A stretch of DNA of 64,000 nt, taken from positions 105,259-169,258 of the forward strand of contig NZ_JACKZA010000008.1 in assembly GCF_015100155.1 (NCBI RefSeq), read 5' to 3'. A model generated the notes under the pieces. That model saw nothing but the letters and a program-made list of their open reading frames with translations. It was not told the origin of the DNA and made no database searches. Both the position numbers and the translations under genes were made by a program. This DNA is from Acidithiobacillus sp. HP-2 (GTDB taxonomy: Bacteria > Pseudomonadota > Gammaproteobacteria > Acidithiobacillales > Acidithiobacillaceae). Shown one piece after another: positions 1-64,000 of this stretch. Within the stretch, counting starts at the first letter, position 1; every line of letters begins with the position of its first letter.

Positions 1-2
1 TT

Positions 3-1019
3 CGTTTTTCGTGTATCGGTGAACAAATCCTCCGTCTTGAAGAACGATTGGGGTACACCCACAAGGGCGTCGAGCGCCTTTTCCAAGATCGGGATGTATT
101 TGCGGGTGCGCGTCTGGCAGGACGCATCAGTGGTGACACCACAGTGGGTTATGCCTGGGCCTACAGCATGGCGGTGGAATCCATTGCCCGATGCGAAATC
201 CCGCCTCGTGCAGCCGCCTTGCGTGCTGTTTGCCTGGAACGGGAGCGCATGGCCAACCATCTGGGTGATCTTGCCGCTCTGGGAAATGACGCTGGCTTCG
301 CCTTCTGTCAGTCACAATTTCTGTTTATCAGGGAAAGCCTGCTGCGCGAAAACCAGGAAATTTTCGGACACCGCTATTTGATGGACTGCATTATTCCCGG
401 TGGTGTCGCTTTTGACTTGAACTCGGCGCAAATAGCCGCGATTCAGCGTAACAGTGAATCCTGGCAACGCACAGTGCAACGCCTGGATCTCCTCTTGCAG
501 GAGCATTCCGGTCTGCGGGATCGCCTGGTGGGTACAGGAAAAATTGTGCCACCCCGTGCTGCAGCACTCGGTATGGCGGGGCTTGCCGGCCGCGCCAGTG
601 GTCAGGCCTGGGATTTGCGGGTCCAGTTTCCCCACACTCCTTATCAGAATCTGGACGTTTCCATCCAGCTTTCCCAAGAGGGCGATGTGGCCGCACGCTG
701 GCAATTACGCTTTCGGGAATTCTATGAGTCTCTGCGTCTGCAGACCCGGTTGCTGATGGAACTGCCCGAGGGAGCAGTCAGCACAACCATTCCGGAAAGC
801 ATCCCCGATGGCGAAGGCTTGGGCATCGTCGAAGCCTGGCGCGGCGAGGTGTTTGTCGCACTGTCTGTGGAAAACGCCCGTATTAAACGCTGCCATCCCC
901 ACGATCCATCGTGGACCCTGTGGCCGGTTCTTGAGGAGGCCGTGCTGAACGATATTGTTGCTGATTTTCCCCTGATCAATAAATCGTTCAATTTGAGTTA
1001 CAGCGGACATGATTTATAG
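3..1019 (+). CDS. Group-4 [NiFe]-hydrogenase/NuoD-like large subunit, 5' partial
   Basis: C-terminal part of a 49-kDa/HyfG-type subunit; the frame is open to the left edge, so the start lies outside the window. The family forms the quinone- or hydrogen-reactive module of complex I and of membrane-bound group-4 hydrogenases. The segment GEQILRLEERLGYTHKG is typical of the family. Where true hydrogenases carry the first nickel motif (RxCGxC) this protein reads RISGDT, so both cysteines are replaced. The C-terminus (INKSFNLSYSGHDL) has no CxxC either. It is therefore unlikely to bind a NiFe centre and resembles the energy-converting-hydrogenase-related (Ehr) type. The NuoB-like small subunit follows 27 bases downstream, supporting one complex. 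Family call sure; electron partner unknown. Confidence 0.85.
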   Translation, partial: RFSCIGEQILRLEERLGYTHKGVERLFQDRDVFAGARLAGRISGDTTVGYAWAYSMAVESIARCEIPPRAAALRAVCLERERMANHLGDLAALGNDAGFAFCQSQFLFIRESLLRENQEIFGHRYLMDCIIPGGVAFDLNSAQIAAIQRNSESWQRTVQRLDLLLQEHSGLRDRLVGTGKIVPPRAAALGMAGLAGRASGQAWDLRVQFPHTPYQNLDVSIQLSQEGDVAARWQLRFREFYESLRLQTRLLMELPEGAVSTTIPESIPDGEGLGIVEAWRGEVFVALSVENARIKRCHPHDPSWTLWPVLEEAVLNDIVADFPLINKSFNLSYSGHDL

Positions 1020-1046
1020 CGCTTCAGCACCCGGAGGATATTGGCA

Positions 1047-1523
1047 ATGTATCGCATACTGAAAGAAATCTGGCGACTGGGGATACCGGGCAAAAAAATC
1101 ATTCCCGCCAAAGGGCAGGGACCATTCCGCCGGAGTGCCGCCATTCGCCATGTGGATGCAGGATCCTGCAATGCTTGTGAGCTGGAAATTCAGGCACTTT
1201 CCGGTCCACATTACGGCTTGGAGCAAGTCGGGTTGAACCTGACCGCGTCGCCGCGCCATGCTGATTTATTGATGGTAACCGGCCCGGTTAGCCGACATAT
1301 GGCGACGGCGCTGCAAGACACATTTTCAGCCATGCCAAATCCCAAAAAGGTGGTAGCCATAGGGGATTGCGCCTGTACGGGAGGCATATTCGCCGGGAGT
1401 TATGCCGTTGTGGGCGCTGTAGAAAAGGTGCTCCCCGTGGCTGGGCAATGTCCGGGCTGCCCACCTACACCCGAAGCGATTCGGCAAACATTGGTTCAGG
1501 TAGCCCGGCAGACACGATCCTGA
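1047..1523 (+). CDS. NuoB/HyfI-like [4Fe-4S] small subunit of the same complex
   Basis: 158 aa, 20-kDa subunit family of complex I and group-4 hydrogenases, which carries the terminal N2-type [4Fe-4S] cluster passing electrons to the catalytic site. The cluster ligands are visible: GSCNACELE near residue 37, GDCACTGG near residue 108, and QCPGCPP near residue 135. The ATG at 1047 is chosen over the TTG at 1041 because GGAGG (1033-1037) is spaced correctly from it. It directly follows the nickel-free large subunit. The iron-sulfur relay thus looks intact while the NiFe site is lost. No further gene of the complex is visible to the right. Confidence 0.85.
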   Translation: MYRILKEIWRLGIPGKKIIPAKGQGPFRRSAAIRHVDAGSCNACELEIQALSGPHYGLEQVGLNLTASPRHADLLMVTGPVSRHMATALQDTFSAMPNPKKVVAIGDCACTGGIFAGSYAVVGAVEKVLPVAGQCPGCPPTPEAIRQTLVQVARQTRS

Positions 1524-1612
1524 CGGGATTGGTGGTACAAGTGGTCCATCTTGTCTTTGCTCATGTCATCAATAAGGCACCGTGCCTTGCTTCAGCTCAA
1601 TCAGAACACGTT

Positions 1613-1812
1613 CTAACTGCCACCAAACCAGTTATACCCTTGGTTTTCCCAATAACCACCGGGGTAAATATTTGTGATTTGAATAGCCTGCACATGCTTC
1701 GGGTTCTTGTAACCGAGCTTGGTGGGGATTCGTATCTTTAAGGGGAATCCGTATCGCGCCGGTAACGGTTGCCATCAAAACCCAGTGTCAGTTGGATTTG
1801 TGGGTGCAGTGC
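1613..1812 (-). pseudogene. C-terminal remnant of a molybdopterin (sulfite-oxidase-like) oxidoreductase
   Basis: Read on the minus strand, this stretch encodes the end of a sulfite-oxidase/YedY-like molybdopterin oxidoreductase: HPQIQLTLGFDG, then after a one-base frameshift near 1768-1772 PLPARYGFPLKIRIP, continuing to YPGGYWENQGYNWFGGS and a stop at 1613-1615. The TKLGYKNPKH and YPGGYWEN segments are typical of the C-terminal domain. The Moco domain is absent. The fragment is fused head-on to a plus-strand NrsF-like remnant. A complete, different molybdopterin oxidoreductase lies at 28033-28680. Confidence 0.7.
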
Positions 1813-1813
1813 C

Positions 1814-1933
1814 GTGGCCAGTCTGCTCTGCCCTGAAATGGGCGCGCCGTTTATCGGCACCTGGTATTTACTCGGGATTTTGATTCCCACCGTGCTCGGT
1901 GCACTACTCGGGGAAACATTGTTGCGTTGGTAA
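1814..1933 (+). pseudogene. C-terminal remnant of an NrsF/DUF1109-like membrane anti-sigma protein
   Basis: The plus-strand frame ending at the TAA 1931-1933 reads LLCPEMGAPFIGTWY followed by LLGILIPTVLGALLGETLLRW. This CPE motif plus a final membrane helix is what I recall from the C-terminus of NrsF (DUF1109) anti-sigma factors. The upstream frame lacks the other membrane helices, and the sequence joins abruptly to a minus-strand gene remnant at about 1812. It is a non-functional 3' fragment, recognised by motif memory only. Confidence 0.45.
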
Positions 1934-2036
1934 TGCGCCTGTTGCCGCACAACCCCCAGGGGGCGGTATTGGGTAGCTTAATGGTGTCAGGCGTTTCCGT
2001 TCGGAAGCTTCTGGCCAGAAAAGTATGCACCACACC
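1934..2036. other. Spacer between gene remnants and the TA module
   Basis: Completes the gene-poor stretch that begins at 1524. Bases 1524-1612 and 1934-2036 show no recognisable coding sequence or RNA on either strand; the middle is occupied by the two gene remnants described above. Confidence 0.4.
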
Positions 2037-2429
2037 TCACAGCCAAAGTGTACGAATGGGATACTGCCTGATAGCGGGGTCAGGGGTGACCAAGGTCAGT
2101 CCACGTTCGATGGCCTGACAAATCAGCATGCGGTCGAAAGGATCCCGATGAATGGGCGGTAGTTGCGGAAGATGACGCAGGTCGGTATCCGACAGCGCTA
2201 TGCGTCGAAAATCCACTGCCTCGATTTGGCGGAGCATATAGTCAAAAACCGATTCGGAACCGCTTTCGATAATCAGCTTGCCGCTCGTGTGCTTCACCAG
2301 AATTTCCCAAATGGTGACCACGCTTATACAAACCTCCATATCCTCGGCGATATGGCTGCGCGCAGTAGCCAGAATCTTTTCTGTCTGTGCCAACCACCAG
2401 ATCAGGGTACAAGTATCCAGCAGCAGCAT
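2037..2429 (-). CDS. vapC: PIN-domain ribonuclease toxin, VapC family
   Basis: 130 aa. PIN-domain toxins cleave RNA with Mg2+ held by three or four acidic residues. The first acidic motif is LLLDTCTLIWW (Asp5), a conserved Glu occurs in VTIWEILVK, and the C-terminal acidic pair lies in HRDPFDRML with the later TPDPAIRQY. This IWW type is the SLL0205-like subgroup. The start codon overlaps the antitoxin stop by one base (TGATG), typical of a translationally coupled TA operon. It sits beside gene remnants, as is usual for laterally moved TA pairs. Confidence 0.88.
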   Translation of the reverse strand: MLLLDTCTLIWWLAQTEKILATARSHIAEDMEVCISVVTIWEILVKHTSGKLIIESGSESVFDYMLRQIEAVDFRRIALSDTDLRHLPQLPPIHRDPFDRMLICQAIERGLTLVTPDPAIRQYPIRTLWL

Positions 2430-2719
2430 CAGGTTTTGTCCGGTGTTGTCCCGAGCTGCAGCGGATCATTTCGATGGGTGTCATACCAATCGGCCAGCTC
2501 CGCGTCGGACAAGGGAGCAAAGGCATCTTCGGCCCAATGTATTTTACCTTTAGCCAAGCCCATGGGCCGACTTTTCTTGGCCGGGATGGTTGCCGAAATC
2601 GGTCGCAACTCGGCAATCGCCTTGTTACGACGGGCAATAATCACGGTCTCGCCTCGCTCTACCTTGCCGAGGTATACGGATAGCTGGGCTTTCACTACAT
2701 GAATATTCACCACTTCCAT
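2429..2719 (-). CDS. Antitoxin, Phd/YefM family
   Basis: 96 aa. The N-terminal Phd fold is visible: VVNIHVVKAQLSVYLGKVERGE and IIARRNKAIAELRP, matching the Phd/YefM DNA-binding region. The C-terminal half, with DAELADWYDTHRNDPLQL, would neutralise the toxin. It is the first gene of the pair and is expected to repress its own promoter in the 2720-2760 region. Upstream on this strand I see no convincing -35/-10 pair. Confidence 0.85.
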   Translation of the reverse strand: MEVVNIHVVKAQLSVYLGKVERGETVIIARRNKAIAELRPISATIPAKKSRPMGLAKGKIHWAEDAFAPLSDAELADWYDTHRNDPLQLGTTPDKT

Positions 2720-2761
2720 TGTTCTCGGACCTTATATCTGACCAACTCACAATGATTCTAG

Positions 2762-2869
<108 letters not shown>

Positions 2870-2948
2870 GGTATCTTGAGTCTCGAGATGTGACCGGGAA
2901 CGCTCGAAGCCGACCAGTCGCAACGGGTTACTTGCGCTGCGCTATTTT

Positions 2949-3863
2949 TTACAGCGGTTCCGGTATTCCCGTCGCGGCCTTCAGCCAGCGCCTGGCTATG
3001 TTCGAATCAATGGCTTTGCCGGCGGGCAAATGTTGGTTGAGCCAGTCTGTAAAGGAGCCCTGGACCTGCTCGAAAGGGCGATCGGTCATTTGCCCGTAAA
3101 TCTGCAGGTAATCATGTCCGCCATCATGGCCCAGTAACCAGGGTTGATCGACAATCAGGACCGGGGTTCCTGCTGGAACGCGCGCAAATAGTGCTTCGAT
3201 ATTTTCTGGATAGAGGCGGATGCAGCCGTGACTGACGCGCATGCCGACCCCCCAGGGCTTGTTGGTGCCGTGCAGCAGGTAACCGGGAATAGCCAGGCGC
3301 AGGGCAAACAGTCCCAGTGGATTGTCTGGACCGGCAGGAACCACTGCTGGCAAAGGATCTCCGTTTTCTGCATGTTCCTTGCGAATGCTTTCCGGTGGTG
3401 TCCAGCTGGGATTTGCCACTTTGGCGGTAATGCGGGTCTTGCCCAGGGGTGTCCCCCAACCTTCGCGACCTATGCCGATGGGATAAGTGATTACTTCCGG
3501 GGCCTGTCCAGCGACAGTGGGCGGATAATAAAATAACCGCATGGCCGCCAGATTGATCACTATGCCCTGACGCGGGGCATCGGGCAGCACATATTCGCTG
3601 GGAAGAATGATGCGGGTGCCAGCTCCCGGTAACCAGGGGTCCACCTGTGGATTTGCGGCAGTAATCTGGTCATAGCCCAGGTCATATTTACGGGCAATGT
3701 CGGAAAGTGTGTCTTCATGTCGGGCGCTGATGCTCTGGATGGCGCCGACGATATTGTCTCCAGGGGGTGGCAGCAGATACGTGCTGCTCCAGGCGGGAGC
3801 ACTCAAGACTGTCAGCATTAAACCCAAAAAAGACCGGATAACTGCGGAACGATTTATGGGCAT
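2949..3863 (-). CDS. L,D-transpeptidase (ErfK/YbiS/YcfS/YnhG) with LysM domain
   Basis: 304 aa. A signal peptide (cleavage after APAWS-S near residue 27) sends it to the periplasm. A LysM-like peptidoglycan-binding region follows (HEDTLSDIARKYDLGYDQI, residues about 49-90), then the YkuD catalytic domain with the histidine-cysteine motif HGTNKPWGVGMRVSHGCIRL near residues 198-217. The Cys in SHGCIR is the nucleophile. Such enzymes form 3-3 crosslinks or attach lipoproteins to peptidoglycan. Its start overlaps the end of the upstream FIST gene by 10 bases, so the two are probably co-transcribed. Confidence 0.9.
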   Translation of the reverse strand: MPINRSAVIRSFLGLMLTVLSAPAWSSTYLLPPPGDNIVGAIQSISARHEDTLSDIARKYDLGYDQITAANPQVDPWLPGAGTRIILPSEYVLPDAPRQGIVINLAAMRLFYYPPTVAGQAPEVITYPIGIGREGWGTPLGKTRITAKVANPSWTPPESIRKEHAENGDPLPAVVPAGPDNPLGLFALRLAIPGYLLHGTNKPWGVGMRVSHGCIRLYPENIEALFARVPAGTPVLIVDQPWLLGHDGGHDYLQIYGQMTDRPFEQVQGSFTDWLNQHLPAGKAIDSNIARRWLKAATGIPEPL

Positions 3864-4930
3864 ATGTCTGTCCTTGAAAACAGGGTGTAAATTTTACCAT
3901 AGCGCAAAAAATGACTGCGATGCTGATGTGGAAACAGTTCGCCCATGCCGTAGGCCCCCAGCATGGGCAAATCGGGATATTGCTCGCGCCAGATACACAG
4001 ATCTTGATCTTCCTGACCAAAAAATGCCGCATCCCGACCAATGGAGCTGGAAATCCAGGCAAAGGTGGGCTCTTGGGTGCTGGCGGATAATTGTTCCAGA
4101 GCAATGCGGGTGTCACGCTCGGCAATGGCCGGATCGCGCAGGCTGAGAAAGGCCCGTGAGTGTTCCGCCAGTGGTCTTTCCAGCCAGAGCCCGCTTCGAT
4201 TCAGGTCGGTGGCGCTAATGTGCAGTAATTCCGGCGGAGCTCCAGGGGCAGCATCGGCGCGAATCTCCCCCATGAGCAGGCGCTCCAGGGGCAGGCGACT
4301 GTCCTTGCGGATACTGACCGGAATATTCTGGGCCAGCAGGGGGAGCGCCAGATAACGTTCCAGCTGCAGCAGCAAGCTGCCCTCCTGAAGATGGACCGGG
4401 AGTGGGGCACTCAGGGTGCGCAGTCCTGCGGACCAGACGCTTTGGGATGGCTGGATGCCCTGAAAGGCAATTTCCAGAATATTCCGTGGGCTGGCTTGAT
4501 ACCAGAAGCGCCCGCTGCGACTGCTGAGACTGCCAAAGCGCGGTGATTGCTGCAACCATTCGCCCTGGAGCTGCTCCAGTCTTCCCCAACTGAATGTCAC
4601 CAAGTCGGGGTCGGGAATCTGGGGGGTAAAACCCAGCGGCGCGCTCAGGAGGAGAACGGCACAGGCATTTTCCCCCAACGCCGCATCTCTTTCGGTAAAT
4701 ATCCCCGGAAAAGTCCCTGTCGCAATTTGCAGGCAGGACAATGCACGCATCTGGGACTGCAGTAATGCTGGACTCACCGGAGCAAGGGTGGGGCTGAACA
4801 AGAACAAAGCGGCAGTGATGGCTTCACCGGAGAGTTTTTCGCGGGCTTCGGCAATGGCCGATTGAAGCAGTTCTCCGGCGCGCCGATTACCGCGCGCGAA
4901 GCCGCTGGCTACTGGCTTTGATGGGCCCAC
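3854..4930 (-). CDS. FIST-domain sensory protein
   Basis: 358 aa, GTG start, overlapping the 3' end of nth by 22 bases. It matches the FIST N/C architecture of proteins proposed to bind small ligands such as amino acids: the N-terminal AITAALFLFSP strand region and the C-terminal signature LGAYGMGELFPHQHRSHF near residues 322-339, close to the GFFGNGEIxP motif of FIST_C. No signal peptide or membrane segment is seen. It is fused to no kinase or cyclase here, so its output partner is unknown. Family call is by motif memory. Confidence 0.65.
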   Translation of the reverse strand: MGPSKPVASGFARGNRRAGELLQSAIAEAREKLSGEAITAALFLFSPTLAPVSPALLQSQMRALSCLQIATGTFPGIFTERDAALGENACAVLLLSAPLGFTPQIPDPDLVTFSWGRLEQLQGEWLQQSPRFGSLSSRSGRFWYQASPRNILEIAFQGIQPSQSVWSAGLRTLSAPLPVHLQEGSLLLQLERYLALPLLAQNIPVSIRKDSRLPLERLLMGEIRADAAPGAPPELLHISATDLNRSGLWLERPLAEHSRAFLSLRDPAIAERDTRIALEQLSASTQEPTFAWISSSIGRDAAFFGQEDQDLCIWREQYPDLPMLGAYGMGELFPHQHRSHFLRYGKIYTLFSRTDICP

Positions 4931-5559
4931 AGTAGCTTGTCAGGCCAGGCGCAGCAACTGAACAGCGCGCAGCGTTCACAATGAGGACGACGTGCCGTAC
5001 AGGTATAGCGGCCATGCAGAATGAGCAGATGGTGAGCATCCTGAATATATTCAGCGGGGACCTTTTTGAGTAGAGCCTGTTCTACGGCGAGGGGAGTTTT
5101 ACCCGGAGCAATGCCAATCCGATTTCCCACCCGGAATATATGGGTATCCACAGCGATGGTGGGTTGTCCAAATTGGGTATTGAGTACCACATTGGCGGTT
5201 TTGCGGCCCACGCCGGGGAGTGCTTCCAGAGCGTGACGATCTGGGGGTACTTCGCCGTGATGCTGAGCAATCAGCTGCTCGGACAGGCCATGCACATGAC
5301 GGGCCTTGGCATTGAAAAGTCCGAGGCGACGAATATGATTTTTAATGCCCCCTTCACCGAGTGCGGCCATGCTGAAGGCATCGGGCGCCTCTGCAAATAA
5401 AGTCGCCGTACACAAATTGACCACCTTGTCGGTGCTTTGGGCGGAAAGAACTACGGCTACCAGCAACTGAAAGGCGCTGGCGTACTGCAATTCGGTTTTG
5501 GGTTCGGGGATGCTGGCGCGGAGCGCGACAAAGCACTGCCTGATGTGTTTGGCATCCAT
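4909..5559 (-). CDS. nth: Endonuclease III (DNA glycosylase/AP lyase)
   Basis: 216 aa, the usual size. It removes oxidised pyrimidines and nicks the resulting abasic site. The helix-hairpin-helix LPGVGRKTANVV carries the catalytic Lys, and VDTHIFRV carries the catalytic Asp. The C-terminal [4Fe-4S] loop is complete: C-x6-C-x2-C-x5-C in CTARRPHCERCALFSCC. The start ATG at 5559 lacks a strong ribosome-binding site. The FIST gene overlaps its end, suggesting an nth-FIST-transpeptidase operon. Confidence 0.97.
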   Translation of the reverse strand: MDAKHIRQCFVALRASIPEPKTELQYASAFQLLVAVVLSAQSTDKVVNLCTATLFAEAPDAFSMAALGEGGIKNHIRRLGLFNAKARHVHGLSEQLIAQHHGEVPPDRHALEALPGVGRKTANVVLNTQFGQPTIAVDTHIFRVGNRIGIAPGKTPLAVEQALLKKVPAEYIQDAHHLLILHGRYTCTARRPHCERCALFSCCAWPDKLLWAHQSQ

Positions 5560-5573
5560 AGCTAATTTGAAAA

Positions 5574-5604
5574 CCGGGGGCTGAACCGGTGATCCGGCCC
5601 CCGA
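5574..5604 (-). terminator. Terminator-like hairpin between 5614 gene and nth
   Basis: CGGGGGC (5575-5581) pairs with GCCCCCG (5597-5603), with an inner CCGG/CCGG pairing. On the minus strand it is followed by GGTTTTC, a short T-run, so it could end the gene at 5614-6030 before nth. The T-run is weak. Confidence 0.5.
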
Positions 5605-5613
5605 TTATTGGGC

Positions 5614-6030
5614 TCAGACGTGACGATAACGACCGATTTCGGGCGCTTCGGCACGGGGATGGTTGGCTGCTACGGCATTGGCTGCGGCAATCCATTCTTC
5701 ATGATCGTGTTCCAGAGCGTGCAGCATATCATGGTCCAACTTGGGTAAAATGCTGCCTTTGATGAGTTCACCCAGATCCAGCATGCGCGTGGCAATGGCA
5801 TAACCATGCAGGTGGAAGTCATGATCGGCGTGGGTACCGAAATGATCACTAGCGAAAAGCACACCCTTGGCGGCGTTGAGGTCGGCGTCGTTCATGACGT
5901 AATCCTTGGCCCACTTATACCATTCTTCAAAGTATTTTTCCTGGGCTTCAAGACTCCAGTTGTGGGCTTCAAAAAAGGCAAACACAGAAACGCGGTTGGC
6001 TTTGCCGGAAAAGGGAAAATGACCTGACAT
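5614..6030 (-). CDS. Conserved hypothetical, histidine-rich soluble protein
   Basis: 138 aa from ATG 6030, preferred over 6045 because AGGAG is well placed. No family recognised. It is acidic and rich in histidine: ASDHFGTHADHDFHLHG around residues 57-73 and LDHDMLHALEHDHEEW around residues 93-108. The spacing of His and Asp/Glu in predicted helices suggests metal binding, perhaps a helical bundle, but this is inference. No signal peptide or membrane segment. It is flanked by a possible terminator and an independent upstream region, so it is probably monocistronic. Confidence 0.7.
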   Translation of the reverse strand: MSGHFPFSGKANRVSVFAFFEAHNWSLEAQEKYFEEWYKWAKDYVMNDADLNAAKGVLFASDHFGTHADHDFHLHGYAIATRMLDLGELIKGSILPKLDHDMLHALEHDHEEWIAAANAVAANHPRAEAPEIGRYRHV

Positions 6031-6172
6031 CGTGCGACTCCTCATGCATGTGGGAAAAAAGCCATCTGGTCATTGTAGCGGTTTATGGCTACGGTGCAAC
6101 GCAAAAGCTTTTTTGTGGGGATAATGATCTCCAATGACCCCTTGATTCTTCTCAAAATGAATAAGCCGGAAT

Positions 6173-7636
6173 TTACTGCGCAGATTTGCGGCGCTCCATA
6201 ATCCGGTGATAAAACTCCAGGTAGGACAGTGCGGCGTGTTCCCAACTATGGTTCGCGGCCATGGCCTGTTTCTGGAGATGTCGCCATGCGGCTTTTTCCC
6301 GATGCAGCGCTGCAGCCCGGAGGACTGCATGGTGAAGATCATCACTATGGGCAAAGCTGAATACGAAGCCGTTGCGTTCTTCATCCCGGGCAAAGTCGCC
6401 GGCATCGACGACGGTGTCGGCCAGTCCGCCGGTATGATGGACGATGGGTAGCGTCCCATAACGCAAGCTGTACATTTGGTTGAGGCCACAGGGCTCAAAG
6501 CGCGAGGGCATGAGAAAAGCATCCACACCCGCTTCAATCCGGTGTGACAACCCTTCGTCAAAGGCGATGCGCACGGCGAGACGACCCGGATGAACAGCAG
6601 CCAGTTCCTGGAGCCGCTCTTCAAAGTATTTCTCGCCACTGCCCAGAATAATCACCTGCATCCCACGCTGGAGTAAATCGGGCAAAATATCCAGAACCAT
6701 ATCGACGCCTTTTTGCTCTACCAGCCGACTGATCATGCCCAGCAGAAAAACATCGGGCTGGGCTTCAAGCTCGAGACTTTGCTGCAGTTGGGCTTTGCAT
6801 TGACTTTTTCCGACCAGGCTGCGGGCATTGTAGTGCGCCGGAAGATAAGGATCAGCCCGGGGGTTCCAGTGGACTTCATCTATTCCGTTAAGAATGCCGG
6901 TGAGTTGCGCGGAGCGCTGCTGCAGGAGACCTTGCAGTCCCATGCCAAAGGCCTCAGTCTGAATTTCCCGGGCGTAGGTAGGGCTCACTGTGCTGATCTG
7001 GTCGCTGTAGATCAAGCCCGCCTTGATGAAGGAAAAAGCCCCGTACAGTTCAGTTCCCTGCCAATGAAAATCTTCGGCGGGAAGATGTAATTCTGCCATG
7101 ATGGCGGGATCAAAACGGCCCTGATAGGCGAGGTTGTGAATAGTGAACAGTGTGGCCGGTCGCGGGCTTCCTATCCGGGTTTCAAGATTCAGCAAATAAG
7201 GGACGAGGCCGGTCTGCCAGTCATTCAGATGGACCAGATCGGGCTGCCAGTCGAGACCGGATACGCGACCTTGCGCCATTTCTACGGCTACTCGATTCAG
7301 TAAAGCGAAGCGGCGCGGATTGTCCGGCCAATCCTGACCCTGCGCATTTTGATAGGGCCCGCCATCCCGTTCGTAATAGTCGGAATAACGCAGAAAAAAA
7401 ATACCTGGCCGGTCCGGCATTATCCAGAGTTCGGCAGCTTCCTGGCTATAAGGCGTATTCACCGAACAGAACCAGTGCATTTCATTCATATCCGGACGGC
7501 CATACCAGGGGACCAGTATCCGTACATCAACGCCCAGTTGCTGCAAAGCCAGTGGCAAAGCGCCTCCGACGTCGGCCAGACCGCCAGTTTTGGAGTAGGG
7601 AACCATTTCGGAGAGCACGAACAGGACTTGCAACAT
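6173..7636 (-). CDS. glgA: Glycogen synthase (ADP-glucose type, GT5)
   Basis: 487 aa. Transfers glucose from ADP-glucose to the non-reducing end of glycogen. The N-terminal ADP-glucose-binding KTGGLADV motif is at residues 17-24, and the C-terminal GT-B motif SRFEPCGLNQMYSLRYG is near residues 378-394, followed by the conserved TGGLADTV. Length matches the family. No other glycogen gene is adjacent. The divergent neighbour is an orphan WaaA-like protein. It implies storage carbon in an autotroph. Confidence 0.96.
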   Translation of the reverse strand: MLQVLFVLSEMVPYSKTGGLADVGGALPLALQQLGVDVRILVPWYGRPDMNEMHWFCSVNTPYSQEAAELWIMPDRPGIFFLRYSDYYERDGGPYQNAQGQDWPDNPRRFALLNRVAVEMAQGRVSGLDWQPDLVHLNDWQTGLVPYLLNLETRIGSPRPATLFTIHNLAYQGRFDPAIMAELHLPAEDFHWQGTELYGAFSFIKAGLIYSDQISTVSPTYAREIQTEAFGMGLQGLLQQRSAQLTGILNGIDEVHWNPRADPYLPAHYNARSLVGKSQCKAQLQQSLELEAQPDVFLLGMISRLVEQKGVDMVLDILPDLLQRGMQVIILGSGEKYFEERLQELAAVHPGRLAVRIAFDEGLSHRIEAGVDAFLMPSRFEPCGLNQMYSLRYGTLPIVHHTGGLADTVVDAGDFARDEERNGFVFSFAHSDDLHHAVLRAAALHREKAAWRHLQKQAMAANHSWEHAALSYLEFYHRIMERRKSAQ

Positions 7637-7759
7637 AGAGGTTTCAGGTTCTTCAGTGAGTGACTTGTTGCTAACATATCACAAAACACTTTTTGAATGA
7701 TGGCTTCAGGTCGCCTATGATCCGTGAATACATAAATCCGCAGGTAAGGAGTGCGTAGT

Positions 7760-8326
7760 ATGGAATGGTGCGAACGCTTTAAGGAATATCGGGATCGGGG
7801 ACGCTGTGTGGTGTACTTTCCCAACTTGCACGAAGGCGAGGACGCCGAAGCCTACGGAGTTTTTCTGTCCCTGATGCGGGTGAAAATGGGCATCATGATT
7901 CTTGCCCCAGATCGTGAAGAGCGTTATGAACCGGTATACCGCGACGCGATCAAGTATCATCTCCAGACTATTCGCCACAGCCGCCTGTTTACCAGTTATG
8001 TCCCGTTGAAGACGCGGGTGTATTTCGTAGAAACAGTCGATGTTCGCGATGCCTTTTATCCCTGCGCCGATTTTTGTGTGCCTGGAGGTACGCTGATGGG
8101 TGGAGCTGTGGACCTTACCAGACCCATTGCCGATGGCTGCCCGCTGATTCTGGGTCCAAAAATGCCGGATAATGCTTTACGTCAAGGATTGCTGGCCGCA
8201 GGTGGAGCCGTTTGGGCGCAGGATAATAATCAGTTGATTGACCTTGCCAAGGCGTGGCTGACTGATCCCGCTGCGGCAAAAACGGCGGCTGAAAAAGCGC
8301 GGGAGTGGTGGCAGCAGCACGGTTAA
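7760..8326 (+). CDS. Orphan C-terminal domain like Kdo transferase WaaA (GT-B fold)
   Basis: 188 aa; ATG 7760 is chosen because AAGGA (7746-7750) is spaced for it. The sequence matches only the C-terminal half of 3-deoxy-D-manno-octulosonate transferase: HEGEDAEAYGVFL corresponds to its HEGEE region, ILAPDREERYEPV to LAPRHPERF, and FYPCADFCVPGGTL to its FVGGSL segment. The acceptor-binding N-terminal half is missing, as is the HNxLEP motif, replaced by GAVDLTRP. It may be a degenerate sugar-nucleotide-binding protein rather than an active Kdo transferase. Expressed divergently from glgA. Confidence 0.6.
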   Translation: MEWCERFKEYRDRGRCVVYFPNLHEGEDAEAYGVFLSLMRVKMGIMILAPDREERYEPVYRDAIKYHLQTIRHSRLFTSYVPLKTRVYFVETVDVRDAFYPCADFCVPGGTLMGGAVDLTRPIADGCPLILGPKMPDNALRQGLLAAGGAVWAQDNNQLIDLAKAWLTDPAAAKTAAEKAREWWQQHG

Positions 8327-8359
8327 GTATATTTCAGGATGGCTGCCTGCTTATCACTG

Positions 8360-8734
8360 CTAGTGAAGACGCCATCTTATATCGCTGGACCAACTGATCA
8401 TCCACAAAAAAATGAGTTGAAAAACGAGCCGGGCGTTGAGTATCCAGGGAGCTATATCTGGATATTTTGATGCATGCATTGCCATATAAACATTGGCCGG
8501 CGTCACGGCAATGGTTAAACAAAAAAGACCAAACCCGGCATAAGGCCTGGTCTTTTTTGATAGCAACCCCAAGGCTCCGAGCATTTCAAGAAAACCGCTC
8601 ACATAAACGTCGGCCATATGCCAGGGGATGTAGTCCGGAATTATTTTTGCTTCGCTGCCTGTAAAGATAAAATGTGCCAGGCTACCGATAAAAAACCATA
8701 TGAATACAAAACTCAAAATTATCTTTTTCACCAA
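8360..8734 (-). CDS. DoxX-like small membrane protein
   Basis: 124 aa with four predicted membrane segments: residues about 5-24, 43-62, 66-83 and 101-116. The PWHMADVYVSGFLEMLGALG segment resembles the DoxX family, whose founding member is a thiosulfate:quinone oxidoreductase subunit but whose bacterial members are mostly uncharacterised. An 11-bp inverted repeat ending in six Ts lies inside the coding sequence (8521-8558). Neighbours give no clue to function. Confidence 0.7.
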   Translation of the reverse strand: MVKKIILSFVFIWFFIGSLAHFIFTGSEAKIIPDYIPWHMADVYVSGFLEMLGALGLLSKKTRPYAGFGLFCLTIAVTPANVYMAMHASKYPDIAPWILNARLVFQLIFLWMISWSSDIRWRLH

Positions 8735-8923
8735 TGCTCCCTGCTCTGGCGATTTTTTCAGGCCAGATAGTCATATTTCTGTCATGGCAATGATTACGTG
8801 GAATATGCTGACCTGGATGCAAAAAATCCTGCTGCATCCGTCTGCGCAAAAAATACGTATTCATTATATGTTGAGGCTGTTGCCTCCCTGTATGAAGCTG
8901 AAAACGGTGTTAAGGAGAATTTA
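8735..8923. promoter_or_regulatory. Divergent control region, doxX-like / truncated globin
   Basis: The 189-base space between two divergent genes. A perfect 10-bp palindrome AATACGTATT lies at 8852-8861, about 60 bases before the globin start, and could be an operator. The globin ribosome-binding site AAGGAG is at 8912-8917. No clear sigma-70 pair was identified. Confidence 0.35.
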
Positions 8924-9418
8924 ATGAAATATTTTAGATCAGGAATTGCGGTGTTGATGGCAGGATTGGCTGTGAGCCTCGTGGCGCCTTTGGCTGAGGC
9001 CGCTCCGAGTGCTGCATCGGTGCAGCGGGCAGATATCAAAATGCCGATTCAAAATCATATTGATGCTTTTGGTGGCAAGTCCGGGGTTAAAGCGCTCATT
9101 AATACGTTTGTTGGTTATGTGGCGGCAGATCCCCATATCAACTATTATTTTGCCCATACCAACATCAAGGCCCTTAAATATAATCTGACGCAACAGGTTT
9201 GCGAAGTGGTTGGCGGGCCCTGTACCTACACTGGCCCGACCATGACTGCAGTACACAAGGGCTTGCACGTTACCACAGCAGCATTTAATTATCTGGCACA
9301 GGATATGATCAAGGCGATGGATCAGCGCGATATTGCCAAACCGGCGCAGAACTATCTTTTGGCGCAACTGGCAGCCATGGAACCACAAATCGTTACGGCC
9401 AATGGCCCGTTGGGTTAA
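8924..9418 (+). CDS. Exported group-I truncated hemoglobin
   Basis: 164 aa from ATG 8924, preceded by AAGGAG. A signal peptide ends near AEAAPSA (about residue 26), so the protein should act in the periplasm. The globin part shows the group-I pattern: a B/E region FAHTNIKALKYNLTQQVCEV, then GGPCTYTGPTM and MTAVHKGLHVTTAAF, where the His of AVHKG is the proximal haem ligand. Such globins bind O2 or NO; a role in NO or oxygen handling is inferred. Two extra cysteines (in QQVCEV and GPCTY) could form a disulfide. Exported truncated globins are uncommon. Confidence 0.85.
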   Translation: MKYFRSGIAVLMAGLAVSLVAPLAEAAPSAASVQRADIKMPIQNHIDAFGGKSGVKALINTFVGYVAADPHINYYFAHTNIKALKYNLTQQVCEVVGGPCTYTGPTMTAVHKGLHVTTAAFNYLAQDMIKAMDQRDIAKPAQNYLLAQLAAMEPQIVTANGPLG

Positions 9419-9501
9419 TACACGAGCGATTGGTTATTCAACCAGGTCCTGAAGACTGGGTTTACTTTTAAATTTTCGGTGTTATCTGTGGATGACCAAT
9501 C

Positions 9502-10404
9502 ATGTCCTTAGCTGTGAGAATGAGCAAGTTATTCATTGCCGGGATGACAGGCGTTATTTCCGCCTGTTCTCCGTTGCAAATTATCAATCGTCTTACCCCG
9601 ACAAACACCTATAAGGTCACTCAGGGTATTCTTTATCAACATCAGGCACGCGGGCATCTGGATGTATATGAACCCGTTCCCAAGGATGATTATCCTGAAC
9701 CAGCGGGAGGCTATCCCGTGGTGCTGTTTATTTACGGCGGTGCCTGGGATAGTGGCACCCGGCAAGAATACAAGTTTGTAGGAGAAGCTCTGGCCGCCCG
9801 TGGTTTGGTGGTGGTCATACCCAATTATCGCATTTATCCACAGGTACGTTATCCTGCTTTTTTAAGAGATAATGCACGTGCTGTAGCCTGGACTTATCAG
9901 CACATCGCCGCTTTCGGTGGCAATATCCGGGATTTTTATATCATGGGCCATAGTGCAGGGGCCTATAATGCCGCCATGTTGGTGATGGATCCGCGCTGGC
10001 TGCAGGCAGTGGGACTCAAGCCGGATATTTTTAGTGGCTGGATAGGATTGGCGGGACCCTACAATTTTTATCCAATTACTTATAAACCGGTCCGTCCCAT
10101 ATTTTTCTACCCGGATTATCCCCCCAATAGTATGCCGATTGATTTTGCCGATAATGCGGATATTCCCCGAACTTTTTTAGGGGCTGCAGTGCATGACAAT
10201 CTGGTGAATCCGAAAGTGAATACTGAAGTATTGGCGACCATGCTGAAAAAGGCGGGGGTCAGTGTCGAGTTGAAAATGTATCGCGGTGTAAACCACGAAA
10301 CCTTGATTGGCGCTTTTGCCAAGCCATTACGCTGGATGGCCCCGGTGCTGGACGATGTGGTGGCTTTCATCAAAGAGGGTCACGATGAGCGCGTCCATCC
10401 CTGA
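9502..10404 (+). CDS. Alpha/beta hydrolase (esterase/carboxylesterase type), probable lipoprotein
   Basis: 300 aa. The N-terminus ending VISAC looks like a lipobox, so it is probably a membrane-anchored lipoprotein. The fold motifs are an oxyanion-hole FIYGGAWDSG near residues 75-84 (HGG-like), the nucleophile elbow GHSAGAYNAA near residue 155, and a C-terminal RGVNHETLIG with the catalytic His. It resembles BD-FAE/polyesterase-type hydrolases; substrate unknown. The start could also be ATG 9520. A strong hairpin terminator follows. Confidence 0.85.
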   Translation: MSLAVRMSKLFIAGMTGVISACSPLQIINRLTPTNTYKVTQGILYQHQARGHLDVYEPVPKDDYPEPAGGYPVVLFIYGGAWDSGTRQEYKFVGEALAARGLVVVIPNYRIYPQVRYPAFLRDNARAVAWTYQHIAAFGGNIRDFYIMGHSAGAYNAAMLVMDPRWLQAVGLKPDIFSGWIGLAGPYNFYPITYKPVRPIFFYPDYPPNSMPIDFADNADIPRTFLGAAVHDNLVNPKVNTEVLATMLKKAGVSVELKMYRGVNHETLIGAFAKPLRWMAPVLDDVVAFIKEGHDERVHP

Positions 10405-10411
10405 TCATTAA

Positions 10412-10443
10412 AAAGCCCCGGTCTGACAACAGACCGGGGCTTT
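10412..10443. terminator. Bidirectional intrinsic terminator
   Basis: Perfect stem AAAGCCCCGGTCTG / CAGACCGGGGCTTT around an ACAA loop, between two convergent genes ending at 10404 and 10468. A-runs and T-runs at both sides let it work in either direction. Confidence 0.92.
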
Positions 10444-10467
10444 CATGAAGCCAGAATGATGAAATAC

Positions 10468-12171
10468 TTAGCTGGATTTCAGCGACTTCATGAAAATCGT
10501 CGCAAAACGGATGAAGAATTTGAGCAGGTATTGGGTATCTTTGGCGAAGACAATTTTCATCAGGCCAAAAATACCGCCACCCTTGTTGGCTTCATTCTGC
10601 ATTTCGGTTTTGGTCAGTTCCAGCGCCTTTACAGCCTTGTCAACGCCACTGGCAAATACCGCATCGGAAGGGATCATGGGCACTACCTTGCTCATGACCA
10701 TGTTGATTTTACCAACCAGACCGGCCTTCTGCAGGTTGCCGACCAGGGCAAATACTTCAGGTAACATGTCGATCAGATGGGCATCATGGAGGCCCTGAAC
10801 AATACCTTTGATCCGATGGTTGATGCTTTCTGCATCACCCTTGAGCGCTTTGGAACCAATCTGGGCAATTTCCATCCAGATCAGGGCGCCCTGGCTGATG
10901 CTGCTGCCAATGTGCTGGATGGTGCCGTCATGCCACAGTTCGGCAACAAAATCTGCACCGGTACCGAAGGCAATATTCAGATCGCCGCGCGGGGTCAGGA
11001 TTTCTTCCAGACGGATGCCCTTGGCCTCCAGGGCCTTGGCGGCAGCCTGCAGGGAACCCCCTACTGTTTCGGCCACTTTGAGCAGTGAGCCTACGCGATC
11101 GGCAAGGCTGTCTGCATCACCCTGGGCTAGATCTTTGGCGCGCATGGCAATTTTCAGCCATTTTTCGGCCTCTTCGGCAATATCATCCAGCTTGTCCGGA
11201 AGGTCGAGGTCGGAGATGATGCCTTTTACGGCACCAAGGCCATCTTTACCCGCCTGAACAAAAAATCCGGCACTGGCCGCATAACCAGCCAGATGTTCTA
11301 CCTGATCCAGCAAGCCCTCAACCCGACTGACCATATCCACTGAGCCGTCACCCTGGGTTAGATGCTTGACGCGCATGGCCACCTGCATCCAGCGGTTGCC
11401 GCCCGAACCGATGCTGGCCAACGCATTACCCATATTGGCGCTTTCCAGAACTTCAGGCATGGTGTCGCGCAGGGTGCCAATGGCAATATTCATCTGCCCG
11501 CCCAAAATTTCCGCCATGTCGAGCATGCCGCTCAGGCGGGTCTGCAGATCGGGAGCGTCACCCTGAATCAGGCGCTGGGCGCGCTTGGCCATCTGGATCC
11601 ACTGGTCGGCCATTTCCTGAATTTCATCAAGGCGATCCGGCAGGTCCAGTTGCCCAACCATGTTGCCGACAACGCCTACACCCTGCTTGGCGCTTTCTAA
11701 CCAGTACTGGATGGTGGCCGTGCTGCTATGGATTTTCTGGACCATTTCTTCGGGATTTTCACCGATGATGGGGCACTTCAACTCCGCGCTGAGCGCCGCG
11801 ATGGAGCTGAAAAAACCGGAGCGCTGCAGATTGCCGAGAAGTTGCAGGACTTCCTTGAGGGTTTTGTCCAGTTCGGCCTGCTGGGCGTCATTGATGAGCG
11901 CACGCAGGCGATCCAGCGGTTCTTCATCGGAGTTGCCCTTGACGAAAGATTGCAGGGATTCGGAAATGCCCTGCAGTTTTTCCATGTAGGGCTGCATGGT
12001 TTCCATCAACTTGTCTGTGTCGATGGCCTGAGGGAGTTCATTCAGGACGTCGCGCAGCATCTGCAGCATGTTTTGCACCTGCAGGGCGGCTTCGCCGACT
12101 TTTCCGAGCCCTTCCCACTGGCGTTCGTTGAGACTTACTACTGCTGCTGGTACCGTATTCGCGTTGGCCAT
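10468..12171 (-). CDS. Large helical protein with four internal repeats, DUF1641-like
   Basis: 567 aa, almost entirely predicted helix, no signal peptide. Four repeats share a core W-hydrophobic-x-[IVM]-A...L-x-[QK]-G-D: WIQMAKRAQRLIQGD (191), WMQVAMRVKHLTQGD (261), WLKIAMRAKDLAQGD (338) and WMEIAQIGSKALKGD (432). Two repeats are preceded by LDLPDRLDEI or LDLPDKLDDI. DUF1641 proteins, often beside sulfide:quinone reductases or formate dehydrogenases, contain similar short helical units, so I suggest a DUF1641 relationship. The C-terminus holds amphipathic or hydrophobic helices (FLIKFF-like end), suggesting membrane contact. Function unknown. Confidence 0.7.
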   Translation of the reverse strand: MANANTVPAAVVSLNERQWEGLGKVGEAALQVQNMLQMLRDVLNELPQAIDTDKLMETMQPYMEKLQGISESLQSFVKGNSDEEPLDRLRALINDAQQAELDKTLKEVLQLLGNLQRSGFFSSIAALSAELKCPIIGENPEEMVQKIHSSTATIQYWLESAKQGVGVVGNMVGQLDLPDRLDEIQEMADQWIQMAKRAQRLIQGDAPDLQTRLSGMLDMAEILGGQMNIAIGTLRDTMPEVLESANMGNALASIGSGGNRWMQVAMRVKHLTQGDGSVDMVSRVEGLLDQVEHLAGYAASAGFFVQAGKDGLGAVKGIISDLDLPDKLDDIAEEAEKWLKIAMRAKDLAQGDADSLADRVGSLLKVAETVGGSLQAAAKALEAKGIRLEEILTPRGDLNIAFGTGADFVAELWHDGTIQHIGSSISQGALIWMEIAQIGSKALKGDAESINHRIKGIVQGLHDAHLIDMLPEVFALVGNLQKAGLVGKINMVMSKVVPMIPSDAVFASGVDKAVKALELTKTEMQNEANKGGGIFGLMKIVFAKDTQYLLKFFIRFATIFMKSLKSS

Positions 12172-12221
12172 GTTGCGCTAATCTCCCGCTGAAATAATGC
12201 TGCGATAAGTGCTTTTAATAG

Positions 12222-12239
12222 AACAAAGCAAGCTTTGTT
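12222..12239. promoter_or_regulatory. Inverted repeat upstream of the repeat-protein gene
   Basis: AACAAAGC-AA-GCTTTGTT, a perfect 8-bp palindrome with a 2-base centre, about 50 bases upstream of the 10468-12171 gene start and 93 bases before the DUF1841 start. A possible regulator site in this divergent control region. Confidence 0.4.
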
Positions 12240-12332
12240 AAGACTTGCCTTATTTACCACAAAAAGCGTCCCTTTCCTACCCATGTCAGTGTGCCCTATC
12301 ATCGTCAACGAGGCTTTTGCAGGCTAATTATT

Positions 12333-12776
12333 ATGCTTTATGGCAGTAAACGAGAAACATATCGGCAGATCTTTCTGGACAGTTGGCAAGCTTTTCGCGA
12401 GGGGCGGCCCCTCGAAGGCGTGCAGACCAGGATTGTGGCCGCCATTCTGGATCACCCCGAGTATCAGGCCTTGCTGGAAGATGCCGAACGAGGATTGTAC
12501 CAGGACTTTTCCCCTGAACAGGGGCAAAGCAATCCCTTTCTGCATATGTCTCTGCATGTGGGGCTGGCAGAAATGTTGGCAATGAATCAGCCACAGGGTA
12601 TCGTCCATCTTTACACGATCGCCTGCGAAAAGCGGGGTGAACATGATGCCGAACATCTTTTTGTCGACTGTATGGGCGAGATGATGTGGCAGGCACAGAG
12701 GGCGGGGGTGCCTCCGGATATGGGTACCCTGCTGGCTTGTGTGCGGCGCGGACTGGCGTTGCCAGATCCGGCTTGA
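12333..12776 (+). CDS. DUF1841 family protein
   Basis: 147 aa from ATG 12333; the longer frame to 12291 is unlikely because the family begins with this MLYGSKRETYRQIFLDSW-like segment. The DUF1841 hallmark NPFLHMSLHVGLAEML lies at about residues 70-85. The family is widespread in beta- and gammaproteobacteria and uncharacterised. It ends 32 bases before the M3 peptidase gene and may be co-transcribed with it. Confidence 0.85.
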   Translation: MLYGSKRETYRQIFLDSWQAFREGRPLEGVQTRIVAAILDHPEYQALLEDAERGLYQDFSPEQGQSNPFLHMSLHVGLAEMLAMNQPQGIVHLYTIACEKRGEHDAEHLFVDCMGEMMWQAQRAGVPPDMGTLLACVRRGLALPDPA

Positions 12777-12808
12777 TACGGCCCTGAGGGGCATTTGGGA
12801 GAAAATTC

Positions 12809-14605
12809 ATGGTAAAAGCAGTGCAATCGACAACAACCGGCGCTGAAAGTATTCACTGGCGTTTGCAGGATCTTTATGCGGGTTCGGACGATCCGCACCT
12901 GGAAGCCGATATGCTTTGGGCCAGCAGCGCAGCAGAAGATTTTGCCCGGCAGTATCGACCGGGTTTGGGCGATCTGGATGCAGCTGCCCTGGCCACAGCC
13001 ATGCAAAGTCTGGAGGCCATTCGTCAACGGTTGGGTCGGGTAGGGACTTTTCGTTATCTGAGTTATGTCACTCATGCCGACCAGCCTGCGTATGGGGCGG
13101 CGTTGCAGGCTTATGAAGAAGCCGCGACTCAAGTCAGCAATCAGTTGATATTTTTTGATATTGCCTGGAATGCGGTCGATGAGAATCGCGCTGGACAGTT
13201 ACTTCAGGATCCTGCTCTCGCCCACTGGGCGCATCTGCTGCGCAACTGGCGGCAATATCGCAGTCACCTGCGGAGTGAGAGCGAAGAACAGATTCTTTCG
13301 GAAAAGCGGGTAACTGGTCGGGCACTCTGGGAGCGCCTTTTTGACGAAACGCTGACAGAGATGCGTTTCAATCTGCGCGGTAAGGCTATGACCGAGCAGG
13401 AAGTGCTGACCCTGCTGTCCAATCCTGACCGGACATTGCGTCATGATGCGGCAGAGTCCCTGAGTACGGGACTGGAAAGCCGCCTGCACACTTTGACCAC
13501 CTGTTTTAATGCCATTCTGGCCGATAAGGCCCTGGATGACCGGCTGCGTTCTTATCCCCATTGGCTCAGTGAGCGCAATCTGAGTAATGAAATTTCCGAC
13601 AGTATGGTCGAGGCCCTGGAGGCAGCCGTGGTGTCCCGCTACGCTCTGGTGGCCCGCTATTATCGGCTCAAGGCCAAACTGCTGCGGGTAGCGCCGCTGA
13701 TGGACTATGACCGCTATGCGCCGATCTCCAGTGCGGCGCGGCGTTACGACTGGGCGGAATGTCAGCGCATTGTGCTGGCGGCGGTCCACGATTTTTCGCC
13801 GGAGCTGGGTGCCATCGGTCAACGTTTTTTTGACGAACACTGGATTGATGCGGCTCTGGCACCCGGCAAACGGGGTGGGGCTTTTGCTCATCCGGTGACT
13901 CCCGACGTACATCCTTACCTGATGGTCAATTATACCGGTACGGTGCGCGACGTGATGACCGTGGCCCACGAACTGGGGCACGGCATCCATCAGTATCTGG
14001 CGCGTGAGCAGGGCTACCTGAATGCCGATACGCCGCTGACTACAGCGGAAACAGCCTCGGTGTTCGGAGAAATGCTGACTTTTGAACGGCTGATGCGCGA
14101 GGAGCAGGACCCGCAGCAACGTCTGACCTTGCTCTGCGGCAAAATTGAGGACACCTTTGCCACGGTATTCCGGCAGATGGCCATGCATCGCTTTGAGGTG
14201 GTAATGCACAATGCCCGTCGTTGCGAGGGCGAACTCAGCAAGGAAAGGCTCGCAGAGCTGTGGATGCAAACCCAGACTGAGCAGTTTGCCGACAGTATCC
14301 AGTTCAGTCCCGGATACCGCTGGTGGTGGAGTTATATCCCGCATTTTATTGGCTCTCCCGGCTACGTGTACGCTTATGCTTTTGGTGAATTGCTGACTTT
14401 GGCTTTAATTCAGCGTTATCGGGAAAATCCCCAGGGCTTTGTGCCGGGATATGTCGCCATGTTGAAGCTTGGGGGCAGCAAAACGCCTGCCGAGGTGGTG
14501 GCAGAAACGGGTGTTAATCTCGAAGATCCGGATTTGTGGTCAAAAGCCCTGGATTATCTTGCCAGTATGGTGGATGAGGCGGAATCCCTGGCCGGAGTCC
14601 GTTGA
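12809..14605 (+). CDS. M3-family oligoendopeptidase (PepF-like zinc metallopeptidase)
   Basis: 598 aa cytosolic peptidase of the thimet oligopeptidase/PepF family that degrades short peptides. The zinc site HELGHGIHQ (HExxH) is near residue 387, and the downstream Glu ligand is in TAETASVFGEMLTFE. The N-terminal helical cap and the C-terminal Tyr/His substrate-binding segment (SPGYRWWWSYIPHFI) are present, so it looks complete. It is followed directly by fumC, whose start lies 2 bases after the stop. Confidence 0.93.
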   Translation: MVKAVQSTTTGAESIHWRLQDLYAGSDDPHLEADMLWASSAAEDFARQYRPGLGDLDAAALATAMQSLEAIRQRLGRVGTFRYLSYVTHADQPAYGAALQAYEEAATQVSNQLIFFDIAWNAVDENRAGQLLQDPALAHWAHLLRNWRQYRSHLRSESEEQILSEKRVTGRALWERLFDETLTEMRFNLRGKAMTEQEVLTLLSNPDRTLRHDAAESLSTGLESRLHTLTTCFNAILADKALDDRLRSYPHWLSERNLSNEISDSMVEALEAAVVSRYALVARYYRLKAKLLRVAPLMDYDRYAPISSAARRYDWAECQRIVLAAVHDFSPELGAIGQRFFDEHWIDAALAPGKRGGAFAHPVTPDVHPYLMVNYTGTVRDVMTVAHELGHGIHQYLAREQGYLNADTPLTTAETASVFGEMLTFERLMREEQDPQQRLTLLCGKIEDTFATVFRQMAMHRFEVVMHNARRCEGELSKERLAELWMQTQTEQFADSIQFSPGYRWWWSYIPHFIGSPGYVYAYAFGELLTLALIQRYRENPQGFVPGYVAMLKLGGSKTPAEVVAETGVNLEDPDLWSKALDYLASMVDEAESLAGVR

Positions 14606-14607
14606 GC

Positions 14608-15981
14608 ATGCGTCAGGAAAAAGACAGCATGGGTCTGGTGGAGGTGGAAGATACCGCACTGTGGGGGGCGCAAACCCAACGCTCCCTGAATTACTTTGCC
14701 ATCGGCAGCGAACGGATGCCCATGGCGGTCATTTATGCCCTGGCCAGAATCAAGCGTGCTGCTGCTCAGGTCAACCACGAATTGGGCCTTTTGGGCAAGG
14801 ATATTGCCGATTATATTCAGCTTGCCGCCAGCGAAATCATCGATGGACGCTGGGATGAACAGTTTCCGCTGCGGGTCTGGCAGACGGGTAGCGGCACCCA
14901 GAGCAATATGAATGTGAATGAAGTGATTGCCAATCGTGCCAACGAGCTGGCTGGTCAGGTCCGGGGCACGAAAAACCCCGTGCATCCCAACGATCATGTG
15001 AATCTTGGTCAGTCTTCCAATGATACTTTTCCGGCGGCCATGCATATTGCCGCAGCATTGGCGGCGCAGCAAAATCTGCTGCCCACGCTGATCCATCTGG
15101 AAAGCCTGCTGGCGGCTAAAAGCCAGCAATTTGCGGCACTGATCAAGGTCGGACGCACGCATCTGATGGATGCTGTTCCGCTGACCCTGGGTCAGGAGTT
15201 TTCCGGGTACCAGGCGCAGTTGCAGATGGGTATTCAGGCCATTGAGCAGGCTTTGCCCGGACTGTACGGACTGGCTTTGGGGGCTACGGCGGTGGGCACG
15301 GGCCTTAACTGTCATCCAGATTTTGCCAGACAGGCTTGTGCGCACCTGCATGCTGAACTGGGCTTGCCTTTTCATCCGGCAGCCAATTTTTTCGCGGCGC
15401 TGGCGGGCCATGAAGCCCTCCAGCAACTGAGCAGCAGTCTGCGCCTGGTCGCCATGTCCTTGCTGAAAATAGCCAACGATATTCGCTGGATGGCATCCGG
15501 CCCCCGGGCGGGTCTGGGCGAACTGCAACTTCCCGAAAATGAACCGGGGTCTTCCATTATGCCCGGCAAGGTGAACCCCACCCAGGCTGAGGCGCTGACC
15601 ATGGTTTGCGTGCAGGTTTATGGAAATGACGCAGCCATTGCCTTCGCCGCATCCCAGGGTAATTTTGAACTGAATGTTTACAAGCCACTGATTGCATTCA
15701 ATGTTCTGCAGTCCATCGAGCTGCTGGGGGATGCGGCCCGGTCTTTTGCCGAGCATTGTCTGCAGGGGCTGGAGCCGGTTACTGAACGCTTGCAGGAAAA
15801 CATGGAAAAATCTCTGATGCTGGTGACTTGCCTGACCCCCGTGATGGGTTATGAGCGCGCGGCGGCCGTGGCCCAGCACGCCCACCGCAATCATTGTACA
15901 CTCCGCGAGGCGGTGATTCAGCTGGGTTTCCTCGCGGGAGAAGACTTCGACGCGCAGGTGCAGCCGCAGGACATGTTGTAA
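14608..15981 (+). CDS. fumC: Fumarate hydratase class II
   Basis: 457 aa, homotetrameric, iron-independent fumarase that interconverts fumarate and malate in the citric acid cycle. The superfamily signature GSSIMPGKVNPTQAE is near residue 313, and the QTGSGTQSNMNVNEV segment near residue 94 forms the active site. ATG 14608 is used rather than the TTG that overlaps the peptidase stop. Class II, lacking an Fe-S cluster, suits an oxidising acidophile lifestyle. Confidence 0.97.
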   Translation: MRQEKDSMGLVEVEDTALWGAQTQRSLNYFAIGSERMPMAVIYALARIKRAAAQVNHELGLLGKDIADYIQLAASEIIDGRWDEQFPLRVWQTGSGTQSNMNVNEVIANRANELAGQVRGTKNPVHPNDHVNLGQSSNDTFPAAMHIAAALAAQQNLLPTLIHLESLLAAKSQQFAALIKVGRTHLMDAVPLTLGQEFSGYQAQLQMGIQAIEQALPGLYGLALGATAVGTGLNCHPDFARQACAHLHAELGLPFHPAANFFAALAGHEALQQLSSSLRLVAMSLLKIANDIRWMASGPRAGLGELQLPENEPGSSIMPGKVNPTQAEALTMVCVQVYGNDAAIAFAASQGNFELNVYKPLIAFNVLQSIELLGDAARSFAEHCLQGLEPVTERLQENMEKSLMLVTCLTPVMGYERAAAVAQHAHRNHCTLREAVIQLGFLAGEDFDAQVQPQDML

Positions 15982-16089
15982 AGCCAGGCATGCTGATGCG
16001 CTGCTGTTATGGAGGATCATCGCCGGATCATGTTATCCTTTGGTCCGGCTAATCCATCAGCATTCAGACAGCGCAAGAGGACTTAGAGC

Positions 16090-17211
16090 ATGATCCTGAT
16101 TTTAGAAGCAGATCTGGCGGAGCAGTCGCCCGTTTTTCAACAGTTGCTGACCCGTCTCAAGGCCATGTCTGATATCCAGTACCGGATTCATCAGGAACAG
16201 GGTATCGAGCAGTTGCTCAGCGAAATTTATCTGATTGGCAATACCAAATCGTTGCGGGTGGAAGACATGGAAGCCTTGCCCGGCGTGAAGCAGGCTATTC
16301 GGGTTTCCAGGGAGTACCGGATGCTCGGGCGGCATTCCGGCGATCATCGCACTCAGGGCTTTGACTACAACGGCGTTCATTTTGGGCAGGATAACCTCAA
16401 TGTATTCGCGGGTCTCTGTGCGGTAGATACGCCCGAGCACGTTGAGCAGATGATGAAAGCACTCCAGGAAAACGGTCAGGTCTGCACGCGTATGGGCGCC
16501 TACAAGCCACGGACCAGCCCTTATGCCTTTCAGGGGCATGGCCAGGCCTGTTTACCCTATATATTTGAGCTTGCAGGCAAATATGGAATGCGGGTGATTG
16601 CCATGGAAATCCTCCACGAGTCGCACATGGATGAGATCCGTGAGGCTTTGGAAAAAACCGGACATCCAACCGGGGTGATGCTCCAGATTGGCACCCGTAA
16701 TACCCAGAATTTTGAACTCCTCAAGGCCGTAGGAAGGCAGACCGAGTTTCCGGTGCTCCTCAAGCGTGGTTTTGGCATCACCCTGGAAGAGTCCCTCAAC
16801 GCAGCAGAATATCTGGCCTCAGAGGGGAATACCAAGGTGGTGTTTGGCTTGCGTGGCATGAAAACCAACCTTGGTGATCCCCATCGCAATTTTGTGGATT
16901 TTGCCCAGGTGCCCACCGTGAAGCGTCTTACCCGGATGCCGGTCTGCATTGATCCCTCTCACTCCGTGGGCAGTCGTGATGCCGGCCCGGACGGAATCCC
17001 TGACGTTTTTCACGCTACCGCAGAGGGGGTTGTGGCGGGGGCCAACATGATCCTGGTGGATTTTCATCCGGATCCGGCAACTGCGCTGGTGGATGGCCCT
17101 CAGGCCTTGCTGCTGAAAGAGTTACCCTGGTTTCTGGAAGATGTCCGGCTGGCTCGCGAAACCTACGAAGAGCGGGTGCTTCTGGCCGCTGCTCAGGGTG
17201 TTGCTGAGTAG
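16090..17211 (+). CDS. aroF: 3-deoxy-7-phosphoheptulonate (DAHP) synthase
   Basis: 373 aa. Condenses phosphoenolpyruvate and erythrose 4-phosphate in the first step of the shikimate pathway. The TIM-barrel motifs are YKPRTSPYAFQG near residue 140, PVLLKRG near residue 222, and IDPSHSVGSRD near residue 290, as in type I-beta (Thermotoga/Bacillus-like) enzymes. An N-terminal extension of about 90 residues is likely the ferredoxin-like regulatory domain that permits feedback by aromatic amino acids. Transcribed alone; metG is convergent. Confidence 0.93.
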   Translation: MILILEADLAEQSPVFQQLLTRLKAMSDIQYRIHQEQGIEQLLSEIYLIGNTKSLRVEDMEALPGVKQAIRVSREYRMLGRHSGDHRTQGFDYNGVHFGQDNLNVFAGLCAVDTPEHVEQMMKALQENGQVCTRMGAYKPRTSPYAFQGHGQACLPYIFELAGKYGMRVIAMEILHESHMDEIREALEKTGHPTGVMLQIGTRNTQNFELLKAVGRQTEFPVLLKRGFGITLEESLNAAEYLASEGNTKVVFGLRGMKTNLGDPHRNFVDFAQVPTVKRLTRMPVCIDPSHSVGSRDAGPDGIPDVFHATAEGVVAGANMILVDFHPDPATALVDGPQALLLKELPWFLEDVRLARETYEERVLLAAAQGVAE

Positions 17212-17221
17212 GGCCGCAGCC

Positions 17222-19279
17222 CTACTTCACACGCATGCCGGGTTCGGCGCCGGCATCCGGAGACAGGAGGAAAGGCCCCCCCGCCGGACCACTGGCGGCC
17301 ATGACCATGCCTTCAGACAGGCCAAAACGCATTTTGCGCGGCGCAAGATTGGCCACCATGACCGTCAGGCGTCCCACCAGACTGGCTGGATCGTAGGCAC
17401 TTTTGATACCCGCAAACACTGAACGGGTTTTTTCTTCGCCAATATCCAGGGTCAGATGCAGTAACTTGTCCGCACCTTCCACCGCTTCTGCCGCAACAAT
17501 CCGGGCAATGCGCAAATCGACCTTGCTGAAATCCTCAATACTGATGGTGCTGCTTTCCGTGCCGGGCGCAGCGGCTGCTTTTTTTTCTGTGTCGGCATGT
17601 TCGGGCTTTGTTGCTGCACCATGGGTACCGGGTGCTTCTGTGGGGGCTTGAATCAAGGCGTCCACCTGGGATTTTTCCATACGTTGCAATAAATGGGTGT
17701 AGGGCTGAATGTTGTGCTTCAGCAGGGGTTGGCTGAGTCCCGACCAACTGAGCTCCGTTTGTAAAAATGCCAGCGATTTGCGCGCCAGTTCGGGAATGAC
17801 CGGGCTGAGTAAAGTCACCAGAATGCGGAAGCCATTCAGAGTCACAGTGGCAACGCGATGTAATGCTTCGCGCTGTTCAGGATTTTTGGCCATCGCCCAG
17901 GGGGCATTCTGGTCTACGTAGGCATTAATCTGGTCGGCAAGCGCCATGATGTCGCGCATGGCTTTGCCATATTCGCGACTTTCATAAGCCTCGCCAATAG
18001 CTTCCTGACTGTCCAGCAGATTATCGTAAAATGCCTGATCGGATCCCAGTGATGGGGCCAGTTGCCCGGCAAAAAAGCGATGAATGAATCCCGCCGCCCG
18101 CGAGGCCAGATTGACGACCTTGCCAACCAGATCCCCGTTGCCTTTCAGCAGGAAATCTTCAAGGTTGAGGTCAATGTCTTCGACATGACTGTTGAGTCGG
18201 GTGGCAATGTAATAGCGTAAAAATTCGGGATTGAGATGTTGCAGATATTGTCCGGCAGTGATGGAAGTCCCCCGGGACTTGCTCATTTTGGCACCGTTTA
18301 CGGTCAGGTGTCCGTGAGCAAAAATACCGGTAGGCAGACGATGTCCGGAGCCCTTGAGCATCGCCGGCCAGAACAGGCCATGAAAATAAATAATATCCTT
18401 GCCAATGAAATGATAAATTTCGGCGCTGGCGTCGGGTCCCCAGTAATCACTGAAATCACGACCATGACTGGCACACCAGTGGCGGGTGGCTGCCATGTAA
18501 CCGGGCAGGGCATCCAGCCAGACATAAAAAAACTTGCCCGGCGCATCGGGAATGGGGATGCCGAAGTAAGGTGCATCGCGGCTGATGTCCCAGTCGGCCA
18601 GCCCAATACTGAACCACTCATCGAGCTTGTGGGCGACTTCTTCCTGGAGGGTGCCGCTGTGAATCCATTGTTTGAGGAACCCGGTAAAATCCCCCAACTG
18701 GAAAAAGTAATGCTCGGATTGGCGACGTTCGGGTACTGCACCCGATACGGCAGACACCGGATTGATCAGGTCGGTGGGGCTGTATGTAGCGCCACAGACC
18801 TCGCAGCTGTCTCCATATTGATCGGGTGCCTGGCAACGGGGGCAGGTCCCGCGTATAAAACGATCCGGTAGAAAGATGCCAGCAACGGCATCATAAGCCT
18901 GTTCGATTTCGCGGATGTTGATGAAATCGGCACTGCGCAAAGCCCGATAAATCTCCTGCGATATTTCGAAGTTTTCCGGTGAGTGGGTGCTATGGTACAA
19001 ATCAAAACCGATGCCAAAGCCAGTAAAGTCGCGCAGATGCTCTTCATGCATGCGTGCTATCAAGGCTTCCGGCGTGATGCCTTCACTCTGGGCGCGCAGC
19101 ATGATGGGCGTGCCATGGGCATCATCGGCGCAGACGTAAACGCAATCATGACCCCGCAGGCGCTGATAGCGGGCCCAGATGTCGGTTTGGGTGTATTCAA
19201 CCAGATGGCCAAGGTGAATCGGACCATTGGCGTAGGGCAGGGCGCTGGTAATCAGGATGCGTTTAGTCATAGTAGCCAT
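17222..19279 (-). CDS. metG: Methionyl-tRNA synthetase
   Basis: 685 aa. The Rossmann motif [12 protein letters not shown] is near residue 15, the KMSKS loop (AKMSKSRGT) near residue 335, and a four-cysteine zinc knuckle (CPRC...CEVC) near residue 145. After an anticodon-binding helical domain comes an Ala-rich linker and a C-terminal Trbp111-type tRNA-binding domain ([20 protein letters not shown]), used for dimerisation. ATG 19279 is kept, though a second ATG lies three codons in. It ends 10 bases from the convergent aroF end. Confidence 0.97.
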
Positions 19280-19389
19280 AAATTACAGGGGAAGCGCTTG
19301 TCAGGCAATGCTGTTGAACGATTTTTGATGCTGGCAGTCACTGCTGATCCATGGTATAAAGGGCGCCATTTTTCAGGGAGATTTATCTG

Positions 19390-19626
19390 ATGTCCAGAGT
19401 TTGCAAGGTGACCGGCAAAAAGCCTATGGCCGGAAACAATGTTTCGCACGCCCACAACAAGACCCGTCGGCGTTTTCTGCCCAATCTCCAGTATCATCGT
19501 TTCTGGGTAGAAAGTGAAAATCGCTGGGTGCGTATGCGGGTGAGCACCAAGGGTATTCGTACCATCGACAAAAAAGGTATTGATGCGGTTCTGGCTGAAC
19601 TGCGTGCTGCCGGCGAAAAAATCTGA
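19390..19626 (+). CDS. rpmB: 50S ribosomal protein L28
   Basis: 78 aa, complete. The start [20 protein letters not shown] and the conserved basic segments [13 protein letters not shown] and [14 protein letters not shown] match L28. It is followed 11 bases later by rpmG, the classical bacterial rpmB-rpmG operon. Confidence 0.98.
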
Positions 19627-19637
19627 GGATTTAACTG

Positions 19638-19793
19638 ATGCGCGACAAAATCAAATTGGTTTCCACGGCCGGTACCGGTCATTTCTACACCACGACCAAA
19701 AACAAGAAGACCACACCGGACAAGCTGGAAATGAAAAAGTACGATCCCAAAGTCCGTAAGCACGTGGCTTACCGGGAAGACAAAATCAAGTAA
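19638..19793 (+). CDS. rpmG: 50S ribosomal protein L33
   Basis: 51 aa: starts [19 protein letters not shown] and ends [10 protein letters not shown]. It has the non-zinc form (no CxxC pairs), so its synthesis does not depend on zinc supply. Second gene of the rpmBG operon. It is too short for a 60-residue cutoff. Confidence 0.98.
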
Positions 19794-19879
19794 TTTTCTG
19801 TGCCTCCCTGCGGTCTGCCCTGAATCTTCAGGAGAGGCCGGTTGGTTCTTTGCTCAACCATCATTATTTTGCTAAGTTA

Positions 19880-19906
19880 TTAGCACTCCTGATGGTTGAG
19901 TGCCAA
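19880..19906. promoter_or_regulatory. CIRCE operator for HrcA
   Basis: TTAGCACTC - 9 bases - GAGTGCCAA, one mismatch from the consensus TTAGCACTC-N9-GAGTGCTAA. It lies about 110 bases upstream of hrcA and should be the binding site of the HrcA repressor, giving heat-shock control of hrcA-grpE-dnaK-dnaJ. Confidence 0.95.
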
Positions 19907-20013
19907 GGACCCCATTTCAATCATATGTGCATCGTCCACAATTTCTTGTTCTCCGGATATTCATGCGGCCTGGCAACAGCACAGGATAATCTCGTCTGTT
20001 GGGGACAAATCTG

Positions 20014-21039
20014 ATGGCTATGGATGAACGTGCGCGGCACCTGCTCAAATCCCTCATCGAGCAGCATATAGCCAATGGTGTACCGGTCGGCAGTCGCCAG
20101 TTGGCCAAGGGCGCCGGTCTCAATATCAGTCCTGCTACGGTCCGTAATGTCATGGCGGATCTTGAAGATGAAGGTTATCTGATTTCCCCCCATACTTCTG
20201 CCGGACGCATTCCTACCCACGTCGGTTACCGCTTTTTTGTGGATGCGCTGCTGCGGGTGGTGCCGCTGTCTCCCGAGTCCCATCAACTGCTGATTCATCG
20301 GTTGGGGCACTACATTCCGGATACCGAGCAGGTGCTCCATGCGGCCACGGAGGTGCTTTCGGAGTTGACCCACATGGCGGGGTTTGTCCGCGTGCCCCGG
20401 CGCGCCAATCGAACGTTGCGCCATGTGGATTTTCTGGCGCTGCGCGAAAAGGAAGTGCTGGCCATTTTTGTAACCGATAAGGGCGATGTCGAAAACCGCC
20501 TGATTCGCACCGAGCATGCCCTCAGTGCCGCTGAACTCAATCAGGCGGCCAATTTCTTCAATGAAAGTTATGGTGGTCGCCCCTTGCAGGAAGTCATCCA
20601 GCATTTGCAGCGCGATCTGCAGCAATCCCGTCACGAAATGGACCGCATATTGCGCAGTGCCATGGAGCTGGGTGAGGAAATGCTGGAAGAAGATCAGCAG
20701 CGCATGCTTATTGAAGGGGAGTTTCAATTGCTGGACCTGCCGGAACTGGCCGGTAGTGAACGTCTGCGCGAGTTACTCAATGCGGTGCGGCAGAAGCGTG
20801 ATCTCGTCCATCTTCTCGATGGCAGTATGCGCGGCAGTGAAGTGCGCCTCTTCATTGGTGAGGAATCGGGCTTTGCGCCCTTGAGCGATTGCAGTGTCGT
20901 TTCAGCGCCGTACGTGGTGGATGGCGAGGTGCTCGGCGTGCTCGGTGTGATTGGACCCATGCGCATGCCTTATCAACAGATTATTCCCCTGGTGGATGGC
21001 ACCGCCCATTTACTGGGGCGGGCTTTGTCACAATCTTGA
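20014..21039 (+). CDS. hrcA: Heat-inducible transcription repressor HrcA
   Basis: 341 aa from ATG 20014 with GGGGAC upstream. The N-terminal winged helix includes IANGVPVGSRQLAK and SPATVRNVMADLEDEGYL, and the C-terminal GAF-like region follows. It binds CIRCE at 19880-19906 and represses the chaperone operon when GroEL/DnaK capacity is sufficient. grpE follows 72 bases later. Confidence 0.96.
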   Translation: MAMDERARHLLKSLIEQHIANGVPVGSRQLAKGAGLNISPATVRNVMADLEDEGYLISPHTSAGRIPTHVGYRFFVDALLRVVPLSPESHQLLIHRLGHYIPDTEQVLHAATEVLSELTHMAGFVRVPRRANRTLRHVDFLALREKEVLAIFVTDKGDVENRLIRTEHALSAAELNQAANFFNESYGGRPLQEVIQHLQRDLQQSRHEMDRILRSAMELGEEMLEEDQQRMLIEGEFQLLDLPELAGSERLRELLNAVRQKRDLVHLLDGSMRGSEVRLFIGEESGFAPLSDCSVVSAPYVVDGEVLGVLGVIGPMRMPYQQIIPLVDGTAHLLGRALSQS

Positions 21040-21111
21040 GTGGCTTGGCTTGAAATGCCGCCGGGTCCTCCCCATATGGAGGACATCCAAACGATCAGGA
21101 GTGAATTGCGC

Positions 21112-21636
21112 ATGAGTGAAGAAGAAAAGCCCGTGTCGTCTTCAGAAGAAGCGGAGACAACAGCAGCATCCGAGGCCGGTGAAGTCAATTGGGAGGAGAA
21201 GGCGGAAGCCTATCGCAATGATTATCTGCGCGCCTTGGCTGATGCCGAAAACCAGCGCAAGCGCTCGGAAAAGCAGATTGAAGATGCCCGTAATTATGCC
21301 GTAGACCGCTTTGCCCGGGAATTGCTGCCGGTTATCGACAGTCTCGAACTGGCCCTGGCGACGCCCCTGGAAGGCGATGAAGCGCTCACGCAGTTTCGCC
21401 AGGGTATTGAAAATACGCTGACTCTGTTTGCCCAGGCCTTGGGAAAAGCAGGTATCGCCCCCATAGAAATGGGCGAAGGGCGTTTTGATCCGCATCTGCA
21501 TCAGGCGATTGCCATGGTGGAGTCAGAAGGGGATGCAAACCGGATTCTTGCGGTACACCAGAAAGGTTATCTCATGCATGACCGTCTGCTGCGTCCCGCC
21601 ATGGTTTCGGTGTCCAAAGCACCCAAAACCGCGTAA
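21112..21636 (+). CDS. grpE: Nucleotide-exchange factor GrpE
   Basis: 174 aa from ATG 21112, preferred because AGGAG (21098-21102) is well placed; longer starts lack support. An acidic N-terminus is followed by the long dimeric helix (NDYLRALADAENQRKRSEKQ) and the C-terminal beta domain (GEGRFDPHLHQAIAMVE). It releases ADP from DnaK. Located between hrcA and dnaK in one operon. Confidence 0.97.
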   Translation: MSEEEKPVSSSEEAETTAASEAGEVNWEEKAEAYRNDYLRALADAENQRKRSEKQIEDARNYAVDRFARELLPVIDSLELALATPLEGDEALTQFRQGIENTLTLFAQALGKAGIAPIEMGEGRFDPHLHQAIAMVESEGDANRILAVHQKGYLMHDRLLRPAMVSVSKAPKTA

Positions 21637-21682
21637 TCATTGTTGATATAAACACAAATTTTTTAATTCAGGAGAACATATA

Positions 21683-23587
21683 ATGGCTAAGGTAATTGGC
21701 ATCGATTTGGGCACCACCAATTCTTGTGTCGCCGTCATGGAAGGCGACAAGGTCAAGGTCATTGAAAACAGTGAGGGCAAGCGGACGACGCCTTCCATTG
21801 TCGCGCTTACGGAAGAGGGCGAGGTGTTGGTTGGCGAAGCGGCGAAACGTCAGGCAGTCACCAATCCCGAAAACACCATTTATGAAGTGAAGCGTCTGAT
21901 TGGTCGTAAATACGACGATGCCGAAGTCCAGAAAGATCTGAAGCACGTTCCCTATAAGGTGGTCAAGGCCGAGAACGGCGATGCCTGGGTAGAAGTGCGC
22001 GATAAAAAATATTCCGCGCAACAGATTTCGGCTTTCATTTTGCAGAAAATGAAAAAGACGGCGGAAGATTATCTCGGTGAAACGGTCAGTGAGGCAGTCA
22101 TTACCGTCCCTGCCTACTTCAACGATGCCCAACGTCAGGCTACCAAGGATGCGGGACGTATTGCCGGTCTGGAAGTGAAACGCATCATCAACGAGCCTAC
22201 CGCAGCGGCCCTGGCTTTTGGTGAAGACAAAAAGCCCGGCGACAGCAAAATCGCGGTTTATGATCTTGGTGGTGGGACCTTTGACGTATCCATCATCGAA
22301 ATTGCCGAAATGGACGGTGAGCACCAGTTTGAAGTGCTGTCCACCAACGGGGATACTTTCCTGGGTGGTGGTGACTTCGACAATCGCATCATCAATTATC
22401 TGGCGGATTCTTTCAAAGCCGAAGCCGGTATTGACTTGCGCAGTGACCGTCTGGCCATGCAGCGTCTGAAGGAAGCGGCGGAAAAAGCCAAAATTGAGCT
22501 TTCTTCGGCGCAGCAGACGGACGTCAACCTGCCCTTCATCACCGCCGACCAGAGTGGTCCCAAGCATCTGAACATGAAGCTGACCCGGGCCAAGCTGGAA
22601 TCTCTGGTGGAAGACATTATTGACCGCAGTATGGCCCCCTGCCGGGTTGCCATGAAGGACGCCAACCTGTCCACCAGTCAGGTGACTGATGTGATTCTGG
22701 TGGGTGGTCAGAGCCGGATGCCCAAGGTTCAGGAAAAGGTCAAAGACTTTTTCGGTCAGGACCCGCGCAAGGATGTGAATCCCGACGAGGCGGTGGCCAT
22801 TGGCGCAGCCATTCAGGGCGCGGTGCTGTCTGGCGACAAAAAAGACGTGCTGCTCATGGACGTCACACCCCTGTCTCTGGGTATTGAAACCCTGGGCGGC
22901 GTAATGACCAAGCTGATCGAAAAAAACACAACCATCCCGACCCGCAAGTCCCAGGTGTTTTCTACGGCAGAAGACAACCAGTCGGCGGTGACGGTACACG
23001 TTCTGCAGGGTGAGCGTGAGCTGGCCCGGGATAACAAATCCCTGGCACGCTTTGATCTGGCCGATATTGCTCCGGCGCCACGGGGTATGCCGCAGATTGA
23101 AGTGACTTTTGATATTGATGCCAACGGTATCCTCCATGTGTCGGCCAAAGACAACCAGACCGGCAAGGAGCAGTCCATCAAGATCACCGCCGGTTCCGGC
23201 CTCTCCGAGGAAGAAATCAAGCGGATGGTCGCCGAAGCCGAAGCGCATGCGGCTGATGACAAGAAGGCGCGGGCATTGATTGAAGCCCGTAACGAAGCGG
23301 ATGCCAGCATTCACGGCGCACGCAAGGCGCTGACTGAACAGGCATCGGCACCGGAAGCGGACAAGGCCAAGGTTACTGAAGCCATTACGGCGGTGGAAAC
23401 GGCCAGCAAGGGTGAGGACCCTGAAGCCATCAAAGGTGCCGTGGCGACCTTGATGGCGGCCATGTCCACACTGCTGCAAAGTGCGGCAGGCAGTCAGGCG
23501 GAGCCCGGCGCAACTGCTCAGGGTGAAGGGCAAGCCAAGGCGGATGATGTGGTCGACGCGGAGTTTGAAGAAGTCGATAAAAAGTAA
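21683..23587 (+). CDS. dnaK: Chaperone DnaK (Hsp70)
   Basis: 634 aa. Complete Hsp70: [16 protein letters not shown] at the start, the second nucleotide motif [31 protein letters not shown], and an acidic C-terminus ending in [17 protein letters not shown]-driven folding and repair chaperone, working with DnaJ and GrpE from the same operon. The ribosome-binding site AGGAG precedes the ATG. Confidence 0.99.
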
Positions 23588-23603
23588 TTCAGACTTTGGT
23601 GAT

Positions 23604-23634
23604 AAGGGGGCAGGATCTGGTATCCTGTCCCCTT
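23604..23634 (+). other. Strong hairpin in the dnaK-dnaJ spacer
   Basis: AAGGGGGCAGGAT pairs with ATCCTGTCCCCTT across a CTGGT loop: 13 pairs with one G-T wobble. No T-run follows, so it is more likely an RNA-processing or stabilising stem that lowers dnaJ expression relative to dnaK than a full terminator. Confidence 0.7.
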
Positions 23635-23653
23635 GCCTGTTTCAGGATAAAAA

Positions 23654-24796
23654 ATGGCTACACGCGATTATTACGAAATTTTGGAAATTACCCGCAGCGC
23701 CGACGATGGGGAAATCAAAAAATCCTACCGTCGTCTGGCGATGCGCTATCATCCTGACCGCAATCCCGATGATCCCAGTGCGGAAGATCGCTTCAAGGAA
23801 ATCAGCGAGGCCTACGAGGTCTTGTCCGATGCTTCCAAGCGTCAGGCTTATGACCGCTTCGGACACGCCGGGGTGCAGGGTGGTGCTGGTCCCGGCGGCG
23901 GTTTTGGTGGCGGCTTCGGAGGTTTTGGCGGTGGCGCTGGCTTTGGAGATATTTTCGGGGATCTTTTTGAACAGGCTTTTGGCGGCGGTGGGCGTGGTCA
24001 GGATTCCGGGCGTGGCTCGGATTTGCGTTATGAGCTGGATCTGACGCTGGAAGAAGCCGCACTGGGCAAACAGGTCACTATTCAGATTCCCAGTTCCGCG
24101 CCTTGTGATGTTTGTCACGGTACCGGGGCAAAACCGGGCAGTAAGGTTGAAGATTGCAGCACCTGTGGGGGACGCGGTCAGGTGCGGATGGTTCAGGGCT
24201 TTTTCTCGGTGACGCGCCCCTGTCCGCAATGTAATGGCAGTGGTAAAACCATCAAGGATCCCTGCAGCAATTGTCAGGGGCACGGCAGGGTCCGCAAAAC
24301 CCGTGATCTCGAAGTCAAGGTGCCAGCCGGTGTAGATACGGGCGACCGCATCCGTCTGAATGGTGAAGGCGAAGCTGGGGAACGCGGCGCAGCGGCGGGT
24401 GATCTGTATATTCAGGTGCGGGTCCAGCCCCACAACTTGTTCGAGCGCGATGGAGATGATCTGCATTGTGCCGTTCCGGTGAATTTCACGACCATGGCCA
24501 TGGGGGGCGAACTGGAAGTGCCCACTTTGACGGGTCGGGCCAAAATCCAGATTGCGCCGGGAACCCAGTCCGGCATGGTGTTTCGCTTGCGCGGTAAGGG
24601 TATCAAGGGGGTGCGCAGCAAGTTGCATGGTGACTTGCATTGTCGACTGCAGGTGGAAGTGCCCGTGCATTTGTCGGCACGACAAAAAGAACTGCTGGAA
24701 GAATTTGCCAGCACTGCCGCAGATCAGAGCCAGCATCCCCAGCAGGAAAGCTGGTGGAACAAGGCCAAAGACTTTCTGGACCGGATGGGACTCTGA
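23654..24796 (+). CDS. dnaJ: Chaperone DnaJ (type I Hsp40)
   Basis: 380 aa. J domain with the HPD tripeptide ([10 protein letters not shown], near residue 32), a Gly/Phe-rich linker (about residues 75-118), four CxxCxGxG-type zinc motifs ([32 protein letters not shown]), and the C-terminal substrate-binding domains. All features of a type I DnaJ. Its stop codon overlaps the dapB start (TGATG), so dapB belongs to the same transcript. Confidence 0.98.
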
Positions 24797-25632
24797 TGAA
24801 CCAGCCAACCCGCGTCGCCATAACCGCAGTTTCGGGACGTATGGGCCGGGCGCTGATTCAGGCTTTGGAGGGGCGCGAAGACCTGCAGCTGAGCGCAGCC
24901 ATCGGTCGTGCAGGTGCGGAATATCTGACGCAAGACGCTGGTCGCCTTGCCGGTGTCAGGCCGCTGGGTGTGTCTGTCACGGCAGATTTGAGCGCGGTGC
25001 TGGCGCAGGACAAGGCCGTGGATGTGGTCGTTGAATTCGGTCCGGTAGCCGCCGCGCTGGACCATGTGCTGGCTTGTCAGAGGACGAAAACCCCCATCGT
25101 CATTGGTACGACGGGGTTTTCTTCCGAACAGCAAAATGTGCTGAAAACCGCCAGTCAGGTTATTCCCCTGCTGTTGGCCCCCAATATGAGTGTTGGCATC
25201 AATGTGTTGCTGGCTTATCTTCCGGCTATCACCAAGGCGCTGGGGGAAAGTTACGATGTGGAAATTGTCGAGGCCCACCATCGTCACAAAGTAGACGCGC
25301 CATCAGGAACCGCACTGGCTTTGGGGCGCGCCGTCGCCAAGGGACGCGGTGTCGCTCTCAAGGACGTGGAGTGCTTTGATCGTAATACTATCCGGGGGCC
25401 ACGCCAGGAAGGCAGTATTGGCTTTGCTACTTTGCGTGCTGCTGACGTGGTGGGTGAACATACGGTATGGCTGGCGGGCGCGGGCGAGCGTCTGGAATTG
25501 ACCCATCGTGCCGCCAGCCGTCTGAACTTTGCCGAGGGCGCACTGCGGGCGGCGCACTGGTTGGCGGTACAAAGCCCCGGATTTTACGATATGCAGGACG
25601 TTCTGGGTTTGAAGCAGGGGCCGGTCCTGTAA
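24796..25632 (+). CDS. dapB: 4-hydroxy-tetrahydrodipicolinate reductase
   Basis: 278 aa from the ATG overlapping the dnaJ stop. NAD(P)H-binding ITAVSGRMGRAL is at the N-terminus and the signature EAHHRHKVDAPSGTAL near residue 158. It reduces the DapA product in lysine and diaminopimelate synthesis. Coupling to the heat-shock operon is seen in several proteobacteria. Complete length. Confidence 0.97.
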   Translation: MNQPTRVAITAVSGRMGRALIQALEGREDLQLSAAIGRAGAEYLTQDAGRLAGVRPLGVSVTADLSAVLAQDKAVDVVVEFGPVAAALDHVLACQRTKTPIVIGTTGFSSEQQNVLKTASQVIPLLLAPNMSVGINVLLAYLPAITKALGESYDVEIVEAHHRHKVDAPSGTALALGRAVAKGRGVALKDVECFDRNTIRGPRQEGSIGFATLRAADVVGEHTVWLAGAGERLELTHRAASRLNFAEGALRAAHWLAVQSPGFYDMQDVLGLKQGPVL

Positions 25633-25667
25633 TTTTCCCTGCACTTAAGTAACGAGGAGCAGCTATC

Positions 25668-25982
25668 ATGCAATATGTTGTCGCGAATCGGGTACCTGTA
25701 AAGGCCGAATATCGGGCCGAGTTTGAGGCACGTTTTCAAAAACGCGCGGGAGAAGTGGATAAGCAGCCGGGATTTGTGCGCATGGAGGTTTTGCGTCCGG
25801 TCAATGATGACGGCGTTTATGTCGTGCTGACGCACTGGGCTGATCAGACAGCGTTCGAGGCCTGGATGAAAAGTGACGATTTCAAGGCGGCCCATACCAA
25901 TCCGCTGCCCAAGGAAGCCTTTGGTGAAGGGGGCGGTCTGGAGCGTCACGAAGTCGTGATCAGTGCAGAGACCGCACCCTGA
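25668..25982 (+). CDS. Antibiotic-biosynthesis-monooxygenase (ABM)-fold protein
   Basis: 104 aa, a single dimeric ferredoxin-like ABM domain. Recognisable parts are NRVPVKAEYRAEFEARF, PGFVRMEVLRP and VVLTHWADQTAFEAWMKSDDF. The domain includes haem-degrading IsdG/HmoA proteins and quinol monooxygenases. The spacing of Asn/Trp/His residues fits the IsdG-like type, but a haem substrate is only inferred. AGGAG precedes the ATG. Stands between dapB and mrp. Confidence 0.8.
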   Translation: MQYVVANRVPVKAEYRAEFEARFQKRAGEVDKQPGFVRMEVLRPVNDDGVYVVLTHWADQTAFEAWMKSDDFKAAHTNPLPKEAFGEGGGLERHEVVISAETAP

Positions 25983-26064
25983 TCCACTGTCGCGAAAAAA
26001 CAGATTTTTGCGGATACACCACTTAATATGACGGCAGCTTTGGATGCCGGAGATGAGGACGAGC

Positions 26065-27141
26065 ATGGCAGAATTGACGCGGGAACAAGTAGAGCAGTCA
26101 TTGCAGGCAATGGAAGACCCTTATCTGGGTAAAACTCTCGCAAAAGCCGGCGTACTCAAAAGTGTGGACGGTAACCAGGTCAAACTGGAATTACCCTATC
26201 CCAGCGCTGGTGTAGCTATCAGTCTGAGTCAGGACGTGGCGCGGCAGATTCAAAATGACCACGGCCTGCAGGCGGATGTTTCGGTCAGTCATCGTATTGT
26301 CACCCATCAGGTCCAGCGCGGCGTCAAGCTCATGGAAGGCGTGCGCAATATTATTGCGGTAGCGTCGGGCAAGGGTGGCGTGGGCAAGTCAACCACCTCA
26401 GTAAATCTGGCGCTGGCGCTGGCCAGGGAAGGTGCCCGGGTAGGAATTCTGGATGCCGATATTTACGGTCCCAGCCAGCCGCGCATGCTGGGTATTTCCG
26501 GTAAACCCACCAGCAAGGATGGAAAAAAGATGGAACCCATGGAGGGGCATGGCCTTAAAGCCATGTCCATCGGTTTTCTGATTGATGAAGAAACCCCCAT
26601 GGTCTGGCGCGGGCCTATGGTCATGCAGGCGCTGGAGCAGCTGCTCTCGGATACCCGCTGGGGAGAACTGGATTATCTGGTCATCGATCTGCCACCGGGT
26701 ACGGGCGATACCCAGTTGACCCTGGCGCAGAAAGTGCCGGTTTCTGGGGCGGTCATTGTCACCACGCCCCAGGATATTGCCTTGCTGGATGCCCGCAAGG
26801 GTCTGAAAATGTTTGAGAAAGTCGGGGTTCCAATCATCGGGATTATCGAGAACATGAGCTTTTATATTTGCCCCAAATGTGGCAATGAGGACGATATTTT
26901 CGGCCATGGTGGCGGTGCCAGCATGGCCGAGCAGGATGGTGTGGAATTTCTGGGCGCCATCCCTCTGGACCGCAGCATTCGTAGCGAAGCCGATAATGGA
27001 GCGCCCACGGTGGTGGCACAACCCGATTCGCGTCTGGCCAAAATCTACATCGAACTGGCGCGTCATGTGGCCGGGCGGGTGGCCAATCAGGCCGTGGATC
27101 ATAGCCACAAATTCCCCAATATTGTCGTGCAGAATCGCTAA
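26065..27141 (+). CDS. mrp: Iron-sulfur cluster carrier protein (Mrp/ApbC/NBP35 family)
   Basis: 358 aa. An N-terminal MIP18-like domain (about residues 5-80) is followed by a P-loop ATPase with the deviant Walker motif [15 protein letters not shown] near residue 105. The CxxC pair that holds a bridging [4Fe-4S] cluster is in [15 protein letters not shown] near residue 272. It transfers clusters to apoproteins in the cytosol. It ends one base before the dcd start. Confidence 0.95.
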
Positions 27142-27142
27142 A

Positions 27143-27709
27143 ATGAGTATCAAATCAGATCGCTGGATTCGGCACATGGCAGAAAATGAGGGGATGATCG
27201 AGCCCTTTTCCCCCTGTCAGGTGCGCCATGTAGAGGGCAGTCCCATCATTTCCTACGGCTTGTCGTCATATGGTTATGATATTCGCTGCGCCGGTGAATT
27301 TAAGGTATTTACCAATGTGCGCAGTGCCATCGTCGATCCCAAAAATTTCAGCGAAGATTCTTTTGTGGATTTCAGTGGGGATACCTGCGTTATTCCACCC
27401 AATTCATTTGCCTTGGCGCGTACCCTGGAATATTTCCGGATTCCCCGCAATGTGCTCACCATTTGTCTGGGCAAAAGTACCTACGCGCGTTGCGGTATTA
27501 TTGTGAATGTCACACCCTTTGAGCCGGAATGGGAAGGCTATGTGACCCTGGAATTTTCCAATACCACGCCGTTGCCGGCCAAAATATACGCCAATGAAGG
27601 CGTCGCCCAGGTGCTTTTTCTTGAGTCTGATGAGGTCTGCGAAGTGTCCTATGCGGATCGGCGTGGTAAATATCAGGGCCAAAGTGGCGTGACTCTTCCC
27701 AAGGCTTGA
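27143..27709 (+). CDS. dcd: dCTP deaminase
   Basis: 188 aa from ATG 27143. Converts dCTP to dUTP, feeding thymidylate synthesis. Motifs: [13 protein letters not shown] near residue 35, the catalytic Glu in [14 protein letters not shown], and the C-terminal nucleotide-binding [14 protein letters not shown]. Length and ends match the family. Immediately follows mrp, so likely co-transcribed. Confidence 0.97.
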
Positions 27710-27785
27710 GTGGTTCTGTAAGCGGAAAAATCAGTCCTGGCAGATGTTAATTTAAATAACCGTGGATTCATTTGAGGGTGTTGTC

Positions 27786-28007
27786 ATGCGCAAAACAGCA
27801 TTGGTCATACTCAGTATCATCGGCATTTTTCTGATGCTTTCAGGCCTGTTGTTTTTTCTGCAGGGCACCGGAATATTTCCCTACCCGAAAAGCAGTTTCA
27901 TGATCAATGAAACCATCTGGATTATCCGTGGAGCTATTTTATTTGTGGTCGGGTTGATTGTTCTGTTGATTGGCCGCCGTTTCCGGCGACCAGTTAAATT
28001 CCGCTAA
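27786..28007 (+). CDS. Small two-helix membrane protein
   Basis: 73 aa from ATG 27786. Two hydrophobic segments (about residues 5-25 and 45-63) separated by a short loop containing FPYPKSSFMINE, with a basic tail GRRFRRPVKFR. No family recognised. It faces the convergent molybdopterin oxidoreductase gene. Confidence 0.65.
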   Translation: MRKTALVILSIIGIFLMLSGLLFFLQGTGIFPYPKSSFMINETIWIIRGAILFVVGLIVLLIGRRFRRPVKFR

Positions 28008-28032
28008 ATGGCAGAGAATCAACGTTTCTGGT

Positions 28033-28680
28033 TTACAGCAGGTCCATGAAGCTGAAACCCTTCTTGATGTAGGCATTGTTGGCATAGCCGTCCTTCTCCC
28101 AGGTGCCCTGGGGGCGGGTGCTGTCCAGCACAATCTTGTTGACCCATTTGACACTTTTGTAGCCGTACATTTGCGGGACCAGCAGACGCAGCGGATATCC
28201 GCCTTTTTGCAGCAGCGGCTGTCCGGAAATGTGCGTGGCAAGAATGACCCCGGGGGCGCGGGCCTGATCCATGGAAAGACTGTCTACATAGACGCCATCG
28301 GCACTGTAAAAAGCGACATAGCGGGCACTTGCCTGAGGTTGTATCTGCTCCAGAAAGTGCGACAGGGCAATACCCTGCCAGTGAACATTGTTGACAATCC
28401 AGCCGGTCACGCAGTGAAAGGTCTCGATTTCCCGAACCTTGCTGAGTTGATATAAATCGGGAAGGGTGAAAGTCTGGGGTTTGTTGATGAGTCCCGTAGT
28501 CTCAAGACGATAGGTATCTGGATTGATTTTGGGATAAAACCCCGCATAAGTGTAATACTCCGGAAAAACCGGGATTTTGGCATCTGCCCAAGCCAGGGCA
28601 GGATAAGCCAGACTGCCTGCCCCGGTCGCCAAAATCAGGCCACCCGCTGAGCGCAGAAATTCTCGACGATTGATTGACAT
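28033..28680 (-). CDS. Tat-exported molybdopterin oxidoreductase (sulfite-oxidase/YedY fold)
   Basis: 215 aa from ATG 28680. A twin-arginine signal (NRREFLRSAGG) leads to the periplasm. The single Moco domain holds the molybdenum-ligating Cys in ETFHCVTGW near residue 96, and the C-terminal part includes YPLRLLVPQMYGYKSVKW. It is short compared with MsrP (about 300 aa), so it is a minimal member. The cytochrome b561 gene lies 5 bases upstream; together they likely form a membrane-linked redox pair, as MsrP does with MsrQ. Substrate unknown. Confidence 0.85.
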   Translation of the reverse strand: MSINRREFLRSAGGLILATGAGSLAYPALAWADAKIPVFPEYYTYAGFYPKINPDTYRLETTGLINKPQTFTLPDLYQLSKVREIETFHCVTGWIVNNVHWQGIALSHFLEQIQPQASARYVAFYSADGVYVDSLSMDQARAPGVILATHISGQPLLQKGGYPLRLLVPQMYGYKSVKWVNKIVLDSTRPQGTWEKDGYANNAYIKKGFSFMDLL

Positions 28681-28685
28681 GACTT

Positions 28686-29294
28686 TTATCCTCTTTTCCA
28701 GACGGCAAATATGCGCCAAAGGGCTTCGCCGCGCAGTGCATGATAAGTGGCCATGACGACATGGCCGATCCAGAAATAAGCTAACAGGGGGGTGCCCAGG
28801 CGCATCAGCGTGAGCCCAATTTGTGCGCCTCCGCTCAGATGCAGATCTCCGCGCAGAACGAGCCAGCCGATAAATCCCCCAAAGGTCACGATGCTGACCC
28901 CGATGAAAAAAATGGCCTGCCAGAGGCTGGATAAACCCGGTCTCACCCCATGGCTGGGGAGTTTTCCGCGAAATAACCGGGCAAGATCATGACCTACGGC
29001 TTGAGGGGTGCGCCAGGAAAACCAGGTACCCAAAAGATGACGCCCCCAGGGCGTGAATAGATATACCAGCCAGGTAAGAACCAGCCAGCCGGTCAGAATC
29101 AGCCCGGCAAGTACATGCAGCGGGAACCAGGTGAAATTGGCAAACCACAAGGCGGCCAGGCTGTTCCATAACTCAAAGGTAACACTCAGCACCAGTCCCA
29201 GATGCAAAATCTTGGCATAAACAGGATATTCCACCAGGTTTTCAGGCGTCTGAGCGGAGAATACGCTGCCGGGAATAGGAATGATCTCTGCCAT
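28686..29294 (-). CDS. Cytochrome b561-type membrane haem protein
   Basis: 202 aa from ATG 29294. Four or five membrane helices with haem-ligand histidines in AKILHLGLVL, WFPLHVLAG, and the GHVVMATYHALRG end. It fits the Ni/Fe-hydrogenase-type or b561 family that exchanges electrons between quinones and periplasmic proteins. It precedes the molybdopterin protein with a 5-base gap, so it is the probable electron partner. Confidence 0.83.
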   Translation of the reverse strand: MAEIIPIPGSVFSAQTPENLVEYPVYAKILHLGLVLSVTFELWNSLAALWFANFTWFPLHVLAGLILTGWLVLTWLVYLFTPWGRHLLGTWFSWRTPQAVGHDLARLFRGKLPSHGVRPGLSSLWQAIFFIGVSIVTFGGFIGWLVLRGDLHLSGGAQIGLTLMRLGTPLLAYFWIGHVVMATYHALRGEALWRIFAVWKRG

Positions 29295-29314
29295 GTCTTG
29301 CCTCACTTGTAGAC

Positions 29315-30925
29315 TTATTCCAGATTACGTGAAATTTCGGGTTCTGGATGCATTTTATTCACCTCGAATGCGTGACCATCTTCAAGATTTTTGCGTATCA
29401 CCTGAGCCTGGGCGCGAATCGCCGCAAGATGCTCGCCGGACATGCGTTCCAGATGCTTCCATTGCAGCGCAGTACGCGGATGCTGACGGAAACGTTCTTG
29501 GTGCGTCTGCAGGAAATCCCAGTACAGCACCGTAAAGGGGCAGGCTTTTGCGCCGCTAGCCAATTTGGGTTCATACGGACAGCGCTGACAATGCCCGCCC
29601 ATTTTCTGCAGATAATTACCGCTGGCGACATAGGGCTTGGATGCCATCCAGCCGCCATCTGCATACTGGGACATGCCGATGACATTGGGCAGCTCCACCC
29701 ACTCTACGGCATCCACGTAAATGGCCAGAAACCAGCGATGAATGGCTTGCGGCCCGACGCCCAGCAGCAATGCAAACAGACCGGTAATCATCAGTCTTTC
29801 AATATGGTGGGCATAACCATGCTCCAGAGTGCGCGCGATGGTGTCCTGCAGGCAGGACAGGTCGGTTTTTGCAGTCCAGTAGAATGCTGGCAAGGGCTGA
29901 TGGGCCTGGAGGATATTCTGCTGCAGCCATTGGGGCATGTGCAGCCAATAGAGGCCGTGTATGTATTCGCGCCAGCCCAAAATTTGTCGGATAAATCCTT
30001 CTGCAGAGGCGATGGAAACTTTACCAGCCCGGAAATTTTCTTCAACCGCCCGAATGACCGTTATGGCACGGATCAGACCGAGATTCAGTGCTGCAGACAG
30101 CCGGGAATGATAAAGCCAGACCTGCCCCGGCCAGAAAGCATCCTGCAGGGGACCAAATTGTGCAAGACGATCATCCAGAAAATCCTGAAGAGCGGTTTGG
30201 GCCTGTTGGGGAGTCACCGGCCAGTCAAAGTGTTGCAGGTTACCCGGGTGTCCGGCGAATTGTGTTTCGACCAGGGCCATGACTTCCTGCGTGATGGCAT
30301 CCGGGGTAAAACTCAAAGGTTCCGGAATCCAGCCGGGACCCTGAGAACCGGGACGCTGACGGTTTTCCTGATCAAAATTCCAGCGTCCGCCAACCGGCTG
30401 ATCTTTTTGCATGAGTATTCCGGTTTTCTGCCGGGCGTGGCGGTACCAGAATTCGAGACGCATCTGGCGACGATTGTCTGCCCACTGGCCAAATTCCGGG
30501 ACTGAAAACAGAAAATTAAGATTACGCCGTTCTTGCCAGGGAATCTGCCTGCTTTCTGCGCATTGACGAATGGTTTCGCGCAGCTGCCAGGTGCCGGGAC
30601 GCAGGCTGATGATTTGCCGGGGCCGCCAGCGTAGTAGAGCCGCTTCCAGGGCCTGACTCATGCTCTGATAGGGGTGTGTGCCAAAGGTCAGATACTCCAA
30701 AGGAAAGCGACGTTGCCGCAAGGCCGCAGCATGATGACGCATGGCGCTCAGGAACAGGACAATACGGGCCTTATGCGACCAGACTATGGTGGACTCTTCG
30801 GGCACTTCCGCCATCCAGCACAGATCCTGAACTGGATCGAAGCCTTCCAGGGCCAGGCTGTCCGGATCCAGATGGTCACCGAGAATCACTACCAGATGAC
30901 GAACAGTCCTTTCAGTCTGAGACAT
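29315..30925 (-). CDS. Fe-S cryptochrome/photolyase (PhrB-like, (6-4) photolyase family)
   Basis: 536 aa from ATG 30925. It belongs to the deoxyribodipyrimidine-photolyase-related (FeS-BCP) class: an N-terminal antenna domain begins [15 protein letters not shown], and the C-terminal FAD domain contains [15 protein letters not shown] and [13 protein letters not shown] segments. The four [4Fe-4S] cysteines are visible: one in TDLSCLQD, then [20 protein letters not shown]. It repairs UV lesions using blue light. The DUF2256 gene overlaps its start by 14 bases. Confidence 0.92.
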
Positions 30926-31079
30926 GGGGCGGGTTTCCAGGGCGATGCCGATTTTTTCGACAGGCGGCTGAACAATACCGTACTTCATCCCAACAGCGCT
31001 TCCAGCGTTTACGCCAGGTAAAGGGGCGCTGGCAGACCACACAGATTTTTTCTTCCTGATAACGTTGTAGGGCTTTCAT
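30912..31079 (-). CDS. DUF2256 small zinc-finger-like protein
   Basis: 55 aa, start ATG 31079. Four cysteines in CVVC...CSAAC spacing and the characteristic [20 protein letters not shown] block identify DUF2256. These proteins are repeatedly found next to photolyase-related genes; function unknown, possibly nucleic-acid binding. It overlaps the photolyase start by 14 bases, showing translational coupling. It is too short for a 60-residue cutoff. Confidence 0.88.
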
Positions 31080-31083
31080 GGCT

Positions 31084-31106
31084 TATACAAAATAAGAAAG
31101 TGTATA
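31084..31106. promoter_or_regulatory. Candidate LitR/CarH-type operator 1
   Basis: TATACA - 11 bases - TGTATA, perfect inverted half-sites, five bases upstream of the DUF2256 start codon. The design matches the TxTACA...TGTAxA class I recall for LitR/CarH-type MerR regulators. A site with identical 11-base spacing lies at 31309-31331. Inference from pattern. Confidence 0.55.
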
Positions 31107-31308
31107 GTACAATAAGATTAACAAGGCTTCGGCGCAATGCGCAAGGTGTCTGAACCTGCATCCGCTGACGACGTATTTGCGTAATAGCTGATAATGCCAC
31201 TTTGCCAAGGTGTTGCGATTACACTGTGGGGTGTTGAGCGTATCAGGACATTGCAGGTTATGGAACATTGGAACCGACACAGGATGTTTGGGAGACTTTG
31301 CGCTATCC

Positions 31309-31331
31309 TGTACTAAGTGAGTATTTGTACA
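31309..31331. promoter_or_regulatory. Candidate LitR/CarH-type operator 2
   Basis: TGTACT - 11 bases - TGTACA, one mismatch from the operator-1 pattern and with the same spacing. It sits 28 bases before the FAD oxidoreductase start, overlapping a TACAAT -10-like element (31328-31333), so a bound protein would block the promoter of the membrane-modification operon. Confidence 0.5.
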
Positions 31332-31359
31332 ATACATTTAAAAACAATAAAGGAGACTT

Positions 31360-32679
31360 ATGCGAGTTGCCATCATTGGTGCAGGTATTTCCGGGCTGGG
31401 GGCCGCCTGGATATTGCGGAAAACGCATAGCGTGAGTGTTTTCGAGGCGGCGGACTACCCCGGCGGTCATACCCACACCGTGGATGTCAGCCTGCAGGGC
31501 GTTTCAGCACCTGTAGATACAGGTTTTCTGGTGTTTAATGATCGAACCTACCCGAATTTGCTGGGGCTTTTCGCGGAACTGAACGTACCCTGGACCGCCA
31601 GTGACATGTCCCTCAGTGTCCGTCTTCCTGCCCTGAATCTGGAATGGTGTGGCTCCAGTCTGAGCACGCTTTTCGCCCAGAAGCGGAATGTTTTGCGCCC
31701 GGCCTTCTGGGGAATGCTCAAGGATATTCTGCGCTTCAATCGCGAAGCGTTGGCCTGGTTAAACATAAGCGATGCGGACATCACCCTGGACGAGTTTCTG
31801 CGTCGGGGAGCCTACGGGGAGTGGTTCAAGACAGCCTATCTTCTTCCCATGGCGGCAGCCATCTGGTCTTGCCCGACCGCAACCATGCTGGCTTATCCGG
31901 CGCGTTCCATTTTGCAGTTTTATCGGAATCATGGACTTTTACAGATTTTTGATCGGCCACAATGGCGGACAGTCGTCGGTGGGGGCCGTGAATATGTCCG
32001 GCGCATCACGCAACAGCTCCATGATGTCCGTCTGAATGCGCCGGTGGAAGCATTGCATCCGGCTCCGGAAGGCGGGTTTACGGTCCAGTTTGCCGGCCAT
32101 CAGAAAGAACACTTTGATCAGGTCATTTGTGCCCTGCATGGTGATCAGGCCAGAAAGTTGCTTGGTGAGCATTGGCCAGAACAAAGCGCCGCGCTGGCGC
32201 AGTGTCAATATCAGGACAATGAAGCCTATCTGCATTGGGATGAACGTTTTCTTCCCAAGCATCGCAAAGCTTGGGCTGCCTGGAATTTTCATGAAGAAGG
32301 GGTTGCCGCTGCCCGGCGTTCGGTGGCGGTTACCTATTTGATCAATCAGTTGCAACCGCTGCCCTTCAAGACGCCGGTTATGGTCACTTTGAACCCGCAG
32401 CGCGTACCGGATCCGCAAAAAACCTGGGCACAGTTTCATTATGCCCATCCGGTATTTGACCATGGGGCATTGGCTGGTCAGGAGGCCGTGCGGCGTCTGC
32501 AAGGTCGTAATGGCTTATGGTTTTGTGGTGCCTGGCTGGGTCACGGTTTTCACGAAGACGGTTTGCGCAGCGCCGTCGAAGTCGCCAATCACATGGGTAT
32601 TCGCGCTGCCTGGCAAGAGCAGGCGAGTCCCATTACTGAACCACGGATGGAAACATGGCCACAACAAGTTCTACGCTGA
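31360..32679 (+). CDS. FAD-dependent amine-oxidase-like oxidoreductase
   Basis: 439 aa. N-terminal dinucleotide-binding GAGISGLGAAW, then FEAADYPGGHTHTV, and a C-terminal FAD contact FCGAWLGHGFHEDGLRSA. It belongs to the NAD(P)/FAD-binding protein family that accompanies DUF1365 and cfa in many bacteria, probably acting on membrane lipids. First gene of a six-gene run in which every gene overlaps the next. AGGAG precedes the ATG. Confidence 0.9.
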   Translation: MRVAIIGAGISGLGAAWILRKTHSVSVFEAADYPGGHTHTVDVSLQGVSAPVDTGFLVFNDRTYPNLLGLFAELNVPWTASDMSLSVRLPALNLEWCGSSLSTLFAQKRNVLRPAFWGMLKDILRFNREALAWLNISDADITLDEFLRRGAYGEWFKTAYLLPMAAAIWSCPTATMLAYPARSILQFYRNHGLLQIFDRPQWRTVVGGGREYVRRITQQLHDVRLNAPVEALHPAPEGGFTVQFAGHQKEHFDQVICALHGDQARKLLGEHWPEQSAALAQCQYQDNEAYLHWDERFLPKHRKAWAAWNFHEEGVAAARRSVAVTYLINQLQPLPFKTPVMVTLNPQRVPDPQKTWAQFHYAHPVFDHGALAGQEAVRRLQGRNGLWFCGAWLGHGFHEDGLRSAVEVANHMGIRAAWQEQASPITEPRMETWPQQVLR

Positions 32680-33422
32680 AGGGTGGGCTTCTGCTGGGCC
32701 GCGTCATGCATCGCCGTCTGCAGCCGTTGCGACGGGCATTTCATTACCGGACCTTCAGTATTTGTTTTGATCTGGATGATTTGCCGCAGCTGCAGAAAAT
32801 TCTTTCCCGCTTCAGCCCCCTGCGTTTTCACGGTCGAGATCACGGCGGCCGTGATGGTTCGCCACTTTCAGCCTGGATTCGCGACATTTTTGCCAAACAG
32901 CAGATTGAAGCCAGCCGCTTTGTCCTGGTCACCTATCCCCGTCTTTGGGGGTATGTTTTTAATCCGGTCAGTTTCTGGCTGGGCCTGGACGAAACCGGCG
33001 GGCTGCGCGGCGTGCTGGCAGAGGTGAACAACACTTTCGGCGAGCACCACAGTTATTTGCTGGCGCATGAAGACCGGCGCGCTATCAGCAAGGGTGACTG
33101 GCTGGTTGCCAGCAAGGCTTTTCATGTATCCCCGTTTTTACCGGTAGAAGGGCAGTATCGCTTTCGCTTTCATCTTGAAGATCAAGGATTTCAGGCAGAT
33201 ATTCATTATCTGGATGCGGCTGGCGCGCCCTGTCTCATCACCCAAATTGCGGGACAGCGCCGTAATCTGAATATTTCCAGCGTCTGGCGGGCCGTTTTGC
33301 AGCAGCCTTTCATGACCTTCTCAGTCGTTCTTTTTATTCATTGGCAGGCCATCCGACTATGGCGTGCGCACATTCCTTTTCATAAAAAACCGGAGCCCCC
33401 CCAGCAGGAGATCAGTTTATGA
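32655..33422 (+). CDS. DUF1365 family protein
   Basis: 255 aa, overlapping the previous gene by 25 bases. DUF1365 hallmarks: HRRLQPLRRAFHYRTFSICFDLDDL, RLWGYVFNPVSFWLGLD, and EVNNTFGEHHSY. Proteins of this family always sit beside cfa genes and have been tied to unusual fatty-acid formation. A C-terminal hydrophobic helix suggests membrane association. Confidence 0.9.
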   Translation: MATTSSTLKGGLLLGRVMHRRLQPLRRAFHYRTFSICFDLDDLPQLQKILSRFSPLRFHGRDHGGRDGSPLSAWIRDIFAKQQIEASRFVLVTYPRLWGYVFNPVSFWLGLDETGGLRGVLAEVNNTFGEHHSYLLAHEDRRAISKGDWLVASKAFHVSPFLPVEGQYRFRFHLEDQGFQADIHYLDAAGAPCLITQIAGQRRNLNISSVWRAVLQQPFMTFSVVLFIHWQAIRLWRAHIPFHKKPEPPQQEISL

Positions 33423-34636
33423 GTACAGCGCTTGGTAACCAACGAATTCCTATGCCAGGACTTCCCCGCTCTGCACAAAGCTTGCTGCAGATGCTGGAAG
33501 GCATGCATTGCGGACAATTGACGCTGAAAACCCCGGAAGGGGATATTTTGCAGTTTCAGGGGGCAGAATCGGGTATTCACGCCGAGTGGGTGGTGAATGA
33601 CTGGCGGATTTTGTCGCTGCTGGCGCGGGACGGTGATATTGCTTTCGGGCGCGGTTACATGGAAGGCTTGTGGGAGAGCAGTGATCCGGTGGCATTGCTG
33701 CGTCTGGCTATTGCCAATCGTGGCATGGTCGAAAAATATATCGAGGGTTCATGGTTCCGGCGCTTGATATTCACCCTGCTGAACCGACTGTTGCGCGCCA
33801 ATACCCGGCGCGGTAGCCGCAAGAATATTTCTTTTCATTACGATCTGGGTAATGAATTTTACCAGCTCTGGCTGGATTCGAGTATGACGTATTCCTGTGC
33901 CTTATATGATGGTGACGATTCCCTGACGCTGACTGACGCCCAGGAAAGAAAATATGCACGGGCGCTCAGTGCCCTGAACTTGGCCCCTGGATCAAGACTT
34001 TTGGAAATAGGCTGTGGGTGGGGTGGATTTGCCGAATATGCAGCGCGCCGTGGTTTTTTTGTGCATGGCATTACTCTGTCAAAAGAGCAGTTGGCTTATG
34101 CGAAAGAGCGTCTCGAAAAGCAGGGACTCAGTCATTTAACGGAATTTTCCCTGATGGATTATCGGGATTTACAGGGACATTATGATGGAATTGTCTCCAT
34201 CGAAATGCTCGAAGCGGTGGGCGCTGAATGGTGGTCCAGCTATTTTCAGCAAATTCATCAGCTGCTGCGCAGAGGCGGACGGGCGCTGATCCAGAGTATT
34301 ACCATCGCCGATGCGCGTTTTTCGGCCTATCAGAAAAGTTCTGATTTTATCCGCCATTATGTGTTTCCAGGCGGGATGCTCCCTTCTCCGGCCCGGCTGC
34401 AGGAAGAAATATCCACCGCCGGTTTGCAATTGCTCGAACGCAAAGATTTTGGTCAGGACTACGCCAGGACTTTGCGCATTTGGCGTCAGCGATTTGATAT
34501 TCAGGAAGAAGCCGTTAAAAGCCTCGGTTATGACTCGGTGTTCTGCAAAATGTGGCGCTTTTATCTGGTTTATTGTGAAGCCGGTTTTGCGGAAGGAGAA
34601 ATTGATCTGACCCAGGTGACCCTGACGCATGGCTAA
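33419..34636 (+). CDS. cfa: Cyclopropane-fatty-acyl-phospholipid synthase
   Basis: 405 aa, start overlaps the DUF1365 stop (ATGA). Methylates the double bond of membrane lipid acyl chains with S-adenosylmethionine. SAM-binding EIGCGWGGFAEYAA lies near residue 198; the bicarbonate/active-site region includes YDLGNEFYQLWLD and MTYSCALY. It stiffens membranes, protecting against acid and singlet oxygen. It may instead form a related lipid modification, given its DUF1365/FAD partners. Confidence 0.94.
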   Translation: MSTALGNQRIPMPGLPRSAQSLLQMLEGMHCGQLTLKTPEGDILQFQGAESGIHAEWVVNDWRILSLLARDGDIAFGRGYMEGLWESSDPVALLRLAIANRGMVEKYIEGSWFRRLIFTLLNRLLRANTRRGSRKNISFHYDLGNEFYQLWLDSSMTYSCALYDGDDSLTLTDAQERKYARALSALNLAPGSRLLEIGCGWGGFAEYAARRGFFVHGITLSKEQLAYAKERLEKQGLSHLTEFSLMDYRDLQGHYDGIVSIEMLEAVGAEWWSSYFQQIHQLLRRGGRALIQSITIADARFSAYQKSSDFIRHYVFPGGMLPSPARLQEEISTAGLQLLERKDFGQDYARTLRIWRQRFDIQEEAVKSLGYDSVFCKMWRFYLVYCEAGFAEGEIDLTQVTLTHG

Positions 34637-35165
34637 GTTACTGACTATTTTCTGTTTGCTTTTAATGAGCCCGTTCGCCTGGTCCGCAGCACCCAAGGTG
34701 CCATTGCCGGCAGCGGTAAAAACGGCGGCTCCAGATTTGCATTTGCTGGGTGCGGGGCATCTGAACTGGCTGTTTTTCAGTGTTTATAACGCTGCGTTGT
34801 GGATCAGCGGTGATCAGTACACACCCACCCGGACTTTTGCCTTGGGCATTGACTATGAGCGCAGTTTCAGCAGTCACGAGCTGGTCAAGACTTCGCTCAA
34901 GGAAATGCGGCGACTGGATGATTTGGATGCCGCCCAGTTGGCAAAATATCGGACTGACCTCCAGCATGCATTCCCGGATGTGAAACCCGGTGATCAGATT
35001 GTCGGCTTGTGTATGCCCGGGAAATACACGGCTTTTTATTATAATGGTGTGCTTCATAGCAAAATTGATGACCCGCAATTCTGTCCGGAATTTTTTGCCA
35101 TCTGGTTGAGTCCCCATACCCAGGTACCGGGTTTGCGCAACAAGCTTTTGGACCTGCATGAATAA
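34629..35165 (+). CDS. Exported chalcone-isomerase-like protein
   Basis: 178 aa with a signal peptide ending near WSAAP. It has the chalcone-isomerase-like fold segments (GHLNWLFFSVYNAALW, SFSSHELVKTSLKEMRRL, VVGLCMPGK region). Bacterial members are not flavonoid enzymes and are thought to bind fatty acids or lipids. It overlaps cfa by 8 bases and the MFS gene by 8, so it is part of the lipid operon. Confidence 0.8.
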   Translation: MAKLLTIFCLLLMSPFAWSAAPKVPLPAAVKTAAPDLHLLGAGHLNWLFFSVYNAALWISGDQYTPTRTFALGIDYERSFSSHELVKTSLKEMRRLDDLDAAQLAKYRTDLQHAFPDVKPGDQIVGLCMPGKYTAFYYNGVLHSKIDDPQFCPEFFAIWLSPHTQVPGLRNKLLDLHE

Positions 35166-36444
35166 GCAGGACAGGCCCTCCCTGAAAATGCTCCTGCTTT
35201 ACGCTCCGCTGGGAATGCCTCTGGCATTTGGTGCCTTGCCTGTATATCTGTTAATTCCCCATTTATATGCCACGGATTTCGGGATGTCCCTGAGTTTTCT
35301 GGGGGTGATTTTGTTGGCAGTCCGCTTGCTGGATGCCGTGCAGGATCCCTTGATCGGGCTTTGGAGTGATCGCTGGGCAGAACAGCACCGGGGGCGGCGT
35401 CTGCTGATTCTTCTGGGTATTCCCGGAATGATTCTGGGTTTTTATCTGCTGTTCAATCCGCTGGCAAGCATGATCTGGTTGAGTCTGAGCTTGTCTCTCA
35501 TTATTTTTTATGTATTTTTTAGTATCAGTAGTGTCAATTATCAGGCCTTGGGTGCAGAACTCTCTCATGACTACAATGGCCGGACCTGGCTGACGACCAG
35601 CCGTGAGGCCGGTGCATTAATCGGGGTGTTACTTGCAGCCGCATTACCCGACTTGTTGATGAAGCATTTTGGGCGTCATTATGGTCTGGAAATTTTTGCG
35701 GGTATATTTGCGGTGTTGCTCATTCTGGCCGTAATGCCTTTGCAAAGGCGCAGTATGCAGCGCCCGGTGGTCGGCGAGAAAACGCCGTGGTGGACATTTT
35801 TTTCCGCGTTGCGACGTAAGTCATTACGGCACTTGCTGATTATTTATACCTTGTCGCAGTCTGCCAATGCAGTAGCTGGAACCCTGTTTTTCTTTTTTGT
35901 GGATGAAATTCTTGGTGCGCATCAATTGGCCCCCTTATTTTTACTGGCCTACTTTCTATCGGGCGCATTGGGAATGCCTTTATGGCTGTGGTTATCCAGT
36001 CATTTCAGTAAAAGTCTGGCCTGGCGCCTTTCCATGTTCATTGCCACCCTGGCATTTTTCTGCGCCTTTTTTCTACGCAACGGTGATCTCTGGGCCTATG
36101 CGCTGATTTGCGTGTTTACCGGTTTGACCCTCGGGGCAGATCAGGCCCTGCCGCCCAGTCTTCTGGCAGACCACAGTGATCAGGACAGTCGCAGTCGACC
36201 GGGAAATTATTTCGGGTTGTTGAATTGGGTGGGTAAAGCCGCTACGGCCTTGGGCGCCGGTTTGATATTGCCACTTTTGCAGGCTCTCGGTTATTCCTCA
36301 GGGAAAGATCTTTGGGCTTTGTCTTTTTGTTATGCCGTGATTCCGGCGCTGACCAAAATTATCGCCATTATTTTGATGGGCTACTGGTCGGTAGAAGGTC
36401 GGGAGTTACGTTTTTCTGGTTCCATATCTGGGAGGGCATCATGA
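35158..36444 (+). CDS. MFS/GPH-type membrane carrier
   Basis: 428 aa, 12 membrane helices. Motif LLDAVQDPLIGLWSDRW near residue 58 is the glycoside-pentoside-hexuronide carrier signature (sodium- or proton-coupled). In this lipid cluster it may move lipids or small solutes, as suggested for homologues in similar clusters; substrate unknown. Its last codons overlap the DUF3833 start. Confidence 0.85.
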   Translation: MNKQDRPSLKMLLLYAPLGMPLAFGALPVYLLIPHLYATDFGMSLSFLGVILLAVRLLDAVQDPLIGLWSDRWAEQHRGRRLLILLGIPGMILGFYLLFNPLASMIWLSLSLSLIIFYVFFSISSVNYQALGAELSHDYNGRTWLTTSREAGALIGVLLAAALPDLLMKHFGRHYGLEIFAGIFAVLLILAVMPLQRRSMQRPVVGEKTPWWTFFSALRRKSLRHLLIIYTLSQSANAVAGTLFFFFVDEILGAHQLAPLFLLAYFLSGALGMPLWLWLSSHFSKSLAWRLSMFIATLAFFCAFFLRNGDLWAYALICVFTGLTLGADQALPPSLLADHSDQDSRSRPGNYFGLLNWVGKAATALGAGLILPLLQALGYSSGKDLWALSFCYAVIPALTKIIAIILMGYWSVEGRELRFSGSISGRAS

Positions 36445-37031
36445 ATACAGTACATAAAGTTTTGGGTTTGTCTTTGGTGATGGCGCTGGCTGGTTGTGCC
36501 ACTCAGCCGCAGGAATACGCACAAAGCCATCCTAAATTTGATTTGAAGACGTTTTTTAATGGCCCCTTGATGGCCCAGGGTGTTTTTGAAAATCGCTCAG
36601 GTAAGGTCGTCAATCGTTTTGTGGTGCGCATGATGGGCACCTGGCAGGAGAACAAGGGAACTCTGGTGGAAAACTTCACCTATTTTGATGCTGCCGGTAA
36701 AAAGACCTATCAACAGCGGGTCTGGCATCTTACTGAAACCAGTGCACATCACTTTGTTGGCAGTGCTGAAGGTTCGGCCGGTGATGTGAAAAAGGCTTCG
36801 GGTGATGCCTTCGGATTTGCCCTGCACTGGTCCTACGATGTGCGTCAGCCGGTTGGTAAAAGCTTTTACAATCTGCACGCCAATGACTGGATGTATATGA
36901 TCACCCCCGATACGGTCATGGATCACACCGACGTCACCTGGTATGGATTACATGCCGGCAACATCTTTTTGGAGATGCATAAGTTACCGGATACGGCGGC
37001 TAATCGGGAAAAAGTCGCCGCAATTAAATAG
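36441..37031 (+). CDS. DUF3833 lipoprotein, copy 1
   Basis: 196 aa; ATGA overlap with the MFS gene, GGAGG upstream. A lipobox (ALAGC) makes it an outer-membrane-type lipoprotein. DUF3833 features: FFNGPLMAQGVFENRSGKVVNRF, GSAEGSAGDVKK, and YDVRQPVGKSFYNLHANDWMY. It is a close paralogue of the cytoplasmic-looking copy at 42941-43495. Last gene of the operon; function unknown, tied to lipid clusters. Confidence 0.88.
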   Translation: MNTVHKVLGLSLVMALAGCATQPQEYAQSHPKFDLKTFFNGPLMAQGVFENRSGKVVNRFVVRMMGTWQENKGTLVENFTYFDAAGKKTYQQRVWHLTETSAHHFVGSAEGSAGDVKKASGDAFGFALHWSYDVRQPVGKSFYNLHANDWMYMITPDTVMDHTDVTWYGLHAGNIFLEMHKLPDTAANREKVAAIK

Positions 37032-37033
37032 TT

Positions 37034-38410
37034 TTATTCATCAACCAGTTCAAGCAGTTGCTGCAATTTCTGGGGTTTGAAGCGGGCCCATAGCAAACCC
37101 CAGATCAATATCAATAGCACGAGTAGCACAAACAGCACCGTGGCAGCGCCTTCTCCGCCTGCAGGTAGGGGCCATAAACTGACTTCCAGCACTTTGAGCA
37201 GCAGCGGCAGGGAAATGACGGCAACGACCAGGCTGAACCCGCGCCAGACATGTTTTTGTCGAAATAAATACAGAGGCGTAGCAATATTGGCGAGGCTGTA
37301 AATCAGCAAAAAAGCCAGTCCGGTAAATGTGCCAAAAGTCCCGACCACGGACAAAATGGAAAAATCGCTCACGCTCACCCCCACTATACTGAACAGAACC
37401 AGCATAGCGAGGAGACCCAGGGCGCGGGTAGGGGTACCATATGAGGGGTGCCGGAAATGCAAATACTGACTGATGACTTGATGACCCGCCATGCTGAATA
37501 AAATGCGGGAAATACTGTTCAGGGTGGCGATGGTCGCTGAAAAAGCAGCAGTAGCCATGGCCAGATCCGAAAAAATGCCCAGCCAGGGCCTGCCAATAGC
37601 CTCGGCAATCCGGTTGAGAGGAGCAGGGCTGTTGCCAATGGCGGTGGGGATGTGGGCAAAGGCCAGAATTTCAATATAGGCCATAGCCACAAAAAACAAG
37701 CCGACCATACCCACGGAAAAGAGCATGACCTTGGGAATCGCCGTGCGCGCAGCCCGGGTTTCCCCGGCAAGGTTTCCGGCTGTTTCAAAACCGCCGTAAG
37801 CCAACAGCGACAATATTAATGCCTGGGTAAACGGGCCTTGCTGCAGTTGCATAAAATGCCATTGAGCCGGATCCCGCCAGCCAAAATGTCCCAGTGTAAA
37901 TGCGGCAATCAGCACAATGCAGGCAATGGAAAAAATCTCAACCCAAAGTCCCCAGCGGGCGGAAATTTCAATGCCGCGCCGCGCCAGTCGCCAGGCAATC
38001 AGCAGGTACACAAAAGCAATAAGCGCAATCCAGCCGATGCCATGAATGGGCCAGAAAAAGGCCAGGGCCTGCTCCAGAAACAGGCCTCCCAACAGGGGCG
38101 CAGCTGCCAGGGCACCAAAATATCCGGCAATCATGACAAAGCCCGCCAGCATCCCGGCTATGGGGTGCAAGGCGCTGCTCAGATAAAAAAACAAGGAGCC
38201 CGGAGAAGGGAAATGCCGTGCCAAAATGCCAATTTGCAGGGCGACCAGCATCATCAGCATGCCTATGACGCTATAGGCCAGCCAGGTAAAATTGCCACTG
38301 TGCACCGCCACCAGGGAAATGGTAACGGCGGGCATTGCCGAGGGGGTAATGTTGGCGACCGCATGGCCCCAAATTTCACTGGGGCTGACGGACTTGGAGC
38401 TGGAGTGCAT
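37034..38410 (-). CDS. APC-superfamily permease
   Basis: 458 aa with 12 predicted helices. Motifs of the amino acid/polyamine/organocation superfamily: SPGSLFFYLSSALHPIAGML near residue 70 and LSLLAYGGFETAGNLAGETR near residue 205. It follows the CoA-ligase gene by 74 bases on the same strand and may be the last gene of the PYP operon. It could import an aromatic precursor or amino acid, but this is guesswork. Convergent with DUF3833 copy 1. Confidence 0.85.
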   Translation of the reverse strand: MHSSSKSVSPSEIWGHAVANITPSAMPAVTISLVAVHSGNFTWLAYSVIGMLMMLVALQIGILARHFPSPGSLFFYLSSALHPIAGMLAGFVMIAGYFGALAAAPLLGGLFLEQALAFFWPIHGIGWIALIAFVYLLIAWRLARRGIEISARWGLWVEIFSIACIVLIAAFTLGHFGWRDPAQWHFMQLQQGPFTQALILSLLAYGGFETAGNLAGETRAARTAIPKVMLFSVGMVGLFFVAMAYIEILAFAHIPTAIGNSPAPLNRIAEAIGRPWLGIFSDLAMATAAFSATIATLNSISRILFSMAGHQVISQYLHFRHPSYGTPTRALGLLAMLVLFSIVGVSVSDFSILSVVGTFGTFTGLAFLLIYSLANIATPLYLFRQKHVWRGFSLVVAVISLPLLLKVLEVSLWPLPAGGEGAATVLFVLLVLLILIWGLLWARFKPQKLQQLLELVDE

Positions 38411-38484
38411 AAATCGGGATACTCATTGATTCTGACTGTAGTGAAAAATTATAAGGGGATGGCCCTATGAAAGCGATGAGAGCG

Positions 38485-39801
38485 TTAGTCCGGCCAGTGT
38501 GAATACAGCCAGCGCCGACTGGGCTTGCCCTGCGGCACTGGCGCATCGTCCCAGAACCGTGCCGCTGGAATGCACAGCAGATAGGGCTCTTGCCATTGTT
38601 TGCGCAATGTAGAGACCTGCTCGCCGGGTACTTTTGCAACGGCGGTCAGGTGCCGTGCTCCTGGCGCGCCAAGGATAATGCTTTCGGCCTCTGGATACTG
38701 GTCCGTCAACCGGGCTTCCTCCGCTTCAGGACGGATGCTGTGGCCATTTGCCAGACTGAATCCCCCATCTTCACGGCCGCGCCAAAACAAGCAGCCGTCA
38801 GGATCCTGGCTGACTTCATCGCCACTGTTGGTCCAGCTCTGATCATCCTGAATGCTTTGCCAACCCGACGCGGACAGGCGGGCATCGGCTTGCCCGGGTG
38901 AATGATAATGGAGGGTTTCGCCACGCAACGCATATTCCACCAGGGAATGTCCCAGGATAAATGGCTGAAACTCTCCGGGAGGTCCCAGCGTGATTCCCGG
39001 CCCGGCCTCGCTTTGTCCATAACCCACCCGCAGCGCAGTGCCCTGGAGTTGATTGGCAAGGACTTTACCAATGGGGGCTCCGCCAATGATGCCACCCTGT
39101 AAGCTATGCAAGAATTTTGGGGTAAGCAGGCGTGCCATACGCGGAACCGTCAAGAGATGGGTGCAGTCCCGGGGTGGATGGCGGGCGCGCTGTGCTTCTG
39201 CCTGAATAACGCTACCTGCCATGCAGGCGGGCAGTAATTCCAGCACACCTGCAAAGGCATGGGCCCAGGGCAGGGTGTTCCAGAGCAGACTATCGGCGCT
39301 GAGTTGCAGTGCCGGTAAATGGGTAGCAACCTGCCAATCCAACGCTGCAAAGCTGAGTCGGTAAGCATTTCCGGCTCCCATACTGCCCGAGCTCCACAAA
39401 ATCAGGGCCGCATCCTGATCGTCATGGATGCCACCTTCCTGGACTTCTTCCTGAACACGATCTGATGGATAATGTATCCACAGTGCGGGCTGGAGCAGTT
39501 TCAGGCGGCGCTGGATTTCCAGAGGATGCAGGGTGGGTAGTGGACAGAATATCCAGTCTCCCATCCAGCAGGCCAGCATATAGGCCAAATAAGCGGGACT
39601 GTTGGGCAGGCTGACTGCAATTCTGCTTCCGGGGATGATTTTGGCACGACGCCAGCGGGTTTTGATACGGGCGGCTCTGGCCCAGAGCGACTGTCCCGGC
39701 CAGGCATGGGTATTACCATTCTGGTGCCAATCCAGCGCAAAACCCTGATGCAGCCCCTCTGCCAGTTGTTGCAGAAATTCATGGCGACCCGACAAGTTCA
39801 T
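38485..39801 (-). CDS. AMP-forming acid:CoA ligase, probable 4-coumarate:CoA ligase for PYP
   Basis: 438 aa, short for the adenylate-forming family (usually above 500). The core motifs are WSSGSMGAGNAYRLS near residue 135 (phosphate loop), VGYGQSEAGPG near residue 263, TNSGDEVSQDPDG and the C-terminal QGKPSRRWLY, whose Lys is the adenylation residue. Short 4-coumarate:CoA ligases are known to sit beside pyp and activate p-coumarate for attachment to its Cys. Its place in the same operon, with an ATGA overlap to the small gene after pyp, supports that role. A generic fatty-acid ligase is the alternative. Confidence 0.75.
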   Translation of the reverse strand: MNLSGRHEFLQQLAEGLHQGFALDWHQNGNTHAWPGQSLWARAARIKTRWRRAKIIPGSRIAVSLPNSPAYLAYMLACWMGDWIFCPLPTLHPLEIQRRLKLLQPALWIHYPSDRVQEEVQEGGIHDDQDAALILWSSGSMGAGNAYRLSFAALDWQVATHLPALQLSADSLLWNTLPWAHAFAGVLELLPACMAGSVIQAEAQRARHPPRDCTHLLTVPRMARLLTPKFLHSLQGGIIGGAPIGKVLANQLQGTALRVGYGQSEAGPGITLGPPGEFQPFILGHSLVEYALRGETLHYHSPGQADARLSASGWQSIQDDQSWTNSGDEVSQDPDGCLFWRGREDGGFSLANGHSIRPEAEEARLTDQYPEAESIILGAPGARHLTAVAKVPGEQVSTLRKQWQEPYLLCIPAARFWDDAPVPQGKPSRRWLYSHWPD

Positions 39802-40112
39802 GACACCAGATCCATATTCATTTGCCTTAACAACAAGTGCAGCTGGTTACGAAAATCTTCGGGAATGTCATTTTCAATGTGCTGGATTTCCCGGTCAACC
39901 ATTTGCAAAAGCTCAATTTGCTGTTCGCTCAGGAAATTACCACCATCCTGCTGAAAGGCGTTGTTCAGCATTTGCCACAGGCTGTTCAGGCAGACGAGGT
40001 AAAGTTGCCGTTGTTCCTGATGTATTTCGGGCAGATCTGTCAGTGCTTGCAGCAGTTCATCGGCATACGCCAGAAACTGGTTAATGACCTGGTTTTCCGC
40101 AGGAACCTGCAT
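39798..40112 (-). CDS. Unknown helical protein between pyp and the CoA ligase
   Basis: 104 aa, no family recognised. Highly helical and acidic, with heptad-like Leu/Gln patterning (SEQQIELLQMVDREIQHIEN, HLLLRQMNMDLVS), no signal or membrane segment. Translation starts on the last base of pyp (TGATG) and ends overlapping the ligase start. The strict coupling suggests a protein working with PYP, perhaps a partner that receives the light signal or aids chromophore loading. This is inference. Confidence 0.7.
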   Translation of the reverse strand: MQVPAENQVINQFLAYADELLQALTDLPEIHQEQRQLYLVCLNSLWQMLNNAFQQDGGNFLSEQQIELLQMVDREIQHIENDIPEDFRNQLHLLLRQMNMDLVS

Positions 40113-40516
40113 CAGCCCAGATCCTCATATAACTGAATAATACGATCAATAAAAATAAAAAAAAGCGGACTTTTACGCCTATCGAAAAACATGTGCACAT
40201 GGGCAGAGATAGGGCGGATACGATAGGTGAACGTATAATAAAAATGCGTGTCCAGAGACCCCTCCTGGATACCCTGACGGAATCGTCCACGAAACAGGCG
40301 GCTGGCCGTGCAGGGTGCTACTTCCGTGAAAAAATTACGCCCCAGAACTTCGTCCGCAGACAAACCACTGAGTCGCGCCTCTGCTGCGTTAAAAATTTTT
40401 ACCTGAGCGTGACTGTCCAGAGCAATGATGCCAAAACTCTGCCGGTCAGCCATTTGCGCATTGATCTGGTCGGGGTTATTCAGGATGGCATCTGCAACAA
40501 AAGTGTGGGCTAACAT
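40112..40516 (-). CDS. pyp: Photoactive yellow protein (PYP) homologue, blue-light PAS sensor
   Basis: 134 aa. It aligns along its length with the Halorhodospira halophila protein: NAAE at 43-46, NFFTEVAPCT at 61-70, and TFTYRIRP. Chromophore residues fall on the same numbers: Cys69 (thioester attachment) and Glu46 (hydrogen bond to the phenolate) are kept; Tyr42 is Phe, Thr50 is Ser, and Arg52 is Leu. So p-coumarate can attach, but the phenolate network is altered, which should shift the colour and slow or speed recovery. AGGA precedes the ATG. First gene of an operon with a CoA ligase. Confidence 0.92.
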   Translation of the reverse strand: MLAHTFVADAILNNPDQINAQMADRQSFGIIALDSHAQVKIFNAAEARLSGLSADEVLGRNFFTEVAPCTASRLFRGRFRQGIQEGSLDTHFYYTFTYRIRPISAHVHMFFDRRKSPLFFIFIDRIIQLYEDLG

Positions 40517-40650
40517 TCACGTTCCTTGGACAAAGATACAATAACAGGCAGAACAGCTTCAGTGTCACGACCCTGTCTAGTAGCGGAGTTGCTGCCAGAA
40601 GCCCTTTAGTTCATAGGTTTTCATGATTATTTATGGGGCGATACATCCTG

Positions 40651-40674
40651 TAAACATGTGCAGAAACCTGTATA
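40651..40674. promoter_or_regulatory. Candidate LitR/CarH-type operator 3, pyp/regulator control region
   Basis: TAAACA - 12 bases - TGTATA, one mismatch from the operator pattern. A further TATACA half-site lies at 40726-40731, 14 bases before the regulator start. Both lie in the 229-base region from which pyp and the MerR gene diverge, so the regulator may control itself and pyp. Confidence 0.4.
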
Positions 40675-40745
40675 ACAATGATAGAGTAGATTACTGTTCA
40701 GGGTCCATATGTCAATAAGGCGTCATATACAAAAAGGGAACGGTT

Positions 40746-41657
40746 GTGGATATCAGCACGGATGAAACAGAAGTACCGCAATTTCCAATCAGTGTGGTTG
40801 AGCAGGAAACCGGTATTTCCAAAGAGTTACTGCGCATGTGGGAACGGCGATACGCCTTTCCGGTGCCGGGTCGGGATGCGGCAGGTAACCGTCTGTACAG
40901 TCGCGCGCAGATTGAGCAGTTGCACCGGATTAATCAATTACTGGCAGCAGGGTATCGGCCGGGTGCCGTGGTGGGTGCCGATGCGCAGAAAATCGACAAC
41001 CTGGTGGCTGAAATTCCTGCGCAGCACTCTGCACCCCACGAAGATCCTGCAGTGCTGGCAGAAGCTCTCAATATGCTGGCCTCCGATCGTCCAGAGCTAT
41101 TGCGTAGTTATATGCGCCGCCAGCTGCAGCAGGAAGGACTCCCCCGCTTTGTGCTGCAGGTAGCCGCGCCTTTGCTGCAGCGCGTCGCCCGCGCCCGGAT
41201 GATGGGCGAAATAAAGCCTTATCGGGAGGGCTGCCTTCAGGAACTGCTGATGGAATGTCTCTACGTCGCGACCAGTCAGTTGCCGGGTGGCGAAACCCGC
41301 CTGCGGGTTTTGCTGGCGAGTTTTCCGGGAGAGGGCCGTACGCTGGAATTGCAGATGACCCGCGCCCTGCTGATGGGTGAGGGCGTGGATGTTTTGTTCA
41401 TTGGTTCGGAGCCTGAAGTGGATGATTTGATTGCGGCGGCAGAAGCCTGTCATGTGCAGGTGATTCATCTGGCAGTATCGGCGGCTTCAGTCAATGTGCA
41501 GAATCGCCAGCTATTACATGATCTGCAACGGCGCATGCCTGCGGGAGTTAGCTTATGGTTGGGGGGTAGTGGTTGCCAGGAGCTGGGAGCTGCAAAGGAT
41601 GAATCCTGTTTTGTGCGTTTGCAGGATATGTTGAGAGCCATTCGCGAATGGGTTTGA
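40746..41657 (+). CDS. MerR/CarH-LitR-like regulator lacking cobalamin ligands (class II type)
   Basis: 303 aa, GTG start. N-terminal MerR winged helix (TGISKELLRMWERRYAFPVPGRD, then GNRLYSRAQIEQL), a helical linker (about 100-175), and a C-terminal Rossmann-like B12-binding fold (about 180-303). The Wx9EH motif of light-sensing CarH reads RMMGEIKPYREG, losing Trp and His, and the ExHxxG cobalamin motif reads EGRTLE, losing the axial His. It should thus not bind B12 and need another light sensor; pyp is divergent and 229 bases away. Confidence 0.85.
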   Translation: MDISTDETEVPQFPISVVEQETGISKELLRMWERRYAFPVPGRDAAGNRLYSRAQIEQLHRINQLLAAGYRPGAVVGADAQKIDNLVAEIPAQHSAPHEDPAVLAEALNMLASDRPELLRSYMRRQLQQEGLPRFVLQVAAPLLQRVARARMMGEIKPYREGCLQELLMECLYVATSQLPGGETRLRVLLASFPGEGRTLELQMTRALLMGEGVDVLFIGSEPEVDDLIAAAEACHVQVIHLAVSAASVNVQNRQLLHDLQRRMPAGVSLWLGGSGCQELGAAKDESCFVRLQDMLRAIREWV

Positions 41658-41697
41658 ATATGCTTTGCAGTGACTAACATTTGTTTACTACAAATGA

Positions 41698-41726
41698 TTG
41701 ACAAAGTCATGGGCGTGGTCTAGATT
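41698..41726 (+). promoter_or_regulatory. Sigma-70 promoter of the HdrA-like gene
   Basis: TTGACA (41698-41703), a 17-base spacer and TAGATT (41721-41726), leading to ATG 41758 with AGGAG at 41747-41751. A perfect -35 and optimal spacing suggest strong constitutive expression. Confidence 0.8.
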
Positions 41727-41757
41727 TCAACCGTTGATTGAATTCCAGGAGCGTGTC

Positions 41758-42813
41758 ATGGCAAACACCGATTCAGTGCTGGTAGTAGGAGCGGGTCCCG
41801 CAGGTCTTTCAGCAGCAGCCACCATTGCCTCCATGGGCAAAAATGCCGTCATCGTCGAGAAAGAAGATGTGCTGGGTGGCGCCCCCATCATTTCAGGGTA
41901 TGCGCGTCTGGTCCCCTCGGGTGAATGGGCCAAGGACGCCATCGGTCGCATGGTAAGCAGGGTCACCGGCAATAAAAATGTGGCGATTCATACTTCAGCC
42001 AAAGTAACCCGGTTTGAAGGTGAAGCAGGCTATTTTACGGCGACTTTGAGTTCCGGTGAGAAAGTAGATGCGGGTGCGGTGGTTCTGGCCACCGGATTTA
42101 CGCATTTTGACTCCATCAATAAACCCGAATGGGGGTTCGGCACCTATGAAGATGTGCTGACCACCACCCAGATGGAACAGATGGTCGCAACCGGACAAAT
42201 TCGTTGTCCCTCGGATGGAAGAGTCCCGGAGCGGGTCGCGATATTGTTGTGTGTAGGTTCTCGCGACCGCCAGATCGGCAGAGAGTGGTGTTCCAAGATC
42301 TGCTGCACAGTTTCGACTAATCTGGCTATGGAAATCAAGGAGATGTCACCGACCACCGATGTGTTCATCTATTACATGGACATTCGTACCTTCGGTCTTT
42401 ACGAAGACAGGTTCTACTGGAAAAGCCAGGAAGAATTCAAAACCAAGTTCGTCAAGGCTCGTATTGCCGAAGTAACGAAATCTCCGGATGGACGCTTACT
42501 GGTCAAAGGCGAAGATACCCTGGTTAAACGTCCTATCGTTATTCCCATGGACATGGTAGTGCACGCTATTGGCATGGATCCTAATGCACTGAATCCTGAA
42601 ATTGCCAAAGTGTTTGGTATCGGTCTTGAGAAGCACGGCTTTATTGATCGCGCCGAGCAATATACCAACACGCAAGGAACAACCCGCAGGGGCATTTATG
42701 TTTGTGGCGCAGCTACAGGTCCTGAAACCATTGATGATTCGATGGCACAAGGCCAGTCTGCGGGTGCCCGGGCGGTGGCTGACCTGTATCAATTGCTGGC
42801 GGCCTCTGCCTGA
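41758..42813 (+). CDS. HdrA-like flavoprotein of the sulfur-oxidising sHdr type
   Basis: 351 aa from ATG 41758. FAD-binding VGAGPAGLSAAATIASMG and EDVLGGAP at the N-terminus, and LLCVGSRDRQIG followed by EWCSKICCT near residue 180, as in the sHdrA subunit. sHdr complexes oxidise sulfane sulfur in sulfur oxidisers, with FAD and an Fe-S cluster in this subunit. Here it stands alone with its own strong promoter and terminator, not beside hdrB/C, so it may be a paralogue or a lone flavoprotein. Confidence 0.82.
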   Translation: MANTDSVLVVGAGPAGLSAAATIASMGKNAVIVEKEDVLGGAPIISGYARLVPSGEWAKDAIGRMVSRVTGNKNVAIHTSAKVTRFEGEAGYFTATLSSGEKVDAGAVVLATGFTHFDSINKPEWGFGTYEDVLTTTQMEQMVATGQIRCPSDGRVPERVAILLCVGSRDRQIGREWCSKICCTVSTNLAMEIKEMSPTTDVFIYYMDIRTFGLYEDRFYWKSQEEFKTKFVKARIAEVTKSPDGRLLVKGEDTLVKRPIVIPMDMVVHAIGMDPNALNPEIAKVFGIGLEKHGFIDRAEQYTNTQGTTRRGIYVCGAATGPETIDDSMAQGQSAGARAVADLYQLLAASA

Positions 42814-42861
42814 TTTTCCGTTATTTTTGAGTTTTCTCCAGTTGTGGATTCTGGTGGCCTT

Positions 42862-42888
42862 GAGGGATGCTATGCATCCCTCTTTTTT
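42862..42888 (+). terminator. Intrinsic terminator after the HdrA-like gene
   Basis: GAGGGATGC (42862-42870), loop TAT, GCATCCCTC (42874-42882), then six Ts. A perfect 9-bp stem ending the monocistronic unit. Confidence 0.93.
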
Positions 42889-42940
42889 GCTGTATAAAGA
42901 TGTTTAAACAGTATTCACAAATTCCAGTGACAGGCGCGCT

Positions 42941-43495
42941 ATGAAACTATACGAATCATCACTTCCGGTATTTCATATCAATCAATTTTTCAATGGTCCT
43001 GCGGTGGCTACGGGAGTTTTTCAGGACCGATCAGGTAAGGTGGTCAATCGCTTTATCATGTATTTATTGGGGACGTGGCAGACAGATTCTGTCGGTTCCC
43101 TGAGCGAAAAATTTCTGTTTCTGGATAATGACGGTAAGGCCAGTTACGCTGAGCGTTTGTGGCAATTACAGGTGACTGGTGCCCATAAATTTACCGCAAC
43201 TGCACAAGGTTCAGCAGGAGATATTGTGGGGCTTGCTCAGGGAGAAGCCGAAGGGTTTGCCATGCGCTGGCGGTATACGGTAAGACAACCGGTGGGTAAA
43301 CGGTTTTTCAATTTGCGTGTGGATGACTGGATGTATCTGATTGATAAAGATCATGTCATTAATCGGAGTAAAATGCGTTTTTTAGGCTTTTTTGTGGGTG
43401 ACGTGAGTATTGAAATCCATCGCTTGGCAGATACGCCAGAAAATCGGAAAGCCATGCTGCAGTTACCGCGTGTGGACGATACGGTGCCCGTATGA
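42941..43495 (+). CDS. DUF3833 protein, copy 2
   Basis: 184 aa. Contains the same blocks as copy 1 (FFNGPAVATGVFQDRSGKVVNRF, AQGSAGDIVGL, RQPVGKRFFNLRVDDWMY), but no signal peptide or lipobox, so it should stay in the cytosol. A TGTATA half-site lies at 42891-42896 in its promoter region. The next gene, an SDR, overlaps its stop (ATGA), as in lipid/light clusters of other bacteria. Confidence 0.87.
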   Translation: MKLYESSLPVFHINQFFNGPAVATGVFQDRSGKVVNRFIMYLLGTWQTDSVGSLSEKFLFLDNDGKASYAERLWQLQVTGAHKFTATAQGSAGDIVGLAQGEAEGFAMRWRYTVRQPVGKRFFNLRVDDWMYLIDKDHVINRSKMRFLGFFVGDVSIEIHRLADTPENRKAMLQLPRVDDTVPV

Positions 43496-44262
43496 GCGAT
43501 AAGTCCTGTTGGCAGGGTAAACGTTGCTGGTTGATCGGGGCCAGTACGGGAATCGGTGCTGCCTGTGCCGAAGCGCTGAATGCCCAAGGTGCCCGGCTTG
43601 CGCTGACGGCGCGCAATCCAGCCAAGCTTGCGGACTTGGCCGCCAAACTGGGTAACGATTACACCCTGGTTTGCCCCGCCGATGTGATGACTCCGGATGA
43701 ACTACACAAAGCCTATACAGATATTCGCGAACAGTGGGGCGGTCTGGATGTGCTGCTGTTTCTTGCCGGCACCTATCAGGCCGCGCGGAGCTGGGAACTC
43801 AATCCGGACCAGGCCCGTCAGGCCATCAGCACCAATTATCTGGGCGCGGTAGATGCGGTTCATACGGTCCTTGCCGATTGGCTCGTGGCCGGACAGGGGC
43901 AGATCGTCCTGACCTCCAGCGTTGCTGGTCTGCGTGGTTTGCCCCAGTCATTATATTACGGACCCAGCAAGGCGGCACTGACCCATTTCGCCGAAGTCCT
44001 GCATCTGGATCTGGAACCCAAGGGGATCAAGGTTCAGGTCATTCATCCCGGTTTTGTTGCAACGCCCCTGACCGCGCACAACGACTTTCCCATGCCCAAT
44101 TTAATCAGCCCCGAACAGGCAGCCACGGAAATTCTGGCGGGTATGGAAAGCAGCGCGTTTGAAATTCACTTTCCCCGCGCCTTTACCCGCAAGCTCAAAT
44201 TTCTGCGCTGCCTGCCCTATCGCTGGTATTTTTCGTTGATTCATCGTTCTACGGGGCTGTAG
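43492..44262 (+). CDS. Short-chain dehydrogenase/reductase
   Basis: 256 aa. NAD(P)-binding GASTGIGAACAEAL near residue 17, catalytic Ser in LTSSVAGLRG, and YxxxK as YYGPSKAAL near residue 160. Classical SDR acting on unknown alcohols or ketones, possibly lipid-linked given its DUF3833 partner. The C-terminal LPYRWYFSLIHRSTGL is basic and hydrophobic, suggesting contact with the membrane. Confidence 0.9.
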   Translation: MSDKSCWQGKRCWLIGASTGIGAACAEALNAQGARLALTARNPAKLADLAAKLGNDYTLVCPADVMTPDELHKAYTDIREQWGGLDVLLFLAGTYQAARSWELNPDQARQAISTNYLGAVDAVHTVLADWLVAGQGQIVLTSSVAGLRGLPQSLYYGPSKAALTHFAEVLHLDLEPKGIKVQVIHPGFVATPLTAHNDFPMPNLISPEQAATEILAGMESSAFEIHFPRAFTRKLKFLRCLPYRWYFSLIHRSTGL

Positions 44263-44439
44263 AAAAACGGCGTCAAAAGCCAAGGACCAGCAAAAGCCCT
44301 TCATCAACAATGACGGTTGAAATGTTGCAACCGGCCAAAACCAACCAGTAATCCCCACTTATCCCGCACACCCATTTCCGGCTATCATGTCGCCACCAAA
44401 GCACCAGAAGTGTCCCAACAACATCAGAGGTCAGGAAGC

Positions 44440-45603
44440 GTGACAGAAACCATCAGCCGCAGCGATCGCGGTAAAAAGAATATGCGGGTGACCCTGATGG
44501 GGGCGGGGACCAATCTGGTGCTGTTTTTTACCAAGTTGGCGGGGGGCATTTTCGGTCACTCCGATGCTTTGGTGGCCGATGCGGTGCATTCCTTATCTGA
44601 TCTGCTATCGGATTTGGGCCTGATTCTGGCCATGCATTTCAGCAGCCAGCCACCGGATCAGGAACATCCATACGGACATGAGCGTTTCGAGACGCTTGCG
44701 GCACTGGGCACGGGTACGTTGCTGGCGCTGAATGGCACGGGTATTGGCTATGAGGCTGTGCAACGTCTGGTGATTGGACATTACGGGATGCCTGCGGTCT
44801 GGACTCTGTATATTGCCGCCTTTGCCATTTTCGCCAAGGAAACCCTCTATCAGATTACCATTCGGGTGGCGCGTAAAACCCGCTCGGCAGCGTTACGGGC
44901 CAATGCCTGGGATCATCGTACCGATGCGATTTCCAGCGTCATTGTGTTGATTGGTATTGGCGGAAGCCTTCTGGGTGCCCCTTATCTGGATTCGGTGGTG
45001 GCTCTGATTGTGGCCTTGATGGTGCTGCGCATTGGCCTGGTGACCGCCTGGGAGGCGCTGCAGGAACTGGCAGACCGGGGGCTGGACGATGCGGTTTTAG
45101 CGCAAATTCGCGAGGTGATTCTGGGTTGCGAAGGGGTGCGCGACCTGCACCTGCTCAAGACACGCAAGGTAGGGCATCAGGCTCTGGCTGAGGTGCATTT
45201 GCAGGTAACCAATCCGCTGCTCAGTGTCTCCGAGGGGCACCAGATTGCCGAGCGGGTGCGTATGTCCCTGTTGCAGGCGGTAGATGATCTGGTGGACGCC
45301 ACCATTCATATTGATAGTGAAAATGACGAAGAGGGTGGTGCCGTTCTGCCGCCGCGCAGTGTCATTGATGAAAAGGTGGAATCCGTATTGCTGGCCCGTA
45401 ATTTGCCTTTACCTCAACAAATGACCTTGCATTATCTGAAAGATGGTGTGGTGATTTGCCTGCGTTATCCTTTTCCGCCTGCGGCGAGTCTGGAGAGTCT
45501 GCAAGCACAGGAAAAACAGATTCAGGAAGCCTTGCAGGGAAAGGTTTCCGGCCTGCAGCGGGTAGATGTCGCCTGGCAGACGTCTGCCACGGAGAAGGAA
45601 TGA
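44440..45603 (+). CDS. Cation diffusion facilitator (CDF) metal transporter
   Basis: 387 aa from GTG 44440 (AGGA just upstream; longer starts look unsupported). Six membrane helices, with the metal site HSLSDLLSDLG (HxxxD-type) near residue 47 and HRTDAISS (HxxxD) near residue 166, then a cytoplasmic domain. A second C-terminal domain extends beyond the usual 300 residues. It exports divalent metals (Zn, Fe, Co or Mn), useful in metal-rich acid. Confidence 0.92.
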   Translation: MTETISRSDRGKKNMRVTLMGAGTNLVLFFTKLAGGIFGHSDALVADAVHSLSDLLSDLGLILAMHFSSQPPDQEHPYGHERFETLAALGTGTLLALNGTGIGYEAVQRLVIGHYGMPAVWTLYIAAFAIFAKETLYQITIRVARKTRSAALRANAWDHRTDAISSVIVLIGIGGSLLGAPYLDSVVALIVALMVLRIGLVTAWEALQELADRGLDDAVLAQIREVILGCEGVRDLHLLKTRKVGHQALAEVHLQVTNPLLSVSEGHQIAERVRMSLLQAVDDLVDATIHIDSENDEEGGAVLPPRSVIDEKVESVLLARNLPLPQQMTLHYLKDGVVICLRYPFPPAASLESLQAQEKQIQEALQGKVSGLQRVDVAWQTSATEKE

Positions 45604-45611
45604 GCGGTTGT

Positions 45612-45626
45612 GCACAATGTTGGTGC
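45612..45626. promoter_or_regulatory. NtrC-binding site upstream of glnA
   Basis: GCAC-AATGT-TGGTGC, exactly the NtrC consensus GCACN5TGGTGC. Weaker half-sites (GCACTG... and TTGGTGC, 45640-45668) follow. The perfect site lies about 80 bases upstream of the sigma-54 element at 45707, the normal enhancer distance. Confidence 0.85.
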
Positions 45627-45706
45627 AAAGCGTTTGATTGCACTGTTATGGGGTGCTAATTTGGTGCAATAATCCACCAGGATTCTGGGGGTGCTTCATT
45701 TGAATG

Positions 45707-45722
45707 TGGTATCAGTTTTGCA
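45707..45722 (+). promoter_or_regulatory. Sigma-54 (-24/-12) promoter of glnA
   Basis: TGGTATCAGTTTTGCA, in which GG and GC are separated by exactly 10 bases, the invariant RpoN spacing. The start of transcription should be near 45733, 40 bases before the glnA ATG. Confidence 0.82.
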
Positions 45723-45772
45723 TGCTTAATGGTATTCAGTTCGTACATATTTCTTGATTGGAGGAAAAGCAG

Positions 45773-47188
45773 ATGGGTCACAGCCCGAAAGATGTGCTGA
45801 AGTTGATTAAAGAAAAAGACATCAAATTTATTGATTTCCGTTTCACCGACACCAAGGGCAAGGAGCAGCATGTTTCTGTGCCCTCCCACACCATGGAAGA
45901 AGATACTTTTGTAGAAGGCAAGGCCTTTGATGGTTCTTCCATTGCTGGCTGGAAAGGGATCAATGAATCCGACATGATTCTGCTGCCTGATCCTGATTCC
46001 GCCGTGCTTGATCCTTTTACCGACGAAGCGACCCTGAACATTCGTTGTGACGTCATCGAACCGGCTACCGGTCAGGGTTATGAGCGCGATCCGCGTTCAG
46101 TGGCCAAACGTGCCGAAGCCTATCTGAAAAGTACCGGCATTGCCGATACTGCTTATTTTGGCCCGGAAAATGAGTTTTTTGTCTTTGATTCAGTGACCTG
46201 GAATATCGACATGAGCGGCTGCGGCTACAAGGTCGATGCGGAAGAAGCTGCCTGGAATTCCGGTAAGGAATATGAATCCGGTAACATGGGCCATCGTCCC
46301 GGTGTGAAGGGCGGATATTTCCCGGTACCTCCGGTGGATTCTGCGCAGGACCTGCGTTCAGCCATGTGTCTGGCCCTGGAAGAAATGGGCCTGAAGGTGG
46401 AAGTCCATCACCACGAAGTGGCTACTGCCGGGCAGCATGAAATTGGTGTGGGCTTCAGCACCCTGACCCGCAAAGCCGACGAAGTACAGATTCTGAAGTA
46501 CGTGATTCACAATGTTGCCGCCGCTTACGGTCAGACCGCAACCTTCATGCCCAAGCCCATTGTCGGTGACAACGGTAGTGGCATGCACGTCCATCAGTCG
46601 CTGGCCAAGGACGGCAAAAACCTGTTCTCGGGTGATTTGTACGGTGGTTTGTCGGAACTGGCCATTTATTACATCGGCGGCATCATCAAGCACGCCAAGG
46701 CCATCAACGCGCTGACCAATCCCAGCACCAACAGTTACAAGCGTTTGGTCCCCCACTATGAAGCGCCGGTGTTGCTGGCCTATTCGGCAAAAAACCGCTC
46801 TGCTTCTATTCGTATTCCCTTCGTCAACAGCCCCAAGGCGCGGCGTATTGAAGTCCGCTTCCCGGATTCCACGGCCAACCCCTACCTGGCTTTTGCGGCG
46901 ATGATGATGGCCGGTCTGGATGGTATTCAGAACAAGATTCATCCCGGCGATGCCATGGACAAGAACCTCTATGATCTGCCCGCCGAAGAGCAGTCCAATA
47001 TTCCGGGCGTGGCTGCTTCTCTGGAAGAAGCCTTGCGTGCTTTGGAAGCGGACCATGAGTTCCTGATGAAGGGCGGTGTGTTCAGCCAGAGCTGGCTGGA
47101 AGGTTATCTGGATGTGAAATGGGCGGAAGTGCAGGCTCTGCGCGTTACTACCCATCCGGTGGAATTCCAGATGTACTACAGCCTCTGA
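45773..47188 (+). CDS. glnA: Glutamine synthetase type I
   Basis: 471 aa from ATG 45773 with GGAGG at 45760-45764. Forms glutamine from glutamate, ammonia and ATP. Signatures: [20 protein letters not shown], metal-binding [13 protein letters not shown], and [13 protein letters not shown]. The adenylylation Tyr is present in [10 protein letters not shown], marking the GSI-beta form that is regulated by GlnE. Driven by a nitrogen-responsive sigma-54 promoter. Confidence 0.98.
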
Positions 47189-47194
47189 GCCCAT

Positions 47195-47219
47195 AGCGGG
47201 CGATCTGGCCCGCTGTTTT
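47195..47219 (+). terminator. glnA intrinsic terminator 1
   Basis: AGCGGGC (47195-47201), six-base loop, GCCCGCT (47208-47214), then GTTTT. Immediately after the glnA stop. Confidence 0.8.
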
Positions 47220-47227
47220 GCACAGGT

Positions 47228-47256
47228 AAAGGCCTCGCAGCATGCGGGGCCTTTTT
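47228..47256 (+). terminator. glnA intrinsic terminator 2
   Basis: AAAGGCCTCGCA pairs with TGCGGGGCCTTT around GCA, followed by TTTT. A second stronger stem in tandem makes read-through from glnA unlikely. Confidence 0.85.
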
Positions 47257-47326
47257 ATTGCTGCGCCTTGACAATCATGAGCGGGGCGACCATATAAGTT
47301 GCGCTGGATGATGGGGAGATCGGTTG

Positions 47327-47881
47327 ATGAAAAATGCAAGTATTTGTGGTGGAGCAGGCACTTTCGTGCGCCGCAGTGTGATGATGACTCTGCTGCTGGC
47401 CGGGACTTTCAGTGTGCTTGCCAACGCAGAAACCATATATCGCTGGGTGGGTAGCAACGGTGTGGTAAGTTACGGAGAAAATCCGCCCGCAGGCGCTAGG
47501 GGGGTTGAGCAAATTGCCGTTGCGCCTCAGCAATCGGTGAGTACGCCTGCAGAGGTTCAGCGCCCTCCGGAAGTGGCCCCGAATGTTCAGCCCAAAGTAG
47601 ACAAGCCGGAGCTGAATGCGAGTAATCCTGCCCGTAAACGGCTGGAAGCCGAATTGGCGGCGGCGCGTCTGCAGTTGCTGCAGGCGACCCATAATTATCA
47701 ACAGGGTAAAGCTGTCCGCACCGGTAATGAAAGAAATTATGCCCGTTATTTACAAAGGGTAAATGGTCTGAAGCAGGAAATGGATAACGCCCAAATGCGG
47801 GTTATGTTATTGCAGCACCAACTGGAACAGCTTCCCGAAACGACTATGCCCGCATCCATGCAAGGACATCAGGAGCACTGA
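47327..47881 (+). CDS. DUF4124 exported coiled-coil protein
   Basis: 184 aa from ATG 47327. Signal peptide (VMMTLLLAGTFSVLANA), then a DUF4124 domain typical in ETIYRWVGSNGVVSYGENPP, a Pro-rich spacer, and a helical coiled-coil tail (ARKRLEAELAAARLQLLQ, then RVMLLQHQLEQL). Envelope protein of unknown role. Precedes surE by 99 bases. Confidence 0.82.
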   Translation: MKNASICGGAGTFVRRSVMMTLLLAGTFSVLANAETIYRWVGSNGVVSYGENPPAGARGVEQIAVAPQQSVSTPAEVQRPPEVAPNVQPKVDKPELNASNPARKRLEAELAAARLQLLQATHNYQQGKAVRTGNERNYARYLQRVNGLKQEMDNAQMRVMLLQHQLEQLPETTMPASMQGHQEH

Positions 47882-47980
47882 GTCGGGTTGTGGTCTTGTC
47901 CCGATTAAGAGCCGGGATAGACCGGCAACACCTTCGTGGCTTAGTATATCAGCCTGGATAAAGACCGTCAGGGAGATTAG

Positions 47981-48739
47981 ATGCCACGTTTCTTGCTCAG
48001 TAACGATGACGGATATCTGGCACCGGGACTGGCAGCACTGGCCCAGGCAATCACCCCTCTCGGCGAAGTCGAGGTTCTGGCACCTGAGCAGGATCGCAGT
48101 GGCGCCAGCAATTCCCTGACCCTTGACCGTCCCCTGCGCATGCGTACCGGCCTCAATGGTTTTCACTATCTGGTCGGCGGTACCCCAACGGATTGCGTGC
48201 ATCTGGCGGTGACCGGTCTTTTTGCCGAAGCTCCGGATATGGTGGTGTCCGGTATCAACCGGGGCGCCAATATGGGTGACGACGTGCTTTACTCCGGTAC
48301 CGTCGCCGCAGCGACCGAGGGTCGTTTTCTGGGGCTGCCAGCCATTGCCGTCTCCCTGGCGGGTCGTGATTGCAGTCACTTTGAAACGGCGGCCAGAGTC
48401 GCTGCCACCCTGGTCACCGGCGTGCTCAGCCATGCGCTGCCTGCAGATACCATTCTCAATGTGAATGTGCCGGATTTGCCCTATGAGCAAGTGCGGGGCT
48501 TGGAAGTCACCCGTCTGGGGCGACGCCACAAAAGTGATATGGTGATTCCTGCTGCGGATCCACGCGGCGATCCAGTCTACTGGATTGGCCCTTCCGGGCG
48601 GGAAGCAGACGCCGGGCCGGGTACGGATTTTGATGCGGTACGCCGGGGCTATGTCTCCATCACCCCCCTGGATCTGGATATGACCCGATACAATTTTCTG
48701 GAAGGCTTAAGTCAGTGGCTGCGCACTTGCCAGTCCTGA
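47981..48739 (+). CDS. surE: 5'/3'-nucleotidase SurE
   Basis: 252 aa. Metal-binding [10 protein letters not shown] at residue 8, then [22 protein letters not shown] near residue 90. A survival-phase phosphatase of nucleoside monophosphates. The order surE-pcm-rpoS is a conserved proteobacterial stationary-phase unit (nlpD absent here). Confidence 0.97.
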
Positions 48740-48753
48740 ACCCGGAAGTAGGA

Positions 48754-49410
48754 ATGATTTCTCCCCGCACCCGGGGGAGGATGGTGCTACGCCTGCGGGC
48801 GGCGGGTATTCGTGATGAGCGGGTGCTGGATGTGATGAATCAGGTGCCGCGTCATCATTTTGTGGCTCAGGCCCTGGCGGGACGGGCCTACGAACTGGTC
48901 TCCCTGCCCATTGGTTATGGTCAGACCATCTCCCAGCCGTGGACTGTGGCGCGGATGATGGAGGCTATTCTCGAAAACAACCCGATTCCCCGACGCATTC
49001 TGGAAATCGGGACCGGTTCTGCTTATCAGACGGCGCTTCTGGCGGAACTGGGGGCGGAAGTGTTTACTGTGGAACGCATTGGTCCCCTGCATCATCATGC
49101 GGACAAGGTGCTGAGCCGACTGGGTTATTCCCAGGTACATCTGTTGCATGGTGATGGTAGTGGCGGCTGGCCGGAGCAGGGGCCGTATGATGCCATTGTG
49201 ATTACGGCGGCGGTTCCTTGTGCTTTGGCCCCCTTATATCGCCAGTTAAGGCCTGGCGGTCGCCTGGTGATGCCGGTGGAAGATCGGGGCAAGCAACATT
49301 TGCAGGTCAGCCATTGGGATGGTCATGAAGCCCGGATCAGTCATCTGGGTGACTGTTTTTTTGTTCCCTTACTGGCTGGTACGGTTTCATTAGCCTCTGG
49401 AGAGTGTTAA
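48754..49410 (+). CDS. pcm: Protein-L-isoaspartate O-methyltransferase
   Basis: 218 aa from ATG 48754, which aligns with the usual family start and has GGAAG upstream; the frame also opens at GTG 48715 overlapping surE. Repairs isoaspartyl residues using S-adenosylmethionine. Motifs [14 protein letters not shown] and [19 protein letters not shown] are near residues 57 and 87. The GTGSAYQ motif differs slightly from the usual GTGSGYQ. Confidence 0.95.
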
Positions 49411-49412
49411 GC

Positions 49413-50339
49413 ATGAACGACGCGATCAGAGAAGAGGAAGAAGATCTTTCCGTGGAGACGGCAGATGAGACGCCGGAAGCTGCCGAGGAGGATTACGGCG
49501 AGGCCCCAGACTGGGATGCTACCCGCTGTTATCTGAGGGAAATCGGTCATAATCCGTTGCTGACGGCAGAGCAGGAAATTTCCCTGGGGCGGCTCGTTCA
49601 GGCGGGTGATGCGGCCGCGCGCAGCACCATGATCGAGAGTAACTTGCGTCTGGTGGTCAAATTGGCCAGACGTTACATCCACCGTGGTCTGCCCCTTCTG
49701 GATTTGATTGAAGAGGGGAATCTGGGCCTGATTCGTGCCGTGGAAAAATTTGATCCGGAAAAGGGTTTTCGTTTTTCGACCTACGCTACCTGGTGGATAC
49801 GCCAGAATATCGAACGGGCCCTGATGAATCAGACACGCACCATTCGTCTGCCCATTCATGTGATGAAAGAACTGAGTAGCGTCTTGCGTGCGGCACGCTG
49901 TCTGGGTCAGACCCTGCAGCGCGACCCAACGCCTGAGGAAGTAGCGGCGGCCATGGATCGGCCTGTGGACGAAATTCGCGGCTGTCTGGAAAACGACGGC
50001 AAGGTGACCAGCCTCGATGTACCTCATGGTCGAGAATCTGAGCGCCCCCTGGCCGATGTGATTGCTGATATGGCAAATCCTGGCGTTGAAGCGGCTTTTG
50101 CTGAGCAGGATTTGTCCCTGCAGATTCATCAATGGATTGGTGCCATGTCTGAAAAACATCGGCAGGTACTGTTCTGGCGCTTTGGTCTGGATGGTACGGA
50201 GGGGGCGACTCTGGAAGATGTTGGTAACCGTCTGGGTATCACCCGGGAGCGGGTGCGGCAGATCCAGGTGGAAGCCTTGCTGGCGTTACGTCACCGTATT
50301 GAAGAAGAAGGTCTGACCACAGAATCCCTGTTCGGGTGA
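49413..50339 (+). CDS. rpoS: RNA polymerase sigma factor RpoS
   Basis: 308 aa from ATG 49413 with GGAGAG upstream. Region 1.2-2 contains [40 protein letters not shown] in sequence, region 3 follows, and region 4 has the [22 protein letters not shown]. The acidic N-terminus and surE-pcm context identify RpoS rather than RpoD. General stress and stationary-phase sigma factor. Confidence 0.93.
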
Positions 50340-50340
50340 G

Positions 50341-50546
50341 GCAGGCTCCGGCAGGCCGGTGGCGGGGAGGCTTTGCAGCGACTTTGTCCCGCGCCGTTGT
50401 TGTTCCTGGTGAAATCCTGCGCCCGTCAGGAGAGCTGTCTGAGCCCGCAGGGCGAGTTCTCTCCTGACAGCAGGATGAGCCTTGGAACAACAGGCAAGGG
50501 ACGTTGGAGCAAAAAGCCTCCCCGCCACCGGCCTGCCGGAGCCTGC
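50341..50546. repeat. 206-bp palindromic element with perfect 34-bp terminal inverted repeats
   Basis: The 34 bases at 50341-50374 are the exact reverse complement of 50513-50546. Inside, GTCAGGAGAG/CTCTCCTGAC and a GTTGTTCC...CCTGC pair continue the palindrome imperfectly, so almost the whole element can fold into one long stem on either strand. It starts one base after the rpoS stop and holds no gene. It resembles a small non-autonomous mobile element (MITE); it may also serve as the rpoS terminator. Confidence 0.88.
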
Positions 50547-50572
50547 TCTTGAAAACCGCTGGCCAAAACATT

Positions 50573-50947
50573 TCAGGCCTCTGGATGCATCAGGGCGGCC
50601 AGCACCATGCGGTCTTCGGCCATTAAAATATTGTAGGTCCGACAGGCTGCGCTGGTATCCATGACTTCCACAGGAATGCCGGCATCGCGAAGGGCTGCCA
50701 TCAGTTGCAAAGGAAAATGCTGTTTTTTGCCGGTGCCCAGGAGCATGACGTCCGGCTTGCGGGCGAGCACTTCGGTAAAATGCCCCAGACCGAGCCCTTC
50801 AGCACTCTCCGGCCCCCAGGGGCTCTGCAGCCAGTCCGCCGCTACCAACAATCCATGGCGGTAATGCTGGCCGCGAACTACGATGCCGTCTTGTCCATAG
50901 CCATTGATGAGATTGTATTGGGCGTCCTGTTGCAGGTGTAATTTCAT
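50573..50947 (-). CDS. Mth938-like (DUF498) domain protein
   Basis: 124 aa. DUF498 features: KLHLQQDAQYNLINGYGQDGIVV at the start, the DVMLLGTGKKQHFP core and the VEVMDTSAACRTYNILMAEDR end. The small globular domain also occurs in mitochondrial complex I assembly factors. Function unknown in bacteria. Divergent from alaC. Confidence 0.85.
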   Translation of the reverse strand: MKLHLQQDAQYNLINGYGQDGIVVRGQHYRHGLLVAADWLQSPWGPESAEGLGLGHFTEVLARKPDVMLLGTGKKQHFPLQLMAALRDAGIPVEVMDTSAACRTYNILMAEDRMVLAALMHPEA

Positions 50948-51042
50948 GACTTTCCTCCATGATGCGGATTGACAGGCCAGCGTAGCCTCTCTATTGTTCT
51001 TCGGTTTCGGTATTCACGACAACCCTTGAAGGCCTGTGTCCC

Positions 51043-52224
51043 ATGAACAGTGATTTTGAACGTATCCGCCGTCTGCCTCCTTACGTGTTTAATATTGTCA
51101 CTGACCTGAAAAATCAGGCCCGTAAGCGCGGTGAGGATATTATCGACTTTGGCATGGGAAATCCCGACCAGCCCACGCCCCAGAATATTGTCGATAAGCT
51201 CTGCGAGACCGCCCAGCGCGGGGATACCCATCGTTACAGTGTATCCCGGGGTATTCCCCGGCTGCGGCGCGCTATCACGACCTGGTACGAACAACGCTTC
51301 GGGGTGGCTCTTGATCCCGAATCAGAGGCCATTGTGACCATTGGTTCCAAGGAAGGTATCGCGCATCTGGCCCTGGCTACCATGGGCCCTGGGGATACGG
51401 TGCTGGTTCCCAGTCCGACTTATCCCATACATCCCTACGGTTTTGTGATTGCCGGAGCAGACGTGCGCCATGTGCCGATGCTGCCAGGTGTGGATTTTTT
51501 CGAGGAACTGGAAAAAGCCGTCAAGGCCGCCTGGCCCAAGCCGAAAATGCTGGTCATCAATTTTCCACACAATCCCACGGCAGCGGTGGTCGATCTGGAT
51601 TTCTTCAGGCGGATTGTGGAATTTGCCAAGGAGCATCGCATCTGGGTGGTGCATGATCTGGCTTATGCTGACATCGTCTTTGATGGCTATAAGGCGCCCA
51701 GCTTTTTGCAGGTGCCGGGGGCCAAAGATGTGGGGGTGGAATTTTTCACGCTGTCCAAGAGCTATAACATGCCCGGATGGCGGGTCGGCTTTGCCGTAGG
51801 CAATCCCAAGCTGGTGGGTGCCCTGGCGCGCATGAAAAGCTATCTGGATTACGGCACCTTCACCCCCATTCAGGTGGCGGCCATTACAGCACTGGAAGGC
51901 CCTCAGAATTGTGTGGAAGACATTCGCCTGATGTATGAACAGCGCCGCGATGTGCTTTGCGAAGGGCTGGATGCAGCAGGTTGGGTGGTGGAAAAGCCCA
52001 AGGCAACCATGTTTGTCTGGGCGCGTATTCCGGAAAATCTGCGCAAAATGGGCTCGCTGGAGTTTTCCAAGCTGGTGCTGGACCGGGCCAAGGTGGCGGT
52101 CAGTCCCGGCATTGGCTTTGGTGAACTGGGTGATGAATATGTGCGTTTTGGTCTGGTGGAAAACGAACATCGTACCCGTCAGGCCATCCGTGGAATCAAA
52201 CAAATGTTCCGTGAGGATTTATGA
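51043..52224 (+). CDS. alaC: Alanine transaminase (AlaC-type aminotransferase)
   Basis: 393 aa, PLP-dependent class I/II aminotransferase. The PLP Lys lies in [17 protein letters not shown] near residue 237, with NFPHNPTA near residue 168 and YRFG-type VRFGLVENE at the end. Strong resemblance to the AlaC/YfdZ branch that makes alanine from pyruvate. It overlaps hom, so alaC-hom-thrC form an operon for alanine and threonine synthesis. Confidence 0.88.
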
Positions 52225-53546
52225 TGAGCGACAGCATGGATCCTGTCCGTATAGGTATTCTGGGAATGGGCACTGTCGGTCAGGGCACGGTGCGGGTGCT
52301 GGCACGTAATGCCGAAGAAATCACCCGTCGGGTCGGTCGGGATTTACGGGTAGTCCATGCTGCGGTGCGTAATCCGGCGCGTCTGGAAGCATTGGGCCTG
52401 CAGGCGCGGATCAGCACCGATCCCTGGGCCGTGGTGGGCGATCCGGAAGTGGATGTGCTGGTGGAAGTCATGGGCGGTACAGGGCTGGCCAGGGAACTGA
52501 TTCTGGCAGCCATTGCCGCAGGCAAGCATGTGGTGACAGCCAATAAAGCCCTGCTGGCTGAACATGGTAACGAAATTTTTGCCGCCGCCCAGCAACAGGG
52601 GGTGATGGTGGCCTTTGAAGCAGCCGTAGCCGGAGCCATTCCGATTATCAAAGCCATCCGCGAAGGTTTGGCCGGTAACCGCATTCAATGGCTGGCGGGG
52701 ATCATCAACGGCACCAGTAACTATATTCTGACCCAGATGTTCCGTGAAGGCTGGGATTTTCAGCAGGCGCTGACCGAGGCCCAGCGCCTGGGCTACGCCG
52801 AAGCGGACCCCGGACTGGATGTGGACGGGGGAGATGCAGCCCACAAAATCACGCTGATGGCCTCCATCGCTTTCGGCATCCCGGTGGACTTCGCTCACTG
52901 CCATGTCGAGGGCATTCGTGCTCTGGAGCGGGATGATGTGGTGTATGCAGCAGAACTCGGTTATCGCATCAAGCTGCTGGGTATCTCCCGGCGTCGCGCC
53001 GATGGTGTGGAACTGCGCGTTCATCCGACCCTGATTCCCGAAAGTCATTTGCTGGCCAATGTCGAAGGACCCTTCAACGCCATTCTCGTCGAAAGCGATG
53101 CGGCCGGACAGAGCCTGTATTACGGGCGCGGTGCGGGCGGTGATCCTACGGCCAGCGCGGTGGTGGCTGATCTGGTGGATGTGGCCCGGACGATGACGGC
53201 CGACCCCAGCAACCGCGTGCCGCATCTGGCCTTTCAGCCGGATGCCTTGAGTGCCTTGCCGCTGCTGCCCATGGCCGAAGTGGAGAGCGCCTACTATTTG
53301 CGCATTCATGCCCATAATCGTGCTGGTGTTTTAGCCCAGGTGGCGACCATGCTGGCGGAACACCAGATTTCCATTGAGGCTTTGCTGCAAAAAGAATCGC
53401 CGGAAGCCGATACGGTTCCCATCGTTCTTTTGCTGCACCGTTGCCGCGAAGGCGATCTGGAGCAGGCCATCCGCCGGATTGAAGCCCTTCCGGTAGTGGC
53501 TCGTCCCGTTTTACGGCTGCGTGTCGAAAGTCTGGCCGAACAGTGA
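52221..53546 (+). CDS. hom: Homoserine dehydrogenase
   Basis: 441 aa. NAD(P)-binding [16 protein letters not shown] at the N-terminus, catalytic core [14 protein letters not shown] and [17 protein letters not shown], and a C-terminal ACT domain (about residues 360-430) for feedback by threonine. Reduces aspartate semialdehyde to homoserine. ATG 52221 overlaps the alaC stop; 52224 is also possible. Confidence 0.96.
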
Positions 53547-53589
53547 ATCCGCTTTCCGAATCCATTTTTTATTGCTTCAGGAATTAGTC

Positions 53590-54720
53590 ATGACGCGTTA
53601 CACCGGTATTATTGATCGTTACCGTGATTTTTTGCCCCTGGCTCCGGATACCCAGGCAGTCAGCCTCGGTGAGGGGAATACACCGCTCATCGAATGTCTG
53701 AATCTTCCGCGCCAATTGGGGGTGGATATCCGCCTGTTTCTCAAATTCGAAGGGCTGAATCCCACCGGTTCTTTCAAGGATCGGGGCATGACCATGGCGG
53801 TGACCAAGGCCAAGGAAGATGGCAGTGAGATGGTCATCTGCGCTTCTACGGGAAATACTTCTGCGGCTGCAGCGGCCTATGCGGCGCGGGCCGGAATGCA
53901 GGCTTTTGTGGTGATCCCGGAAGGGAAAATTGCTTTGGGCAAGTTATCTCAGGCCATGATGCACGGCGCGTTGGTCTTGCAAATTCGCGGCAATTTTGAC
54001 GAAGGCATGCAGATTGTGCAGGAGGTGGCTGCCAATGCGCCCATTACCCTGGTCAATTCCGTGAACCCCTACCGTCTGCAGGGACAGAAAACCGCTGCGT
54101 TTGAAATTATCGAGGCCTTGGGCGAAGCCCCTGATTATCACGTATTGCCAGTAGGTAATGCAGGTAATATCACCGCGCACTGGATGGGTTATTGCGAAGC
54201 CACCGATGGCCGTGCTGATGCCTCCCAGGTGTTGACCACGGCCTGCAAATTCTGCAATGGGGTGTGTCGCTATGGTCATGGCAAACCCGGAAAACGTCCG
54301 AAGATGCTCGGTTTTCAGGCAGAGGGCAGCGCGCCGTTTATGGCCGGTGAGTTTGTGAAAAATCCGGAAACCATTGCGACAGCCATTCGTATCGGGCATC
54401 CCATGTCCTGGGATCAGGCGCATCGGGTGCAGGAAGAAAGTGGTGGCTGGTTTGGCAGCCACAGCGATGCCCAAATCCTCGAAGCCCAGCGCTGGTTAGC
54501 CAAATTTGAAGGCGTGTTTTGTGAGCCTGCCTCCGCCACTTCGGTGGCGGGCGTTGTTGCCGCTGCCCGCGCCGGAAAAATCGAGGCGGGGGCCACGGTG
54601 GTTTGCACGCTTACCGGACATGGTCTCAAGGATCCCGACACGGCCATTTCCCAGGGCGGCGAGGTGGTGACCGTCAATGCCACTCTGGATGCGGTACAGC
54701 GCGCCATACTGGATCGCTGA
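53590..54720 (+). CDS. thrC: Threonine synthase
   Basis: 376 aa from ATG 53590 with AGGA upstream. Converts phosphohomoserine to threonine with PLP. The Lys is in PTGSFKDRGMTMAV near residue 64, and the PLP-phosphate loop VGNAGNITAHW near residue 186. This is the compact, short threonine-synthase class. The stop overlaps the next gene (TGATG). Confidence 0.95.
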   Translation: MTRYTGIIDRYRDFLPLAPDTQAVSLGEGNTPLIECLNLPRQLGVDIRLFLKFEGLNPTGSFKDRGMTMAVTKAKEDGSEMVICASTGNTSAAAAAYAARAGMQAFVVIPEGKIALGKLSQAMMHGALVLQIRGNFDEGMQIVQEVAANAPITLVNSVNPYRLQGQKTAAFEIIEALGEAPDYHVLPVGNAGNITAHWMGYCEATDGRADASQVLTTACKFCNGVCRYGHGKPGKRPKMLGFQAEGSAPFMAGEFVKNPETIATAIRIGHPMSWDQAHRVQEESGGWFGSHSDAQILEAQRWLAKFEGVFCEPASATSVAGVVAAARAGKIEAGATVVCTLTGHGLKDPDTAISQGGEVVTVNATLDAVQRAILDR

Positions 54721-55685
54721 TGGCCGATGTCTGCCTCTGGCTGTCGGGGTTGCACGGCATGCCGGAGGAGGACCTGGGCGCAGTATTACCGCGCTACTGG
54801 GGGCGTGGGCAGCGCGAACAATTGGTGGCTGAATCTTCTCTGGAAGTGGCCGGTCATTTGCTGGGCTTTGCTGGCGCACTCCCGGCGGCGGCGCTCCTGG
54901 CAGAAGCAGAAGGGATAAATACCGTCGGACGTTGGGTCATTGCTCTGGAGCCAGTGGCTTTTCGCGGTCAGGCAGGGCGGGCGGTATTGCAGCCGTTGCC
55001 GGGTCTGGAAGAAAGTGATGCGGTGGCGTTGTTTGACGCTGCGGTCGAATTTTTGGCAGAAACACCCTGGATTTTACAGCGTGGAGCGCGGCGCTGGTAT
55101 GTGCTGAGCAGTACAAGTCCCGATCTGCACTGTCCTGATCCGGAACAGGTGTGGGGCCGTGAGCCTCTGGCTTTGCAGGTCACTGGGGCGGATGCCCGGC
55201 GCTGGAATGCGTTTCTCAATGAATTGCAGATGTTTCTGGCGGCCCATCCCGTCAATCAGGATATCCATGCAGTGGGAATGGAATCCTGGTGTTTGTTCTG
55301 GGCCTGGGGGGAGGGCCGCTTGCCGGAACAGTGTCCGCTGACAAAGTGGCAAAGTCTGGCGGCGGAGGCCGATTATCTTCAGGCCGCTGCTGCCTGGCTT
55401 GGGTTACCGCTCGCTTATCCCAAAGCACTGCAGGCAGCCGGTAAACTTCCTGATAACCTGCTCTGGGTCTGGTCCGGAGCCTGGTTGTATCCCGATGCAG
55501 CAAAATCATTCGCGGCGCTGCATCCTGCCCTGCAAAACTTCTGGCGCAGGGGTGGAACTCTGCAATGTTTGACCGGCGTGCTCGCCCATGGTGGGGTAGA
55601 GCGCCTGACCCTGCGCAGTGCTGACCGCTGGCGCTTCTGGCGCAGGCCAACCCGACCGGGTCATGCGCTTCCAGGGATTTGGTAA
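54720..55685 (+). CDS. RpfE-like / phosphoglycerate-mutase-related regulatory protein
   Basis: 321 aa from the ATG overlapping the thrC stop. Matches the Xanthomonas RpfE-like family (often labelled cofactor-independent phosphoglycerate mutase): ALEPVAFRGQAG, ARRWYVLS, WNAFLNELQMFLAAHPVNQ and ESWCLFWAWGEGRLP. No catalytic mutase site is evident. The rpfE-recJ-prfB-lysS order of Xanthomonas is kept here, supporting the call. Function unclear. Confidence 0.75.
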   Translation: MADVCLWLSGLHGMPEEDLGAVLPRYWGRGQREQLVAESSLEVAGHLLGFAGALPAAALLAEAEGINTVGRWVIALEPVAFRGQAGRAVLQPLPGLEESDAVALFDAAVEFLAETPWILQRGARRWYVLSSTSPDLHCPDPEQVWGREPLALQVTGADARRWNAFLNELQMFLAAHPVNQDIHAVGMESWCLFWAWGEGRLPEQCPLTKWQSLAAEADYLQAAAAWLGLPLAYPKALQAAGKLPDNLLWVWSGAWLYPDAAKSFAALHPALQNFWRRGGTLQCLTGVLAHGGVERLTLRSADRWRFWRRPTRPGHALPGIW

Positions 55686-55769
55686 ATGGTTGTGAAAATA
55701 TACGGGGTGGCCTTGGTTAAAGGAGCGCGATAAGTTGCACGGGGTCAACCAGAACAAGGGTAGCGCGTG

Positions 55770-57569
55770 ATGCCAGAACCCATAAGAATCATCGACAGGC
55801 CATTGTCGCCAGATGTTTTTAGTGCGGCCGCTGCTGCTGGTTATACGCCTCTGCAGTCGCGCATCATCGCGGGTCGACTGGGTGACGAGGATGCGGGAAG
55901 GGTGGGATTGCTTGTGCGCCCGCCGCTGAGTGCGCTCGATCCACCGGACCGTTTACCCGATATCGGCGTCGCCGCCGAGGCAGTTGCGAGCGCTGTGAGA
56001 CAAGGGTTGCCGTTGATTCTGCTGTCGGACTTCGACTGTGACGGAGCGTCCGGGCACGCGGTACTGAAGTTTGCGTTGCGTGACTACTTCGGTGTGCCCG
56101 AACACCGGATACACAGCTACATTGGCCATCGACTGCGGGAAGGGTATGGCGTTTCGGAAAGCGTCACCCAGCGGATTCTGGACTCGGCACCGCGTCCTGC
56201 ACTTGTCATTACTGCGGACCAGGGCAGTTCGGACCATGACCGTATCGAGAAGCTCCGCGATCATGGCTTTTCGACAATAGTGACGGACCACCATGGAGTT
56301 CCAGAGCAAGGCCCGCCGCACGCCGCCATCGCCTGTGTCAATCCCGTCCGCGCGGATTCAGGCTTCGCCGATCCCTACATCGCGGGCGTGCATGTGGCCT
56401 GGCTACTCTGCTGCGCGGTACGACAAAGGCTCATCGACTGGGGGCACCTTCCGGCCAATGCGCCCCGTCTGGGTGGCCTTCTTGACCTGGTTGCCCTGGG
56501 AACCATGGCGGATTGTGTGGATCTGGCCCGCTCGGCGAACAACCGTGCGGTGCTGACACGCGGTCTTGCCTTGATGAATGCGCCAGAGGCGCGCCCTGTG
56601 TGGCGTGCCTTGTACCAGGTTTCCCGTTGCAGCGGCCCGATTACAGCGGCGACATTGAGTTTTACCTTCGGGCCGATCATCAATGCCCGGGGCAGGCTGG
56701 ATTGCGCACTGGGGGCCGTCGACCTGTTGATGTGCGACGACGAGGCGGAAGCCATACGCCTAGCGCATGTTTTGGTGGAGCACAATAGCGAGCGCAAGCG
56801 GGTCCAATCCAAGATGCTGCGCCGTATCCTGCCATTGGCGGAGGAGCAGGCGGTGGACGGGGCTATGGCCATTACCGTGTTCGATCCGGAAGGGCATCCG
56901 GGCGTACATGGGGTCTGCGCTGCCCGTCTGGTGGAAGCCTATGGACGGCCTGCTGCCTATTTCTCGCCCAAGCAGGAGAGCGAGCATATCACCGCTTCGC
57001 TGCGTACCGTGCCCGGATTTCATATCCGCAACGCCCTTGCAGGGATTGCAGAATCCTATCCGGACGACTTCGTCGCCTGGGGCGGTCATGCAGGTGCGGG
57101 CGGAGTCACCTTGAAACGGGAGGGATTTGATCGTTTCGCGACAGCCTTCAATGCAGCCGCAACCCGCGCCCTGGCAGCGTGGACCCCGGGCCCCCGGATA
57201 CTGAGCGATGGGACGCTCGAACAGCTCCCAAGTTTGGAATTGCTCAAAGAGCTCGCGCTGTTGGAGCCTTTCGGTCGGCAATGGGAGGCACCCATCTTCT
57301 GTGCGGAAGGCCAGATTCTCAGTGTGCGTCCCGTCGGGGACGGTACCCACCTCAAATTGTTGCTGGGCATCGGGCCAAATCGATTCGATGCCATCTGGTT
57401 TGGGGCGGTCCGCGACGGAGTGTGTCCGGTGGAAACGGGGCAGCTTGTCCGGGTGACTTTCGAGCTGGAGGCCAATACCTTCAGAGACGAGACGTCCTTG
57501 CAATTGCGCGTCCGCCATGCGGTGGTTATTGCAGGAAACCCGTTGATGGTTCAGCGAGTAGCTACATGA
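55770..57569 (+). CDS. Atypical RecJ-like DHH-family exonuclease
   Basis: 599 aa from ATG 55770 (AGGG upstream). DHH phosphoesterase motifs: LLSDFDCDGASG (near 87), ITADQGSSDHD (near 148), IVTDHHGVPE (DHH near 174) and LGTMADCVDL; then DHHA1 (GGHAGAGGV) and an OB-like tail. The second and first motifs differ from canonical RecJ (GDYDADG, DNG). RecJ degrades 5' ends of single-stranded DNA. The place is that of recJ in rpf clusters, but the sequence is divergent and it is coupled to a broken DNA methyltransferase, so it may have arrived with a defence module. Confidence 0.8.
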   Translation: MPEPIRIIDRPLSPDVFSAAAAAGYTPLQSRIIAGRLGDEDAGRVGLLVRPPLSALDPPDRLPDIGVAAEAVASAVRQGLPLILLSDFDCDGASGHAVLKFALRDYFGVPEHRIHSYIGHRLREGYGVSESVTQRILDSAPRPALVITADQGSSDHDRIEKLRDHGFSTIVTDHHGVPEQGPPHAAIACVNPVRADSGFADPYIAGVHVAWLLCCAVRQRLIDWGHLPANAPRLGGLLDLVALGTMADCVDLARSANNRAVLTRGLALMNAPEARPVWRALYQVSRCSGPITAATLSFTFGPIINARGRLDCALGAVDLLMCDDEAEAIRLAHVLVEHNSERKRVQSKMLRRILPLAEEQAVDGAMAITVFDPEGHPGVHGVCAARLVEAYGRPAAYFSPKQESEHITASLRTVPGFHIRNALAGIAESYPDDFVAWGGHAGAGGVTLKREGFDRFATAFNAAATRALAAWTPGPRILSDGTLEQLPSLELLKELALLEPFGRQWEAPIFCAEGQILSVRPVGDGTHLKLLLGIGPNRFDAIWFGAVRDGVCPVETGQLVRVTFELEANTFRDETSLQLRVRHAVVIAGNPLMVQRVAT

Positions 57570-57694
57570 ATGCAGTAGAAATTGAGACGGCCATATCAGA
57601 ACTCGCCTGTCAGCCTTTTGATGCCGTGGAGTTCCCTTTTGCGTTCCTGGCCGCTTTCGGCAATAAGGACATGGCTGTCAGACAGCGCTGGTGA
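57566..57694 (+). pseudogene. N-terminal remnant of a DNA methyltransferase
   Basis: 42 codons from an ATG overlapping the recJ-like stop (ATGA). It reads MNAVEIETAISELACQ and PFDAVEFPFAFLAAFGNKD, which I recognise as the start of class I SAM-dependent DNA methyltransferases of restriction/defence loci (about 900-1000 aa). It stops after GNKDMAVRQRW. The rest of the gene is gone, so only the start of a lost downstream gene remains. Confidence 0.6.
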
Positions 57695-58037
57695 TTAGCC
57701 ATTTTTCAGCAGAAATCAGCGTTTAGATTGTTCGCCTTTTGGAACCTCGGTATTTCGCTGATGCACATAATATTTCAACGGATTAATGATTCATTTTCCG
57801 CGAGATGGGGTGGTAAACACCTGATGCTGACAGTTGGCAAACGAATGACGCTGATTAACATGCCGGGTGGAAGGCTTGCAGGTAGAAAACTGGGTAACGG
57901 CATGACCTGCTCTCAACACCGTCAAAACTCCACTGGAGATCAGCACCGAAACTGCGCATAATTACGGGCTTTGTGTGCTAGGTGAACGGCCTGGCGCGGG
58001 GTTGATCCCGGCGCAGTCCGCTCGAAAAGGAAAAATC
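57695..58037. other. Non-coding stretch before prfB
   Basis: 343 bases. A 77-codon open frame (57728-57961) has no recognisable homologue and no ribosome-binding site. I see no tRNA, terminator or mobile-element end. It probably holds debris from the lost methyltransferase region plus the prfB promoter. Confidence 0.5.
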
Positions 58038-59136
58038 ATGAGAGAAGTGAATGAGATGCGTGCTTTGCACGAAGATCTCCAGGCCCGGGTGATCGGCCTG
58101 AGGGGGTATCTTTGACCTCGAAGAAAAGCGTGGCCGTTTAGAAGAAGTTCAGCGCGAACTGGAAGATCCGGGCATCTGGACCCAGGCTGAAAAAGCCCAG
58201 GAACTGGGACGGGAACGAGCGGCTCTGGAAGCCATCATCGGACCGATGGACAAGTTGAGTGCCAGTCTGGCGGACGGTAACGAAATGCTGGAACTTGCGC
58301 TCAGTGAGCAGGATCAGGAACTGCTGGCTTCGGTGGATGCCGATCTGGATACGGCCCTGGCGATGGTCGAAAAACTGGAATTTCAGCGGATGTTTTCGGG
58401 AGAGCATGATGCTTCCGATTGCTTTGTCGATATTCAGGCGGGGGCGGGCGGCACCGAAGCCCAGGATTGGGCAGAGATGATTTTGCGCATGTACTTGCGC
58501 TGGAGTGAGCAGCACGGTTTTGCTGCGGAACTGGTGGAAGTCTCGGAAGGAGAAGTGGCGGGTATCAAGTCGGCCAGTATTCACGTCAAGGGCGATCATG
58601 CCTTCGGCTGGCTGCGTAGCGAAACCGGTGTGCATCGTCTGGTGCGCAAATCGCCCTTTGATTCAGGAAATCGTCGTCATACCAGTTTCGCCAGCGTGTT
58701 CATTTATCCCGAAATTGACGACAGTTTTGAAATCGAAATCAATCCCGCAGACCTCAAGGTGGATACCTACCGCGCCAGTGGTGCCGGTGGGCAGCACGTC
58801 AACAAGACGGATTCGGCCATTCGGATTACCCACGTCCCGTCGGGCATTATTGTCGCCTGTCAGACGGATCGTTCCCAGCATAAAAACCGCGCCGAAGCCA
58901 TGCGCATGTTGCGCTCCAAGCTTTTTGAAATGGAAATGAAAAAGCGTGATGCGGAAAAACAGGCGCTGGAAGACAGCAAGAGTGACATTGGCTGGGGGCA
59001 TCAGATTCGTTCTTATGTGCTTGACCAGTCACGGATCAAAGACCTGCGCACCGGGGTCGAAGTGGGAGATACCCAGAAAGTTCTGGATGGGGCACTGGAC
59101 CTGTTTATCGAAGCGGCACTGAAGGCCGGCTTATAA
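58038..59136 (+). CDS. prfB: Peptide chain release factor 2, programmed +1 frameshift
   Basis: 365 aa, in two parts: 58038-58112, then frame +1 from 58114 to the stop at 59134-59136. The first reading ends at TGA 58113; the second carries the factor, with the peptide-release GGQ motif in [15 protein letters not shown] and the SPF codon-recognition motif in [17 protein letters not shown]2 recognises UGA/UAA, and its own UGA controls its synthesis. Not a pseudogene. Confidence 0.97.
58101..58116 (+). promoter_or_regulatory. prfB programmed-frameshift signal
   Basis: AGGGGG TAT CTT TGA C: a Shine-Dalgarno-like AGGGGG, three bases, then the CTT slip codon and UGA followed by C. This matches the conserved RF2 autoregulatory site. 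Low RF2 favours +1 slippage. Confidence 0.98.
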
Positions 59137-59172
59137 AATGCAGTCACGCACAATTGGCGCGAGGAGAACAAA

Positions 59173-60654
59173 GTGGATCATGAACTGAATGACCAGATGC
59201 AGGTACGCCAGGACAAGCTGACCCAGTGGCGGCATGAGGGACAGGCCTACCCCAACCACTTTCGGCGCGATGCCCTGGCGGGAGATCTGCAGGCGCGTTA
59301 TGGGGATATGGATGCCTTGGCGCTGGAGCAGGAGCCGATCCAGACCCGACTGGGCGGGCGCCTGATGACGCGGCGGGTCATGGGTAAAGCCAGCTTTGCC
59401 GACATTCAGGATCAGTCCGGACGTATTCAGCTTTTTGTCAGTCGTGATGCCCTGGGGGAAGAGCACTATGCGCGTTTCAAGGCCCTGGATTTTGGCGATA
59501 TTATCGGCGTGGAAGGGACTTTGTTCCGCACCAAAACCGGCGAACTGTCCCTGAAAGTCCACACTCTGCAACTGCTCAGTAAAGCCCTGCGCCCCCTGCC
59601 GGAAAAATGGCATGGGCTGAGTGATCCGGAAACCCGCTTTCGGCAGCGTTATGTGGATCTCATCGTCACCGAATCGGCCCGCCGGACGTTTCAGATCCGG
59701 GCGGAAACTGTGGCCGCTCTCCGCGAAGGCTTGCGCCAGCGCGGGTTTTTTGAAGCAGAAACGCCCATGATGCATGTCATTCCCGGTGGCGCCACAGCGC
59801 GTCCTTTCATGACCCATCATCATGCCCTGGATATGACGCTGTACCTGCGCATTGCCCCGGAACTTTACCTGAAGCGCCTGGTAGTGGGCGGTATTGAGCA
59901 GGTCTTTGAAATCAACCGTAATTTTCGTAATGAAGGGGTTTCTACCCGCCATAATCCGGAATTCACCATGCTCGAATGGTATGAGGCCTATGCCGATTAT
60001 CGGGATGCCATGGATTTGACCGAAACCCTGATTCGCGCTGCGGCACAAGCGGCCTTGGGTGACACCCGGATTCAGTATCAGGGCCTGGAAATTGACTTGG
60101 GCAAGGCTTTTGTGCGGATGAGCGTGAGCGAGTCGGTGCGCGCCTATAATCCGGATCTGGTTGACGCCGATCTGCGCGATCCGGAAGTCCTGACTGCCAA
60201 GCTGGCGCAGTTGCGCGTGCCCTGTGAGGCTTCCTGGGGCTGGGGCAAACGGCTGATCGAAATTTTTGAAAAGACCGTGGAATGTAATTTACAGCAACCG
60301 ACGTTCATTACCGAATATCCTCTGGAAGTCAGCCCCCTGGCGCGCCGTAATGATCTGGATCCGGAGGTGACCGACCGCTTTGAGTTGATGATTGCCGGAC
60401 GTGAGCTGGCCAATGGTTTTTCGGAGCTCAATGATCCCGAAGATCAGGCCGCCCGGTTCCGCGCCCAGGTAGAGGCCAAGGATGCCGGTGATGAAGAAGC
60501 CATGTTCTATGATGCCGATTATATCCGCGCCCTGGAGTATGGAATGCCACCCACTGCGGGCGTCGGGCTGGGTATTGATCGTCTGGTCATGTTGCTGGCG
60601 GATCAGCCCAGTATTCGTGAAGTCATTCTCTTCCCGCACTTGCGACCGGAATAA
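59173..60654 (+). CDS. lysS: Lysyl-tRNA synthetase, class II
   Basis: 493 aa, GTG start with AGGAG upstream. N-terminal OB-fold anticodon domain and class II motifs: [40 protein letters not shown] (motif 2) and [20 protein letters not shown] (motif 3). Follows prfB by 36 bases, the usual prfB-lysS pair. Confidence 0.97.
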
Positions 60655-60656
60655 TC

Positions 60657-61901
60657 ATGCGCCCTTATGAGTTGTGGATCGGGTTGCGCTATACCCGGGC
60701 CAAAAGAAATAATCATTTCATTTCTTTTATTACCGGAACGGCCATCCTCGGAATGGTCATCGGGGTAGCCGCCCTGATTGCGGTCATGGCGGTCATGAAT
60801 GGTTTTGACCACACCCTGCGTTCGCGGATCCTGGCGGTGACATCCGATGTCATCATTCAGGGCAACGGGGTGCCGGTCATGGACTGGCAGACCGCTACCC
60901 GACGTTTGTCGCGGGTGCCGGATGTGACTGGCGTGGCACCCTATGTGCAGGCGCAGGCACTGATTTCCCATGATGGTCTGGTCAGTGGAGCGATGATTGA
61001 GGGCATTGATCCTGCTCTGGAAGGGAGAGTGGACAAGCTGGCCAAGGATATGAAAGTAGGCAAGCTGCAAAGCCTGCAAAGTCATCCCTGGAGTATTGTG
61101 CTGGGTACGGCTCTGGCCCGGCAATTGGGAGTCACCGTAGGCGATAGGATCACCCTGATTTCGCCCCAGGGCGGAGTCACCCCTCTGGGCGTGAGTCCGT
61201 CCTTGCGCCAGTTTACCGTGGTCGGTCTGTTTTCTGTGGGTATTTACGCCTACGACAGCGGCATGGCGTACATCAATCTGGGGGATGCCCAGCGCCTTTA
61301 TGGGCTGGATAAAGGGGTGACCGGCCTGCGTATGCAGATCAAAAATCCCTTTGATGCACCGGCTTTTGCCGCCCATCTCCAGAAACAACTGGGGCCCGCC
61401 TTTTATATTCAGGACTGGACCCAGACCCATGAAAACTTTTTCAAGGCCCTGAGCATGGAAAAACTGGTCATGTTCGTCATTTTATCCCTGATTATTGCGG
61501 TGGCGGCATTCAACATTGTGGCGACCCTGGTCATGGTGGTGACCGACAAGGAAACCGATATTGCCATTTTGCGCACTCTGGGTGTCACGCCACGCAGTAT
61601 CATGCTGATTTTCATGGTGCAGGGAGCGGTAATCGGCCTGGTAGGGACTTTACTGGGGGTATTTTTTGGTGTCCTGCTGGCCCTGAATATTCCCACCCTG
61701 GTGCCCGCCCTTGAACAATTACTGCATACCCAGTTCATCTCTCCGGAGGTGTATTCCATCAGTCAGTTGCCCTCTAAGCTCGAACCCTGGGATGTGGTGC
61801 ATGTAGCTGTGGCGGCCCTGATCATGAGCTGGATTGCCACCTTGTACCCCTCCTGGAGGGCATCACGGGTCGCCCCGGCGGAGGCTTTACGCTATGAATG
61901 A
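60657..61901 (+). CDS. lolC: Lipoprotein-releasing ABC transporter permease (LolC/E)
   Basis: 414 aa. One N-terminal helix (about 27-47), a large periplasmic MacB-like domain, and three C-terminal helices (about 275-400), giving the LolC/E fold. The cytoplasmic ATPase contact (RTLGVTPRSIMLIFMVQGAVIG) precedes the second helix. It extracts lipoproteins from the inner membrane with LolD. One permease seems to serve both LolC and LolE roles here (LolF-like). Confidence 0.93.
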   Translation: MRPYELWIGLRYTRAKRNNHFISFITGTAILGMVIGVAALIAVMAVMNGFDHTLRSRILAVTSDVIIQGNGVPVMDWQTATRRLSRVPDVTGVAPYVQAQALISHDGLVSGAMIEGIDPALEGRVDKLAKDMKVGKLQSLQSHPWSIVLGTALARQLGVTVGDRITLISPQGGVTPLGVSPSLRQFTVVGLFSVGIYAYDSGMAYINLGDAQRLYGLDKGVTGLRMQIKNPFDAPAFAAHLQKQLGPAFYIQDWTQTHENFFKALSMEKLVMFVILSLIIAVAAFNIVATLVMVVTDKETDIAILRTLGVTPRSIMLIFMVQGAVIGLVGTLLGVFFGVLLALNIPTLVPALEQLLHTQFISPEVYSISQLPSKLEPWDVVHVAVAALIMSWIATLYPSWRASRVAPAEALRYE

Positions 61902-62583
61902 TGAATTGGTTCTGTCCGTAGAGCATTTGCGTCAGAGTTTTGCCATTGGCAGAGACAAGCTGGAAGTCATCCGCGACGTCAATTTGCAAATCCGCAAAGG
62001 CGAAAGCCTGGCCATTGTCGGCGCATCGGGGCAGGGTAAAAGTACCCTGATGCATCTGATGGGGGGACTGGAAAAACCCACAGGGGGCGTGGTCCGTATT
62101 CTCGGTCAGGAAATCTACAAACTCCGGGAATCTGCGCGCAGCCGCCTGCGCAACCAGAGTGTCGGCTTTGTGTATCAGTTACATCGCCTGTTACCGGAGT
62201 TTACCGCCCTGGAAAATGTGCTCTTGCCGCTCCTGATTCGTCGGGTGCCCCGGCATTCGGTACAGGCTTGGGGCGAAGAAATTCTGGCACGAGTCGGTCT
62301 GGGTGAGCGCTTGCAGCACAAGCCGGGCATGTTGTCCGGAGGCGAAAGGCAGCGGGTGGCCCTGGCCCGTGCCCTGGTAACCCGACCGGCCCTGCTTCTG
62401 GCGGATGAGCCGACGGGAAATCTGGACAGCGAATCGGCCGAGAGTGTCCATGACCTGATGCTCAGCCTGAACCGGGAATTGGGCACCGCGCTGGTTATTG
62501 TCACCCACGAGCCCGCGCTGGCGGCACATATGGGGCGGGTGTTGCGCCTGCAGAATGGTGTGCTGCAGACACTTGAAAGCTGA
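61894..62583 (+). CDS. lolD: Lipoprotein-releasing ABC transporter ATPase LolD
   Basis: 229 aa from ATG 61894, overlapping lolC by 8 bases. Walker A GASGQGKSTL near residue 44, Q-loop FVYQLHRLLPEF, signature LSGGERQRVALARAL, Walker B LLLADEPTGNLD. Powers release of outer-membrane lipoproteins to LolA. Confidence 0.96.
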   Translation: MNDELVLSVEHLRQSFAIGRDKLEVIRDVNLQIRKGESLAIVGASGQGKSTLMHLMGGLEKPTGGVVRILGQEIYKLRESARSRLRNQSVGFVYQLHRLLPEFTALENVLLPLLIRRVPRHSVQAWGEEILARVGLGERLQHKPGMLSGGERQRVALARALVTRPALLLADEPTGNLDSESAESVHDLMLSLNRELGTALVIVTHEPALAAHMGRVLRLQNGVLQTLES

Positions 62584-62663
62584 TCCATTCCCGATGGTCC
62601 AATAAACTGCCGAAATCTCCGACGAACGAAGCAGGGGGAGCGATCCAGCGGCGGCCTTTGATT

Positions 62664-62684
62664 TGTAGTCACAAGAAGACTACA
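62664..62684. promoter_or_regulatory. RelB-type operator palindrome
   Basis: TGTAGTC - 7 bases - GACTACA, a perfect inverted repeat, 36 bases before the antitoxin ATG. Antitoxins of this type bind such sites to autoregulate the operon. Confidence 0.75.
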
Positions 62685-62719
62685 TTAGAAACTCTGAAAC
62701 CGATTTATGGGAAATCACC

Positions 62720-62986
62720 ATGAGTACCACCGATACCTATGTCCGCGCTCGCATCGACACTAACACCAAGGAACGCGCCGCCGAAGCCCTCGAAGCGATG
62801 GGCCTGTCCGTCTCTGATGCTATTCGCTTGCTGATGTTGCGCATAGCCGATGAGCGCCGTTTGCCTTTCGAGGTAAAGGTACCTAATACGACTACCCGCA
62901 AGGCCATTGCCGAGCTGGAGGCCGGGAAAGGGAAGCGCTTCGCCAGCGTTGATGATCTGATGGCAGACCTGCATGCGGACGATTGA
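62720..62986 (+). CDS. dinJ: RelB/DinJ-family antitoxin
   Basis: 88 aa. Ribbon-helix-helix start TYVRARIDTNTKERAAEAL, then MGLSVSDAIRLLMLRIADERRLPFEV, typical of DinJ. The C-terminal acidic part (FASVDDLMADLHADD) would bind the toxin. It overlaps yafQ by 14 bases. Confidence 0.9.
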   Translation: MSTTDTYVRARIDTNTKERAAEALEAMGLSVSDAIRLLMLRIADERRLPFEVKVPNTTTRKAIAELEAGKGKRFASVDDLMADLHADD

Positions 62987-63254
62987 CCGGTCTTCATCAT
63001 TCAAACGTGATTACAAACGCGAAGCCAAAGGACAGCACCGGGCCACACTGGATGACGAACTGAAGCCCGTATTGGTGGCGTTGGCGACTGACCAGCTGCT
63101 TGATGCCAAATATCGCGACCATGACCTAAGCGGCGATTGGGCAGGTTACCGGGAATGTCACGTAAAGCCCGATTTGCTACTGATCTACCGCAAGTCGAAT
63201 ACCCATACGCTCAAGCTTGCACGGCTTGGCTCACACAGCGAGCTTTTCAGTTAA
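62973..63254 (+). CDS. yafQ: YafQ-family endoribonuclease toxin
   Basis: 93 aa, RelE superfamily mRNA interferase. Features: SSSFKRDYKREAKGQ, LDAKYRDHDLSGDWAGYRECHVKPDLLLIYRK, with the conserved basic His/Arg residues (HDLSG, ECHV). It forms a TA pair with the upstream DinJ. A mobile stabiliser near the IS3 element. Confidence 0.9.
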   Translation: MRTIDRSSSFKRDYKREAKGQHRATLDDELKPVLVALATDQLLDAKYRDHDLSGDWAGYRECHVKPDLLLIYRKSNTHTLKLARLGSHSELFS

Positions 63255-63506
63255 GCAGGTGCGGCCTGCAATCGAACACAGCGTGCTCGCAATCAACGGG
63301 AGTTTTCGGGGCACTTGGGCGCAATTTTGGCAAAGTGCCAGAAATCACGGTATGGCCACAGGCTGAAATGCCTTTATTGCTGGTGATTGAATAGGTCAGA
63401 CCAGCGGATTATCAATCCGGGGGTCTGAATCATGGTCGTTACTGTAACCAGACAACGCGACTGATCGATACCGCTCAGAACAAAAAAGCCATTGTTGGTA
63501 GACGAA
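63255..63506. other. Region without recognisable gene
   Basis: Between yafQ and the truncated minus-strand gene. The frames present are short and unsupported; no tRNA, repeat or promoter of note was seen. Confidence 0.4.
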
Positions 63507-63650
63507 TCACTTATTTCCCAAACCTTTTGCCTTAATCTTGGCGTTGATGTTCTGTATTTCTCTTTTCGAGGTGAGTGCATCAATAGTGTCCAAGTCTGGT
63601 ATCTTTTCTTTTGCATATTCGGATATGGCTCGCTGAGTAGGCGGCGTCTG
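63507..63650 (-). pseudogene. 3' fragment of an unknown gene cut by the IS3 element
   Basis: A minus-strand frame of 47 codons reads QTPPTQRAISEYAKEK and IPDLDTIDALTSKREIQN, continuing to a natural stop after KAKGLGNK. The amino-acid pattern (alternating charged and hydrophobic residues) looks like a real protein end. Upstream the frame stops at 63651-63653, at the border of the IS3 element. The parent family is not recognised. Confidence 0.5.
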
Positions 63651-64000
63651 TCAAGGTAGTTGTCGCGTCCCCCATTTTTTAAGTAACCTTTTTATCCTGC
63701 CGCTGCGGGTTCAGATCTACCGCACCGACGGGTGTCCAATTGCGTGTGTGGCCTGACCAGCGCGCTGGGTTTCTCGCCTTGGCCGCCTCATAGAGGTCAT
63801 GGCGCCTCGTCAGCAGTGCATGATCCTCGCCCCGATGGCGCTGGGCGGGGGTGACGAAGCGAATGCGGCTGTGACGATGCTCATGGTTGTACCAGGCGAT
63901 GAAGTCACGCACCCAGATCCGGGCAGCTTCAAGGCTTGCAAAGCCGCTTTCCGGCCACTGTGGGCAGTATTTCAGCGTCCGGAACAGCGACTCTGAATAC
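63651..64000 (-). mobile_element. IS3-family insertion sequence, partial at the right edge
   Basis: Transposase sequence from 63679 to the window end, preceded by a TGTCAAGG...TGTCGCGTCCCCC stretch (about 63649-63673) that probably holds the element's terminal repeat. The left gene fragment (63507-63650) ends where the element begins. The other end lies outside the window. Confidence 0.75.
63679..64000 (-). CDS. IS3-family transposase OrfB (DDE), C-terminal part
   Basis: The frame is open from the right edge to a stop at 63679-63681 (about 106 codons). It reads YSESLFRTLKYCPQWPE, ARIWVRDFIAWYNHEHRHSR and RFVTPAQRHRG, the rve-core end of IS3/IS150-type transposases. The last catalytic Glu is in the NPYSES-like ESLFRTLK segment. 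The N-terminal part and OrfA are beyond the window. It inserts and moves the element. Confidence 0.88.
   Translation of the reverse strand, partial: YSESLFRTLKYCPQWPESGFASLEAARIWVRDFIAWYNHEHRHSRIRFVTPAQRHRGEDHALLTRRHDLYEAAKARNPARWSGHTRNWTPVGAVDLNPQRQDKKVT

Follow-up and report, generated by a model that had tools for sequence, protein, structure and literature searches.

Gene content and layout of the locus

The window (the whole 64,000-nucleotide stretch of Acidithiobacillus sp. HP-2 DNA that was analysed) contains pyp, a gene for a photoactive yellow protein (PYP), back to back with litR, a gene for a MerR-type regulator. All genes named in the original prediction were found at the positions given there, with pyp diverging from the regulator gene as claimed:

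37034–38410 (−): APC-family permease (PF00324, E 1e-20)
38485–39801 (−): AMP-forming acyl/aryl-CoA ligase (PF00501, E 4.5e-19)
39798–40112 (−): p104, an orphan 104-residue protein; its start overlaps the pyp stop
40112–40516 (−): pyp, a single-domain PYP of 134 residues (PDB PYP match, E 5e-23)
40517–40745: divergent pyp/litR promoter region
40746–41657 (+): litR, a LitR/CarH-type MerR regulator without the cobalamin ligands (W131R, H142G and H177R, CarH numbering)

An operon of overlapping genes had been proposed. The overlaps are present between pyp and p104 (1 base) and between p104 and the ligase gene (4 bases), while the ligase and permease genes are separated by a gap of 74 bp. pyp, p104 and the gene for the AMP-forming ligase are tightly coupled in one operon. 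The permease, also taken as part of the locus, was found at the 6 loci of the window's genus, but at none of the 7 others.

The pyp/litR pairs are embedded in a light cluster of photolyase/fatty-acid (ufa-type) genes with largely conserved synteny, which in the window consists of the following features:

29315–31042 (−): deoxyribodipyrimidine photolyase-related protein (PF04244, E 7e-67)
31043–31359: divergent promoter region of the photolyase-related and FAD oxidoreductase genes
31360–32679 (+): amine-oxidase-like, FAD-dependent enzyme belonging to the ufa-type light cluster
32655–33422 (+): DUF1365 protein (E 1e-71)
33419–34636 (+): cyclopropane-synthase-type methyltransferase, UfaM-like by position (PF02353, E 7e-87)
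34629–35165 (+): chalcone-isomerase-like protein (PF16036, E 5e-15)
35158–36444 (+): MFS_2 transporter (E 4e-55)
36432–37031 (+): DUF3833 protein (E 2e-49)
41758–42813 (+): HdrA-like FAD protein, next after litR (NCBIfam HdrA2, E 8e-68, below cut-off)
42941–43495 (+): second DUF3833 protein (E 5e-43)
43492–44262 (+): short-chain dehydrogenase of the light cluster (PF00106, E 7e-43)

The HdrA-like gene follows litR at all 13 loci with the pair, two of them cut by contig ends. The photolyase-related gene adjoins the FAD oxidoreductase gene at five of the six loci that reach that far (not at L043), and the FAD oxidoreductase occurs in exactly the 7 PYP-positive genomes of the 19 family genomes searched.

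Conservation of the pairing and divergence of the regulator

Of 29 Acidithiobacillaceae genomes, 13 encode PYP, and exactly these 13, from three genera, also encode a close LitR; pyp and litR are adjacent and divergent at every one of these loci. The pairing of PYP with a B12-less LitR is therefore borne out well beyond the window, and a neighbourhood unique to one strain is ruled out. The probability of such a coincidence is 1/C(29,13) = 1.5e-8 if shared ancestry is ignored; the co-occurrence is not phylogenetically independent and may reflect one gain followed by losses of the whole cluster. The PYP-negative genomes of the family include incomplete ones (G007, 85%; G015, 81%; G020, 71%; G028, 61%). 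Weak PYP matches outside the family (long open frames in G030 and G052, E ∼1e-4) were not counted, nor were weak LitR matches in six genomes outside the family (E 3e-15 or worse) counted as close LitRs.

A survey of PYP in GTDB contigs, in which 80 of 139 PYP loci were kept, includes nine loci from Acidithiobacillaceae, all with LitR; one of the nine (L049) is titled Phycisphaera, is 96% identical, and was taken as misbinned. A LitR-like open reading frame was found at only 1 of the 71 loci from elsewhere (L104, about 9 kb off), many of whose contigs extend less than 10 kb a side. On this count, within the 80 loci kept, a PYP–LitR pairing as a general rule was rejected. No description of the pairing was found in the literature listings, and none of a light response, of binding or of spectroscopy for these proteins. 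The terms MerR, LitR and Acidithiobacillus are absent from the main text of PMC12826048 and PMC9664959, although Data Set S3 of the latter may list Acidithiobacillus neighbours, and clade A PYPs are said in that study to adjoin "transcriptional regulators" often (PMC9664959).

LitR matches MerR_1 (E 2e-12) and Thermus thermophilus CarH (E 6e-15). Its score against the NCBIfam CarH equivalog NF052513 (82.1 bits) is below the cut-off of 400, and CarH equivalog status is thus not claimed. The predicted architecture comprises a MerR helix-turn-helix, a four-helix bundle and a B12-type Rossmann domain; the model retains both the helix bundle and the Rossmann domain of CarH, with the latter at about residues 187–300, matching CarH. 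The match to the Pfam B12-binding family (E 7e-7) is below cut-off.

The original prediction that the cobalamin ligands are lost extends to all 13 orthologues, the window's included: compared with T. thermophilus CarH, a class I LitR, W131, H142 and H177 are changed in each, position 177 is invariably Arg, and E141 is retained in 8. In the LitR tree, these proteins group with 14 relatives (support 100/99) in which all three residues are intact. Six of these ligand-bearing relatives adjoin the same light cluster, and no PYP was found beside those six. Since T. thermophilus CarH has the ligands too, their absence is best read as loss. As the base of the 27-row group lacks resolution, the 13 could form a sister group of the 14 and need not be nested among them. 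The tree carries a long-branch warning, leaves out L179 (a duplicate T. thermophilus row) and was built from LitRs other than those of Pseudomonas class II. It also contains a separate 10-row clade of ligand-less LitRs (L182 and others).

Of the two B12 domains, Pseudomonas class II LitR retains the four-helix bundle alone (PMC9758184); a Rossmann domain is predicted here in addition. A regulator that is simply a Pseudomonas class II LitR is favoured neither by this fold nor by the tree, which holds no class II sequences. LOV loci, considered as a source of class II LitRs, had no LitR within ∼1.3–1.5 kb a side, nor did four wider stretches around such loci; the LOV motif is carried by 17 of 369 genomes of the class.

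As pyp in these acidophilic sulfur bacteria lies back to back with a gene for a repressor lacking the B12-binding residues, PYP likely took over from B12 the task of turning on genes for protection against light. We consider it reasonably likely that the locus is a blue-light switch, in which PYP replaced B12 as the sensor of a ligand-less CarH/LitR-type repressor. In the original prediction PYP took the place of a LOV sensor; the CarH-like fold and the ligand-bearing tree neighbours point to B12 as the likelier sensor replaced.

Linkage by itself is no proof of signalling, and PYP could be a co-regulated passenger with an output of its own, while LitR senses something else, such as redox state or singlet oxygen, or a different photoreceptor brings about its derepression. 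Elsewhere, the proteins linked to PYPs include kinases, chemoreceptors and GGDEF/EAL proteins (PMC12826048); a photolyase-related protein is present in the cluster, and our photoreceptor search covered BLUF and the LOV core motif, not phytochromes, rhodopsins or diverged LOVs. However, pyp and litR are adjacent in 13 of 13 cases, the B12 ligands are lost in the PYP-paired LitRs yet kept in 14 of 14 tree neighbours, and the search of the 13 PYP-positive genomes found no BLUF protein and a single true LOV-core match (a 967-residue frame in one genome), so that we regard a passenger role as rather improbable. Heme is a ligand of the AppA SCHIC domain, and the predicted Rossmann pocket of LitR might likewise hold a different ligand, through which the regulator itself still senses light or redox state; we give this very little credence.

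Putative operators and the proposed light switch

The pyp/litR gap contains a box, CGTC..TATACAAA, before litR that is conserved in part, and the sequence TAAACA-N12-TGTATA at 40651. The photolyase/FAD-oxidoreductase gap contains TATACA-N11-TGTATA (31084) and TGTACT-N11-TGTACA (31309), which resemble the site reported for PplR1/PmlR2, T(G/A)TACA-N12-TGTA(C/T)A (PMC9758184). The genome's only match to the strict Pseudomonas operator (N12, no mismatch) is a repetitive site that lies outside the window. The N11 form with at most one mismatch is not enriched genome-wide; TRTAYA-N11-TRTAYA gives 33 occurrences in the strain's own genome, against 50 for its reversed control. We therefore relied on the local conservation of a shorter operator-like motif, TTGTAYTATAC, picked after the promoters were read, which is concentrated in promoters of light genes. 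Within the window it is confined to the photolyase/FAD-oxidoreductase gap, with sites of this type at 31102 and 31325; elsewhere it lies in the pyp/litR gap at 4 loci only (L044–L047) and in the litR/hdrA gap at 6.

Among the closest known parallels is a system of Pseudomonas mendocina, where the short LOV protein PmSB-LOV takes PmlR2, a class II LitR, off DNA (PMC9758184). Both systems combine a B12-independent LitR-family repressor with a nearby, separate, single-domain PAS-type blue-light receptor; both have photolyase, ufaM, FAD oxidoreductase and SDR light genes (at the pmlR1 locus in Pseudomonas) and similar TGTA(C/T)A half-sites. They differ in the sensor (PYP with a Cys69 thioester here, LOV with FMN there), in the CarH-like Rossmann domain of the LitR model here and its grouping with ligand-bearing LitRs, in the half-site spacing in the photolyase/FAD-oxidoreductase gap (N11 here, N12 there), and in the additional orphan p104 and ligase. 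Escherichia coli BluF/BluR likewise joins a separate blue-light protein to a MerR-type regulator (PMC9758184), although the photoreceptor is of another type.

By analogy with LOV in Pseudomonas, we infer that lit PYP may lift LitR off DNA. For the preferred reading of PYP as the successor of B12, we infer the following course of repression, operator occupancy, PYP–LitR contact and light response. In the dark, LitR would keep the photolyase/FAD-oxidoreductase, hdrA-like and pyp/litR genes repressed by occupying operators in front of them. On exposure to blue light, the chromophore of PYP would isomerise; lit PYP, alone or with co-translated p104, would bind LitR and release it from DNA, allowing expression of the photolyase and of ufa-type photoprotective lipid genes.

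A 2022 family study described the signal output of single-domain PYPs as unknown, though it cites reports that PYP binds neighbouring signalling proteins (PMC9664959), and a December 2025 study named it an important gap (PMC12826048). The locus offers PYP a conserved, genetically isolated candidate partner; since this partner is a DNA-binding regulator with target promoters nearby, transcription could serve as a readout of PYP output. A sensor swap, if true, would provide a signalling partner for PYP, few of whose partners are known, and a comparison case of a transcription factor that changes its light sensor and keeps its regulon. A working, compact PYP–repressor pair from an acidophile would also be a useful optogenetic part.

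PYP, chromophore supply and p104

The best PDB matches of the window's PYP are PYPs. It scores 97.5 bits against NCBIfam TIGR02373 (E 6e-28), and that of L041 84.8 bits, both under the model cut-off of 143. As this model was built on only four seed sequences (PMC9664959), these divergent PYPs were assigned by residues and PDB matches instead. Cys69, the site of the chromophore thioester, and Glu46 are present in all 13 orthologues and invariant across the 29 rows of alignment A1. The pocket, which also includes Phe42, Ser50 and Leu52, is common to the 13, as is a conserved C-terminal tail ending in L(Y/F)EDL(G/A). Phe42 is found in 8.9% of 984 PYPs, and the corresponding mutation perturbs Halorhodospira halophila PYP (PMC12826048); its presence here counts against the preferred reading.

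The ligase gene sits near the position of the p-coumarate:CoA ligase (pCL) gene in other pyp operons. A pyp-pCL-TAL operon, described for H. halophila (PMC12826048) and seen in the Halomonas contig L062, likewise has an AMP-forming ligase gene after pyp; at the present loci, in contrast, p104 intervenes and no TAL was found. The closest solved relative of the window's ligase is feruloyl-CoA synthetase (E 2e-12), and TIGR02372 is not among the best 25 of 28 NCBIfam models. Three orthologues gave no match to TIGR02372 at E≤0.001, compared with 331 and 226 bits for two PYP-linked ligases of other bacteria (Halomonas L062, 330.6 bits), and matches across all 13 PYP-positive genomes stay below cut-off (best, 120 bits). 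The reading of this ligase as the usual pCL was therefore rejected. No PF00221 (TAL-type) lyase was found in 22 family genomes, including all 13 with PYP, in a search whose control was positive in 5 of 14.

With neither a TAL-type lyase in the 22 genomes nor a ligase above the TIGR02372 cut-off in the 13, holo-PYP is not assured, which counts against the preferred reading, and chromophore supply must differ from the textbook route, the chromophore seemingly not coming from the textbook enzymes. Probably an aryl acid serves as the chromophore, activated by the non-canonical ligase that the operon itself encodes. More tentatively, and with somewhat under even confidence, an ancestral B12-reading CarH-type repressor may have lost cobalamin sensing and been rewired to PYP as an obligate light-dependent anti-repressor, with an aryl chromophore made without TAL or the known pCL, loaded by the new ligase, and p104 as a loading or docking adaptor.

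p104 might instead be the true transducer, with lit PYP signalling to p104 and p104, not PYP, acting on LitR. Its translation is coupled to that of pyp (TGATG overlap), 12 of the 13 loci carry an intact copy, the protein is predicted to be helical, and every relative with an organism name is from Acidithiobacillus, none being found under another organism's name. However, G003 keeps pyp, the ligase gene and litR despite an in-frame internal deletion in p104, identity between genera is lower for p104 (26–38%) than for PYP (57–65%), and p104 could equally serve as a chromophore-loading helper. We therefore regard a transducer role as unlikely, though its probability overlaps that of the preferred reading, being a stricter form of the branch in which PYP acts with p104. 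Family-profile searches with p104 returned no family above cut-off, and a Foldseek comparison with the PDB gave no similar fold at E≤0.001. Its AF2 model has four helices (pLDDT 78), and the conserved core is LW..NNA.Q.DG..FL.

Layout and conservation of the pyp-litR locus

The window genome (3.2 Mb) belongs to the Acidithiobacillaceae. The core of its locus comprises:

40112-40516, leftward: pyp
39798-40112, leftward: p104, encoding an orphan 104-residue protein; 1-base overlap with pyp
38485-39801, leftward: AMP-forming ligase; 4-base overlap with p104
37034-38410: APC permease, 74 bp beyond the ligase
40746-41657, rightward: litR, encoding a CarH/LitR-type MerR regulator without cobalamin ligands; starts from a 229-bp divergent gap shared with pyp

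The original prediction of an overlapping operon holds for pyp, p104 and the ligase, but not for the permease, given its 74-bp gap. Left of the permease, Pfam identifies a DPRP-type photolyase, an FAD oxidoreductase, DUF1365, a CFA/UfaM-type methyltransferase, a chalcone-isomerase-like protein, MFS_2 and DUF3833; domain models place an HdrA-like protein, a second DUF3833 and an SDR right of litR. The phrB, SDR, FAD oxidoreductase and ufaM families of this set are shared with the pmlR1 region of Pseudomonas, which is light-inducible (PMC9758184).

Linkage was surveyed in 57 relatives, 29 of them family genomes. PYP is encoded in 13 of these 29 (genus g1, 6/17; g2, 0/2; g3, 2/2; g4, 5/8), and a close LitR is present in exactly the same 13. 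The predicted co-occurrence of pyp with a B12-less LitR was thus recovered, the two genes being adjacent and divergent at all 13 loci. At each of them pyp is followed by the ligase and litR by the HdrA-like gene. Gene order is kept from the FAD oxidoreductase to the first DUF3833 and from the second DUF3833 to the SDR, and the light cluster is largely syntenic. A photolyase-related gene adjoins the FAD oxidoreductase at five of the six loci whose sequence extends there, L043 being the exception. Among 19 family genomes searched, the FAD oxidoreductase is present in exactly the seven with PYP (split over two contigs in G016, one piece with an internal stop). The PYP-LitR pair and its putative targets are thus gained or lost together; the 13 co-occurrences are not independent events.

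p104 is intact at 12 of the 13 loci. In G003 (locus L037), an in-frame internal deletion has reduced it to a 22-codon remnant between the intact pyp (2200-2601) and ligase (819-2132), with litR also intact; this deletion is a natural test of the role of p104.

The g4 loci carry extra genes within the light cluster, some of them light-type. At L044 (3675-5690) the inserted genes encode a DNA photolyase as well as a TspO/MBR protein (Pfam); at L045 (14671-16209) a photolyase-like ORF, judged by eye, is inserted. In the window, a molybdopterin oxidoreductase and a small protein without a Pfam match (28033-29306) directly follow the photolyase-related gene; we take this pair, from its position, to be MsrPQ-like, and it may belong to a light/oxidative-stress set. 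The HdrA-like FAD protein (41758-42813) lies directly after litR, a position that possibly links light to sulfur metabolism. Contig DZDI01000132.1 (L049), titled as a Phycisphaera mikurensis MAG, carries an Acidithiobacillus pyp-litR locus (PYP 96% identical) and is very likely misbinned.

Putative mechanism and operator-like motifs

Regulation of LitR by a photoreceptor (LOV) is already known. The short LOV protein PmSB-LOV binds the repressor PmlR2 under blue light, abolishing DNA binding (PMC9758184). By analogy, light-activated PYP would release the B12-blind LitR from light-gene promoters, through contact either direct or mediated by p104. PYP as the sensor of a LitR was not found in literature searches or in the main text of two PYP family papers, PMC12826048 and PMC9664959. 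The latter reports that clade A PYPs often adjoin 'transcriptional regulators', with no MerR or LitR named in its main text.

The binding site reported for PplR1 and PmlR2 reads T(G/A)TACA-N12-TGTA(C/T)A (PMC9758184). Allowing one mismatch, the N12 form of the TRTAYA pair occurs once in the 64-kb window, in the pyp/litR gap, and TRTAYA-N11-TRTAYA twice, both in the photolyase/FAD-oxidoreductase gap; spacings of 9, 10 and 13 gave none. Genome-wide, the N11 form showed no excess over a reversed control (33 vs 50).

A second motif, TTGTAYTATAC (≤1 mismatch), has 28 matches in the 237 kb of the 13 loci. Twenty fall in light-gene promoter gaps, which make up 2.6% of bases, while 60 shuffled motifs gave a mean of 0.5 and a maximum of 9. 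Since the motif was picked after inspecting promoters, and the promoters compared are orthologous, this concentration is support rather than proof. Six of the eight remaining matches lie in pyp coding sequence. Outside pyp, the window has the motif only in the photolyase/FAD-oxidoreductase gap; elsewhere it occurs in the pyp/litR gap (L044-L047) and, at six of the 13 loci (L039, L041, L042, L043, L045, L046), before the HdrA-like gene.

PYP, its chromophore and the ligase

The closest relatives of the window protein are PYPs. All 13 orthologues conserve the pocket residues Ile31, Glu46, Phe62, Val66-Cys69 and Phe96, and share Phe42, Ser50 and Leu52. Phe42 occurs naturally in 8.9% of 984 PYPs, and the two Ser50 PYPs characterised so far are both blue-shifted (PMC12826048). 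All 13 also share a C-terminal tail ending in L(Y/F)EDL(G/A), absent from the 17 more distant PYP matches in our alignment; the tail is a candidate docking element.

Lyases of family PF00221, which includes tyrosine ammonia-lyase (TAL), were found in none of 22 family genomes, all 13 with PYP included. A TAL-type motif lies near pyp at 19 of 71 loci outside the family versus none of nine inside (80 of 139 PYP loci). PMC12826048 reports TAL in only 5% of pyp operons and p-coumarate:CoA ligase (pCL) in 32%, and considers p-coumarate uptake as a source; a missing neighbouring TAL is therefore not unusual. The notable point is the genome-wide lack of both TAL and canonical pCL, with a different ligase in place. 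The pCL model TIGR02372 scores PYP-linked ligases at 331 bits (Halomonas contig) and 226 bits (spirochaete contig), and matched none of three ligases from Acidithiobacillaceae pyp loci at E≤0.001. Genome-wide, it gave below-cut-off matches in 13/13 PYP-encoding and 12/14 control genomes, the best being 461-477-residue frames in G004, G010 and G026 (109-120 bits), which are candidate ligases. BLASTP found no real similarity between the window ligase and the Halomonas PYP-linked enzyme (E 0.097); the nearest relative of solved structure for the window ligase is a feruloyl-CoA synthetase.

At the g3/g4 loci (L041-L047), an SDR (Pfam, L047 copy) follows the ligase in place of the APC permease. It has ~240-300 residues, lies some distance off in L044 and is only a weak tblastn match in L042. 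The usual SDR catalytic tyrosine motif, YxxxK, seems absent. Speculatively, this SDR may help make the aryl acid.

Other light sensors and other LitRs

No BLUF gene was found in the 13 PYP-encoding genomes. In this survey of BLUF and LOV sensors, a DNA-level search for the LOV core motif, blind to diverged LOVs, gave matches in two of the 13; one has Ser for Arg, leaving a sole true match, inside a 967-residue frame in G021.

A separate LitR-like clade of ten sequences (L182, L189, L190, L195, L196, L199, L203, L204, L207, L209) also lacks the cobalamin ligands; the LOV core motif was not found beside it in the stretches examined. On the 738-kb plasmid of Azoarcus sp. KH32C (L174, 2210-9921), a ufa-type cluster adjoins a LitR with all B12 ligands. 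This neighbourhood is the counterpart of the window set from FAD oxidoreductase to SDR, and is a good outgroup for the proposed B12-to-PYP sensor swap. On a Comamonas endophytica plasmid (L178, 5360-5758 and 8959-9900), a BLUF gene lies 3.2 kb from a ligand-bearing LitR, and is perhaps another light-sensor neighbour of this LitR group.
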